Below, piece after piece: positions 1 to 64,000 of a stretch of DNA of 64,000 nt. Numbering within the stretch: the stretch's first letter is position 1; the number at the start of each line of letters is the position of its first letter. The notes under the pieces were generated by a model that was given only the letters and a program-made list of their open reading frames with translations, had not been told where the DNA came from and ran no database searches. The translations under genes were made by a program, and so were the position numbers. This DNA is from Astropecten irregularis (taxonomy: Eukaryota > Echinodermata > Asteroidea > Paxillosida > Astropectinidae), in assembly GCA_963971285.1 (NCBI GenBank), contig OZ020253.1:3472001-3536000 (forward strand), read 5' to 3'.

Positions 1-119
1 AAATGAAAATTAAATATAACAAATTATTGATTTATTATTGAATTATTCTTTTACGGCACATTATTTTATCATCTGGAGAAAAAAAACACACTTCACAATA
101 ATATTTCTGGGGTCGATTT

Positions 120-600
120 TACAAAGCCCTACGATTGGTCATAACTCGAGTTACGAAGGATAACCAATCATATCCTACATTAGCTGCAATGCATCATTAG
201 TCCTACGATTGATAGAAAGTTACAATGAGTTTGTTGAAATCGACCCCTGGGCAGTGATTGTAACTTGAGTTACGAAGAATAACCCATCATATCCTACATG
301 TACATAGAGCTGCAATGAATCATAAGTCCTACGATTGGTAGTAAGTTACAATGAGTTACTAATCGACCCATGGGCAGTGATCGTAACTTGAGTTACGAAG
401 GATAACCCATCGTATCCTACATGTACATAGAGCTGCAATGCATCATAAGTCCTACCATTGATAGTAAGTTACAATGAGTTACTAATCGACCCCTGGGCAG
501 TGATCGTAACTTGAGTTACGAAGGATAACTCATCTTATCCTCCATGTACATTTGTACATAGAGCTGCGATGCATCATAAGTCCTACCATTTATAGTAAGT
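120..600. repeat. ~120-bp tandem repeat, about 4 copies
   Basis: Repeats of TAACTTGAGTTACGAAGGAT ... CATCATAAGTCCTAC ... AGTTACAATGAGTT ... CGACCCCTGGGCAGTG start near 139, 254, 376 and 500. There is no open frame across units. Confidence 0.85.
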
Positions 601-604
601 TACG

Positions 605-2480
605 ATGTATAGTGCACCCATAAATACATCAATTGGTGTATATTATTTTTTTTTTTCAATTCACTCTGGTACACATATCATAATTCCTGTGTCCAAACAA
701 TGTGCTCATGATGTTTCATTGGAAAGGTCATTACCTTTTAATTTAAAGTCCTATGAAAACAGTTTCACAGGGTTTCATGTAGTTTATGCTTTTGAAAATG
801 TACAATTGTCAATTGCATATTTTGAGCCTAAAATGCACAAATACTGGTTTTTGAATTTTGGCAGTTTGCACATTTTCTTCCACTGATTCAAGCAAGTGAA
901 AGTCAATCAAATTTTGCATATAATGTACATAATGTTGACATGAACTTCCAACAGAATATTAAAAAGTATAATTAATATGCTCTCTTTTTTTGAAGGAAAG
1001 GTCAAATTTATAATAAGAGGCGTGATTTTTGCTATTCATAATCAAATGTGAACGCTTAAACTATTTAATATTTTAGCCTTTGAGAAAGATCCTGCTAGGA
1101 TCAAAACACGTCAGGCCTTCCTAACTTCAAGCATTTTGATAAATTTCAATTCATTATTTTGGCTGATGAGCAGTTTGCAGGAGTTTATTACTTGTATAAA
1201 CTATTTAATGCAAGACTTTTCTTTTTAATGCCACGCATGTTTGATTTCAAATTCAACAAAATGAATTTTCATATTTATGGTGGCTTTAAGTTCTGTCATT
1301 CTTACTAATTGTTATTATCAACATTTCCCTGAGAAATAATGTGGACATGGCATTCAGCCAATCTTTTCATAGAAATAAGTTAATTAAATAACATTCTTCA
1401 TTATTATCAATATGAAGTGGTCCTTTTTGATGATGTATTCTTATTTCAATGCTTACATATTGTAAGTCAAGACAAATTTGAGGCTTTGCATGGTGACAAT
1501 TGGTCTCCGAGAGACCTTACAAGAAGTGCGAATGAAATAGAAGCGTGAAAGTACGAACGATTCTTAAATGGTGTTTCCGCAAGCTGATCCACATAATGTA
1601 AGTCAATATTGATTAAGACTCATAAGTCTTTAAATTCAACGTCCCAAAACTATTACCTTTGCCTTGTTATATCCATAAAATGTATATGTACAGAAATGAT
1701 GATGAATGTGAAATAAATACTCACATTAAAACAAATACACACAAGTATATTTTTTAAGTGCTTAAATTGCCTAAAAAAATTCGACCCCGAAATTACTTTT
1801 ATATGGATCATTTAAACTTGATCTTGCAACCGATTTTTTGCAATTTTTGACAACATTATTTGATTTTCAAATATATATTCAGACATTCTGTTTCGGATGA
1901 TTATTTTGAAGACATTGCATGTGATAAGGAATTTGAATGAAAATTTGCATATCCTTCAGTTGAAAAACTATTTAATATTTTAGAATGTTAAATTATAACA
2001 AATATTTACATACAACATAAAATGAGTCCATACTTATTAATATTTCTGGTACGATGAATGGTGTACAGGCTATCGGTGACCACATTATGGTTACTTTTTT
2101 GAGTTTTATAAATGAAATGACGTATAAATGAAATGCTCCACGACTCCGAAATTAAACTGTTCTACGTTAGCTTATTTCTGGCACATTCACCATCATTTGT
2201 TTTATTCATTTAATTACCCACCCGCTCTATCCAATTTTAATTGAACACTTATAATAACAATTACCTCATTTAGTCTGTTGCATTTGTTTTAAGATTTGCT
2301 TATGTTCTCTCTGATATTTTGATTTAAAGAGATATTGTACACAACTTCAGTCAATAAAAATGATTCAATCATAATTTCTTTTCAGCGCAAATTTCACATT
2401 TTCTTTTTCAGTTTTGTAGTGAATATTCGGTCTGAAGGTTAATATGTTCATGAATATTCTATTGCATACATGTACATGGT
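605..2480. other. AT-rich intergenic stretch with no recognised gene
   Basis: Only short chance open frames are seen. A fragment of the dispersed GATCCTGCTAGGATC / CTTCAAGCATTTTGATAAAT repeat lies at about 1085-1150 in the minus orientation. Confidence 0.6.
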
Positions 2481-2637
2481 TTAATTATTAGTGGATAAGG
2501 AACTGGCAGTAAATCACAGGAATTCTGGCAGCAATTCACAGGAATTTGCTTCACTTTGAAGCCTGCGTGTGGTTGATGGTAGCTATACATATGAAGCCTG
2601 AGAGTGATTGATGGTAGATATACGTATGTAGACTGTT

Positions 2638-4185
2638 AGGAATTGGGAGTAATTCGCAGGAACTGGCAGTAATTCCCAGGAACCGGCAGCAATTCGCAGG
2701 AATTGGCAGCAATTCGCAGGAATTGGCAGCAATTCGCAGGAATTGGCAGCAATTCGCAGGAAACGGCAGCAATTCGCAGGAAACGGCAGCAATTCGCAGG
2801 AACTGGCAGCAATTCGCAGGAATTGGCAGCAATTCGCAGGAAACGGCAGCAATTCGCAGGAAACGGCAGCAATTCGCAGGAATCGGCAGCAATTCGCAGG
2901 AATCTGCAGAAATTCGCAGGAACTGGCAGCAATTCGCAGGAACTGGCAGCAATTCGCAGGAACTGGCAGCAATTCGCAGGAAACGGCAGCAATTCGCAGG
3001 AAACGGCAGCAATTCGCAGGAATCGGCAGCAATTCGCAGGAACTGGCAGTAATTCGCAGGAACTGGCAGCAATTCGCAGCAATTGGTAGTAATTCGCAGG
3101 AACTGGCAGCAATTCGCAGCAATTGGTAGTAATTCGCAGGAACTGGCAGCAATTCGCAGGAATTGGCAGTAATTCGCAGGAATCTGCAGAAATTCGCAGG
3201 AACTGGCAGCAATTCGCAGGAACTGGCAGCAATTCGCAGGAACTGGCAGCAATTCGCAGGAAACGGCAGCAATTCGCAGGAAACGGCAGCAATTCGCAGG
3301 AATCGGCAGCAATTCGCAGGAACTGGCAGTAATTCGCAGGAACTGGCAGCAATTCGCAGCAATTGGTAGTAATTCGCAGGAACTGGCAGCAATTCGCAGC
3401 AATTGGTAGTAATTCGCAGGAACTGGCAGCAATTCGCAGGAACTGGCAGCAATTCCCAGGAATTGGCAGTAATTCGCAGGAACTGGCAGCAATTCGCAGG
3501 AACTGGCAGTAATTCGCAGGAACTGGCAGCAATTCGCAGGAATTGGCAGTAATTCGCAGGAACTGGCAGCAATTCGCAGGAATTGGCAGCAATTCGCAGG
3601 AATTGGCAGCAATTCGCAGGAAACGGCAGCAATTCGCAGGAATCGGCAGCAATTCGCAGGAATCTGCAGAAATTCGCAGGAACTGGCAGCAATTCGCAGG
3701 AACTGGCAGCAATTCGCAGGAACTGGCAGCAATTCGCAGGAAACGGCAGCAATTCGCAGGAAACGGCAGCAATTCGCAGGAATCGGCAGCAATTCGCAGG
3801 AACTGGCAGTAATTCGCAGGAACTGGCAGCAATTCGCAGCAATTGGTAGTAATTCGCAGGAACTGGCAGCAATTCGCAGGAATTGGCAGTAATTGGCAGG
3901 AATTGGCAGTAATTCGCAGGAACTGGCAGCAATTCGCAGGAACTGGCAGTAATTCGCAGGAACTGGCAGCAATTCGCAGGAATTGGCAGTAATTCGCAGG
4001 AATTGGCAGTAATTCGCAGGAACTGGCAGCAATTCGCAGGAATTGGCAGTAATTCGCAGGAAGTGGCCGAAATTCCCAGGTACCGGCAGTTATTCCCAGG
4101 AATTGGCAGTAATTCGCAGGAATTTGCAGGAATTAACAGTAATTCGCAGGAACCGGCAGCAATTGGTAGGAATTGGCAGTAATAG
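2638..4185. repeat. 20-bp minisatellite, about 77 copies, with higher-order structure
   Basis: Unit AATTCGCAGGAACTGGCAGC runs in strict 20-bp register for about 1.5 kb. Variant units (AATCTGCAGA at 2901, 3181 and 3661) mark ~240-bp blocks that are repeated nearly unchanged, so the array has higher-order repeats. The long open frames in all three minus-strand frames are a by-product of a stop-free 20-bp unit. Confidence 0.97.
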
Positions 4186-4189
4186 CGCT

Positions 4190-5215
4190 CCGCGCTAGCT
4201 AAAAATAGCTAAAAATTCACACGTGCGTGGGTGTGCGCGTCCATGTACATATACACTAGGTGAGTCAATGGCTCGTATTCATAAAAACTAGCAGGTGCTT
4301 CCAAGTAAATACTTCTAGTAAAGTATTTAGCATAAAGTGAAGCTTATACTTGATTCCATATTCATAAAACGAGCATTTGGTACAGAATGTTAGACTTACC
4401 ATGGACTTACAAACTTCAAGGTAATGCTTTGTGGTTTTGTGGTTAAGTACCTATTCAATTGCCAGTGAAATACAGATTGGTTTGATGTTAATGGGATTAC
4501 ATGAACAATTTGAGAGAAGAAACCATTGTCAGAGGATAGCAACTGTTTGGCTCCGTGCAGGCGAACAGTTAGGGCAGATTTAGCCTTCAGAAAACAGGGG
4601 GGTTGGAAATCAAAAGGTGTCATGAATTTCGATGAAATCAAGTCCTAAACTGAGTCGCAATCTGAAAAACTTATCGAGGGACGTGTCATGGCTAGAGCAC
4701 ATCAAATTCTTCGTTTACAGAACAGAATATTTTTTGTAGAGATTTTTCTCCAATTATAGGGCATAAAACATGAAAACATTCATCAGATCTTGGCATGTCA
4801 ATTGTACATAAATATTGTGATTGTTTTTTTTTCTCCAATAAAGAAATAATATTGGAATAAATTCATTTGTAACTGTGTTCTTATTTCAGTGACTTGTTTC
4901 TTTGGAAAGAACAATATAATTGTCTGTTCTTTGTTTGGAGTCGTCAAATATTAAGTTATACTAACTCAAGTTTTGGATTCTTGCGTTTAACAAACATTTT
5001 GGACTATTTTGGACTAAGTTCATCTGGATTTTAATTGGACTCATCGTTTTCGTCATCGGCGGTCTGGTACCCGTCCTTCTCGGCACTACCTCTGTAGTCT
5101 TTCCTTGGCTACGTCGGCCATGATCTGCCTCATGTCCGGATGCTCTGCCAACACTAGGAGACAGAAAACAAGAGAACAGCCGATCAGAATTAGGCCTACC
5201 ATATTACAATGACAA
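4190..5215. other. Spacer with no recognised gene
   Basis: Single-copy-looking sequence between the minisatellites. It contains only short open frames without family motifs. Confidence 0.5.
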
Positions 5216-5217
5216 AC

Positions 5218-5640
5218 ATACTGGGGGTACTACTCCATACTGGGGAACTAATGGGGGAACTACTAGGGGGCACTACTCCATACTGGGGGAACTACTGGGG
5301 GAACTACTGGGGGAACTACTAGGGGGAACTACTAGGGGGCACTACTTCATATTGGGGGAACTACTAGGGGGCACTACTCCATACTGGGGGAACTACCGGG
5401 GGCACTACTTCATACTGGGGGAACTACCGGGGGCACTACTTCATACTGGGGGAACTACTAGGGGAACTACCGGGGGGCACTACTTCATACTGGGGGAACT
5501 ACTAGGGGAACTACCGGGGGGCACTACTTCATACTGGGGGAACTACAAGGGGAACTACCGGGGGGCACTACTTCATACTGGGGGAACTACTAGGGGAACT
5601 ACCGGGGGGCACTACTTCATACTGGGGGAACTACTAGTAA
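5218..5640. repeat. GGGGGAACTAC minisatellite
   Basis: About 420 bp of GGGGGAACTACTAGGGG and GGGGGCACTACTTCATACTG units in mixed order. It is strongly G-rich on the plus strand, with many runs of four to six G. Confidence 0.93.
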
Positions 5641-5850
5641 TTTGCAGGAACTGGCAGTAATTCCCAGGAACTGGCAGTAATTCCCAGGAACTGGCAGTAA
5701 TTTGCAGTAACTTGCAGTAATTCCCAGGAACTGGCAGTAATTCCCAGGAACTGGCAGTAATTCCCAGGAACTGGCGGTAATTTGCAGAAACTGGCAGTTC
5801 ACAGGACTTGGCAAAATTTCGGAGAAATTCTGTCAGAAATTTCACAGGAA
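5640..5850. repeat. Second block of the 20-bp minisatellite (CCCAGG variant)
   Basis: Units AATTCCCAGGAACTGGCAGT, about 8 copies, then degenerate units. It is the same family as 2638-4185, with CCC in place of CGC. Confidence 0.9.
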
Positions 5851-5929
5851 CTGGCAGTAAATCACACAAGAATTCTGGCAGCAATTCACAGGAATTTGCT
5901 TCACTTTGAAGCCTGAGTGTGGTTGATGG

Positions 5930-7735
5930 TAGCTTTACGTATGACTAGCCTGTGTGTGATTGATATGTTACTAAATTGGTAGCTATACGTATGAAGCTTG
6001 TGCATGATTGATGGTAGCTAAAAGTATGAAGCCTGTGCGTGATTGATGGTAGCTAAAAGTATGAAGCCTGTGCCGTGATTGATGGTAGCTAAAAGTATGA
6101 AGCCTGTGCCGTGATTGATGGTAGCTATACGTATGAAGCCTGTGCGTGATTGATGGTAGCAATTATTGGTAGATATACGTATGAAGCTTGTGCGTGATTG
6201 ATGGTAGATATACGTATGAAGCTTGTGCGTGATTGATGGTAGATATACGTATGAAGCTTGTGCGTGATTGATGGTAGATATACCTATGAAGCTTGTGCGT
6301 GATTGATGGTAGATATACGTATGAAGCTTGTGCGTGATTGATGGTAGATATACGTATGAAGCTTGTGCGTGATTGATGATAGATATACCTATGAAGCTTG
6401 TGCGTGATTGATGGTAGATATACCTATGAAGCTTGTGCGTGATTGATGGTAGATATACGTATGAAGCTTGTGCGTGATTGATGATAGATATACGTATGAA
6501 GCTTGTCTGTGATTGATGGTAGATATACCTATGAAGCTTGTGTGTGAATGATGGTAGATATACGTATGAAGCTTGTGCGTGATTGATGCTAGATATACCT
6601 ATGAAGCTTGTGCGTGATTGATGGTAGATATACGTATGAAGCTTGTGCGTGATTGATGGTAGATATACGTATGAAGCATGGACGTGCGTGATTGATGATA
6701 GATATACCTATGAAGCTTGTCTGTGATTGATGGTAGATATACCTATGAAGCTTGTGTGTGATTGATGGTAGATATACGTATGAAGCTTGTGCGTGATTGA
6801 TGGTAGATATACGTATGAAGCTTGTGCGTGATTGATGGTAGATATACGTATGAAGCTTGTGCGTGATTGATGCCGGTAGATATACGTATGAAGCTTGTGC
6901 GTGATTGATGGTAGATATACGTATGAAGCTTGTGCGTGATTGATGGTAGATATACCTACGAAGCTTGTGCGTGATTGATGATAGATATACGTATGAAGCT
7001 TGTCTGTGATTGATGGTAGATATACCTATGAAGCTTGTGCGTGATTGATGGTAGATACGTATGAAGCTTGTCTGTGATTGATGATAGATATACGTATGAA
7101 GCTTGTGCGTGATTGATGGTAGATATACATGTACGTACGAAGCTTGTGCGTGATTGATGATAGATATACGTATGAAGCTTGTCTGTGATTGGTGATAGAT
7201 ATACGTATGAAGCTTGTCTGTGATTGATGATAGATATACGTATGAAGCCTCTTCGTGATTGATGGTAGATATACGTATGAAGCTTGTGCGTGATTGAATG
7301 ATAGATATACGTATGAAGCTTGTGCGTGATTGATGGTAGATATACGTACGAAGCTTGTGCGTGATTGATGATAGATATACGTATGAAGCTTGTCTGTAAT
7401 TGGTGATAGATATACGTATGAAGCTTGTCTGTGATTGATGATAGATATACGTATGAAGCCTCTTCGTGATTGATGGTAGATATACGTATGAAGCTTGTAT
7501 GTGATTGATGATAGATATACGTATGAAGCTTGTCTGTGATTGATGGTAGATATACGTATGAAGCATGTGCGTGATTGATGGTAGATATACCTATGAAGCT
7601 TGTGCGTGATTGATGATAGATATACGTATGAAGCTTGTCTGTGATTGATGATAGATATACGTATGAAGCTTGTCTGTGATTGATGGTAGATATACGTATG
7701 AAGCTTGTGCGTGATTAGATATACGTATGAAGCCC
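5930..7735. repeat. 35-bp minisatellite, about 50 copies
   Basis: Unit GTAGATATACGTATGAAGCT + TGTGCGTGATTGATG. The unit frequently varies at ACGT/ACCT and GTGCG/GTCTG. Period slips occur (for example near 6060, 6680, 6870 and 7125). The open frames across it are repeat artefacts. Confidence 0.97.
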
Positions 7736-7880
7736 CAGTCCAGGGGCAAGGGGAAGCGGACCCCACCCCCGTGCAGGAGATCCCGGGTTCGAGCCACCCC
7801 GGGTACCAGAGGAAAAAGGAACCTTCCGGAGCAGGAGTCCCGTGGAGAGGCGAGTCTCGTGGAGAGTGCTCCCCCTACTA
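7735..7880. other. GC-rich segment ending the 35-bp array
   Basis: An abrupt change to GC-rich sequence with a GGTTCGAGCC box-B-like stretch (about 7787-7796). I could not fold it into a tRNA and do not recognise it. Confidence 0.3.
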
Positions 7881-7965
7881 GATAAAATAAAATAAAATAG
7901 AGTTTTGCACTTTTTTTCTATGAAAGTTACAGGGAAAAAAAAAGAATGAAACTCCCTTTTTTTCA

Positions 7966-8036
7966 TCACCGCGGAGTCGAACACGGGACATTCGGATCCA
8001 TAGCCGAGAGCGTATCCAGCTACACCAACTCGACTA
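7966..8036 (-). repeat. tRNA-like sequence (decayed tRNA or SINE head)
   Basis: On the minus strand GTAGCTGGATACGC resembles box A and TGTTCGACTCC resembles box B, at tRNA-like spacing, with a short TCGG/CCGA anticodon-like stem. The acceptor ends do not pair, so it is not called a functional tRNA. Another TGTTCGAACAC fragment lies at about 8126. Confidence 0.4.
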
Positions 8037-8448
8037 TCTTACTTTAAGATGTCCGGAACTAATATTTGAACATTGTCATGAAATTAAAGCGAAAAAAAAA
8101 ATAAGTAAAAGGCGTTCTACACGAGTGTTCGAACACGCGACACTCAAAATTGACAAAGTACAAACAATAGGATATAGAGGCGAAATTCACGAAGTGAATG
8201 TAATTTATGTAATTGACAGACAGGAAATTCCATAGTCATTTTATTATTATCCTGGTAAGATTGGTTTAAACAAGGCCACCGCGGGAAGGTTCCAGGACAC
8301 CAGCCTCATCAAAATGTCTAGATAGTAGCAGGTGATCTACGCAAGGACATAGAGTCACGCTGCATGTGGCAGGTTGCCATATTGTAAAATAGAGAGTTTT
8401 TTTATTTCCAAATTCCTCCCTTAGTTATTGGAATAAGATCTGTTTCAA

Positions 8449-8800
8449 TTAAAGGTAGTATCATACTTTGGTTTTTATCAAGGAAATACAGATTCATGGG
8501 CAAAAATATCAAGCCAGATACAGAAACAGTCATCTGTGAAACTTTCAGTCCCATGATGCTGCCCACATTTTGAGAAAACAGTGAAAAACGGCCACAGTAT
8601 TTCTTAAGTCTTTTCTCTTTTATATTTTATCTTTTCAAAGATGAAAAAGATTTTCGGTCGTTGTTTTACTAATTTCTGGATAAATACACCATTTCAGGCG
8701 GAAAAAATGTAACGGTATGTTTCTACCACCACCATCTTCATACCCTGTAAGTTATAATGTAAATCTGTGAACATTTCATTTGGTGTGCTCTTTTATAAGT
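8449..8800 (+). mobile_element. Family C non-autonomous element (TTAAAGGTA ends)
   Basis: Left end TTAAAGGTAGTATCATACTT, type-1 half (AATACAGATTCATGGGCAAA), shared core TTTCTGGATAAATACA...ATTTCAGGCGG, and right half CCATCTTCATACCCTGTAAG. No coding capacity. Confidence 0.85.
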
Positions 8801-8957
8801 ACAACTAAAAGCAAGTACAAGTGTGGCGATCAAAATATAATGTTACTCATTGTTATGACAATAAAAATACAGAAATTACGAAACGTGGTACGTGTATAAT
8901 CATGAAGACCTACGTACGTACTCATCTTCATTGTAGCCAAAAACACATACATGTATT

Positions 8958-9190
8958 GTTTTTTCGGCATTAGTGTAGTTTACGCCACCCATATTATTTA
9001 TTAGTATTTATTTGGGTAAGAAACTGTTTTGTTTTCACTGAAATATTGCCGAAATAAGTTCATTTTAGGGTTTTCAGGACCCAGGAATAAATTTGCTTTA
9101 AGTAACGAATCTCATTTTGGAACAGAAGAAGGTAAATAAATACTGAAAATAATATGGGTGGCGTAAACTACACTAACCCCGTTTTTTCGG
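8958..9190. mobile_element. Foldback element with ~40-bp inverted ends
   Basis: TTTTTTCGGCATTAGTGTAG and TTTACGCCACCCATATTATT at 8958-8999 recur inverted at 9149-9190. The ~150-bp interior has no gene. Confidence 0.75.
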
Positions 9191-9929
9191 TCTTGAACCG
9201 GAAAATAAATTGGAAATTCAAAGTTGAGCTTCTGTTTTGAAATTGCATTGTGTTGTTTTGTTATTATGTATTTGCAATATTTCGATAAGAACATTGACTG
9301 AGTGCTAGGATTTAAAACGCGTCACTTGTAGTATTTGTTTGTATGATTTTAGGTCATTTAACAGTTACCGGCAGTTTGTTACTTGTATTAGGAACATTTA
9401 ACAAAGTTTTTTTAAGGAATGCCAGGCGAACACCGATCATGGTTCACTTACTTCACTCTTGTGCACTGTCACGGTTCACTGCAGCTGACCCATAACGCGG
9501 TCACCAACATGGCGTCGTCTACTGCTGCTCGATGCACAACGAATCTTCGGACTTCAAACTGAATATGTTACCAGGATATCTCTCAAAATGCCTAGTGCAC
9601 TCTACAAATGTCCCCCTACAACACTGGCTGAAAACCCACACATTTTGGCGATGGAAACAAGGGAAAAAATGCCATAAATTCCACCAGCTTTTGATGCGTG
9701 TTGCGTACGAAGACTGAATTTCCCGCAAGTGGCCAGCAACGTGCTGCGCATGCGCCACGCATTGTTATACCGGCTGAATATTAATGAGGTGCTGCGAATC
9801 TTTTAATAGTTATTAAAACTTATTAATCTTCAAAGACGTTTACAACATTATCAAAGTACATCAATGTGGAATACCAACTTAAGACCAAAGCTAGCTGTTC
9901 TTTTCACTGACTTGTAATTATCAGTTAGG

Positions 9930-10675
9930 GGTTTCTCAATCAAATAGAGAATTCAAGGGGTACCCCTTGCCATTTTTGTAAATTTTCACCCATTTTTGAC
10001 ATATCAGGAAAATGATTTCTTATGTCTTCTAAGACACCAACAATGCTGTTTTGAGCTTAAACTTTTTTCCTCACACTTGCATACATCCGTTGAGTGTTCT
10101 CGATCAGTTAGAGAAAAAAATGAATTTTTGGCCAAAATTGATAAAAAATATAAGGGGTACGTACCCCTTGCAATTTTTTTAAATTTTCTCTCATTTTTTA
10201 ACATGTCATGAAAATGATTTTTAATGCCTTCTAAGACACCAATATTGCTGTTTTGTGCTTAAATGTTGTTCCTTTCACTTGTATACATCCGTTAGGGTAT
10301 TCTCGATCAATTAGAGAAAAAGTAAAATTTTTGGCCCAAATTGGTAAAAACGACAAGGGTACCCCTTGCCATTTCTGTCACTTTTCACCCATTTTTGACG
10401 TCATGAAAATGATTTCTAATACCTTCTAAAACACCAATATTGCCATTCTGTGCTTAAATGTTGTTCCTTTCACTTGTATACATCTGTTAGGGTATTCTCG
10501 ATCAATTAGAGAAAAGGTAAATCTTTGGCAAAAATTGATCTAATGGCCCCTTGCCATTTTTGTAAATTTTCACCCATTTTTAACATGTCTTGAAAATGAT
10601 TTCTAATGCCTTCTAAGACACCAATATTGCCGTTTTGTGCTTAAATGTTGTTCCTTTCACTTGTATACATCCCTC
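9930..10675. repeat. ~198-bp tandem repeat, about 4 copies
   Basis: Units carry a GGGTACCCCTTGCCATTTTT marker near 9958, 10155, 10356 and 10545, then GAAAATGATTTCTAATGCCT and TTCTCGATCAATTAGAGAAA. No gene. Confidence 0.9.
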
Positions 10676-10677
10676 TT

Positions 10678-10803
10678 TTTCAGTTTATCACAAAAATAGG
10701 CACCATACATTTCACAGATGACAGTTACTGTATCTTTCTTGATATCTCTGCCCATGAAATTCTGCAATTCTTAGGCAAAACCCAAACTATGAAATAACCT
10801 TTA
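10678..10803 (-). mobile_element. Family C partial copy
   Basis: Only the type-1 half is present (CATTTCACAGATGACAGTTA, CTGTATCTTTCTTGATAT), ending CCTTTAA. Confidence 0.7.
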
Positions 10804-10917
10804 ACTAGCTCATTAATTCTTCAAAGATGTTTACAGCATCAGTATCAATGTACAGGTGTATATCATAAAGCAATTTGAGATCAAAGATGTTGCTCACCCA
10901 GGGGCGGACCTGGTATT

Positions 10918-10942
10918 TAGTAAATGGGGGGGGGGGGGGGGT
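10918..10942 (+). repeat. Poly-G tract
   Basis: About 16 consecutive G. Similar runs occur at 34063-34074 (G) and 62619-62636 (C); lengths may be unreliable in assembly. Confidence 0.8.
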
Positions 10943-10967
10943 GAGTTGGGACTTGGGAAACATAAGC

Positions 10968-11204
10968 CTAAGGGTCAATTTCATAGAGCTGCTTAAGCAC
11001 CAAAACTTGCTTAAGCACCAAAAACTTTTGTAAATAAAATCAGTATGCCAGCCAAAACTTCTTGTGAATGTTATGCTCAGCAAAAAATGGCCTAATACAA
11101 ATCAAAAGCAGTATGAAAATTTGTTGGTAATCCTGTTTGATCAAGGAAGACTTTTCATGCTTAGCAAATTTTGTGCTTAAGCAGCTCTATGAAATTGGCC
11201 CCAG
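10968..11204. mobile_element. MITE-like element with CAATTTCATAGAGCTGCTTA ends
   Basis: GGGTCAATTTCATAGAGCTG + CTTAAGCACC at the left matches inverted TTAAGCAGCTCTATGAAATTGGCCCC at the right (11179-11204). No open frame. A lone end of the same type is at about 13272-13306. Confidence 0.8.
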
Positions 11205-11509
11205 CTAACCAGTCGGTTTCAAGTACATGTAAAACGTATCCGAAGAAATTGCACATGATTGCAAAACAGTAATGTGTTTTAATGTTTATTTCATTCAATG
11301 GTCAAGACACAATTACTTGCAATGTGCAAAAGTTTGACACACTGACAAAAAAGGTTTCATCAAGTATTTATTTAGATTTAGTTAAAATAAAATAATTATG
11401 AAAATTAATGATCTTTAGATCACATTTCCAGAAATATTCAGTTTGTACTCGGATTCCTTTGTGGTTATTTGATTACTATACAGTATTGATTAAAAAGACA
11501 CATTCTCTT

Positions 11510-11768
11510 TGTGTGATCCCCATGTACTGTTTCTCAGGTTGCAGCATTGCTAATGATGCGCGTATCTTAAATGATCCTTGGGATATAGCGGTATATGAGT
11601 GGTTTTATGGCTTCTGACTGCCAAACGAACAAAGATAATTGACTATTAGGGTCACCACCAACATATGGCTGGATAGCTCAGTAGGTAGAGCGCCGGTAGG
11701 GTATTCCGCAGGTCGCAGGTTCGAATCCCACTCCAGTCAATTACCTTTGTCCACCTTTCAATGATAAA
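11510..11768 (+). mobile_element. tRNA-derived SINE, family A, near full length
   Basis: The head segment (GATCCCCATGTACTGTTTCT, GCAGCATTGCTAATG, ATGATCCTTGGGATATAGC) is followed by a tRNA-like part with box A TAGCTCAGTAGGTAGAGCGC and box B GGTTCGAATCC, then CCAGTCAATTACCTTTGTCC. Unusually, the tRNA-like part is at the 3' side. Confidence 0.88.
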
Positions 11769-11870
11769 AACTGTTAAAACCATGAACCATGACCATGAAA
11801 TGTGTGTGTCCCATATTCTGTTACAATCGCTGGTTAATTCACAGTTATAATCTTTAAAACATTTAAATAG

Positions 11871-12184
11871 TAAAGGTATAATACATGATTGGTAAAGGTC
11901 AAAGAACAATACCCACACTTTGTCTGATCAAACATGTACATGAAATAATAAACCTGTGAAGATTTGAGCTCAATCGGACATCTGAGTCACAAGAAAATAA
12001 GATCAAACTATTTTCGATCTTTGTTTGACTAATTTTTGGATAAATACACCACTTATCAGGCGCAAATTTTTTAGCCGTGTGTTTCTAACCAGCACCATCT
12101 TCATATCCTGAAAGTTACTATACGTAAATCTGTGAACATTTCTGTGTGGGTATGCTACAAATCCTGTACTGATCTTTAACCTTG
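11871..12184 (+). mobile_element. Family C element, type-2 left half
   Basis: Left half ATGATTGGTAAAGGTCAAAG...AATAATAAACCTGTGAAGAT, shared core TTTTTGGATAAATACACCAC, then the standard right half. The ends are TTTAA-like. Confidence 0.8.
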
Positions 12185-12291
12185 ATATAAATTATTGAAA
12201 TAATTATTCAGCTTTAGTCTAAAAAAAAAAAATTATAAATTACAATCATAAAATAGCCACAAGGGAAACTGACTGAATTTTAAGTCATTGA

Positions 12292-12428
12292 CAAGTGAAC
12301 AAAGTAAAATTGACTGGAGCGGGATTCGAACCAGCGGCCTCCGGAATACCGTATCGGCGCTCTTACCAACAGAGCTACCTGGCCCTATGCTGGTGGTGTC
12401 TGTATTAGTCAATTATCTTTGTTCTTTT
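12292..12428 (-). mobile_element. SINE family A, tRNA part, downstream of NRDC
   Basis: GACTGGAGCGGGATTCGAAC to GAGCTACCTGGCCCTATGCT. It sits about 60 bp past the NRDC stop and may be in its 3' UTR. Confidence 0.85.
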
Positions 12429-12485
12429 TAAATATAAAATATCATTGTTTGGCATAAATTACCTTTCCTGAAAATTTTTTTTCCG

Positions 12486-12710
12486 TCAGTGGTCAATCTT
12501 TGTGACGGGATATACTGTCAGGCCAGCCTTAAATGTCCGAATTGAATCGATAACTGTCAAACTATCGCCCTGATCCAAGGGTAGGAACACGAGACCCATC
12601 TTGCTGGTGTCTGCTTCATCAAACTGATCACCTTTGCTGTCCACTGTTGTGACTGATGCTGTAGCCGTCGTGTTCAGATTATGCTTCTCAAGCTTACCCA
12701 TACCAACCAC
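12486..12710 (-). CDS. NRDC: NRDC last coding exon
   Basis: It follows acceptor TATTCCAG and encodes VVGMGKLEKH, a divergent low-conservation loop, then GLVFLPLDQGDSLTVID and a C-terminus ending VYPVTKIDH before TGA at 12488-12486. The nardilysin C-terminus has the same pattern (VVGYGK ... ITDIRAF ... LLPYHKIVK). A SINE lies about 60 bp downstream, probably in or beside the 3' UTR. I saw no clear AATAAA close by. Confidence 0.93.
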   Translation of the reverse strand: MVGMGKLEKHNLNTTATASVTTVDSKGDQFDEADTSKMGLVFLPLDQGDSLTVIDSIRTFKAGLTVYPVTKIDH

Positions 12711-15700
12711 CTGGAATAGTGAGCATACAAATAAAGCTATAGGATCAGATTCTGTTCAAATGGGGATCAAGATTCAAGTGTGAATGCAACTAGTGCTGGG
12801 CAAAATCAGGTAATGTCATATCCGGTTACTGAGTGCAATAAAAAATCAGGTTAACCTATGTAATCATGTGCGACATACGTGACATTTATGGATACGTCTT
12901 CTTTAATGTGATTGTCACTTTCGGAATGCTTTTCCGATGTTATTTTTAGATACATACAATGATTCAGTTTGTGAAAAGCGTGTTTCTACTTGACAAAATG
13001 GACAAAATAACTGACTGAAATTCTACAGTTTAAACTTTTTGGCAGTTGTTGAGCATGAGCCAAACATTGGTCTCTGCTATTTCTGTTCAGCATTTCGAAA
13101 GCGTGGTGTAACCATGAAAGATTCGGAGGGGGGCAAGATTATTTCGGCCATATTTCTGCTATATGAACAAAGCGTAAAAAGGTACATGAAACAACGTCTG
13201 TAAGGAAGTTTAAGACCTTCACTTCTGTTTAAGTACCAAATTCAGCCAAAACGCACATCTTTGCAAATCCTATGCTCCCTTAAAGGAGCTCTATGAAATT
13301 GGCCCCTAGTGCAAGCCTGACCAATTGCATGAAAACAAGTCCCTACAAATCACGAATAACATTAATGGAGTACAGTTTGTAAAGGTGTACATTTTATTCC
13401 ACACAATGTCCAAACAGCTAGTTTAAGATACAAACATTACACTGGTACCCAATCTGTGGGTTCCTATTTGTAATCCTTTTTTGCTGGTACTTCGTCGCCT
13501 TTAATGTTTAACTGCCACATACCTGAGTACTAAGTTTGCGGAACTTGACCCCACCTCTGATGTGGTCGGCTAGGAAGTCTCTCGTTTCCTGCAGTGATAT
13601 CGTCTGAAGAGCCTCAACCTGCAATTCAAAGTGAAATCGACATCAATATCAAGATATACATAAATGGCTTTATTTAAAGGTACTGTATAGGATTGGTAGC
13701 ATACCCAAACACAAATGTTCACAGATTTACGTATAACTTTAATACAGGATATGAAGATGGTGCTGGTAGAAATATACTGTTAAAATATTTCCGCCTGAAA
13801 TAGTGTATTTTTCCAGAAATTAGTCAAACAAAGACTGAAAACAGTTTTGATCTCGGGGTAAGATCAAAACCATTTTTTATGTTTTATAAGAAAAATTAAG
13901 TCGCTGTTTTCTCGTTAGTCAGATGTCGGATTGAGCTCCGATTTTCACAGGTTTATTATTTCAAGTCCACGCTGAATTAGACAAAGTGTAAGTGCTGTTC
14001 TGTGACCTTTACAAATCATGTATTATACCGTTAATAAGCCATTTTGCGAGTTAAATCTGAATAGTATCTGGTACACAGGTTTCTTTCATTGCACATAAAC
14101 ACCCCAGTTTGAATTTCCCAGACTAAAGACTCTGTTGCTATATCACATGATTCGGGGCAAGCTTTTGCTTGGTTACATAACAGACGTCTTGCACCAATGC
14201 ACTGTTCATAATGGATAAGAATGGCACAAAGGAACCAGTCCATTCCAGAGATGGGTATCACTATGCAAAATCTTGCCCTGGATCATTGTTATTTTTTATC
14301 TTCCGAAGATCAAAACATTTTTTGGTCATTGGCAAAAATATCAAGAAAGATACAGTAACAGTCATCTGTGAAATTCCCAGTCCCATACGGTGCCCACTTT
14401 TTGAGAAAACAGAGAAAAACGCCCACGTTATTTCTAAATCTTTTCACAGGATTTTTGATCTTTTTGTTTTGTAAGATCAAAATTATTTTTGGTCACTGGT
14501 TTTACTCTTTTCTGGATAAATACAGCATTTCAGGTAGACAAATTTTAACAATATGTTTCTAGCATCACCATCTTTATACCCTGTAAGTTATACGTAAATC
14601 TGTGAAGATTTCTATTTCAGTATGCTACCTAAAAGCAAAAACAACAAACCCCAGCTCAAATACTCACCTCACGTTTAAGTCTATCAAAAAGGTACGAGCG
14701 ATTCAGGACTTCATACCAGTTCCTATCAACCTCTTCTCCGAGATGGTTGTCCACGCACTGTTTCAAGTTGATCAGCGACTCCACGTTAGTCTTAAAGTCA
14801 TCCTCGGTGACGGTGGAGCTCATCTTCTGACAGAACGAGTCCAAGAATGAGTCTATCCTATCTTCAACATGAGATACACTAAAACAAAACAGAAATAAAA
14901 AAGAAACAAAATAGATAAAGGTGGGTTGCTGTAGCCTAGTGGTCTGGCATGTCGCACTTAAGATCTTGTGGTCAATCTACAGATTGTGGGTTCGAATCCA
15001 GCCATGGGCTAGTGGTGCTTGCATCCTTGGGCAAGACGCTTTGCCACATATTGCTCCTCTTCACCCAGGAGTAAATGGGTACCTGTGAGGGTAGAGATGG
15101 CTTTGTATGCTTGATTAGCCTTTGTGTGCTTTAAAGCAGCCGGGGCTGTATACTCCCCAGGGAGTTGAGATGGTTTCAGGAATGTAAACGCAGCCCAATG
15201 ACCAGGGATAAGACATCATTGATTGTGACATACACATTGAAAATTATAACACTGGAAATCCTAATACAAAAACCTTGAATATAAGTCAACAGCTGGCCGG
15301 CACCAATATCTTACCTATATTTGGTGGCCTGTGTTGCAACTGTAACTGAAAATCCAACGATGCCAAAACTGTTCCGACATGTCGGATAAACACTGTACCT
15401 GTACAAACAAACAAAAACAACTTTGATGAATGAAGTTTTATTTTAAAAATTCATATAAATTAAAGGAAAACGAAATGAGTTCCACTACGTACCGGACAAC
15501 ACTTTGACACCCTGTGTACAAACCCTAGAGGACTGACTAAACTGGTGCCCAACAGAGGACGCTTTTAAACAAAATAGCTCCTGCTGTATTCGTTGTAGGT
15601 AAAAAACACCCCGTAAAACTCACTTTCCAGATATGCTACCCCAGTTATACACAGCTGAGATTGAAGTTCATCATAACTTGTATCCAGTAAGTTCAACAAA

Positions 15701-18700
15701 GAAAAGTTGACTGGAGCGGGATTCGAACCAGCGACCCCCAGAACACTGCACCAACTGAGCTATAATTCTAAGGCACTATATTTAAAGGATGTCAAGTTTT
15801 TTTCAGTATTGTCTGTCAGATGAATTCATGCAACCAAGGCCCAATTTCATGGAATCCGTTAAGGACTATTTTTATTCTTATAGGCACTGCTACACGTAAA
15901 TTCTATTCCATGGAATCCATAAGCAAAACATTTGGCACCTAATCGGTTAGCGAAGAATTTCTAGGCTAAACCTTGGTTTATACTGCTAACACGCTGTCAT
16001 GTGCATTCTACGGAAAGTCCTTGCTATAAGCGTAGCGAAAAAGACAAATCTCCCGCAAAATGCGGGAGATAAGCGAGGAATTATGTAAGCGAGGAATTTT
16101 TGCTGTTACCATAATATGGTAACAGGTTTTTTGCTTACGATTAAGCTGTAAGCAAAAAAAATCTGCTTTAATAAGCGAGGAATTATATGAGCGAGGAATT
16201 TTTGCTAACGGTAACAAATTCAATGAAATTGGGCCCAATTCGCATGCCTTCTTTCAACAGAAGTAGAGAAGCTAAAGTAAAAGTGAAGACAAAACGAGTG
16301 CTTTTCATTTATGACTGAGCTTACCCAAGTTGCTCCTGGGTCCGTAAGACGTCAAAACACGGCTCCTCCATCATCATCTACACAAGAAATAGAACTAGAA
16401 GTCATTGAAAAGCGAGCAAAGAAAAATCATCTGGAGCGGGATTCAAACAGCCGACCTCCTGAATACCGTACAAGTACTCTACCAACTGAGCTATCCGACC
16501 CTATGTTGGAAGTGTCCCAAATAGTTAATCATCTTTGTTTGTTAGGAAGTCAGAAGCCATGAAAACACTCATATCCCAAGGATCATTTAAGATATGTGCA
16601 GCATTAGCAATGCTGCAACCTGAGAAATGGTACATGGGGGATCACTCAAAGAGGATGAGACTTTTAATCAATATAATCATCAAATAATTACAAGGGAAAC
16701 TGACTGAATTTTTAAGTCATTGAAAGGTGAACAAAGAAAAATTGACTGGAGTGGGATTCGAACCAGTAACACCCCAGAAGACTGTACCGGCACTCTTACC
16801 ATCTGAGCTACCCAGCCTTATGTTGGTGGTGTCCCTAATACAGTAGTCAATTATCTTTGTTCTTTTGGAGATCAGAAGCCATGAAACCACTCACATACCA
16901 CTATATCCCAAGGATCATTGAAGATACACGCAGCATTAACAATGCTGCAACCTGAGAAACAGTACATGGGGGATCACTCAAAGAGGATGCGGCTTTTTAC
17001 TCAATACAATCATCAAATAACCACAAGGTGAACTGACTTGAGTTTTTTGCACAAAACGATAATAATGCAAATTCTGCTTCTTTTTATAACTCAAGTCATT
17101 GAAAAGCGAACAAAGAAAAACTGACTAGAGTGGGATTCGAACCAGAGCCCATACAAATACTTACAACTAAAACATCAATGACGCTTAATTGTCGGACGGA
17201 TCCTGGACCGGACTGGTAGTAGTTGGTCACTACAGAGTTAGCATCCTGATCATTGTAACCTTTGACCTTACACACTTGATACCCAGTGGGCAGCTGAACG
17301 ACCCTCGTTTTGGGCATCTGTTCTTTGGGCAAGGGCGTACATTGCAATTTTGTACAGAGGGACTCGTCAAATCCGAGGGCTTCCTAGAAGTTTAAGAGGA
17401 CAAACAGAACAATCTCAAGAATGATACAACAGCAACAACATCTTCTAGATGAACAAATAAAAACATGTGTTAGTCTGATTACGAGTAAGGCCGTGTCCCA
17501 AATCTTTGGCTGCGGCTGCAAATTACACACGCACCTATGGTAGCCAGTAGCCAGTGACTGCAGCCATTTCCATGGACTTATTATTACAGATTACAGATTG
17601 CGGTCTGCTTGGAAATGCAACAGCAACAACATTTTCTAGATGAACTAATGGAAACATGCGTCAATCTAGTAAGCTAGGTTGTGTCACAAATCTCTGGCTG
17701 TGGCTGCAAATTACACACACACCTATGGCAGCCACTAGCCACTGACTGCAGCAATTTTCCTAGACTTGTGTGTTATTTGCAGTCGCAGCCAGAGATTTGG
17801 GACACGACCTCAGTTTCTCTGCAAAATGACTAAAGAGATGCAACAACTCACATTGCATGATTTGCAATGCAGTACCATTCGGACTTATGGCTCTCGGCAA
17901 ACAAACAAGTTGTATTATATAAAGTTTTATGTAAAGATTTTACGCAGCTTAAAACACAATGATTTCCTTCTTCCCAGGAAGCATCTATAGCAGTTTGCCT
18001 CATGGTGTGAAAATATTCATGATTACTTTGCTATTTCCATTGAAATACATTGAATGACGGGTACTGTCTGGAACAAGAGGTTCAATGAACATTAATTGTC
18101 CCATACAATTTGCTCATTGTGGTACAGTTACCCCCATTGATTTGCAAAATTCAGACAATATCCCGAATTCCGGGCAGATTGTAAAGTATGCACACAGCTT
18201 TGTTCAGAACTCACAGATTGTGGTCTTCTTGAAAATGCTGATCCATTCAAATGCAAATCAAATGTACCAAAAAAAACGTGAAATTTTGTGATACAATAAA
18301 TGTTCAATAAACCTCTTGTTCCAGACAGTACCCCCACTCAATGTTTTTCAATGGAAAAAACAAAGCAATCATGAATATTCTCATGCCATGAGACGAACTG
18401 CTATATAGCATCTATGGGCAAAAGGTGTAAAGAAAGATCCTGCTGTAAACACCCCCAAAGGCTAATCAAGCACACAAAACCATCTCTACCCTCACAGGTA
18501 TCCATTTACACCTGGGTGAAGAGGAGCAATATGTGACAAAGCGTCTTGCCAAAGGATGCATGACCACTAGCCCATGGCCGGTTTCGAACCCATAATCTGT
18601 AGATTGACCACAAGATCTTGAGTACGGCACGCCAGACCACTAGGCCACAGCACCCCACTCTTTGAGTACTTTGAGACGTTACCTTTGCAGTGAAGTTTCC

Positions 18701-21700
18701 CTGTACCAGTCCTTCAATGAACAGGATCTTCTTGAATCTTACTGCAAATTCAAGCACCTGGTCTCTGGTAACACTGTTGACTATACAACGCTTGTCAACA
18801 GGCGTCCATTTAACTTGCTGAAGGATTGATAACCTCACATCACTAGGGTAAACAATAACAACAACAACAACAACAACAATAACAAATTAAGAAAGATTTG
18901 AGGCTTTGCATGATGAAAAATTGGTATGTGGATTGGTTTGCGGAAACACCATGTAAGAATCGTTTAAACTTTTGCACTTCTATACCGTTCGCACTTCTCG
19001 TAAGGTCTCAATGACAATTTACATAATTTTATATAGCGCTTAAAGGAACTATCATACTTTGGTAAAGTTGATAGAACAGCTGCGGTCTGTTCATAATTCA
19101 ATTTGTCATGGAATAAAAACAAACCTGTGAAATTTTCAGCTCAATTGATCATTGGAAACAATAGAAAACTGTGAAAAACCGTTGTAATTGTTACGCAAAA
19201 TTGTAAGGTAATTGTAATTGTGAGATTTTGATCTCGGAGATCAAAACAGATTTTGGTATTTTGTTTTACTAATTTCTGGAAAAATACAGGCAGAAAAAAT
19301 TTTTAACAGTATGTTTTTACCATCTTCATCTTTATACACTGTAAGTTATACGTAAATCTGTGAACATGTCTGTTTTGGATTCCTACCAGAGTATATGATA
19401 CTACCATTAATACTGTGTTTCTTACATGTCTTAGCGCAAGAATCCATCAAAACACATGTTGAGTTTTATGCGAAATAGGCTCGCCCTTCACCGACGTAGA
19501 CGAGCACTGCATTGAAACTATATACTACTCACTCAAAGATTATTAAACTGTCATTGAAAACTGAATAAAGACAAATTGACTGGAATAGGATTCCAACCAA
19601 TGACCTCCGGAATATCACACCGGCGCTCAACATACCAATTGAGCTATCCAGCCCTATGTTGGTGGTGTCCCTAATAGTCAATTATCTTTGTTCGTTTGGC
19701 AGTCAGAAGCCATGAAACCACTCACATACCGCTATATCCCAAAGATCATTTAAGATACGTGCAGCATAAGCAATGCTGCAACCTGAGAAACAGTACATGG
19801 GGGATCACTCCAAGAGGATGCAGACTTTTTAATCAATAAAATCATCAAAAATGAAAACTGGATTCAATTATTAAAGTCAGTGAAAAGTGAACAAACTGAA
19901 CAATTGACTAGAGTGGGATTCGAACCAGCCATCACTGATAAGAAATTGAAGTTGAAAGTGTTCCTGGTCAAATGACATTAAGCAAATGAACTTACTTGTT
20001 GAGTTTCCCTGGTTTAATGACGTGATTGTAGTAAGACTTGATCATGGATTCCTTGACTGCATCAAACAATTCCTGAGTCACTGAGAAGTCTGTAATGTAG
20101 TCCACTAGTGTGTCAAACAACAGCTGTTGAAAAAGAGAGGATGGATTCCAGTTACAGCTAAACTTTAACGACAGCTGAAGATATACCACAAACAGCTCCC
20201 ACAAACAGCCCCAGCAGTAGTCTTGGTTCACGACTATGTTATTACTTGAACATACTCATAAGTCCTAAGATCGATCCTAAGATAAGATGTGTTTGGTGAA
20301 GTTGGTTTCGTGATGCGTCATATCCAAGATCGATCTTACAGATCTGCCTAAGATAAGATGAGCCACTGGTCAACTTACAGGAAGCTTATGACTGAAGCCG
20401 TTCATCTTCATGACAAGACCCGTTTCCTCTGTCTTCAGACTGTACTCCAACTGGGCGGTGTCTGCTTCATAACCGATCTCCGACAAATTGTGCTCTAAGA
20501 TGCTCGCTAAGAAGTCAAAGAGGACAAGATTCTCCGGGGACGTGTAGACCAGGGGTGTCATCAGATGAAAGATGAGGTAACCTGGAAGATACAAGAGACA
20601 GAGAGATGTCATCAGATGAAAGATGAGGTAACCTGGAAGATACAAGAGACAGAGAGATGTCATCACATGAAAGATGAGGTAACCTGGAAGATACAAGAGA
20701 CAGAGAGATGTCATCAGATGAAAGATGAGGTAACCTGGAATACACAAGAGACAGAGTGATGTCATCAGATGAAAGATGAGGTAACCTGGAAGATACAAGA
20801 GACAGAGAGATGTCATCAGATGAAAGATGAGGTAACCTGGAATACACAAGAGACAGAGTGATGTCATCAGATGAAAGATGAGGTAACCTGGAAGATACAA
20901 GAGACAGAGAGATGTCATCAGATGAAAGATGATGTAACCTGGAAGATACAAGAGACAGAGAGATGTCATCAGATGAAAGATGTGGTAACCTGGAAGATAC
21001 AAGAGACAGAGAGATGTCATCAGATGAAAGATGTGGTAACCTGGAAGATACAAGAGACAGAGAGATGTCATCAGATGAAAGATGAGGTAACCTAGAAGAT
21101 ACAAGAGACATAGAGATGTCATCAGATGAAAGATGAGGTAACCTGGAAGATACAAGAGACAGAGAGATGTCATCAGATGAAAGATGAGGTAACCTAGAAG
21201 ATACAAGAGACAGAGAGATGTCATCAGATGAAAGATGAGGTAACCTGGAAGATACAAGAGACAGAGAGATGTCATCAGATGAAAGATGTGGTAACCTGGA
21301 AGATACAAGAGACAGAGAGATGTCATCAGATGAAAGATGAGGTAACCTGGAAGATACAAGAGACAGAGAGATGTCATCAGATGAAAGATGTGGTAACCTG
21401 GAAGATACAAGAGACAGAGAGATGTCATCAGATGAAAGATGAGGTAACCTGGAAGATACAAGAGACAGAGAGATGTCATCAGATGAAAGATGTGGTAACC
21501 TGGAAGATACAAGAGACAGAGAGATGTCATCAGATGAAAGATGAGGTAACCTGGAAGATACAAGAGACAGAGAGATGTCATCAGATGAAAGATGTGGTAA
21601 CCTGGAAGATACAAGAGACAGAGAGATGTCATCAGATGAAAGATGAGGTAACCTGGAAGATACAAGAGACAGAGAGATGTCATCAGATGAAAGATGAGGT

Positions 21701-24700
21701 AACCTGGAAGATACAAGAGACAGAGAGATGTCATCAGATGAAAGATGAGGTAACCTGGAAGATACAAGAGACAGAGAGATGTCATCAGATGAAAGATGAG
21801 ATAACCTGGAAGATACAAGAGACAGATAGATGTCATCAGATGAAAGATGAGGTAACCTGGAAGATACATGAGACAGAGAGATGTAATCACATGAAAGATG
21901 AGGTAACCTGAAAGATACATGAGACAGAGAGATGTCATCAGATGAAAGATGAGGTAACCTGGAAGATACAAGAGACAGAGAGATGACATCAGATGAAAGA
22001 TGAGGTAACCTGGAAGATACAAGAAACAGAGAGATGACATCAGATGAAAGATGAGGTAACCTGAAAGATACATGAGACAGAGAGATGTCATCAGATGAAA
22101 GATGAGGTAACCTGGAAGATACATGAGACAGAGAGATGTCATCACATGAAAGATGAGGTAACCTGGAAGATACAAGAGACAGAGAGATGTCATCAGATGA
22201 AAGATGAGGTAACCTGGAAGATACATGAGACAGAGAGATGTCATCACATGAAAGATGAGGTAACCTGGAAGATACATGAGACAGAGAGATGTCATCACAT
22301 GAAAGATGAGGTAACCTGGAAGATACAAGAGACAGAGAGATGACATCAGATGAAAGATGAGGTAACCTGGAAGATACATGAGACAGAGAGATGTCATCAC
22401 ATGAAAGATGAGGTAACCTGAAAGATACATGAGACAGAGAGATGTAATCACATGAAAGATGAGGTAACCTGAAAGATACAAGAGACAGATAGATGTCATC
22501 AGATGAAAGATGAGGTAACCTGGAAGATACAAGAGACAGAGAGATGTCATCAGATGAAAGATGAGGTAACCTGGAAGATACAAGAGACAGAGAGATGTCA
22601 TCAGATGAAAGATGAGGTAACCTGGAAGATACATGAGACAGAGAGATGTCATCACATGAAAGATGAGGTAACCTGAAAGATACATGAGACAGAGAGATGT
22701 CATCAGATGAAAGATGAGGTAACCTGGAAGATACAAGAGACAGAGAGATGACATCAGATGAAAGATGAGGTAACCTGGAAGATACAAGAGACAGAGAGAT
22801 GACATCAGATGAAAGATGAGGTAACCTGAAAGATACATGAGACAGAGAGATGTCATCAGATGAAAGATGAGGTAACCTGGAAGATACAAGAGACAGAGAG
22901 ATGACATCAGATGAAAGATGAGGTAACCTGGAAGATACATGAGACAGAGAGATGACATCAGATGAAAGATGAGGTAACCTGGAAGATACAAGAGACAGAG
23001 AGATGACATCAGATGAAAGATGAGGTAACCTGGAAGATACAAGAGACAGAGAGATGTCATCACATGAAAGATGAGGTAACCTGGAAGACACAAGAGTCAA
23101 ACTTACCTCGTGGGGAGTTAAATTTGGAATCTCGTTTATACCATAGTCTGCTCTGCTCTCTATCTAAGATGCATTCTGGGTAATCACTGTCCGATACATC
23201 AGAATTCTTGAGGTCAAAATCGGTTGCTGGAATTGAAAACAAAAACAAAAATTAATCTTAAATGCTTCTATTGAGAGCATGGTGAGCATTTTGAGGTCAG
23301 AGTTCTTTTTTTTTTCTCCAAAAGTGCTTTCATGAACTTTTCCTTCCTGAATAACTCAATATAGTATAGTATAGTTATGGGGTGGTGTCAGTTCATTTTG
23401 TACACCGCCAATCATCTTTTATTGAAATCTGGGAAGCTGGAAAGCTAATCATGAGCAAAAGACCGACGGGGAAATCCAGATGTTGTCCATGCCGAATATA
23501 CTTCTAACTCCGTGTTCCTTTCAGAAATAAATCGGCCACATACCGAGCTGGAGTTGTAGTGCACTTAGACCAAAAAACACCACCGCTTTTTCTTTTTTAA
23601 TCAAAAGAGGGCGCCATTCAAAAACTTGTGTTTGGATTACTGTATAGATTAGTGCATTTTGATTTATAGTCAGATTTTCTTACCAATGAATTCATTCGGC
23701 CCTGGTATATGAAGTTCCGAATTTAACTCCAAATCTGTAAACAAAATACAGTAAATGATATAGTGAGTCCACATGTACAAATTATATGACACCAAAAACA
23801 CAACATCAGATCATTGACTTAGCCCTGCTTAACTTAACAATTTGCTGAGGACACGACGATGGTACGACCCACCAATGGTTCTTCACCAGGAGTTTGCCCG
23901 CCGACGAACAAAGCTGAGACTTCTCGGGAGCTACGAACTTTACCGCACAGCCTGCCCGTGACTTGGGCGACTATGTCTCGGGGACCGGTCGTGAGGACAC
24001 AAAAACAGTACGACCACGGAACTTGGGATGACGCACCGATGAGTTTATATCGGCCAACGTCCCTTATTCATCGGGGACTTCACTTTCGTGTGTGCCTACA
24101 CCGACTACAGGGGACAAGCGTTGTTGGCTGAACTTTTTCCAAGGGACTAAGGTAGTTCGAATTTATTGGTTGCTCGCCCCACTGTAACTTTTCGTAACCT
24201 CTTGTTTTAAGTGATTGTATTTTTGAGATGCTCCTTAAATATTTTTCAACACTATTATTTCAACGTATATTCTTGCTTGTGAATTGTGCTTACGTTTGAC
24301 TTTTGTTGTCCCCTTATTTCTGAGGGCGTGGGTTTACTTTAACCTTTAGCGTTTTGGGGAATTGGGTCACAACAACATGACCATTGGCTGATAATGAGGT
24401 TGGAACATGTAGGGCTGACAAGAAACCCGGGCTGAAGGGGTTAACAGCTCCATGAAATTGGTCCCAGATAGGTTGGGTCAACAACAAGAACAAGTGCAGA
24501 AATGGCAGCTCAAACAGCTAACAAACCCATATCCGTCTTCTGACTAGTTCACTTACCCCTAATGGCTTCTTTCCATTCCAAAGGCACGTCTTCCACACTG
24601 TAACCCGTCTCGTACCACGCCTCCTTCCGATCACACTGTCCCTCAAAGTTTTTGGACAGCAGCATAAAATTTGCCGTGTCTACTTGAAGGCAATTTGTGC

Positions 24701-27700
24701 AGAAGGCAATGGCCTGTCATATGAGAATAATAGTACACAACAAAACATGAATTAAAGGGCATATACATGTACAACATTGGTAACAATCCAAAACAGAAAT
24801 CTTCACAGATTTACCTATAACTTACAAGGTATAAAGATGGTTATGGTAGAAACATACTGTGAAAATGTTTTTGCCTGAAATTCTGTATTTATCCAGAGAA
24901 GAGTAAAACCAATGGCCAAAACATTTTTGATCCGGGAAAGATACAAAATGAGACAGCTATTCCCAAACAATTTGACGTAACAATTGCTATAATTTTTCGT
25001 CATTTCCAATGATCAATTGAGATGAAAATTTCACAGGTTTGTTTTTATTGCATGACAAATCGAATTATGAGCAATCGGCACAGTGCCTGTACGGTATTCC
25101 GGAGGTCGCTAGTTCGAATCCCCCTCCAGTCAATTTGTTTTTGTTCACCTTTCAATAATTTTGCATTTGAATAGATCAGCATTTTCGAGCAGACTGCAAT
25201 CTGAGAGTTCTGAAAACACAGCTGCGTGCATAGAATACAGTCCGCCTGGAATTTGGGGTATTGTGCAGAGGTATTCAACCACTGCATGCCTGCATAGTTT
25301 ACACCGAGTTCCCTGCTCATATAGCCCAGCCAGATGACCTCCGTTTGACCGATAGCTGATAATGAGGCCGGTTAAACAAAAAAACGGGCTGAAGGTGTTA
25401 AGCTTGGCAAAGGGTAGACGCTATTTTTATCAGAACCCCTTGTAAGTTTGAATTTGTTGAGAGAATAATAGCCCTTACTTGTTGATCGTAGTCTTTCTCA
25501 ATCAGAGGTCCAGTAAGATACTCCTCCGTAGGATACAGTTGCATATTCTCAGCTACAGCCTCCACATACTCAATGGGTTCAGTCTGATGCAGAAAGGTTT
25601 GAATTTTGAAACAAATAAATTAAAGACAATGAGAACACACACTAAAAGTAGTATCATATTTTGGTAGCATAGCGAAACAGAAATCTTCACAGATTTACCT
25701 ATAACTTACAAGGTATAAAGATGGTAATGGTAGAAACATACTATTAAAATGTGTCTGCCTGAAATGCTGTATATATCAAGAAAAGAGTAAAAACCAAAAA
25801 CAGTTTTGATCTCAGGGTGAGATCAAAACTCCTGCGAAAAGACTTGAAAATACTGTGAGCGTTTTTTTTTTCTTCAATGTTTTCATATAAAGTAGACACT
25901 GTATCAACTAGAAATTTCACAAATGAATGTTACTGTATCTTTCTTGATATTGTTGCTGATTAATCTACATATCTTTGGTAAAAACCAAAGTATGAAGTTA
26001 CCTTTAAGCAATAATTAACCTCACTATGAAAAAGGCCTAAAGTAACTTGGAAAAAGAGGATCATTTGAAGAAAGTTAGTCAAATACATGCAAAACTTCAA
26101 TTCTCCAGACTAAAGACACTGTTGCTATATCACATGATTCAGGGCAAGCTTTTGCTTAGTTACATAACAGACGTCTTGCACCAATGCACTGTTCATAATG
26201 GATAAGAATGGCACAAAGGAACCAGTCCATTCCAGAGATGGGTATTGCTATGCAAAAGCTTGCCCCAAATCAATTGTCATAGCAACAGTCTTTAGTCTAG
26301 GAAAGAAAGAAGTGTATGTGCCATATACTATTCAGATTTAGCACGCAAATGGCTTATTTCGGATATGTTTTCCTTCGAAGCACCGCATACCTCTTCTTTG
26401 AATCTGAAGTCATTATCGTCAATCGTCTTGATCTCCTGAAATATTCTGTAAGACAACAAAATCACATACAGAATAATAGAGAGAGCCCACTTCATTGGAC
26501 AAGAGGGAGCTTTATAAAAATGGCAGCCGAACACCCCCGGCAGCTGAAAATTGCTATACAATACAACGGTTACAACGAACAACTTTTGTGTATCCAGTGG
26601 TGTTAATAGCGCTCCGCACTTGCGCTAAAGATAGCACCCGATCTCAGACAAACATTGCAACCATGCAAACGTGTGTGCACGTGCGCGTGCATGTACACTA
26701 CGTGTGTGAGACAATGTTTGTCTGACATCTGGGGATTTTGTGACGTAATTAGTGCGGAGCACTATTATATCGCCGTTCAAATGTATTCTGCTATTGAGCA
26801 AGTACATGAAAGGAATTTGAAGGAATTTCTTACCTCTCTTGTGGTCCTATTGTCTGCAGCATTTTGATGTATTGAAATACAATACTCAGCACCTGTAACA
26901 TATAACAATGAACGACAATTCCCAAATATTTATCTTGAATTTCTTAATGTTAATCACGCAGGGATGTGAGTGGCCACACAAACAAATCTGAAAACATCAA
27001 GGAAAAAGCTGAAATTTAACAGGATACGGCTTTTTAATTAATATAATAACCAAATAACCACAAGGGAATCTGACTGAATGAAATAGCCGTATCCTCTTTG
27101 AGTGATCCCCCATATACCGTTCCCAGGTTGCAGCATTGCTGCGTGTATCGGTGAAATGATCCTTGGTGTATGGCGGTGTGTGCATGGTTTCATGGCTTCT
27201 GACTGCCAAACGAACAAAGATAATTGACTATTGGGGTTACCACCAACATAGGGCTGGATGGCTCAGATGTTAGAGCGCCTGTGCGGTATTCACAGGTCGC
27301 CAGTTCGAATCCCGCTCCAGTAAATTTTACTTTTAAAAACAACTTTACTAACAAGAAGTAAAACACTCTTACAACGCACCTCTTTCTGTTGCTGGAAGCC
27401 CTGTTCAGTCAATGTAATGGATATTACATATGTGGCCTGTGTATCGTTGTGTTCAAAACCAGTCTCAGAATTACCACTGAAGAGACTCAGTGCAAGTGCC
27501 CTGCAAAATGCCACATATACGAAAAATTGACAAATATGTGGAAACTGGTCTTTTCATAACTTTCAATCTTTTCATAACGACCGGTATTAATTATCAATGT
27601 GGTTATTGAAGTCCTACTTGCTAATTAAAGGCACTATCAAACTTTTGGAGCATACCGTAACAAAAAAAAGGGTATACAGGGTATAACAGGGTATAAAGAT

Positions 27701-30700
27701 GGTGATGGAAGAAACATACTGTAAAAACTTTGTCCCGTGACAATGTTGCGTGTAAGGCTGCAGTTTGTAACCGATTACCCGAGTAACCGACCGTCCGCTC
27801 GGGTACCCGGGTACATTTTTGCGGTTAGGTTAATCGAAGTGTATTTTTTTTATGGGCCTTTTCTTTTTAAAACATAAGTGCTTCTGGAGTTCACCGAGAA
27901 AAAATAGCAAGATAAGGTCGTTGATCACAAAACCACGATCTTTTGAAGATTGACAAGCCGGCTAATACAAAGCAAAAGCCAGACATTTTCCAATCTCCCC
28001 TTCTTCCGGACGTGGACATGGCCTTTGTGGACACATCCTTTGTGTAGCAAACAGTTTCCATTCACCAGACGGCATCATATTACAGCCCAAAACATCAAAG
28101 GATTATCAGCGGAGCCGACAGCTATTCAACTTCATTCTTGAGAGGCTGACTAATTTTTTTTTAAGTACTCGGGATTTTGTTTTTCAGGGGATCGTGATTT
28201 TCTGCCGGGGTGTTTTTTAGAGGTTATTTTTTTAAAGGATTGGTATCTTTTCAAGATTGCAAAATAAAGGCAGGGTTTTGTTTCTTTCGGGAGATTGGGC
28301 ATTTTCTTGGGTACCAGCCTTTTATTTCTCCAGAGGATTGGGATAGTTCGGGGAATCAGGATTTCTTCTAAGTTGGTAATGTTTTTTTTAGGAGTTTCTA
28401 GACACTTTGTATTTCTGTGGAGGTAAGAACTTTAAAATGGGTATGGTAAATTTTTATTATCATTATTATTTTTTGTTGGGGGGGAGGGGTTGTGATTTTT
28501 TTTCCCCAGGGATCTGTATTTTTTCAGGGATTGGTATTTTTAAGGGATTGAATTTACACGATGACACTTTTCTTGGGGATGAAGATTTATGAAGGAGCTG
28601 GCAAGGATTTTTTCAGTAGATCGTGATCATCGTGATTTTGTCAAGGGATCTTTTTTTCAGGGGATTGCCGATTTGTTTCGGCTTTCATTTTTTAAGTACA
28701 TTGGTGGTTTTTTCCCCACTCCGGAGATAGGCTCTTGATTCTCCAGGGACTGTCAACTCAAGTTGGAACAGAGCCAATTGGGCTGGGCGTGTGAAATAAA
28801 CACATGAAACCACACAGTCACACTATGAACAGTGATTGGTTTGATCTGTGCATGGGCTGTCAATGATGTTGGCCGGGAGGCCAATCAGCTTGGAGCAAGG
28901 GCGGGGTGAACGTTGCCACCGGCAAGATAAAAAAAACTTCTTTTAGCAGTTATCTGGAAAGTACTTTGAAAGGGCTGAATGGGGATGGCAAATGTGGTTG
29001 GACGGACGGAATAAACACGTGTCAAGCAGAGCACCTTTGCATCATGTCATTGGCTAGTTTTTGCATGGGCTGTCAATGATGTAGGCCGGAGACCAATAAT
29101 GTGGTTTAACAAATGGGGTTGGACGGACGGAATAAGCACGTGTCAAGCAGAGCACCTTTGCATCGTGTCATTGGCTAGTTTTTGCATGGGCTGTCAATGA
29201 TGTAGGCCGGAGACCTTCACGGCGCTTGTTCTCAGTGAATTTCAGAAGCAGAAAAAAATCAGTACCTACGACCGTAGAGCTACAAACAGACTGCGTTGTG
29301 TCATTGTGTGGAGGCGTTTTTTCAGGATCCGTTATTGATGTAGGGCCAACCTTTTTGTTTGTTCTACCGCCTTATAATTCACGATGTCTGACTGATTTCT
29401 GCCATTCATTGTCCTGACAAAAGATGTTATCAGCCGACTTCCTCAAAGATCGAAACTGACTATTTCTTTGTTTTTCTTTGTTTTCTTTGTTGTACGGGTA
29501 ATCGTAACCGTAACCGAAAAACCAGACGGGTAATCGGTTACAAAATTATCCGCAAACTTACAGCCCTAGTTGCGTGTATTTTTTACTCCGCACAAATCAA
29601 TGGGCGTGTTTACATCTATGCAAGAAAGTAGTGCGACTTGTTGCGTGAGTTTTTTAAATGAAATTGAAAGTGATTTTTTTCGCGCGACAAAAAAAGTTGT
29701 AAACGTATTTCCCTATATCCTCGCGCGCGCGCCAGCTGTATTGATTGGTTGGGAAAGATGGACAAGAAAATATAATGAATTGTACAAAGTAATGCCGCTA
29801 GCCATGCTTGAGTGATCACGTGCAAAGTGCACACTCTAGTTTTTTATTTAACTCTATGTATGTATAAACTCACCTCTTCTTTAACAATGCTAGGATACTT
29901 CCATGTCCCTCGTGGCCAATCAACCAAGATAGGTAATTCAGAGGTTTACACCTATGGAGAAAAAGAACCCAACAAAATTCATTACAATTACAATAATGTG
30001 CCACTCAGACACACTTTATGATCTTATGAAGTGACTCATCAGACAAAGAACACACATAACATCATTTGTATCGCTGCAGGGATGTGAGTCACCACACACA
30101 ACAGAAATCTGAAAACATAAAGGAAAAACCTGAAATTTAACATTTCTTATACTTTTGTCGTACAGAGCTGACATACAAAAAAGCTGCAATTCTGAGATAA
30201 AATCTGAACCAAAAAAGTTGCCCAATGAAGGCTAGCAGTTCCAGCTGCCAAAACGTCGCTACCAGCAACACGACATTGCCTGACTTTGATCACATTTTCT
30301 TCTTATCTGTATCTACCGTGATGAATAACCCTTCCCTTTGTAATGCCATTTGTATCCTTGTGAAGACTTAGCTTTTTCTTGTGAATGTATTTCTGGTGCC
30401 TTGTGGAGACCAAGCACAATAGATTGAATATGTCTCCATAGGGAAATTCTAAAGGTGTAGGTCTATACATGTAAGTCTCCACAAGGTTTTCATGAAACAG
30501 ATATTTGGAATGAACTCAAAAAGGAGGAATTTTCAAGATATGCTCATCTGCCGTAAGAGAAGTATTTTGCATAAGGGACGTTTCAACTGAAATTGCTAGA
30601 CATTTCAAGTCAGAAAAGTGCTTCTGGTTCAAATGGAAGCGATTTCAATTCTGCTCTTCGGAGAGTGTTCATTAGTACAGTATAACTTGAAGACACACAT

Positions 30701-33700
30701 TGGTACCAAATTTACATAAGGTATACACTGATAGTGAATATACATGAAGTACTCACCTATAGTGTTGTCTCTGGTCTGGTAGGGACCAGCTTATCTCCAG
30801 TATATGAGCCTTCTGCACAGGAACAACTGCATCAAATATCAATCAAGCAAATAAGATGAACTAAATTCTAAACATCGAAATAACAGATAAGATGGTAGCC
30901 TGATGAAGGCTAGCAGTTCCAGCAGCTGAAATGTCACTACCAGCAACACAACATAAATAATACAAATTGAGAATATAAATTATCACGACATCTTCGGGGA
31001 AGAAAATTGATATACTTCAATAAAGGAGAAAACAATTTGATAAAATTCTATCTAATTTCGTTGGCTAGCTTGCAGATATTTTAGCAAATAAAAGCTGTTT
31101 GCCAGATCAAGTTTAAATTTTACACTTTGGGTTTTGTCAAAACAATGCAGATTCATGGGTAAAAACATCAAGAAAGATACAGTAACAGTCATCTGTGAAA
31201 ATTTCAGTCCCATACAGTGCCCACCTTTTGAGAAAACAGTGAAAAACGCCCAAGGTATTTCTAAAATATGTCCACAGAATGTTTAATGTTCTGAAGATCA
31301 AAATTGTTTTTGGTCAAGTGGTTTTACACTTTTCTGGATTAATACAGCATTTCAGGCAGAAATTGTAATGGTATGATTCTACCATCACCATCTTTATACC
31401 CTGTAAGTTATAGGTAAATCTGTGAAGATCTCAGTTTCGGTATGCTACCAAAGTACGATAGCATATTTTAAAGGGTTTGAAATAAACTTTACCTTTATAC
31501 AACTTATGAAACTTCTCGGCTGGAAATGGCATCCCACACTGTATAGAGCTTGGTCTTGGTAGGCCACTGCAAATTCAAAGATGAAAAACAGATTAAAAAA
31601 AACCCAAAGAAATTCTTTCTGGAAGTTGGGAAACAACGTGGTGAAATAAATGAGGTACAGAAAGCGGGATTCAAACCAGCGCCAACCCCGGGAGTAACGT
31701 ACCCACACTCTTACCAACTGAGCTATTCATCTCTAGAATTGAAATGGCATGCCCTCCTAACTCAAAGCAATTTGCTGCAGTTTATTACTTAATATTAAGT
31801 CATAGAAAACTGAACGAAGAAAAATCGACTGGAATGTGATTTGAACCAGCGACCGACCCCAGGAATACTGTGCCAGCTTTCTTACCAACTGAGCTATCCA
31901 GCCGTATGTTGGTGGTGTCCCTAAAAGTCAGTTATCTTTGTTCGTTTGGCAGTCAGAAGCCATGGAACCACTCAAATACCGCTATATCCCAAGGATCATT
32001 GAAGATACGTGCAACATTAGCAATGCTGCAATCTGAGAAATGGTGGGATCACTCAATAATAAACTCACTTATTTGGAATATCGGAGAATGATTGCTTCAC
32101 CAATTCTTCAAGTGTATCCAGTGACTCTGAAAGAGAACAAACAGTTAACAGAGATTAATATCTGGAATAGAAATAATTACAGGTTATACCATACTTTGGT
32201 AAAGTTGATAGAGCAGCTGCAGTCTGTTCATAATTTGATTTGTCATGGAATAAAAACAAAACCTGTGAAATTTTCAGCTCAATTGATCATTGGTAACAGT
32301 AGAAAACAGCGAAAAACCGTTGCAATTGTTACGTGAAATTGTGAGGTAATTGTAATTGTGAGGTTTTGATCTTCGAGATCAAAACTGTTTTCAGTCTTAT
32401 TTTTTTACTAACTTCTGGATAACTACAGCATTTCAGGCGGACAAATTTTAATGGTATGTTTGTACCAGGTTCATCGTTTTACCCTGAAAGTTATAAGTAA
32501 ATCTGTGAACATTTCTGATTGGGTTTCCTACAAAAGTTATGATAGAACCCTTCAAAACAAATTTATCTTTTTGACTTATTACAAGAATTGAAAAAAACAA
32601 AAACAGCAAAAAGTACTTGGTATAAATTGAATCTGGAAACTCTTTGCATTTTGGGAGGTTGGGTATATATTTTGGTTGATAAGCACTTAATTACAAATAA
32701 ACGTCACTACAACAAACACACTGGTATGCACAAAAATTTTTCTTTATAGTGGTGGTTCATTATAGTAAACAATGTTCAGCCCACACAATGTACATAAAAA
32801 TTGGGAGTCAAGGATGATGTTCAGTATAGCCAAATATTCGGTAAAACAGTGTTCGTTATAGCTGTGTTCAATATGTACAAATTTCATCTTCCATATCTTA
32901 CTCACCTCGAGACTGAACGGCTAGTGTCATGTACTGGGCTGAGTATATTCTCTTCCTGAACTCGATTAATCTCTGCTGCACATTGATATTTCTCTTCAAT
33001 GGTTCAATCTTCAGAGTCGATGAATTACCTGATTTATAAGAATCAAAATAAATACCATGGGTTCAGTGTCGAAAATTTTAGAGTCGAGCACCAACAGACT
33101 AACAGTTACTTAATACTTGATGCTACTGAACCAAAGTAACATCCAATACCATAATAATAATAATAACCGAGGATTGGAACTTAGGTAGACATTCCCATAG
33201 GGTCGTGCACAAAACTTGACGTACCTATTTCTAAACATCCTCCAAAACCAATGAACTTGACATTGACATATGTTCATATTGAGAGCATTCTCTGCCTTAT
33301 AATAAAATTTATATTATAAAAAATATGTCTTTAAAAGGTAGCTGGTACCTTAGGTAGACATGAAAATGGCTCCCTAATTCCCAATGTCTACTATTTGTAC
33401 AAATATAGATTTATATATGGCGCACTTATCTGGCAACCGATCAAGGCTCCTACATTATTATTATCCCTGGTCATTAGGGTACATTAAAGGTACACGCCGG
33501 CCTCGTTGCGCTTTTTGGGCGCTTTTTGGCGCCAATGCATGCCTTTATCATGACTGGAAAGGTCTTCCAAAAGTAGAATAGAACATTCCACACAAATAAA
33601 CGGTAAAATTGAGCCGTTTTCATGAAAAATACGAAAAACCGTAAGTCACGTGGGTTTTCTGAGTCAAAATTTTGACTCAGAAAACCCACGTGATCATGTG

Positions 33701-36700
33701 TTAGTTTCACTTCCAGTCGTTTAGAAGCTTTTTTTACTATACAAAATTTAGTATAACTTTTTGTTTAATCGCTGGTTTTCTTTTAACTAAACCTGAACTG
33801 TTCGACCTGGGTATTTCCTTTTTAAAATTAAGAATTTCCAACGCTATAAAGCAACATTTAAATGCCAAATTTAGAATTTATAAAACACCGGTAACTGCGG
33901 GTGCCTACCACCTCTGCAGACACAGTCCGTGGGGTTTTTCGACGCATTCAGCCCGAGGCACGGGCCCGTGATAACCACCAGTGCGGTCCACGCTCCCCGT
34001 ACGTGTAGCATTTTTGATGGGAGACCGTGCATTGAGTCACTCACCCGGTCTCCGTTGCATTGGGGGGGGGGGGAATTTCAAGCCGCGGAGCAAGAAAGCC
34101 TCGAGATAATTTCTTTTATACATGAAAATCATTTATGCCATCATATCAAAACCTTTTTGTGTGATTCTCAAAATTATATTGTGTGTATAGGCCTATGTGG
34201 AAATCGTTTTGGTCCCTCGAAAATTGTTTCATCGATCATGCCCTCAAAATCCTTTGTGTCAACTCACAAACATTACGTCAACTCGCAGTCGTTGCGTCAA
34301 CTTGCAAACGTTGCGTCAACTCGCAAACATTACGTCAACTCGCAAACATTATGTCAACTCGCAAACATTGCGTCAACTCGAAAACATTACGTCAACTCGC
34401 AAACATTGCGTCAACTCGCAAACATTGCATCAACTCGCAAACATTACGTCAACTTGCAAACATTGCATCATCTCGCAAACATTACGTCAACTTGCAAACA
34501 TTACGTCAACTCGCAAACGTTGCATCAACACACAAACATTACGTCAACTCGCAAACATTACGTCAACTCGCAAACATTGCATCAACTCACAAACATTTTG
34601 TGAATAATTCTGAAAAGTCTTATGTTTTCAACAGACAGACGGATTCGCCTAATTCAGTAATTGTTTATGTTTTGCCTATGATTTTTCCATCGTGTACGGC
34701 TTGAACATACGTGAATCGCATTCCTGGAATTCTCATACGGCAGCTGCAACATTTAGTCACAGCTATGAGCACCAGTCTAAAACCATTGGTGTGCCACATC
34801 CTTCTAACACTTGTTACGGCTGGAAATGTGTATACACTAACCTTTGACCTTATTTTGATTTCCGTTAATTAACCCTAATTAAACGACTTATTTCTGATTT
34901 TTTTTTCACGAAAACCTTCATCCAGTGTTCTAGAAATATTGTGTTATACTCTGCACTCTTAATTTTTTTGGACTTTGAAGCCGGCGTGTACCTTTAACAT
35001 TCCTGCAACCATCTCAACTCCCTGGGGAGTATACAGCACCGGCTGCTGTAAAGCGCACAAAGGCTAATCAAGCACACAAAGCCATTTCTACCCTCACAGG
35101 TTTCCATTTACACCTGGGTGAAGAGGAGCAATATGCGACAAAGCATCTTGCCCAAAGATGCAAGCGCCACTTACCCATGGCTGGATTTGAACCCATGATC
35201 TGTAGATTGACCACGAGACCTTGAGTACGACACGCCAGACCACTAGGCCACAGCATCCAGCAACATCATCACAAACTGAACTCTTATTCTTAATTGATAT
35301 ACCTTACCCCACATAAACTTGCCCATGGGATGCCCTTCTTTACATAGAGAACCCATCAACTGCTGCTTACGATGATAATCGCTTGGTAAACTCATCTGAA
35401 ATTCTGCGAGAAGAAAAATAGTTATCTTAAAACTGAATGAAAACTTTTTATGTTTGAAATTTCATCTCGACTTATAAGAGGGAACCAGCACGAGATAACT
35501 TGCGCAACTGGCCTCTTTCAGAATCTGTTGCGAGATTTTGAACATAAAACCATTGTTATCGTGTGACGCACAAATTTGCCCATGGTTTTTTCCTGAAATT
35601 ACACTCTGGTGCCCTCTATTGTCTGTCTATAGGTATTTTATGTCTGTGCTACTAACAGACTCAACATACCACTATCTACTGCCTCTAGTTCACGGTCTGT
35701 GCTGCTGGCTTTCAAGAGAGGAGCTGTAAAGAACTGAGCAAAGCGCATCAATCCCTCACTGAAATGCGTAACCTCTCTAATAGAAGACTCAACATACCAC
35801 TATCTACAGCCTCTAGCTCACGGTCTGTGCTGCTGGCTTTCAAGAGAGGAGCTGTAAAGAACTGAGCAAAGCGCATCAATCCCTCATTGAAATGCGTAAC
35901 CTCTCTAATAGAAGACTCAACATACCACTATCTACAGCCTCTAGCTCACGGTCTGTGCTGCTGGCCTTCAAGAGAGGAGCTGTAAAGAACTGAGCAAAGC
36001 GCATCAATCCCTCACTGAAATGCGTAACCTCTCTAATAGAAGACTCAACATACCACTATCTACAGCCTCCAGCTCACGGTCTGTGCTGCTGGCTTTCAAG
36101 AGAGGAGCTGTAAAGAACTGAGCAAAGCGCATCAATCCCTCACTGAAATGCGTAACCTCTCTAATAGAAGACTCAACATACCACTATCTACAGCCTCTAG
36201 TTCACGGTCTGTGCTGCTGGCTTTCAACAGAGGAGCTGTAAAGAACTGAGCAAAGTGCATCAATCCCTCACTGAAATGTGTAACCTCTCTAATAGAAGAC
36301 TCAACATACCACTATCTACTGCCTCCAGCTCACGGTCTGTGCTGCTGGCTTTCAAGAGAGGAGCTGTAAAGAACTGAGCAAAGTGCATCAATCCCTCACT
36401 GAAATGTGTAACCTCTCTAATAACAGACTCAACATACCACTATCTACTGCCTCTAGCTCACGGTCTGTGCTGCTGTCCTTCAAGAGAAGAGCTGTAAAGA
36501 ACTGAGCAAAGCGCATCAATCCCTCACTGAAATGCGTAACCTCTCTAATAGAAGACTCAACATACCACTATCTACTGCCTCCAGCTCACGGTCTGTGCTG
36601 CTGGCTTTCAAGAGAGGAGCTGTAAAGAACTGAGCAAAGCGCATCAATCCCTCATTGAAATGCGTAACCTCTCTAATAGAAGACTCAACATACCACTATC

Positions 36701-39700
36701 TACAGCCTCTAGTTCACGGTCTGGGCTGCTGGCTTTCAAGAGAGGAGCTGTAAAGAACTGAGCAAAGCGCATCAATCCCTCACTGAAATGCGTAACCTCT
36801 CTAATAGAAGACTCAACATACCACTATCTACAGCCTCCAGCTCACGGTCTGTGCTGCTGGCTTTCAAGAGAGGAGCTGTAAAGAACTGAGCAAAGCGCAT
36901 CAATCCCTCACTGAAATGTGTAACCTCTCTAATAGAAGACTCAACATACCACTATCTACAGCCTCCAGCTCACGGTCTGTGCTGCTGGCTTTCAAGAGAG
37001 GAGCTGTAAAGAACTGAGCAAAGTGCATCAATCCCTCACTGAAATGCGTAACCTCTCTAATAGAAGACTCAACATACCACTATCTACTGCCTCCAGCTCT
37101 CTGTCTGTGCTGCTGGCTTTCAACAGAGGAGCTGTAAAGAACTGAGCAAAGCGCATCAATCCCTCATTGAAATGCTTCTGATGAATCTCAAAGATGAAGG
37201 TCGTCTATGATAAGAAAAACAATCAAGTCAATTTAAATATATGAACGCACAACCAGAGGAAGTACACACAGGCGGCCATTTTAGTGAGCTAAATTTACTG
37301 TTTTCATTTGGTGTGTGATTCTGGCCGAAAAAATCATAATAATAGGCCTTAATAAATGACTGTTACTGTATCTTCCTTGACATTTTTGAATCTGAATTTC
37401 TTTGACAAAAACCAAAGTGTTATATTACCTTTAATTCTGACGAAAAAGAACAGAAAAATAAAAGAATTCTAATAATTGAAGGATAAACCCTTAACTTACC
37501 CGTTCACAGTCAGTTGAGGCATTATCGGAACCACCATGTGCCCTGATGAAAGCATCAAAGGAATTCTCATCGGGGTACTTCTCACTGCCCATAAAAACCA
37601 CTGAAAAATTATAAACATTCAAGAAAAAGAAGTTTAAGGACAAACACACCTTCCACTTCCAAAGCATATTTGTAATTAAGTGTAATATCAAGTCTAGAAT
37701 TTAACGGAGGCCATGGTCTTCATTGCCCTGGTTCTTGGCCTTGGTGCCCCCTGCAAATGTTTCCATAGACATTATGATTTTCCAATGGAAGTGTCCCTTG
37801 TAATGGAAAAGTGGCCTTGCCCCTTTCAGAACCAAATTCAAGGCCTTGTACCGGTATCTAGTACTGCTGCAATGTATGATGTACAAGTAGATGGATTGTC
37901 TACGTTTTCTATAATATGTACATTGAAAAGTGAACAAAGAAAAACTGCTTTGAGCGTGATTCGAACCAGCGACCTCCGGGAATACCGTACCAAAGCTCTT
38001 GCAAAATGAGCTATCCAGCCCTATGTTGGTGGTGTCCCTAATAGTCAATTATCGTTGTTCGTTTGGCAGTCAGAAGCCATGAAACCACTCACATATTGAT
38101 ATATCCAAAGGATCATTTAAGAAATGACGGAAACTAATCTATGGCAAAATGTTGTGGTATGTACTGAATATTCATGTTGTCATTGTGTGCACTAACTTTG
38201 CATTGTGAAAAAAATGCTACACAAGTTTTATGTAATAACCATCTGCTATGCAAACAATATTCTGCATAGTTTGCTCTGCAAATGTTAGACTGGAAATTAT
38301 TCTCTGTATTTCACGACAAAAATGGGACTCACTGTGTTCTAAAAAGTGAGCTAATCCGGGTATATCGTCAGGCTCACTGAAACTCCCAACACCAATGCAT
38401 AATGCTGCAGCTGCCTACAAAATGAAATAAAAATGTGTTATTAACTTCTAATATCATAAATGCTTGGAGTTAGGAGGGCCTGACATTTCGATCCTAGCAG
38501 GATCTTTTTCAAAACCTAAAGGTTTATTACCGTAAAGTGCCATGTATACGGCGCACCCATGTATACGGCGCACCCCAACTTTTGACATCAGCCGGCAGAA
38601 AAAAAAAAAATCGGCCGTGAACGACCCAAAAAATTAGAAAACTGCATCGCTAATTTTTCTCAGCTCATTTGTGATTTGTATTTCAATTGAGAATTCGAGA
38701 AAAATAAAAACAATGAATTACCCAATCCAACTCACAACTTTCAGGGATGTTTTGCCCGAGTTTGAAACAACCCGAAGTGCGTCAGTGTCACGCAACGCTG
38801 CGCCACGCCACGCCGCAGAAAGCAGTACGTACGGAGGCCTACATGATGTAGGCCTACTATCGTTAAGCGTGCGGCGCGGCCTACATCGTGTCTTGCACAC
38901 GTGCAAACAGTATTCGATCTCCACCATAGTAGACTTGCTCAGCAGTCTACATATTCAACGGACAATTGTACATTCCGTTCCGTATTTTTTGTGTGAGTGG
39001 ACAATTTGTTGCAAGCGCTGCGTGTCCAACTATCATGATCATAACGTTCGACTCGATCCAAAGCTATCGGCATTTTCCTCGCACGAAATACTTGCACGTG
39101 GTCGGGCCGACGAATGCTGGCAACTCGTACCAGCCATACGCCGAGTCGCCGACCAACTCGCACGCCGACCCGATCGTACGAGTTGGTAATTAGCGCACGG
39201 TGAGTTGGTCGGCGTACGGGTTTAGCGGCGTACGAGTTGGCTCAATGCACCGCAAATTGTTCATCCTACGTCCGCAATAGCGCGAGCGAATTTTGTGATT
39301 GGCTAGACGATCTGCGCGCGCTTTACAAATTGTCATCTTTAATACATTAGAACAAATCAAAATGGCGGTTCACGTTGCAGCGAAACGCTGTCGCGAACTT
39401 GACGTTTTTACCCATGAGGATAAGGATATTTCCCAATGGAAACGTGACTATTGTTGATTAAAATAATGACTCCAGACACGGGTTTGATAACTTATTGAAC
39501 AATCACGACATTCTTAAATGAAATATGTACGTCCGACCATAGTCCAACGATCGGACCGTCACGGCCCGGAGATTGCATTTACTGTAATGTAAATGCACAT
39601 GTCCACTCGCCCGTCGTCGCGTGCACATTTACGGCGCTCCAACCGTGTTTTCGCACGCTATTTTCGGTGTCTCTAGTCCATACCCTTATCGATTTTTGCA

Positions 39701-42700
39701 CTTCAGTTTTCCTTGGCCAATCGCAAGAGTCGGAAATATTAGATTTTTTAAGTGGTATTTTTCATGAATCATTCGCTCAATTTTCAGTCAGACATCGTGC
39801 TAATTGGTTACCGTTGCTGCCGGTGCATCACATGCTTTAACTAGGCGCGGCGCAATGATCACAACCCACACTCTCGAGACCGCCAGCGGGCTGTACCCAT
39901 GTATACGGCGCACCCCCAACTTTTGATTTTTGCCGAGGTGAAAAAAAGTGCGCCGTATACATGGCACTTTACGGTACTTGTATTATAATCATCAAATAAC
40001 CACAAGGGAAAATCACTGTTTTTTAATTCATTGAAATGTGGAGTGGGATTGGAACCAGCGACCTCCAGAATACCGCAACGTCGCTCAATTACCAACTGAG
40101 CTATCCAGCCCCATGTTGGTGGTATCTCCGGTACAGTATTCTGGAGGTCGCTAGTTCGTTGAACATGAACAGTGAACACGCATGCGGACTGACAGGATAT
40201 AACGGATACCTCAGCATCCAGTTCTTCAGTTGCCTGATGAAGGCTAGCAGTACCAGCAGCCGAAACGTTGCTACCAGCAACACGACATTGCATGACATTG
40301 ATCGAAAGTTTTCCTCATAACATCTTCTTGAAACAGACAACATTTACTTTGTTTCAGTTTCAGTCCAGCATTTCCAAGCTGGGTAAGAGCTCCATCTTAC
40401 TGACTTAGGTGCTCGTCAAATGAAGATGGAAATATTATCAGACCCTATATTCATCTGTAAAACTGTGTATCTCACCAGTTTGGGCTGCTTAGATTGAAGC
40501 TTCCTCTTAGATCGTCCTTCAACATCTTCATCTTCTTGGCTGTCCTCTTCGTCATAACCTTCCGCCTCATCTTCCTCATCACAATCCTCATCCATTGTAC
40601 CGTTCTCCGTTACATGCACATTAGACGAAGAGGTGCAACCATCAACAGAGCTGGATCCAACTTCCATATCGTCATCCGGACATTCGTCGTCACCCTCTGA
40701 ATGTAGAGCTTCATCATCAGACGTTGCAGCCTCACTATTGGTGTCTATGTTATTGTTTTCATTACCTTGCCCGTGTATGGTAAGGTCGGATATCAGGAGA
40801 GCCGTCAGACCATTTGATAATGTTACCACTCTGAGGAAAATATCAACAAAACACATTTAGACGCATCATTTATAGGGCGTTTACGAAACGGAGGCTTAGG
40901 CTCAGGCTCCGGTTTCATCATCCATACTGAAAATATAGGTTGTGGTTTTTCATTGAAGCTGAAGCTTTGTTTTCCTTTTTGTAGTATTTATTAAGCTATG
41001 CCTTAATAGAATATTATACTTTTCAAACCAGAGAATCTACTTCCAAACCGCAGTCAAAAGCCTCTAATTTGATACCCGTTATTTCAGAATGGATTCATGA
41101 AATGGAGCCAGACCCTGAGCCGAAGCCCAAGCCTCCGTTTCGTAAACATCCATCGTCCTAGTCTGGGCTCTGGGGCAAAAAAATCGGAAAGAGTTCCACT
41201 GACGGACAACACTTTGACACCCTATGCACAAATCCTATGGGACTGGTGCCAAACAAAGGGCGTTTTGAGATTTTTTTGTCACAAAAAATGGCTGATGCTG
41301 CATTTCAAAAGTATAACTTTAGATTAAAAACACCCTGTAAATCACACTTTTCAGATATGAGACTGAAGTTCATCTTAACTTGTATGCAGTATTTGCAGTA
41401 AATTAACTCTTAAAGGATATGACGCTTTTTCCGTAATGTCCGTCAGTGGAATTCTTCCCAAATATTCCCCCAAAAAACTTGTCTGCTAAGTGTGAATGAT
41501 GAATTTTTAAATTTAAACCAACTTTTTAAAAGGCAGGGTGTTTTTGCCGGCACTGGCATTCTTCCTACAAACGCTAGGCCCCTATTTGATGTTTCCAATA
41601 CTCAATAGGGCTCCGCGCTCAAGCTATTCATAGAATACGCCCTTTATTATCGACAGCTATAATTACCCGGACGTGATGTTCGGACAAATATCACAACGTT
41701 TAGGCCTAACGTTACATGTAATTTAATTAATGGGGCAACGTTCGATTTGTTTGTCCGATCTTCTGAATGTGACGTCAGGATCGCGAAGCCCTATTGGCCA
41801 ATTTTCATTATGTGTACAGTAGGTCTACCAGTACCAAGTAGGCTACCAACAATTAATACCAGATACACCATTACGGTAGGTAGTATGAGCGGGTGCCAGT
41901 CAACTCGGTCCGTAACCAACTCGGTCCGAGTCAACTCGGTCCGTGACCAACTCAGTCCGAGACCAACTCGGTCCGTGGCCAACTCGGTCCGTGGCCAACT
42001 CGGTCCGTGGCCAACTCGGTCCGAGGCCAACTCGGTCCGTGACCAACTCGGTCCGTGACCAACTCGGTCCGTGACCAACTCGGTCCCTATGGGAAAACGT
42101 ACACAAACAAGAATCCATGCAGTTTGCTGCAGCAGTGTACAACATGTAGGCTATTTGCATTAATGTTTTTAATGTCATCATAACATAATATGTTTTGCTT
42201 GTGGCTGAAACCGTGAAGAAATAAATCATGTCTTATTATGTTGATACCATAATTATTTGATAAAATGGCACAATACAATTTTAATTAAAATATTAATTAA
42301 ATTATACACGAAGTCAAATGCCTTATGAAAATGTGCTTTTTATGTTTAGAATTAATAAATCAATTAATGATAATAATGATGATTGTTTTGTGTTTTTGTT
42401 TTTGCTTTTTTAGCTTTGTTTTGATTAATCTGTGTATATACATATAACATAATTTAACATAAGATTTATAATTGGCAGGTGTTTGGGAAGGCACGTCTTT
42501 TGAAGACAGGGTTTGTTTTTTTTTTGGTTTTTTTTACTTTTTGTCAGGCCCTGGGCAGCACCTGCCAATGTATTTTTCATTCTTTAATGTTTTTAAGATA
42601 ATAAATGAAATAAATAAATAAATATACCTAAATAAATAGTTTAATTCACGCAATTTGCGAGACTTCGTACTCGTTTTGCTGCAACAAAATTACCAGACGT

Positions 42701-43162
42701 TTTTGCGTGCATTTTCCCATAGGGACCGAGTTGGTCACGGACCGAGTTGGCCACGGACCGAGTTGGTTACGGACCGAGTTGGCCTCGGACCGAGTTGGTT
42801 ATTGACCGAGATGGTCATGGACCGAGTTGGTTACGGACCGAGTTGGTCACGGACCGAGTTGACTCGGACCGAGTTGGTTACGGACCGAGTTGACCTGAAA
42901 CCGTATGAGCCTATAAATGAGGATACTGTACGTGTGGCATATACGTCCGGAAACTGGACACAGTCACCAGGCCTTCCATATGTGAAGAACTTAGAGACAC
43001 GGCCACTTATCGCCCCTTTTTTGGTTTTAGTGTTAATGGACAAGTTGGCACATACACTCATTATAAATTGTTTAACGTACGATTGCTATTCCGGTCCTTA
43101 ATGAAAGTTGAAACTTACCGATATTCACGTGTATCGTTCGGCGACTTCACGACGGCAGCCAT
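12486..43162 (-). CDS. NRDC: Nardilysin (N-arginine dibasic convertase), M16 zinc metallopeptidase, complete gene
   Basis: Coding exons in transcript order: 43162-43119, 40830-40476, 38414-38333, 37600-37500, 37204-37078, 35403-35308, 33028-32906, 32126-32069, 31566-31493, 30826-30757, 29951-29874, 27500-27380, 26892-26834, 26445-26391, 25583-25479, 24713-24557, 23734-23684, 23226-23107, 20581-20379, 20123-19996, 18842-18683, 17383-17165, 16377-16325, 15398-15315, 14878-14668, 13618-13523, 12710-12486. All introns are GT-AG and all phases agree, giving 3,255 nt, 1,084 residues plus TGA. Vertebrate nardilysin is about 1,150; this one has a shorter N-terminus. Visible in order: a KSPNDTREYR start, VTLSNGLTALLISDL, an acidic insert (about residues 45-121), the inverted zinc motif HFLEH (156-160) with the third ligand Glu237 in VDSE, KYPDENSFDAF and HGGSDNASTDCER, then the second, catalytically inert half (YEADTAQLEY, FIEGLVQGN, MEEPCFDVLRT, HLGEEVDRNW). 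The family cleaves before Arg in dibasic sites and acts on ectodomain shedding. Introns 5 and 18 carry splice-boundary tandem arrays. Identity is secure; single exon ends could be off by a few bases. Confidence 0.97.
13675..14034 (-). mobile_element. Family C element in NRDC intron 25
   Basis: TAAAGGTACTGTATAGGATTGG at one end and CATGTATTATACCGTTAA at the other; type-2 half plus shared core, inverted. Confidence 0.82.
14110..14290 (+). mobile_element. Truncated copy of the 26.1-kb foldback element, followed by a family C half
   Basis: CCAGACTAAAGACTCTGTTG, CACTGTTCATAATGGATAAG and TGCAAAATCTTGCCCTGGAT match 26096-26302. The right terminal arm is missing and a family C type-1 half begins instead (14285-14628). 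Confidence 0.75.
14285..14628 (+). mobile_element. Family C element, left end lost
   Basis: Type-1 half (GATACAGTAACAGTCATCTG) then core TTTCTGGATAAATACAGCAT and right half. The outer left end is replaced by the foldback fragment. Confidence 0.75.
14924..15215 (+). mobile_element. tRNA-derived SINE, family B
   Basis: Box A region TGTAGCCTAGTGGTCTGGCA, box B GGGTTCGAATCC, then TTGGGCAAGACGCTTTGCCA, CACCCAGGAGTAAATGGGTA and CCTGTGAGGGTAGAGATGGC. Tails of this type are widespread in marine invertebrates. Confidence 0.88.
15477..15825. mobile_element. MITE K copy interrupted by a SINE
   Basis: GAGTTCCACTACGTACCGGACA at the left and a decayed TTGTCTGTCAGATGAATTC at the right; the interior shares CAACACTTTGACACCCTGTG with 41188-41455. 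A family A SINE fragment (15700-15775) splits it. Confidence 0.7.
15700..15775 (-). mobile_element. SINE family A fragment nested in a MITE
   Basis: AAGTTGACTGGAGCGGGATT + CGAACCAGCGACCCC, then CACCAACTGAGCTATAATTC. It lies within the 15477-15825 element. Confidence 0.8.
15837..16240. mobile_element. MITE I copy (GGCCCAATTTCATGGAATCC ends)
   Basis: GGCCCAATTTCATGGAATCC at the left and its inverse ATTCAATGAAATTGGGCCC at the right. The interior has GCAAGGAATTTTTGCT-type short inverted repeats. Related copies lie at 46283-46956 and 58296-58604. Confidence 0.85.
16402..16665 (-). mobile_element. SINE family A immediately upstream of NRDC exon 23
   Basis: The GTCATTGAAAAGCGAGCAAA end lies only about 25 bp from the exon 23 acceptor (16378), so the branch-point region may be partly SINE-derived. 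It continues to GGGGGATCACTCAAAGAGGA. Confidence 0.85.
16718..17010 (-). mobile_element. SINE family A in NRDC intron 22
   Basis: Box B GGATTCGAACCAG (inverted) and box A side GAGCTACCCAGCCTTATGTTG, followed by the full head segment to GTACATGGGGGATCACTC. Confidence 0.87.
17090..17149 (-). mobile_element. SINE family A fragment beside the NRDC exon 22 donor
   Basis: AAAGAAAAACTGACTAGAGT + GGGATTCGAACCAG, truncated about 15 bp from the donor at 17164. Confidence 0.8.
17489..17812. mobile_element. MITE with CCGTGTCCCAAATCTTTGGC ends
   Basis: CCGTGTCCCAAATCTTTGGC + TGCGGCTGCAAATTACACAC at the left; inverted GTGTGTTATTTGCAGTCGCA + GCCAGAGATTTGGGACACG at the right. An internal partial repeat of the same end is at about 17684-17735. 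Confidence 0.82.
17983..18419. mobile_element. Foldback element with ~115-bp inverted arms
   Basis: Left arm GCATCTATAGCAGTTTGCCT...GTACTGTCTGGAACAAGAGG pairs with right arm CCTCTTGTTCCAGACAGTAC...AGCATCTATGG. The loop contains CTCACAGATTGTGGTCTTCT, also seen near 25200. Confidence 0.85.
18443..18660 (-). mobile_element. SINE family B
   Basis: The inverse of 14924-15215: CTACCCTCACAGGTATCCAT, GGTTTCGAACCC and CCACTAGGCCACAGCACCCC. It ends about 20 bp from NRDC exon 21. Confidence 0.87.
19042..19412. mobile_element. Family C element, type-3 left half
   Basis: TAAAGGAACTATCATACTTTGG, then GTTGATAGAACAGCTGCGGT and TTGTCATGGAATAAAAACAA, core TTTCTGGAAAAATACAGGCA, and right end GATACTACCATTAA. 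Confidence 0.82.
19548..19835 (-). mobile_element. SINE family A in NRDC intron 20
   Basis: AAATTGACTGGAATAGGATT (decayed box B) and CAATTGAGCTATCCAGCCCT, then the complete head segment. Confidence 0.85.
19878..19935 (-). mobile_element. SINE family A fragment
   Basis: ACAATTGACTAGAGTGGGAT + TCGAACCAGCC only. Confidence 0.75.
20245..20362. mobile_element. Small element with GATCGATCTTA inverted repeats
   Basis: CCTAAGATCGATCCTAAGAT and CCAAGATCGATCTTACAGAT are arranged like the 45593-45730 element. Confidence 0.5.
20379..20581 (-). CDS. NRDC: NRDC exon 19
   Basis: It encodes GYLIFHLMTPLVYTSPEN, LVLFDFLASILEHNLSEI and GYEADTAQLEYSL, matching the nardilysin segment RFHLISPLI...VVLFD...YEADVAQLEY. 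The acceptor CTTCCAG|GTTACC at 20582 is the one nearest the exon body and gives the family-length protein. Forty-nine upstream acceptors are near copies of it. The exon ends at ...GFSHKLP before GTAAGT. Confidence 0.93.
20582..23080 (-). repeat. 51-bp tandem array of the exon 19 3' splice site, 49 extra copies filling NRDC intron 18
   Basis: Intron 18 (23106-20582, 2,525 bp) equals 26 bp plus 49 x 51 bp. Each unit, read on the minus strand, is a pyrimidine-rich tract (TCTCTGTCTCTTGTATCTTC), CAG or TAG, then the first 26 or so bases of exon 19. The AG is kept in every copy I read. The unit length is a multiple of three, and the frame used by exon 19 stays open through the whole array (GYLIFHLMTSLCLLYLP repeated), so any upstream acceptor would add whole 17-residue units. 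Units differ by single bases, with a 102-bp alternation at about 21.2-21.65 kb that suggests repeated unequal exchange. Confidence 0.97.
24754..25078. mobile_element. Family C element truncated by a SINE
   Basis: TAAAGGGCATATACATGTAC end, right half and core inverted, then the type-3 half TTTCACAGGTTTGTTTTTAT...CGAATTATGAGCA, breaking into a family A SINE at about 25078. Confidence 0.78.
25078..25165 (+). mobile_element. SINE family A fragment
   Basis: CTGTACGGTATTCCGGAGGT + CGCTAGTTCGAATCC, then CCAGTCAATTTGTTTTTGTT. Confidence 0.8.
25646..26011. mobile_element. Family C element, type-1
   Basis: TAAAAGTAGTATCATATTTTGG at one end and ACCAAAGTATGAAGTTACCTTTAA (in parts) at the other, with the shared core inverted. 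Confidence 0.85.
26096..26302. mobile_element. 206-bp foldback element in NRDC intron 14
   Basis: CCAGACTAAAGACACTGTTG + CTAT and GGGCAAGCTTTTGC pair with GCAAAAGCTTGCCC and ATAGCAACAGTCTTTAGTCT. The loop is GTTACATAACAGACGTCTTG...ATGGGTA. Confidence 0.88.
27085..27335 (+). mobile_element. SINE family A in NRDC intron 12
   Basis: Head from TCCTCTTTGAGTGATCCCCC, then GGCTGGATGGCTCAGATGTT and CCAGTTCGAATCCCGCTCCA. It ends about 45 bp from the exon 12 donor. Confidence 0.87.
27753..29568. mobile_element. 1.8-kb hAT-like non-autonomous DNA transposon
   Basis: Ends AAGGCTGCAGTTTG...GTAACCGATTACCCG and CGGGTAATCGGTTAC...CTTACAGCCCT are inverted copies. The 8-bp GTTGCGTG flanks both ends (27745-27752 and 29569-29576), as expected for hAT target duplications. 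The interior is T/G-rich with GGGATTG repeats and a ~120-bp direct duplication (28995-29225). No transposase frame is seen. Confidence 0.8.
30222..30300 (+). repeat. Hammerhead-like repeat family, copy 1
   Basis: AATGAAGGCTAGCAGTTCCA, CCAAAACGTCGCTACCAGCA and ACACGACATTGCCTGAC. The core is decayed (CAATGA for CTGATGA, AAAA for GAAA). Confidence 0.6.
30896..30962 (+). repeat. Hammerhead-like repeat family, copy 2
   Basis: CCTGATGAAGGCTAGCAGTT, AGCAGCTGAAATGTCACTAC and CAGCAACACAACAT. CTGATGA and GAAA are intact; stem III is weakened. Confidence 0.6.
31110..31472 (+). mobile_element. Family C element, type-1, beside NRDC exon 9
   Basis: GTTTTGTCAAAACAATGCAG...core TTTCTGGATTAATACAGCAT...GGTATGCTACCAAAGTACGA. 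It ends about 20 bp from the exon 9 donor (31492). Confidence 0.83.
31655..31735 (-). mobile_element. tRNA-like SINE fragment
   Basis: AAAGCGGGATTCAAACCAGC and TTACCAACTGAGCTATTCAT; box A and box B pattern of a diverged family A copy. Confidence 0.6.
31800..32050 (-). mobile_element. SINE family A adjoining NRDC exon 8
   Basis: AATCGACTGGAATGTGATTT, CAACTGAGCTATCCAGCCGT and the head segment to AATCTGAGAAATGGTGGGAT. It ends about 20 bp from the exon 8 donor (32068). Confidence 0.83.
32181..32548. mobile_element. Family C element, type-3
   Basis: GTTATACCATACTTTGGTAA, AGTTGATAGAGCAGCTGCAG, core CTTCTGGATAACTACAGCAT and the right half. Confidence 0.83.
32690..32880. mobile_element. Pogo-like MITE (TATAACGAACA ends), copy 1
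   Basis: CACTACAACAAACACACTGG...TTTATAGTGGTGGTTCATTA...CAGTGTTCGTTATAGCTGTG. Diverged ends of the same family as 48140-48315 and 55009-55178. Confidence 0.7.
33647..33692. repeat. Perfect 46-bp palindrome
   Basis: The half-site CACGTGGGTTTTCTGAGTCA (with AAAT) is followed directly by its exact inverse. It lies within the 33484-34997 element. Confidence 0.95.
34255..34600. repeat. 19-bp minisatellite inside a transposon
   Basis: Unit GTCAACTCGCAAACATTAC, about 18 copies. Because 19 is not a multiple of 3 and the unit is stop-free, all three plus frames are open; these are not genes. Confidence 0.93.
35008..35262 (-). mobile_element. SINE family B
   Basis: CCCTGGGGAGTATACAGCAC, CTACCCTCACAGGTTTCCAT, GGATTTGAACCC and CCACTAGGCCACAGCATCC. 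It abuts the end of the 33484-34997 element, near exon 6. Confidence 0.87.
35661..37068 (-). repeat. 128-bp tandem array of NRDC exon 5 and its splice donor, 11 extra copies
   Basis: The marker TCAACATACC recurs exactly every 128 bp from 35661 to 37069, so 11 extra copies follow the true exon without net indel. Each copy holds about 89 bp of exon 5 sequence ending at the donor AGTG|GTATGTTG plus 39 bp of intron. In 9 of the 11 copies the exon base before TGAGGG is G, giving TTTCAG, an acceptor-like site; the true exon has TTTCAA. None of the copies has the exon 5 5' part or its acceptor. Joining exon 4 or exon 5 to a copy at TTTCAG runs into TGA within a few codons, so inclusion would be non-productive. 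Confidence 0.95.
37078..37204 (-). CDS. NRDC: NRDC exon 5: leads into the third zinc ligand
   Basis: The only copy with a full 5' part (acceptor CATAG, then TTFIFEIHQKHF) encodes FNEGLMRFAQFFTAPLL and DRELEAVDS. The Glu codon of VDSE, the expected third zinc ligand, is split G + AA between this exon and exon 6. Its 3' 97 or so bases and donor are copied 11 more times downstream in intron 5. Confidence 0.95.
37352..37433 (-). mobile_element. Family C fragment
   Basis: AAATGACTGTTACTGTATCT to ACCAAAGTGTTATATTACCT. Confidence 0.7.
37915..38125 (-). mobile_element. SINE family A in NRDC intron 3
   Basis: AAACTGCTTTGAGCGTGATT + CGAACCAGCGACCTCC, then GAGCTATCCAGCCCTATGTT and part of the head. 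Confidence 0.85.
38333..38414 (-). CDS. NRDC: NRDC exon 3: zinc-binding HFLEH exon
   Basis: It encodes AAAALCIGVGSFSEPDD and then the M16 inverted zinc motif HFLEH, where two His bind zinc and the Glu is the catalytic base. The Met codon after HFLEH is split across the exon 3/4 junction (A + TG). Intact catalytic residues indicate an active peptidase. Confidence 0.96.
38527..39976. mobile_element. 1.45-kb DNA transposon remnant with TACCGTAAAGTGCC ends
   Basis: TACCGTAAAGTGCCATGTAT + ACGGCGCAC at 38529 is repeated inverted at 39948-39976. A second GTATACGGCGCACC lies inside each end. The interior has GCCGACCAACTCGTACG-like repeats (39100-39245). No transposase recognised. Confidence 0.82.
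39985..40128 (-). mobile_element. SINE family A fragment
   Basis: GTGGAGTGGGATTGGAACCA and AACTGAGCTATCCAGCCCCA. It sits directly beside the 38527-39976 element. Confidence 0.8.
40148..40315 (+). repeat. Hammerhead-like repeat family, copy 3
   Basis: CTGATGA at 40232, hairpin GGCT...AGCC, GAAACGTTGCTACCAGCAAC and ATTGCATGAC. The upstream part AACAGTGAACACGCATGCGG matches the longer copy at 53922. Confidence 0.7.
40476..40830 (-). CDS. NRDC: NRDC exon 2: first strand of the peptidase domain plus acidic domain
   Basis: The exon begins after TTTTCCTCAG and encodes LSNGLTALLISDL, then about 75 residues very rich in Asp, Glu and Ser (blocks such as DEDCDEEDEAEGYDEEDSQ), then a basic RSKRKLQSKQPK tail. 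The acidic insert between the ISDL strand and the zinc-site helix is the hallmark that separates nardilysin from insulysin. In characterised nardilysins it binds polyamines and growth-factor ligands. Its sequence is poorly conserved, as expected for this region. Confidence 0.95.
40873..41152. mobile_element. MITE J (GGCGTTTACGAAACGGAGGC ends)
   Basis: The left end GGCGTTTACGAAACGGAGGC + TTAGGCTCAGG pairs with CCTGAGCCGAAGCCCAAGCC + TCCGTTTCGTAAAC. A second, decayed copy is at 62645-62862. Confidence 0.85.
41188..41455. mobile_element. MITE K (GAGTTCCACTGACGGACA ends)
   Basis: GAGTTCCACTGACGGACA at the left and TGTCCGTCAGTGGAATTC at the right are near-perfect inverted repeats. It shares its interior with 15477-15825. 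Confidence 0.87.
41899..42893. mobile_element. Foldback transposon with arms made of 17-bp tandem repeats
   Basis: Left arm 41899-42096: repeats of CAACTCGGTCCGTGACC ending CTATGGGAAAA. Right arm 42710-42893: inverted, starting TTTTCCCATAGGGACCGAG. The ~610-bp AT-rich centre has no gene. The layout is like fold-back (FB) elements. Confidence 0.88.
43119..43162 (-). CDS. NRDC: NRDC coding exon 1 with start codon
   Basis: The ATG at 43162-43160 starts a 14-codon exon that ends with two bases of an Arg codon before GTAAGT. The KSPNDTREYR stretch matches the nardilysin segment that precedes the first strand of the peptidase domain, and it joins in phase to VVTLSNG in exon 2, 2.3 kb away. The extra N-terminal ~90 residues of vertebrate nardilysin are absent unless another 5' exon exists. 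The start lies 335 bp from the divergent SYCE2 start. Confidence 0.88.
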
Positions 43163-43497
43163 TTTGTATTCTGACCCAATCAAGAGAGTTTCTTATTGGG
43201 GTATATATTATTATATCTTGAATGGGATAAACGTGTGCACGGTATATACAAAGCAATCACGATTTATATACCCTCTTTGGGATATATAAATCCATCCTGT
43301 GCCATTGGCTGAAAGTTTTTCAACAGCGCCCTCATTTAATGATGAATTGTCACAATCATCTGGTTTTCTGATGTTCTTTTTCTTGAGTCGAAAAAAATCA
43401 CTTTATATTGCAGTTTTCAATAGACTTCGTTATAAAGAAGAAGCTTGAAGTTCCATTTTTCAGTTTCTTGAGTAGGTTATACTCGCCATAATAAATA
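43163..43497. promoter_or_regulatory. Putative bidirectional promoter between NRDC and SYCE2
   Basis: The start codons of NRDC (minus) and SYCE2 (plus) are 335 bp apart, head to head. The interval has CCAAT-type pentamers in both orientations (near 43178, 43193 and 43304) and several TATATA-like stretches near 43200-43290. Transcription start sites cannot be fixed from sequence. Confidence 0.6.
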
Positions 43498-46259
43498 ATG
43501 GAAGCTTTAGAAGGATGTTCTTCGGCACTGGACGTGGCAAATGTTGGACATCAACTGGACCAGCCGTCAAATAAAGACCAATCGGAGTTCGTTCCAGACA
43601 GAGGAGACTTTCTAGAACCGAGGTAGGTAGGGACCTACAACAATGTACAAAATATTATTAAGCCTAAGCTGTAGGCCTACTGAAAAACAAAGGTGAAATA
43701 GATAGGGTAAGTTTGCTTCCGTCCACAAGGATCTTTTCAGACCCTGCATAATTTCAATCAAAAATCAAAGCCCTGCACTCTTTCCACAAATTTTACCTTC
43801 CTCTAATCGTAATATTGAAGAAGACATCACAACTGGTCAACATATTTAGGTGAGTTCTGTAGAACTAAAACCATGTTAAGGTATGGATCAATATATGTAC
43901 GGACTAGTAAAAATCTGAACGGGCTAGCAAAATCTGAAGTAAACTGCCCCTATGGGCTAGCCAGGAAAAAAAAATTAGCGCAAGGCCTGAGTAGTCAATT
44001 ATTTTTGTTTGTTTGGCAGTCAGAAGCCATAAATTGAAACCACTCACACACTGCCATATCCCAAGGATCATTGAAGATATGCACATTATGCATGCTGCAA
44101 CCTTCATTTAGATATTTTCATTGTTTCTGGGCAACATATGAGACACATTTGAGTCAGCCTTAAAAATAAAATGTTGATTTATCATTTTGAAGCATTCCCA
44201 CAGAGTCGGCGTGTAATGATGTAAATTTGACCTTCACTGACCTGATGGAAGACCTCTCCCAAACCCAGTCACTTCATCCGCCGAATCCACCTCAACATGG
44301 ACCCCCTTCATCATGGTCAGTCAACAGAGACATCCTGAACCAACAGACTCAACAGCTTATCGATGACATCAACTCCAAGAGAAAGAGAGACAGCACACTG
44401 CTAAATGATTTCAAGAAAGCTATAGAGTTACAGGTAAATTTGTTTCCATGTTAAAGATATAATTGATAGGTAAAGGTCACAGAACAGCATTCATACTTTG
44501 TTTGATCCAGCATGTTCTTGAAATAATAAACCTGTGAAAATTGGAGCTCAATCGGACATCTGAGTCACAAGAAATTTTATTTTTTTGTTATAAAAGATAA
44601 AGAAAGGTTTTTATCTTACCTCAGATCAAAACTGTTTTCGGTCTTTGTTTTACTTAATTTCTGGATAAATTGGAACCATTTCAGTAAAAAATATTTCAAC
44701 GGAATGTTTCTATCTACCAGCACCATCTTCATATCCTGAAAGTTATACGTAAATCTGTGACCATTTCTGTTTGGGTATGTTACCAATCATGCACTGTACC
44801 TTTAAAGCCTTTTTGTCAAAGAAATGCAGATTCATGGGCAAAAATATCAAGGAAGATACAGTAACAGTCATCTGTGACATTTCCAGTGACATTTCCAGTC
44901 CTATACGGTGCCCACTTTTTTAGAAAACAATGAAAAACACCCACAGTATTTCCAAATGTATTCGTGCAGGAGTTTTGATCTAACCCCGAGATCAGAACTG
45001 GTCTTTGGTTGTACTCTTTTCTGGTAAATATTTTCAATAGTATGTTTCTACCATCAACATCTTTATACCCTGTAAGTTATAGGTTAATCTCTGAAGATTT
45101 CTGTATCGGTATACTACCAAAGTATGAAACTATCTTCAAGGTAATTTGTCAAATTATCGACTGGGCTAACTCCCTCCATTAATTTGTCGGCTAATCTCTG
45201 AACCAAAGTTGAGGGGACTCATAACTCTTTAATATTCTTGAGTCTTGATAGGAATAAGGACACTGTCATCAATTTTCAAGTTCCCAATTGTTTTTTTCCC
45301 CATGATTCTAGGTTTCTAGTTTTCTTGTTGAGCCAGAATGTTTACAAAAAAAATGGGCTATGTTCAGACACAGTACTCCGGATACCGAAAAAGGTCTACC
45401 ATTTGCGGTCACAGCATGAGTAAACATTTCATCACAAACCCTTGTGTCCATACCACTCAGGGTTATTGAAAATGGTTTATCTCTGGTGTTTAGAGGTCAT
45501 TCGTGTCGCATTACTCCGAAACCAAACTTCGCTTAATTATGCACTTGCTCGGGGTCAAGCTAAACCGGATGTGGTTGGGATTGGCTGTTCAGCGGCCGAT
45601 TTCACGAAACTCTTCTTATGTTAGGATCGATCTCAGGACTTAGGACGAGTCCTAGCCGTAAGATCGATCTTAGCTATGACGCGTCCTAGGATCGATTTCA
45701 CCAAACGCATCTTAGCCAAGATCAGTCTGCCATGCTGATAAATAAAATATAATTTATTGGACGAGGATGGCCTTTCCAAATACAAAGGCTACACCATGTT
45801 TACTTGATTCAGTTGGAGCGAGTGCATGCAACAGCCGTAGTTTTATGCTTGCAGTGTGCGCGCGCAGCATGAATGAAGCACGTAAACTCAAGATGGCTGA
45901 TTGGTTGTTGTTCGGGCGAAAAGTTTTCGTCTACTGAAATAACGTACTCACATGGGATAGACCACTTTTAATACTGTGTCTGAATGCCCACATAGACACC
46001 TGGGTCTTTGTTTGCAAGCCTATGAAACGGACAAAACCTATTTCAATCTTGATCTCAGGTATCTACGTCATGCGACAACCTGGAGCAAGCAATGTATCAG
46101 ATGTACGACGGCAACGGCAGAGTCATCCAAGACAAGCTTCAGGATCTCTTCGCTACCTTAGATCGCATCTCTAAACTAGAGATGGAGTTGGACCAGTTCA
46201 AAAACTCCTTAGGAGTATTGTATTCTGAAATTCAGGGTGAAGCTACAAGACAGACATAG
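43498..46259 (+). CDS. SYCE2: Synaptonemal complex central element protein 2
   Basis: Exons: 43498-43622, a probable 29-bp micro-exon 43821-43849, 44204-44433 and 46059-46259 (TAG at 46257-46259). With the micro-exon all phases agree: 585 nt, 194 residues; human SYCE2 is 218. The last two exons give a helical core: DILNQQTQQLIDDINSKRKR (from about residue 94), DFKKAIELQ, LEQAMYQMYDGNGRVIQDKL and ISKLEMELDQFKNSLGVLYS. These follow human SYCE2 (DILQKRAQELIENINKSRQK, IYQIYNDHNKIIQEKLQE) position by position. The family forms fibrous assemblies with TEX12 in the central element of the meiotic synaptonemal complex. The N-terminal 75 residues are Pro/Ser/Asp-rich and not conserved. Without the micro-exon, exon 1 cannot join exon 44204 in frame. 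Its neighbour vitellogenin converges on it. Confidence 0.9.
43821..43849 (+). CDS. SYCE2: Candidate SYCE2 micro-exon
   Basis: A 29-bp exon between a pyrimidine-containing acceptor ending GAAG and a strong donor TTTAG|GTGAGT. It converts the phase left by exon 1 (2 bases over) to the phase needed at 44204. It would encode RHHNWSTYL-type residues with no recognised motif. Using GAAGAAG as acceptor gives a 26-bp form in the same phase. Confidence 0.45.
43995..44105 (-). mobile_element. SINE family A head fragment in SYCE2 intron
   Basis: TTTGTTTGTTTGGCAGTCAG + AAGCC, CCATATCCCAAGGATCATTG and ATGCTGCAACC; the tRNA part is absent. Confidence 0.75.
44452..45142. mobile_element. Two family C elements back to back (type-2 then type-1)
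   Basis: Copy 1 44452-44804 (GTAAAGGTCACAGAACAGCA...CACTGTACCTTTAA) is followed at once by copy 2 44805-45142 (GCCTTTTTGTCAAAGAAATG...CTACCAAAGTATGAAACTAT). Both lie in the SYCE2 last intron. Confidence 0.82.
45593..45730. mobile_element. Small inverted-repeat element
   Basis: GGCCGATTTCACGAAACTCT, GATCGATCTCAGGACTTAGG and GTAAGATCGATCTTAGC, ending GATTTCACCAAACGCATCTT. Related to 20245-20362. Confidence 0.55.
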
Positions 46260-47601
46260 GCTGAATGATACTGTAGCTAAAGTACACATTAGGGCCCAAT
46301 TTCATGGAATTCGTTACGGCCTAATTTTGTGTTTACGGGCACTTCTACTGGTGAAGTCTATTTCATGGAATACGTAAGCAAGACTTTAAGTTAGCGAAGA
46401 AATTCGAGGCTTACAGTGATTATTTTCTACTAACGCCCTGCCATATACCGGATTACCGGTATGGATCAGCGCAGACATCCGGGTACTTTCATTCTCATAA
46501 CTTGACAACCGATGAAAACTAACGTGTAGATGGCGCAAGCTATGCACAAATCACGCACAAACCGCCTGTTGTCGAGAATTGTTTTCCGAATATTTTTGTC
46601 AAGACGGCAGAAATCGTGTTCTGTACGACTTTCATTGTCGAGTCCTAGTTGTTTCTCAGACAATTTTCCTTCTTTGATGTACCGTATACAAAGATTAAAC
46701 AATTCTGGCAGTTTTTTGTCTTAAAACCCGTACAACTAATAATGCTTTGTTTTCATCGGCTCCAAGGTCGACGAGTTGGAATGACGTCACTCCGCGCTGA
46801 TCTATACAATCTTCAGAAAGTCTTTGCTTAGCGTAGTGAGAAAGAAACCTTCCTGTGAAATATGCTAACCGTATTAATGCGAAAAAACGTCTGCTACCAT
46901 AAGCTAAGAAATTGAGCTTTATACGGTAACATATTCCATAAAATTGGGCCCTGGTTAAACTGACGTAGGCTACACACACTTTTTTCTGTTACTTGTGTTC
47001 AATCCAAATTACACAGGATTCAGAGGGTGGTGTTATGCATGGCAGGTATTTTGTCTCAAAGAGATGAAGAATTTGGGGAAATTTTAAAATTTGAACCCAA
47101 ATGTCACTGCTTAAAACCTGACATTACAACAGGCAATGTTTGTGAAGATTTGCAAATTGAACAACAAATCAATTGTTATTACAAGAATGATAGTGTGAAT
47201 TCTGAAAAAAAATGTTCATTTAAGTCAGAAGGATATTCAGAATATGTAAAATATTAGTATTAGTATTGATGTCATACAACACTGTTTCCTGAATTTTTAG
47301 ATTGTATAAAACTTACAGTATTATCCTGATTTAGGCAAAAGGGTACTTCCCCTGATGTAAATTTCATACTGATATTGAAATTGTTTTCGGTATTTTTATT
47401 TTGTTGCCAGCACTTCACTTGTTGTTGATTTGATCAAAGTATGTATTTTAGGATTAATTGTACATTGATCAAGCTCAATAATGTGTATTGTGCAAGATGT
47501 GTTCTACCATTAATTGTCTTGTCAATTGTTGTCAATTAATTAAAAAAAAAAAACTTACAAGCCTTTTAAGTTTTAGCATTGTGTGAAAGGGCCTTAATAA
47601 A
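46260..47601 (+). other. SYCE2 downstream region and possible 3' UTR
   Basis: After the SYCE2 stop there is a transposon-like insertion (46283-46956) and AT-rich sequence. The first AATAAA I see on the plus strand is at 47596-47601. I found no further coding exon here. Confidence 0.4.
46283..46956. mobile_element. MITE I large copy downstream of SYCE2
   Basis: AGGGCCCAATTTCATGGAAT at the left and ATTCCATAAAATTGGGCCCT at the right. The ~670-bp interior differs from the short copies. Confidence 0.85.
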
Positions 47602-48139
47602 GACTATTATCTGCATTCATTTACTGCAACAATCAGAGTAACATTTTTATTTTCTTGAAATAGTAAACGCACTTATAATAAAAGTAACAATTAACATCAT
47701 CCAATGACATACAAAATAACATTTCAAATAATATTACCAATTAATATTACACCTTATTATTTTCCACACTGGACTTTTATATCAAAGTTTAATATTACAT
47801 CATATAATCTTCCACAAGGGCATTTTATACCAAAGTCATTAAGATAATGGGAGTAATGCTGTTGAGATGTGTTGACGCTTCGTGAAAACATTTATCATAC
47901 CATGGTGTAAGCATACTGTAGAAATTTTAGCATAAAACTGTAACGTCATCAATCTAACACAATAATACTCAAACAAACAAAAATGTAAAAAGAATTTAAC
48001 TTTTCAAAATGAACTTTTCCAATTATTCCAAAACATACCATGTTAAACTTTAATGTCAAACTTTAATGTTAAACTTTAAAGATTACATTTCAAATTAATA
48101 TAATCGGATATGAAAACTGGAAAATAAAAGCAGCGGAAT

Positions 48140-48315
48140 GCCACTATAACGAACACGCCAGGATGCACAAAAATTGTTTGTTATAGTGGTCATTCGTTAT
48201 AATGAACAATGTTCAGCATGCCTATACATTGTACACAAACATTGGGAGCCAAGGATGATGTTTGACGTAGCCAAATATTTGGTTTAGCGATGTTCGTTAT
48301 AGTGGCATTCACTGT
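48140..48315. mobile_element. Pogo-like MITE, copy 2
   Basis: GAATGCCACTATAACGAACA at the left pairs with TGTTCGTTATAGTGGCATTC at the right. The ends resemble pogo/Tigger-type inverted repeats. Confidence 0.82.
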
Positions 48316-48561
48316 ACATGTAGATACAAATCTTCAAAAAAAATTTTTACATTGCAGAGTAAATGAGCTGATTGAAAACTTTAAGAAACGTAAAACTCCT
48401 ACACTGCATCTACACCATAACTCGCATACCATTAAAAGAAAATTATACACAGATCAGTATTCACAAAAAAATCACAAGTCAAAGTTATTCGAGATACAAT
48501 AGCTTATCCTTCATGATACTTCAGAAATATCAACTATTTTTTATTAATAGTTAGAGTGGGT

Positions 48562-48854
48562 TTATTCCTCGCGCACACACTTAGTATGCATCATCATGGT
48601 CCTCTTGTAGTCTGCCTTCTTTGCCTTGTACTTCTTGATGATCTCGCTGCGGCTCTTCGTCGCGAATGGATCGGACGTTCCTTCGTGCTCGAAGCAGACA
48701 AACTCGACGTTGACCTTCTCTTCTTGGATGGGCTGGCATCTGGGCAGGCAGTGGGGTACCGGGGACTTGGTGATGCAGGCAAATTGCTTAGAGTTTCCTG
48801 GGAGGTTGATCTCGGTATCGAATGCAAACTCCATGGCCGGGGCGCACTGTGTGT
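48562..48854 (-). CDS. VTG: Vitellogenin last exon, Cys-rich C-terminus
   Basis: It follows acceptor AATTTTCAG and encodes FACITKSPVPHCLPRCQP, then VNVEFVCFEHEG and a basic KKYKAKKADYKR tail ending HTKCVREE. The CxxxxPVPxCxPxC spacing fits the vitellogenin C-terminal region. A possible AATAAA (minus strand) lies at 48545-48540, about 17 bp past the stop. Confidence 0.92.
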
Positions 48855-51800
48855 CTGAAAATTTGATTTTATAAAGAAATTATTTTTATAATGATTAGTA
48901 TTGTTTGAGATAAAATTGTCTAGTGTTGTAGTTGAGACCATCACAAGACCAAACGACCATCACAAGACCATCACAATACCACCAAACGACCATCACAAGA
49001 TCATAATAATGATGACCATTTTGACCATGTTACTATTAGTGTAAATATAACAAGTCCCACACATTTGTAGTCAAGGAGCACGGACACGAAAAAATGTTGA
49101 CTTCTCAACACCGACCACATCTAAGGTCTGACTTAAGAAATTGATGGAGCAGACCTCAGGGAACATTTCTAGGTACTATGTGACCTCAAATTGTCGTAGC
49201 ACTTTTGTGTGATATCCCAAAAATTATTGTAATATTTTCCCCCAAAGAATTAAGAAAAACAAAACAAAATTCAACAAATGGGTTTAAGCTCTTGTTTCTG
49301 ACTTAATTTTTTAAACTGTTATTTGTCTGTGAATGGATTATGAATGATAATAATCACATAATCATCCACCAAAATACATATCAAGGACTTGGAGGGGGGC
49401 AGAAAATACGACCATGCCCCTTTTTCAGTTGAATTGGGGGAAAGTTATTGGCTTTTCCGTGTTCAACGGAAAAGGTATTGTTTTTGTTCTGATTTTTTTT
49501 TTTTCTTCCACCTTCTTCTTCTTCTTCTTCTTGTCGTTGGAATTCCTATAGACAAAGCACATGTGCATTCTCGGTGCCACTTTTGCCATTTTTAAATTGC
49601 CGATTTTAATCAAACTTGGTCAAAACAAAGTCCCTACAGCGTAGTTGGTTGCCGAAACTTTTCATCGTCATGACGTCATCAGGTGTCACGTGACAGTGTC
49701 TTAAAGGGGCAAAATTCAGACATCAATTATGAACGAACCCTAAGTCCGATTGAGTTGAAACTTGGTATGTGTCTAAGTCGGGAAGTGTTATATCGAAAAT
49801 TTGCAATGACGTCATGATGACGTCATTCCCAGATTTTTTATGATTTATTGAAATTTTGGGTCATTAAAGTTCTTTTAACGATATATAGTAAACGAAACAA
49901 GATATCTTTGAATTTCATTTTGATAATTCTTCAGCATGCACCATAGATGAACACTGCATAGACAAAAAATCGGTGACGTCATCATGACGTCATAAAAAAT
50001 GCGATTTTTATAACGCATAGCAGGAACGGCCAATCACCTTGAAAATTGGTAGGTTGGTAAAATGGAGGTTCGGGATCGTAATTATGAAGTTACGTCAAAA
50101 CAGCGTCATTTGTTTTGTTTTTTATGATTTTTAAAAATATTTTTCACGCTAGCCCATTGGCTTGTACGTAAAAATGTTTTTAAATGCAAGGCACGGGTAT
50201 TCGGTTGATTGCCTGTGCCCATAGACTTTGTACACAGATTTTTGTCCGCGGCACTTTGGTTACTTTTAAACAGCCGATATTAACCAAACTTGGTCTGAAT
50301 GAAGTCCATATAGGGTAGTTGTCTCCCAAAACTTTTCATCATCATGACGTCAAAACTTGATTTTATGTGATTTTTGTTAAATATGTTATAGCCCGTTCAC
50401 TTTGTACACAGATTACGTGAACATGGCCGTTGTACAAAATGAAGCTCGATCAATTTCCCATATGTACAGTGTACATATTATAGGCCTACGTACGCAATTC
50501 ACTGTGTATAACATACAATGCACATGTCCGATTGCGTGACACAAAACGTCGTTTACAACTTGCCATACATGTAGTTTGCACGTAAGTCCTTTTATATATC
50601 ATTAAATACCAGCACCAAATATTAATCGAAATGCTATCGATTGGTCGTGTTAAGTATCGAACTATAATACTTGGGAAGAGTTAGATGGAAAAACTGAAAT
50701 GATCCATCGAGTTTGTCTTTTTGTACGTGGCAATTTGGTCAGCGCAGTTTTACACATGAAACAAGTAAATGTCACGCCCTTGCCCTGAACTTCGTAGGCG
50801 GCTTTTTCTATACGTGGCAATCAGTTTAAGACTGAATTTCATTATGGAAGCAAATATGTTTCATGCAATCATGTTCTCCAAATGATTTGTATTCGCAAAT
50901 GATTTCGTATTCACAAAAGATATTGTCTTCCTGCAATCATTTGTCGTAGACGATATGCGATTACGCAAAATGATTTTGTATTCGTAAATGCTTTGTATTT
51001 GCATATTCGTATTCGCAAACAATTTTGTATTCGCATCGTGATATCGCCTTCAAGAAAGTCTTAGAAGATCATCATTATAACGACTACAAAATCATTTTGC
51101 GTAATAGCAAATGATATAGTCTTCGACAAATGAATACGCAAAATGATTACGTAGTCGCATTAAATGATTTTGTATTCGCAAATGATTTTGTATTCGCTAA
51201 TGATTTTGTATTCGCAAATGATTTTGTATTCGCTAATGATTTTGTATTTGCAAATGAATTTGTATTCGCAAATGATTTTGTATTGGCAAATGATTTTGTA
51301 TTGGCTAATGATGTTGCGGTTATGTTTTTGTATTCGCAAAATGATTTCGTGTCATTTGCATAATGATGTATCCTCAAAAGCACTCAGGTTCTCCAACGTC
51401 ATCATAATGATGTCATCGTATGTCCAACTGAATGACATGGGCTCTATTATAACCCTGCAACTAAAATGGGTTAAACCAATTTCTACATTGAGATGGTCAT
51501 GTACAAATTAAAACATATCGACGCTCAATTCCCCACTCACTGTACGTACATGTACGTAATTATTCACTGTGTATGACATACATGTATGTACGTATGTGTA
51601 CATGTACATGTACATGCACATGTAATGTCCGAGTGCGTGACTCGTTTACATGTCGCCATACACATTTTTACGTTAGTCTTTTTATATATCATTAAATACC
51701 AGCACCAAACCTTAATCGAAATGCTATTGATGTAGGGTTGCTCTGAGTACGTGAAAATATTGGTCATTAAATAAAACATACGATTTAAACAACATAAATG

Positions 51801-54800
51801 CAAGGCGCGCTGGGATGGTCGATTGCCTGGATTATATATACCGGTTTTTCATTTACTTCCTTATCATAGTTAAGTTAGCAGCATAAATGCTGATTTTGAC
51901 AAGACAAATATGCACGCGCACTAATGCATGATTCCGTGTTCGGAGCGCACGGTTTTGAATTGCGCCCTCTTTTGATTAAAACGAGATTCTGCGGTGGTGT
52001 CAGTATAATTTATGATGTTGTACACCGCCTATCATCATCTTTTATTGAAATATGGGAAGACGGAAAGTCTTTTATATTAAATACCAGCACCACCATCTTA
52101 ATAGGAATAATATCGATGTAGGTTGCGGAGTATTGTACATCATTTTATGGGTCGTGTTAAGCTTATACATGTGCAACTTAATACTTGGTAATAGTTATAC
52201 TGTATATGGAAAAACAGCAATGATCCATAGACTTTGTCTTTTTTTCAAGTGGCAATTTGACGTTTATGAACAAATTAAAGTCACGTCCTTTCCCCTGGAC
52301 TTTGAAGGCATCTAATCTTGTTCTATACGTGGCAATCATTATAAGACTGATGTTCAGTATTCACAAAATGATTTCATATTCGCAAATGATTTTATATTCG
52401 CAACTGATTTTATATTTTCAAATGATATCATCTTCAATAAATCATTTGCGAAGACGATATCATTAATTTGCGAATACAGAAAATTATTTTGTATTCGCTA
52501 ATGATTTTGTATTCGCAATTTGTTTAATATTCGCATCATGATGTCATCGTATGTCCATTGCAATGACAATCATCAGGGGCTCTATAAACCCTGCAAGTAA
52601 ATGGTTAATACTTAAGTTTTCTAAATTGAAACATAAATATGTCTTAATCAAACAAAATCAGCGATGTGTATTTAATTTGAGAAATATTTTATATCATTAT
52701 GCGGAAAAGCCATGTGTTCTGTTTTCAACAGACACAACCTCTAGTTCTTGTTTTTTGTTGTTCCTCAAACAATACCACATTTTCTCAAAAGTGATACCAC
52801 AATTTGAAGCCACATACTACCTAGCAAAGCTGTTAATGGTATAAACTTCCAGTTTATGAAGTTAAACCTTAGATGTAGTATGTGTTGAGCTAACTCCTTA
52901 ATAAGACTGGGTTTCAGAACTTTGCTCCTTGACTATTGCTGTAACATTGGATTTCCAAATATATTTAAAGTGAATCGTTTTAATCACCTTGGGCACATTC
53001 TGCTGTGGTGTGCTGGAAACTGCGTCCGAACTGACGATCGTTCTTGTAAATCTCTCTGTTTGGTCCGACAAGCTCGTTGGAAACCTCACCATTGAAGTCA
53101 CCACAGAGACCACACTGCATATCCTTGTACTTCTGTGGAAGCTGTGAATCAGACATCGTGACATATTCCACAATTACACACAGTCGTTACTAACAAACAA
53201 TAGTTTAAAAGTCATGGCTTTACAGGTAATATCATGCTTTGGTTTATGTCAAAGAAATGCAGATTCATGTATGGGCAAAAATATTGAGGAAGATACAGGA
53301 ACAGTCATGTGTGAAAATTTTAGTCCCATGTGAGGCCTGTATTTTTTTGAGAAAACAGTGAAAAACTGCCACAGTATTTCTGAAGGCTTTTCTCTTTTAT
53401 TTTTGATCTTTAAAAGATAAAAAATTATGTTGGTCACTGGTTTGAATGTTTGCTGGATAAATACAGCATTTCAGGCAAAACAATTGTAACAGTATGTTTC
53501 TACCATCATTATCTTTATACCCTGTAAGTTGTAGGTATATCTGTGGAGATTTCTGTTTCAGTATGCTACCAAAGTATGATAGTACCTAAAGTTGATCCTA
53601 ACCAGCTGCTTGAGTCAGACACTCACCTCAACTTTGACGTTGTAGCCATCATAGAACACCTTCAGTTCTTGGTCGGGAGCAAACAGCATGATGGAGTTCT
53701 GCAGTTTGGTGCGAATGATCTGGACCAGGGTCTTAGGCTTGTGTGGGATGGGCTGGTCAGAGGCAATATCTTTCTTGACATGAGTCTTGAAGTCTTCCCA
53801 ATGTTGTTCCTCCTCGGCCGTCATCTCAACTTCTTCGGAGCTAGAACTCTCTGGCATATCCCAGACCTACCAAAATCAAACAAGAATTGTAGTTAATAAC
53901 CTCAATACAAGTAATGAACTACATGTAGCTAACTGCAGGGTGAGCCGTACGATGTCGGCTGCAGTGACCCGTTCGCAGTCCGCTGAACACAAAACTGTGA
54001 ACGCAGACACTGACCAACAGGATATAACAGACACCGCAGCATCCAGTTCTTCAGTTGCCTGATGAAGGCTAGCAGAAAGGTCTGCTGAAACGTCGCTACC
54101 AGCAACACGACATCGCATGACATTGATCACCTTTTTTCCTTAAACTACATGTAGCAATTAACTGCTGCAAACTGTTCATCAACCAAAATATTGATGTGAT
54201 ATTTATAAAATGCTTGGAGTATTAAAGGAGGGCCTGACGTGTTTCAATCTAAGCACCATCTTTATCAAAGGCTATTAAAGATCCAGGGGCTAATATCACG
54301 AAGCACTAAGATTGATCTGAAGTGAGAATTAATCTTATCTGCTAAGCGTGATATCACAATATGAATCACTGTGTTGATACTGACAAACTCATCTTAAGAT
54401 TAATCTTAGTGTTTAAAAGTGAAATCAAACCCTGCTTTGATAAAGATCCTGAAACGCGTCAGGCCCTCCTAACTCCAAGCATACCTCCTATACCCCAAGT
54501 ATAAATAAATTGGGGACAAATTGATCGTAGTCTGAAGAATTGGACTCGCATAGAGGATTTGTGTATAATAAATCTGTAAACTGTAAATATAAACTCTGTG
54601 TTTCCGTGTCCATCAATCATGGTCTCAGGTTGATAGTCTTTCCATGACGGTTAGTTGTGACACATACGATCAAAGTTGCTAAGAGAGTTGCTAAGACTGA
54701 CACTGACCTTCATCTTCCTTTCCCTGCTGCTGTGATGTGGCTCCTCCACGGTCTCTTCAACCGGCACCTCAAGATCCATAATGTGAATGGTCGGCTTCTC

Positions 54801-57800
54801 AACGGGCACCTTCTGCCATCCGTCCTCCTTGATGACCAGTTTCTTCAGGACTGGGAGGTTGATGTCGGTGTTGTTGATGAGGATTTGGATCTCTTCGTCG
54901 GCCAGTCTTGGCAAGAATTGGATCTTGGTGTTGTCAAGGTAGACCGTGACAACCTGATGCAATAATGAGAACGAATATAAATGATGTCAAGCGATAATAA
55001 TAGCCAGTTACAGTGGAACGCCACTATAAAGAACACGCATGGGCTGCACAGATATTGTTCGTTATAGTGGTTGTTCGATATAGTGAACACTGTTCAGCAT
55101 GCCTATACATTGTACACAAATTGGGAGTCAAGGATGATGTTCGGTATAGCGGTGTTCCTTATTGTGACGTACGTTCCACTTTATATGCAAGGAATACCAT
55201 AAACACAAATAACCAATTCATTGAGGATATTGTACAAAATTGAGGCTGTGTACAAAATACCGTATTGAAAATTGAAAATGAAGTATGTGTACATGTAATT
55301 TGGGTGATGTAACATGTCGCTTCCTTTGTGAGTCGATCCCCTATTCTATGTGCACAATTTGAATTGACTATTCAAAACATGCATTAATCAAAGTCTGGAT
55401 AACTCAAAGTTTACATTCATTCCCTTGATGAGGTTCGAGTTATCAGGGTTTTACTGTATACGGAAATTCTCCAGTATGATTAACTACCAAATCAATTTTT
55501 TTTAATCAAATAATCACAAGGGAAACTCACTAGATTAATTTAAAGTCATTGAAAAGTGAACAAAGATAAACTGACAGGAGGGGGATTCAAACCAGCGACC
55601 GCCGGAATATACCGTCTACCAACTGTATTCAGCCCTATGTTGGCAATGTCCCCTAGATACGCCGCTGGTAATATATTGTACATTTTAAAATGCAGTTGAA
55701 ATTGAAGACTGACCTTCTTAGTGTTAGTCTGGGCGAGCTTCCTGGTCAGGATGACAAAGCGTTCCTTGCTGGAGCAATCCTTAGCCAAGATGTGGTCGCA
55801 CATACTCTGCTCATAGTTGACCAAGACCTTATCAAAGGTGATGATGGTATCATTCTTGAGGGACTTGCACTGGTCTAAAAGATAAACCAACAAAACAATA
55901 ATAATAATTCTGAATTTATTCCACGCACACATCTGTCCAAAGACACATATTATTATCCCTGGTCACTGGCCTGAAACCATCTCAACTCCCTAGGGGAGTA
56001 TACAGCCGTGGCTACCTTAAAGCCCACAGAGGCTAATCAAACCACAAAGCCATCACTACCCTCGCAGGTACCCATTTACACCTGGGAGAAGAGGAGCAAT
56101 ATGTGATAAAGCGTCTTGCCCAAGGATGCAAGCACCACTAACCCATGGCTGGTTTCGAACCCATAATCTGTAGACTGACCAAAAGATCTTGATTTCAACA
56201 TGATTGCCAGACCACTCCACAAACGACAGCACTCAAACGATTATTAAAGGGCATGTACAACATTGGTAAAGGTGACAGAGCAGCTGCAGGCTGCTCATAA
56301 TTTGATTTGTCATGGAATAAAAACAAACCTGTGAAATATTCAGCTCAATTGATCACTGGAAACAGTACAAAACAGCAAAAAACCAATGCAATTGTTATGC
56401 CAAATTGTGTGGGAATAGCTATCTCATTTTTTATCTTTCCAAGATCAAAAATGGTTTTGTGTTTGGTTAGACTCTTTTCTAGATAAACACAACATTTCAG
56501 GCAGAAATATGTTTACAGTATGTTTCTATCATTACTGTCTTTATACCCTGTAAGGTAAACATAAATCTGTTCACATTTTTTTGTTACCAATGTTGTATAT
56601 GCCCTTTGAAATTAATCTCTCACATTTAGATTATAATTATGTTTTTCAAGGAGACCTTTGTTTTGTGACATTGAAAAGTGAACAAAGAAAAATTGACTGT
56701 AGTGGGATTCGAACTAGCAACCTCAAGAATACATACAAGTGCCCCTACCAACTGAGCTATCCGTCACTAATAATCAATTATCTTTGTTTGTTTGGCAGTC
56801 AAAAGCCATGAAACCACTCACATGCCGCTATATCCCAAGGATCATTTAAGATGCGCACAGCATTAACAATGCTGCAACCTGAGAAACAGTACATGTACAA
56901 TTGTACATAGGGGATCATACTGGGGATGCAATTGTTTTGTGAATTATGTTTCATATCTAACAGTTCCAATCTTTTTACATTTTGAAGAATGGTGCCCAAT
57001 CTTAGACAAAGAAAGTCAGTAACAAGATCATTTAAGGTTTCATTTGTTGTAAAATTTAGTCAGCGGAGTAACTTACTGATGTTACGTCCGTTAAGGCCCT
57101 CCTGACTGTAGCTCATGACCATGTGTTGCTGAAGCTTGTAAGGTTGCAGAACCTTCAAATCCTGGACAATCTGTGGGATCCAAACCTTGTTGAACTTGAC
57201 GTTGCCTCTGACATGTTTGATGGACACGTTCATCTTGCTGCTGGCCTCCTCAAGCTCGCCAGTAAGAAGGACCTAAGGAATAAAAAAATATCAACATCTT
57301 ATTTATTTATTTATTTGTTTATTTATTTAATTCTGGTAATGAAACCAAGGATTCCTCAAAAGCGCCCTTGGCATTGTAGCTCGAAAGCCTGATGAAACCT
57401 TTTATGGAAAGATGATGAGAAGAAGATACAGTTTTAGAGGTGGGAGGAAAACCCTAGAGTAATATTCTGGGTAAAATTTACCCACAGAATCAGGTAGGGA
57501 CTGAAAACCCAATCCACTTGTGGATTGAGCCGGACTTGAACCCGGGCCACCAGAGGTGAAAGGCGAGGAAAGAACCACTACGCCAACCTGATTCGCATTC
57601 ATATAATGCAGCAGATAAGCAAAGAGAAGTTTTAGTAGTTATATATAGTAGTTATATATAGCCTACACAGAACTGATGCACAATAACTTAAAATAACCAG
57701 TATTTTCCATCATATTTTTTATTTTCAATTGCATTTTTGTTTTGTTTGATTTTTTTTTTTTTTTTAGGGGGCAGGACATAATTTTGGGGGCTTCAGCCCC

Positions 57801-60800
57801 CTAGCCCCCCGTAGAACCATGCCTAAGGCCGATTTCACTAAAGCTTTGCACTCATTGCTAAAGCCCAAATCCATCTCTAAATGGAAAATCGATCGCTACT
57901 TTGCGTAAGAATTTGCCAATTAGCAAAGCATTCTGGGCTCTGGCGATGATCCCAAAGTGTTAATGAAATCAGCCCCTTGACTAGCAGCAATGACATAAGA
58001 TAAAAACGTGCAATTTCTGGATTGTTTTTGTTCAGGTTTTGCCTGTTCAATGATATGTTTGAGGAGCATAAAGTCTTACCGTCTTGTCTGGGTTGTGGAC
58101 CTCAGCTCTCTCAGTCTCTACCTTATCCCAAAGTGTCCTCTTGATCATGTCCAGACCCTTGTAGAAGAAGGACTTGTATTGCGTCTTCACAAGCTGTCAA
58201 AGAAAACAGAATAATTATATTAAACCATCACACCTAACACCAAGTCTGTAGCAGAACTACTAGTCAATTCACCACACTGAGCAGGGGTTTCCACCAGGGC
58301 CCAATTAATTTCATGGAATCTGTTCCTGTAAGCAAAAATTCCTTGCTTACGATAGCAGACTTTTTTGCTTACGGTTAGCATATTTCATGGGAGAGTTTTC
58401 TTTCTTGCTACGCTAAGCATGAACTTTCTGCAGAATGCACATATTAACAGCGTGTTAGCAAGAAAAAATCAAGGTTAGCCTAGAAATTAAACTGATTAAG
58501 TGCCGAAATTCTTGCTTACGGACTCCATGAAATAGATTTCACATGTAGCAGTGCCCGTAAGCACCAAAATAGGCCGTAACGTATTCCATGAAATTGAACA
58601 CAGGTCTGCAAAAGAACTACTAGTCAAGTCTCCACCTCGCAGCTGCAGCTGCAGCATTCTGCTGAAGTCGACCAGAGCATACTGGCCGAAACGTCGAGTT
58701 ATTACATCAAAATCAAAATTCTAGAATACAACAAAACTAGCCTCAAAGTCAGGTACAAAAGAACTTGCTGCACTAATAGGTTGGAATTGCAAAAACATCA
58801 GATCGGCTGTTGATGTTTACGGATAGCTAAATGTACGCGTATACGTGGCCTGTACTCGATTAAAAGTACTCGAAAATAAAATGTACTTGGCCCGTACTCG
58901 ATTCCATGTAGCTACTCAAATTTTGGGAGTACTCGACCATTTAGTAAAATTTAAATTTTTTGTTACAATTTCACGGTCGATTATGTTGCCGATTTCCAAT
59001 AAATTATACAATGGGAGTATGAAGATCACCAGGAGCTTAATTAGTACCAAATGGAGTAAGCAGCACAGTGTCAGTTGCAAGGTTTGTAAAACAAGAATTT
59101 CTGAGAAGAGTGGCACAACGTCCAACTTTAAACATCTTTGTGAAACTTAGTGCATTTTGGCACTGTGCGTTGGTACTAGGAGTACTCCGTACTCGGATTT
59201 AAGGACTCGACTCCAACACTGTTATCTACATACCTCATTGTGGGTAAGTTCTGCGTGTACAGCACGTAGTTCTTCACGTTCTTTCCTGAGAGTCTTGCAT
59301 GCTTCGGTGTATTTGTTGCCTTCTTCAATGTTCCTGCGGCATTCTTGCTTGTATGGTGTCTCTTCCTGAAGGTCCTTGACTTGCTTGTCCGATCTTTCCA
59401 CACGGGCCTGCCGACCAAATATCATTTTATTTTTACAATGACTGTCTTTTTACTATTCAATGCAAGTTATAAACTGCTGCAAACTGCTCATCAGCCAAGA
59501 TAATGACCTGAAATTTCATAAAATGCTTGGAGTTAGGATGGCCTAATGCATTTCAATCCTATCAGCTATAGATCTTTATGGAAGGCTAAAGGCGTTTTGA
59601 TCCTAGCAGGATCTTTATCGAATGCTAAAGGCGTTTTGATCCTAGCAGGATCTTTATCGAATGCTAAAGGCGTTTTGATCCTAGCAGCATCTTTTTCGAA
59701 TGCTAAAGGCATTTTGATCCTAGCAGGATCTTTATTTGAAGACTAAAGGCGTTTTGATCCTAGCAGGATCTTTATCGAAGGCTAAAGGCTTTATAACTGT
59801 ATAACTTTCAGGGTATGAAGATGGTGCCGGTAGAAACATACAGTTAATATATTTCTGCCTGAAATGGTGTATTTATCCAGACATTAGCAAAGCGAAAACA
59901 GTTTTGATCTCGCGGTAAGACCAAAACCAGTCTTTATGTTTTATAAGAAAAAATGAGTCGGGTTTTTGCTATTTTCAGATGTCCGATTGAGCTTAAACGT
60001 TCACAGGTTTATTATTTCTTGTACATGTTTCATCAGACAAAGTGTGAGTGTTCTGTGACCTTTACCAATCATGTATTATACCTTTTAAGCTATCTCCTTA
60101 CCTTAAGCTGCATCTTCTGGTCGTTGTGACAGCTCTTTCCCCATTGAGTGTTGAGCTTGAACAGGACCTTAGGATCACGAGGCACATCGGGTAGACCAGG
60201 GAAAGACAAGAGTTCTGGCTCCAGAAGGGTCATAGCATATGCTGGGTGCTCAAGCTCTCCTTGCAGACACAGAGTCTATACCAAGAATTATATACACAAT
60301 GTATACAAAACATTAGTGTAATGTTCATGTTACTTTTTATAACTTACAAAATCTGTATTTGAAAAGTGGATAAAGAAAATTGGAATGGAGCGGGATTCGA
60401 TCGAGCCAGTGACCTCTGAAATACTGTACCTGGAGCCGATTTCATAAAACTTACGAGGCGTCACAGAGTTAAGATGCATCCATACTCTATGGACTCATCG
60501 CATCTATGCGACGCGTCGCAGCTACGATGTGTTGCAAATCGAGTTGCAATGTGTCGCGGAGCTATATGAAATCGGCCCCAGCGCTCTCAAAAACAGAGCT
60601 ACCCAGCCCTTTGTTGGTGATGTCCCTAAATAGTCAATTATCTTTATTCATTTGGCAGTCAGAAGTCCTGAAACCACTCGATCACAAGGATCATTTTATC
60701 GATACGCGCAGCATTTAATGCAGCAACTGATGTGGCTATTTAAAAATGTGTATTTGAAATCTATGACTAGAAAAGAAAGCACGATTAAAGGTACTATCAT

Positions 60801-63800
60801 ACTTTGGTAGCAAATCGAAACAGAAATCTTCACAGATTGACCTTAAACTTACAGGGTATAAAGATGGTGATGGTAGAAACAAACCGTTAAAATGTTTCTG
60901 CCTGAAAGGCAGTATTTATCCAAAAAAGAGTACAACCAGTGAAGAAGAACAAGTTTGATCTTCGGAAGATCAAAAATAACAAGATTTAGATATTGTGAGC
61001 ATTTTCACTGTTTTCTCACAAAGTGGGGACAGTATGGGACTGGGAATTTCACAGATGACTATTATTGTACCTTTCATGACATTTTGCTCATGAATCTAAA
61101 TTTTTTTGACAAAAACCAAAGTATGAAGTTATACCTTTAATTGAAACAAATAATTTTAATGTACAATGATACCTACCCTGATTTGTTCTGTATTTTCCTC
61201 AATCTGGTCGCGGTGGATTTCATTTTCACGGAATCTCTTCTCGGCGGTCATAACGTCAAGTCTCACGGCCTTGTAGAACTCATTCTGCTGATCAAGGCTG
61301 ATACGGCTGATGAGCTCACGGATTGGCTGGCTGCCATTGGTGCTGATCTGCATATTCATAAATAAGTCATGCATATTCATTATTATGCAAATAGTACACT
61401 GGCAGACAAGCATTAGTAAAACAATATTATTGATCTGGGGCCAATTTCATTTAACAAACAATTTCCTTAGCACAACATTTCTTGCTCAATAAAACAAACC
61501 ACCATTAACAATTCCGTTGGATATTCATGGTCATCAAATAACCACAAGGGAAACTGACTGAAATGATATTCATGGTCAGCGAACAAGAGCCAAAGAACGA
61601 TAACAAGTGATACACAACACGTGAACATTTGGTTGTTAATCCTGTTTTTAAGAAGACAGAAATTTCAAATTTGTATGCTAAGCAAGCCGCTAAGCATTTG
61701 CCCCAAGTATGCATTCCGCATCATTGTAAATCTATATATTGAATGAAAGCAATTTATAAACTGCTGCAAACTTCTCATCAACCAAAATAATGACCTGAAA
61801 TATAAAATACTTGGAGTTTGGAGGTCTGGTCTTTCGATCCTAGCAGGATCTTTATTGAAGGCAAAATTTTATGCCACTTCCCTCTAAAAAGGGCAAGCCT
61901 AATTTCCATAAACTGATCTCCCGGACGAAAAATCAATCAATCAATCAGTGGGAGCAATACACCTCAGAAGCACGTTGCTGCATACCTTCGAGCGGTAGGC
62001 CTTCTCCTTGGGTTTACACCCCAAAGCAACCACGTGACCCATCCCCATCTAAGCAAAATAATTATCCATCTGACGCAACCGCTTGTCATCGTGGATGCCC
62101 TACTGGGCGAGTTCCTACCAGTAGGTTTAGTTCTCTCAAAGAGAGAACCCGCCTGGCAGGATCACGAAAAACCATTAATAACAAAGTCCCCAAAGTCAAC
62201 AAAGTCACAGATAACTTACGTTGAAGTAGATATGGTAGAGTTCCACTTTCTTGGTGTTGTCCGGAGTGACCTCTTCGATGTGCTCAGTGTGGTCGTGAGA
62301 GACCGTCTCCACCTCCTCACGAGTAAACGGCCATCTGGCGCTGTCGTACTTCCACTCCTCAAACCTCTTCAAGAGGTTCAGAGGCTGTGTCTTGAAGGAG
62401 GTGTGTGATGGGGGTGCAGGGATGTCCTTACCGTGAGCATCATGCTGATGCTCTTCTGAGCTTGAGCTTGAGCTTGATGAGGTGGTCAAGAAGTGCTGCT
62501 TATGCAGGAAATGCTCCTGTGAATACAACAAGGTCATTGATGTCACTCTGATGACAAAAATGTTACATCATGCAACCTCATGCAGCAACTTGGCTGTTCC
62601 ATGTGTAAGGGGGGACGTAACCCCCCCCCCCCCCCCTCACATGTAGGTGTTTTACGAAACAGAGTCTCATGCATCAGCTCAGGCTCCAGCTTTGTGCATA
62701 TGCTGAAAATATAGGTTGTGGTTTTTCATTGAAGCTGAAGCTGAAGCTGTTTTCCTTTTCAAACAAGAAAATCTACTTGAGAACCACAGCCAAAAGCCTC
62801 TATTTTGATACCCGTTATTTTAGAATGGATTCACAAAATGGAGCCGGTGCCGGAGCCTGAGTCTGAGAAGCCATGAAACCATGCTCACACTCATACCGCT
62901 ATAACCCAAGGATCATTTAAGATTGATACATGCAGCATCAGCAATTTAGAATTTGAATTTGAAAAATAAAAATTTGACAGTTTCCGTAGCTAACCATACC
63001 TTGAATTCTTGGTACTGCTCCTGAGTTTTCAATTCATTCTCCAGCTGCATTTGGGCAATAACCTCACGAGGGGCGTTGACTCCACGTCGGACGGTGACGT
63101 TAACGTCCAATGGACCGTTGAAGAGGACATGAGTTGGGCCGTATCTGATGCTGCAAGATCGTGGCACGCGACGGGTCTTCAGTTCCACTTCCACTCCGAG
63201 ATTTTCCTTGCCGATGCTCCAGGTGTTCTGTCAAAGAAAATCAGAAGACACCCCACTGAATCTATAACTCCAACAGGTTTTTGTTTTTGTTTGCCTTTGC
63301 GTTTTTTGTGCCGTCTAAAAAGTGGCGCCCAAGGCACGTGCCCCCTTTATATATAAGCCACCGCACACAGGTAATGAATGAACATGCTCTCTTACTGTGA
63401 TGCGCCTGGGATCTTTCTTTCTTTCATTACATTAGTTTTCAAATAACTTCAACAGTACTACCTTTTTCTTTTGCCCTTGCATTTTTGGTCCCCCTAAAAA
63501 GTGGTACATCGGGCATGTGCACCCTTACCCCACTAACTTATAAATGACACGTTCTACACAGGTATTAAATGAATGCACATGCATTCTTGACGGGACTTTA
63601 TTTATTCATTGAATTAGATTTCTTCAAAAAGTTTGTTTGTTTTGTTTTTTGCCTTTGCGATTTGTTGTGCCGTCTAAAAAGTGGCACCCGGGAAATGTTC
63701 CGCCCTTGCCCCCACCCCTAGATACACCACAGTACAGGTAATAAATGAACATGATATGCTATCTTACCGTGACGGGCTTGGGACTCATCAACCTTCCCTT

Positions 63801-63869
63801 GATGAGCTTCTTCACAAAGTTATTCTGTGACTGACGGACGACTTCTGGAGTAGTATCAATCACCTCCTC
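48562..63869 (-). CDS. VTG: Vitellogenin, C-terminal 13 coding exons (gene continues past the window)
   Basis: Exons in transcript order: 63869-63768, 63227-63000, 62516-62220, 61347-61177, 60275-60102, 59407-59234, 58193-58080, 57272-57077, 55874-55714, 54953-54708, 53866-53627, 53141-52988, 48854-48562 (TAA at 48564-48562). All phases agree and give 849 residues; most introns are phase 0. Seen in order (window numbering): TWSIGKENLGVEVELKTRR, a polyserine run (about 123-130), FKLNTQWGKSCHNDQKMQLK followed by a charged, coiled-coil-like RSDKQVKDL...YKQECRRN region typical of large lipid-transfer yolk proteins, then a VWD domain (from Cys488; DHILAKDCSSKERFVILTRK; GLCGDFNGE at 712-720) and a Cys-rich tail ending CVREE. 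The family is secreted, taken up by oocytes and stored as yolk. The VWD plus polyserine layout favours vitellogenin over apolipophorin. The N-terminal lipid-binding module must lie beyond 64,000. Confidence 0.93.
49500..49540 (+). repeat. (TTC)n microsatellite
   Basis: TTCTTCTTCTTCTTCTTCTTG in the last vitellogenin intron. Confidence 0.8.
49600..50390. repeat. Duplicated segment with six TGACGTCA octamers
   Basis: Perfect TGACGTCA at 49671, 49807, 49818, 49974, 49985 and 50345. Flanks ACTTTTCATC(G/A)TCATGACGTCA and CAAACTTGGTC are repeated at 49610-49690 and 50280-50355. It lies in the last vitellogenin intron. Confidence 0.75.
50495..52545. repeat. Diverged direct duplications with 17-18-bp TGATTTTGTATTCGCAAA arrays
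   Basis: Shared blocks: CATTAAATACCAGCACCA near 50605, 51690 and 52075; GGAAAAACWGMAATGATCCA near 50690 and 52208; TATACGTGGCAATCA near 50810 and 52325. Arrays of AATGATTTTGTATTCGCA at 50880-51350 (densest 51165-51310) and 52365-52530. Confidence 0.8.
51985..52080. repeat. Dispersed repeat shared with 23380-23460
   Basis: GGTGGTGTCAGT...TTGTACACCGCC...ATCATCTTTTATTGAAAT + GGGAAG occurs at both places. Confidence 0.65.
52988..53141 (-). CDS. VTG: Vitellogenin exon with the GLCGDFNGE VWD signature
   Basis: It encodes LPQKYKDMQCGLCGDFNGEV, the diagnostic VWD motif, then NREIYKNDRQFGRSFQHTTA and ECAQ. The donor CAAG|GTGATT is a weaker site, but the phase joins exactly to the last exon 4.1 kb downstream. 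Confidence 0.93.
53226..53590 (+). mobile_element. Family C element, type-1, in vitellogenin intron
   Basis: TGTCAAAGAAATGCAGATTC, core TTGCTGGATAAATACAGCAT, and right end CTACCAAAGTATGATAGTAC. It ends about 30 bp from the exon at 53627. Confidence 0.83.
53627..53866 (-). CDS. VTG: Vitellogenin VWD-domain exon with acidic Ser-rich insert
   Basis: Phase 0 at both ends. It encodes MPESSSSEEVEMTAEEEQH, an acidic insert inside the VWD domain, then HKPKTLVQIIRTKLQNSIM and VFYDGYNVKVE, which leads into the LCGDFNGE exon at 53141-52988. Confidence 0.9.
53922..54135 (+). repeat. Hammerhead-like repeat family, longest copy
   Basis: CTGATGA at 54059, hairpin AGCAGA-AAGG-TCTGCT, GAAAC, then GTCG...CGAC and ATC|GCATGAC. 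The ~130-bp upstream part (GCAGTGACCCGTTCGCAGTC, GTGAACGCAGACACTGACC) is shared with 40148. Confidence 0.72.
54165..54490. repeat. Dispersed GCTTGGAGT...GATCC repeat with an inverted partner
   Basis: AAATGCTTGGAGTATTAAAGG + AGGGCCTGACG at 54210 faces its inverse GTCAGGCCCTCCTAACTCCA + AGCAT at 54458. Between them is a GGGGCTAATATCACGAAGCA...GTGAAATCAAACCC element (54290-54430). Confidence 0.65.
55009..55178. mobile_element. Pogo-like MITE, copy 3
   Basis: TACAGTGGAACGCCACTATA at the left and TACGTTCCACTTTA at the right, with TA at both junctions. Confidence 0.8.
55540..55655 (-). mobile_element. SINE family A fragment
   Basis: AAACTGACAGGAGGGGGATT + CAAACCAGCGACC and CAGCCCTATGTTGGCAATGT. 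Confidence 0.75.
55973..56228 (-). mobile_element. SINE family B in vitellogenin intron
   Basis: CCATCTCAACTCCCTAGGGG, CACCCGGG-type GTACCCATTTACACCTGGGA, GGTTTCGAACCC and GATTGCCAGACCACTCCAC. Confidence 0.83.
56246..56608. mobile_element. Family C element, type-3
   Basis: TTAAAGGGCATGTACAACAT and GTTGTATATGCCCTTTGAA are inverted ends; type-3 half, core TTTCTAGATAAACACAACAT. Confidence 0.85.
56660..56935 (-). mobile_element. SINE family A in vitellogenin intron
   Basis: AAATTGACTGTAGTGGGATT + CGAACTAGC, CCAACTGAGCTATCCGTCAC, and the head through GAGAAACAGTACATG. Confidence 0.83.
57828..57980. mobile_element. Small element with GGCCGATTTCACTAA / TTAATGAAATCAGCCCC ends
   Basis: Short inverted ends. 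The interior has CATTGCTAAAGCCCAAATCC and AATTAGCAAAGCATTCTGGG. Confidence 0.6.
58296..58604. mobile_element. MITE I copy in vitellogenin intron
   Basis: GGGCCCAATTAATTTCATGG + AATC at the left and CGTATTCCATGAAATTGAAC at the right, with GCAAAAATTCCTTGCTTACG inside. Confidence 0.8.
58660..58712 (+). repeat. Hairpin-GAAACGTCG motif of another family
   Basis: CTGCTGAAGTCGACCAG, then CTGGCCGAAACGTCGAG. The hairpin CCAG...CTGG directly precedes CGAAAC. Confidence 0.5.
59460..59800. repeat. 39-bp tandem repeat of a GATCCTAGCAGGATC unit
   Basis: Unit GCTAAAGGCGTTTTGATCCT + AGCAGGATCTTTATCGAAT at 59585, 59624, 59663 and 59702, plus diverged copies. It expands the dispersed repeat also seen at 1085, 38458, 54210 and 61808. 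Confidence 0.88.
59800..60090. mobile_element. Family C element, type-2, left end lost
   Basis: AACTTTCAGGGTATGAAGAT, core ATTTATCCAGACATTAGCAA, type-2 half TTGTACATGTTTCATCAGAC...TGTATTATACCTTTTAA. It ends about 12 bp before the exon at 60102. Confidence 0.8.
60355..60735 (-). mobile_element. SINE family A interrupted by a small inverted-repeat element
   Basis: AAATTGGAATGGAGCGGGAT + TCGA, then a GGAGCCGATTTCATAAAACT...TATATGAAATCGGCCCC insert (60428-60585), then the remaining SINE (CAGAGCTACCCAGCCCTTTG and head). Confidence 0.8.
60784..61141. mobile_element. Family C element, complete type-1
   Basis: TTAAAGGTACTATCATACTT and its partner AGTATGAAGTTATACCTTTAA form the ends; both sit at TTAA. 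It ends about 35 bp from the exon at 61177. Confidence 0.87.
61745..61870 (+). repeat. Dispersed GCTTGGAGT...GATCCTAGCAGGATC repeat
   Basis: AAACTGCTGCAAACTTCTCA, AATACTTGGAGTTTGGAGGT and TTTCGATCCTAGCAGGATCT. Confidence 0.7.
62220..62516 (-). CDS. VTG: Vitellogenin exon with short phosvitin-like polyserine tract
   Basis: It encodes HFLTTSSSSSSSSEEHQHD, then a region with KTQPLNLLKRFEEWKYDSAR. Eight Ser followed by two Glu make a candidate acidic kinase site cluster. In vertebrates the matching position holds the long phosvitin; here it is minimal. Confidence 0.9.
62645..62862. mobile_element. MITE J, decayed copy
   Basis: GTGTTTTACGAAACAGAGTC, interior AAATATAGGTTGTGGTTTTT shared with 40873-41152, and end GGAGCCTGAGTCTGAG. 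Confidence 0.78.
62866..62945 (-). mobile_element. SINE family A head fragment
   Basis: GAAGCCATGAAACCATGCTC, TATAACCCAAGGATCATTTA and CATGCAGCATCAGCAAT. Confidence 0.65.
63268..63770 (-). repeat. ~187-bp tandem repeat copying a vitellogenin exon's donor boundary
   Basis: Three units: about 63268-63454, 63455-63638 and 63639 into the exon at 63768. Shared markers are GTCTAAAAAGTGGC, ACAGGTA(A)TGAATGAA and the donor region. Unit 1 keeps CACAGTAAGAG where the true exon has CACG|GTAAGA. Unit 2 keeps a decayed copy of the exon interior (TTTCTTCAAAAAG against CTTCTTCACAAAG). Confidence 0.75.
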
Positions 63870-64000
63870 CTGAAAAAAAAGAAAGAAAAATGAAGTCACA
63901 ACAATGCTCAAACAAAATGCCTACAAAATACGCTTTGATATTTCTCTGCTTATGATAACATGCATCATTGTGGGATACCGCATGTGACTGAGTTTGACCA

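Follow-up and report, generated by a model that had tools for sequence, protein, structure and literature searches.

Minisatellites spanning exon-intron boundaries occupy two introns of a predicted NRDC gene in the sea star Astropecten irregularis

The window analyzed here, a 64,000-nt stretch of the Astropecten irregularis genome (assembly GCA_963971285.1, contig OZ020253.1, positions 3,472,001 to 3,536,000), holds a predicted NRDC gene, modeled from its similarity to Patiria miniata NRDC together with GT-AG rules (Table 1). The predicted protein is 77.6% identical to NRDC of Patiria miniata, 79.5% to that of Acanthaster planci (974 aligned positions) and 73.9% to that of Asterias amurensis; among more distant relatives, the sea urchin Diadema antillarum stands at 57% and two lancelets at 53%. 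A lancelet origin of the window, suggested by the lancelet mirages discussed below, fits these identities far less well than a sea-star one. In a protein search with a partial NRDC query, the three sea stars were the top three among the best 120 of 1869 matches. A query with exons 16 to 22, run against database proteins of query-like length, returned 15 proteins, the best 58% identical and none of them from the source species. In the predicted gene, exon 19 lies between introns of 2525 nt and 255 nt, the latter being the shortest NRDC intron predicted, and exon 5 lies between introns of 295 nt and 1674 nt.

Table 1. Features of the predicted NRDC gene, in window coordinates.
Feature	Position	Strand	Details
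Predicted NRDC gene	12486..43162	-	1084 aa encoded by 3255 nt (stop included) over 27 exons; 0 internal stops
Exon 5	37078..37204	-	127 nt; donor side repeated in array 2
Array 2, in intron 5 (37077..35404)	35669..37077	-	donor G/GTATGTTG in 12 identical copies, exactly 128 nt apart across all 11 intervals
Exon 18	23107..23226	-	3' end ...CCACGAG, phase 1
Intron 18 / array 1	20582..23106	-	2525 nt, made up of a 26-nt leader and 49 units of 51 nt each
Intron 18 leader	23081..23106	-	10 nt GTAAGTTTGA (donor) unlike the unit, then a 16-nt partial unit with 1 mismatch
Unit 49 of array 1	20582..20632	-	adjoins exon 19; three candidate branch motifs ahead of the pyrimidine tract and CAG
Exon 19	20379..20581	-	203 nt; supplies the exon-derived half of the array-1 unit from its first 26 nt

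Intron 18 is almost wholly repeat. A sequence-only reading of this locus had described it as 26 bp followed by 49 x 51 bp, each unit repeating the pyrimidine tract, the AG and the first ~26 bp of exon 19, and that anatomy proved exact to the base: the unit consists of the opening 26 nt of exon 19, identical to the consensus, and 25 nt of intron end. Tandem Repeats Finder places the array at 20556-23096 (period 51, 49.8 copies, 96% matches, score 4676). All 50 copies carry an AG/GT acceptor (48 CAG and 2 TAG; the slash marks the splice junction), as the same reading had noted, at a spacing of 51 nt, with first exon bases at 23080, 23029 ... 20632, 20581, and each of the 49 units contains exactly one AG. 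The further statement that the unit is a multiple of 3 and that the exon 19 frame is open throughout also holds (ORF 20370-23096, 908 aa), with a consensus repeat peptide in agreement with the one first given. Another frame is likewise open over the array (20515-23163). Variation falls in 15 of the 51 columns of the unit and 57 of 2499 cells. The 17 unit types form alternating runs, identical pairs making up 15 of 47 comparisons two units apart versus 6 of 48 between neighbors, and this order fits growth through local duplication. The copy number is that of the assembly and represents one haplotype. The second open frame, the variable columns and the donor array described below had no place in the earlier reading.

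The second array begins where intron 5 begins and repeats the other kind of boundary, its unit combining 31 nt of intron start with 97 nt of the end of exon 5. The GT is intact in 12 of 12 donors. The period of 128 nt is not a multiple of 3, and where array 1 preserves the reading frame this array destroys it: read-through beyond the first donor runs into a stop ahead of the next, and any donor after the first would, if used, read into a stop. NRDC therefore holds both polarities of boundary repeat, an acceptor-side array in intron 18 and a donor-side array in intron 5. A search of all 52 NRDC exon boundaries for copies in introns (E 0.01) found none at the other 50. Of the five longer arrays in the gene, two abut an exon boundary, a weak excess over random placement (P = 0.043 for at least two).

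The array-1 acceptors, scored with a matrix built from the other acceptors of the gene, reach 10.8 to 14.7 versus 2.3 to 13.6 for the gene's own, so that local sequence does not single out the last of them as the correct one. The upstream copies are individually strong, and nothing else weighs as much against seeing the array as purely passive. The donor of intron 18, GTAAGTTTGA, scores 13.3, the highest among the 26 predicted NRDC donors in a leave-one-out matrix. Since only these first 10 nt of the leader differ from the unit, the branch point of intron 18 is expected within a repeat copy. Unit 49 has three yTnAy motifs, CTCAT (-43), TTCAT (-36) and CTGAT (-31), all within the exon-derived half; CTGAT is kept in 40 of 49 array-1 units and reads GTGAT in 9. 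The motif search is a crude one that found no motif in 8 of 26 NRDC introns, and the three motifs are best regarded as candidates. They suggest that the branch point lies inside duplicated exon sequence, in which case a stretch of exon would be supplying candidate branch points to an intron.

The kept AGs and the open frame had been taken as hints of function, for which the tests give weak grounds. With the variable columns placed at random, P is 0.49 for an invariant AG and 0.24 for an invariant AGGT, which puts AG conservation beyond the background of the unit at chance level. Read in the frame of exon 19, the array-1 changes comprise 12 nonsynonymous, 3 synonymous and 0 stop, versus 10.8, 3.6 and 0.6 expected, and the absence of stops has P = 0.55. 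A frame that is open in one 51-nt unit will be open in nearly all copies, and in 70% of 20,000 trials with units shuffled at the same composition, two or three frames were open. Given these chance-level values, neither the kept AGs nor the open frame is an argument for selection. We detected no signal of selection on the array-1 AGs or on the 17-residue frame, and array 1 does not display the coding constraint of a protein VNTR, both with the little power that 15 kinds of change afford. Array 2 behaves somewhat differently, in that the changes in its exon-derived part are 5 synonymous and 5 nonsynonymous (P = 0.039, one-sided and post hoc), a ratio that simple neutrality does not account for. 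Four of the 10 kinds of change in this part carry the state found in exon 5, suggesting either exchange between exon and array or the retention of ancestral states.

We consider it probable, at roughly three chances in four, that both arrays are tolerated minisatellites of the kind called mirages in lancelets, and that splicing proceeds mainly through the copy that adjoins the exon body. A minisatellite whose unit lies across the intron 18/exon 19 boundary would have taken over intron 18, and another, with its unit across the exon 5/intron 5 boundary, would have taken over intron 5, each growing by slippage or unequal exchange. Every array-1 unit would then amount to a complete 3' splice-site module, exons 19 and 5 would be recognized across the exon with preference for the closest acceptor-donor pair, and the remaining copies would be spliced away as intron. 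The exact periods of 51 and 128 nt, and the presence of the authentic splice sites at the exon-touching ends, are consistent with this scheme. Use of the end copies yields an intact predicted gene of 27 exons that is 78% identical to that of Patiria, and the acceptor immediately before exon 19 (20581) in particular gives a protein matching sea-star NRDC. Array 2 is informative in this regard: with 12 identical donors, a stop after each downstream one, and a gene that is nevertheless intact, copies of a boundary must be mostly ignored. Among the three options originally offered for array 1, a neutral VNTR that splicing tolerates is thus the best supported, and the selection tests lend nothing to a functional one.

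The NRDC arrays belong to a known type. Mirages are minisatellite-like tandem duplications of exon-intron boundaries, described in lancelet Adh3 and in the globin genes BflGb6 and BflGb9 (PMC3087553), with TnC and PGBD5 added later (PMC3902484); the earlier statement that no counterpart had been described does not survive these reports. In the sections of the two papers drawn on here, mirages resemble the NRDC arrays in having a unit across the splice junction, repeats within the intron and the authentic site beside the exon body, in retaining AG or GT in many copies, and in occurring in acceptor-side (BflGb6) and donor-side (BflGb9) forms. Array 1, with a unit spanning the boundary and an intact AG in 50 of 50 copies, and array 2, with its intact GTs, correspond to these two forms. 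The same sections report that the lancelet mirages do not disturb splicing (PMC3087553, PMC3902484); for Adh3, with repeats of 10-72 bp, RT-PCR suggested that regular splicing was undisturbed (PMC3087553). The differences, as far as those accounts extend, lie in scale and setting: NRDC has 50 acceptors and 12 donors as opposed to 3 and 6 units in two BflGb6 haplotypes, its host is a sea star, both forms share one gene, and intron 18 is almost entirely repeat. The work on mirages covers splicing and length variation, the NRDC analysis genomic sequence.

Why the exon-touching copies should prevail may be explained by exon definition, exon 19 (203 nt) and exon 5 (127 nt) both being recognized as units. 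Where flanking introns exceed about 200-250 nt, the sites closest across the exon are preferred, and where introns are short the preference goes to those nearest each other across the intron, as in Reed and Maniatis 1986 (both as presented in portions of PMC9225289). The exon-centered rule selects the correct copy in both arrays, whereas the classical intron-centered rule selects the opposite copies. The same portions of PMC9225289 describe exon proximity as a bias, seen in about 60% of cases with 5' sites matched for strength, and the 255 nt of intron 19 only just exceed the threshold given there. Because the rule is a preference and intron 19 lies near its limit, other copies may well be used to some extent. 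The cases of the Reed and Maniatis type cited there pose the same question, namely which of several equal sites is used, and furnish the rule that would explain tolerance; they concern constructed or natural pairs of sites, whereas NRDC presents 50 and 12 natural copies in one gene.

An alternative that we regard as unlikely is that a sizable fraction of transcripts is spliced to upstream acceptors, which would insert n x 17 hydrophobic residues and create a protein length polymorphism that depends on copy number. The unit does equal 17 codons with the frame open in every copy, and all 50 acceptors score equal to or above most real ones (10.8-14.7). However, the changes in array 1 look neutral in that frame (the 12 nonsynonymous and 3 synonymous above), a multiple of 3 is a one-in-three coincidence that the 128-nt unit of array 2 does not share, the insert is missing from the sea-star NRDC proteins compared (P0001-P0003), and it would interrupt a conserved stretch of the Peptidase_M16_M domain (middle domain). 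With the first few acceptors after the intron 18 donor, the intron would be only 26 to 230 nt long, less than any other predicted for the gene.

A more elaborate possibility, for which we would give long odds, makes array length a splicing switch and couples it with sequence exchange between array and exon. Alleles with many units would have a long intron 18 subject to exon definition, in which the exon-touching acceptor wins; short alleles, of about five units or fewer and with an intron near or under 250 nt, would use upstream acceptors that add n x 17 residues; and, as part of the same doubtful package, the array would swap sequence with the exon start from which it came. If this were true, a minisatellite would be directing how a coding segment evolves, and its own branch point with it.

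The idea that intron 18 itself arose by tandem duplication of AGGT, with no intron present before the array, is very improbable. It draws on the fact that only 10 nt of the intron differ from the unit and that exon 18 ends in AG and exon 19 starts with GT, and a similar route was proposed for lancelet globins (in the part of PMC3087553 used here); but neither the donor GTAAGTTTGA nor the 25-nt pyrimidine-rich tract comes from an exon, indicating that an intron end was already there when the unit formed.

Stepwise removal of intron 18 through the AG/GT sites, acting as zero-length recursive splice sites, is scarcely to be credited. The resemblance first noticed stands in one respect, GT directly following AG in 50 of 50 copies, as in ratchet points, where acceptor and GT are likewise adjacent. 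It fails on donor strength: CAG/GTTACC scores 1.5 (range -0.3 to 1.8), below all 26 predicted donors (3.2-13.3). That value is in roughly the best quarter of the gene's GTs, yet with 25% of them scoring at least 1 and 16% at least 2 such donors are unremarkable. In contrast to ratchet points as outlined in the sources, which pair an acceptor with a competent donor, the array-1 GT has little strength as a donor and belongs to coding sequence, being simply where exon 19 starts; the intron is just 2.5 kb. An assembly artifact, with a true array far shorter or copies collapsed or expanded, is hardly plausible, for although 96% unit identity makes assembly difficult and one misassembled mirage is on record (PMC3087553, in the part used here), array 1 has 17 unit types in structured order and NRDC has a second, independent boundary array.

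What is new relative to the mirages, beyond tolerance of boundary minisatellites as such, is the echinoderm host, the 50 copies, both polarities in one gene and the candidate branch points in duplicated exon sequence. Searches of open-licence literature, which takes in few subscription papers, turned up mirage-type repeats by name only for lancelets, besides a title on human IFI6, and none for echinoderms. The human gene, IFI6/G1P3 (interferon-induced 6-16), carries, according to that title (Nucleic Acids Res 1995, cited in PMC2572611), a minisatellite in which splice donor sites are multiple; the title concerns donors and names no acceptor-side copies. Boundary-duplicating minisatellites may thus not be confined to lancelets. 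NRDC also offers a natural series within a single transcript, 50 near-identical acceptors that preserve the frame and 12 identical donors that destroy it. As position is nearly the sole variable in such a series, the choice of the spliceosome between intron-centered and exon-centered proximity should be readable from long-read RNA.

Repeats within NRDC also appear in the gene models of other animals, 5 of 135 proteins containing self-repeats: two lancelets (P0009 and P0012) and three fish (P0017, P0024 and P0040). With three fish among them, such model repeats are not specific to lancelets and offer a lead only. In the fish examples examined, the repeats are long two-copy blocks. The Branchiostoma models differ from one another, B. 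floridae NRDC doubling a block that starts like exon 20 of the sea-star gene (LLFETIVDY...) and B. lanceolatum NRDC having five copies of KLSCAPVP in the part that corresponds to exon 22.

Within the donor array of NRDC intron 5, whose unit joins 97 nt of the exon 5 end to 31 nt of intron start, the exon-derived part carries 10 kinds of change, 4 of which have the state of exon 5 itself. The synonymous to nonsynonymous count in this part (5/5) is above expectation (P = 0.039, post hoc). Repeated peptides occur in two lancelet NRDC gene models, P0009 (residues ~622-663) and P0012 (residues ~765-925), and one repeat of this pair starts where exon 20 starts in the NRDC of the window; these peptides may represent boundary duplications in lancelet NRDC.

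Features of the window
Feature	Position	Strand	Details
Donor array, NRDC intron 5	35669-37077	-	12 identical donor copies, spacing 128 nt
Two 16-bp arrays, NRDC intron 1	41901-42086, 42723-42892		TRF
Large minisatellite past NRDC 3′ end	2638-4134		20 bp x 75, TRF
Large minisatellite past NRDC 3′ end	5977-7716		35 bp x 49, TRF
39-bp array	59571-59789		x 5.6; CCTAGCAG in every full copy
tRNA-family match	11667-11739	+	also called by ARAGORN
tRNA-family match	12311-12384	-	no ARAGORN call
tRNA-family match	19577-19653	-	no ARAGORN call

Minisatellite-type arrays are abundant across the window (52 overlapping rows from Tandem Repeats Finder, TRF). At the 39-bp array, no exon boundary was identified, and the consensus units of the paired intron 1 arrays are mutual reverse complements. 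The three tRNA-family matches, only one of which was called by ARAGORN, are possibly tRNA-derived short repeats.
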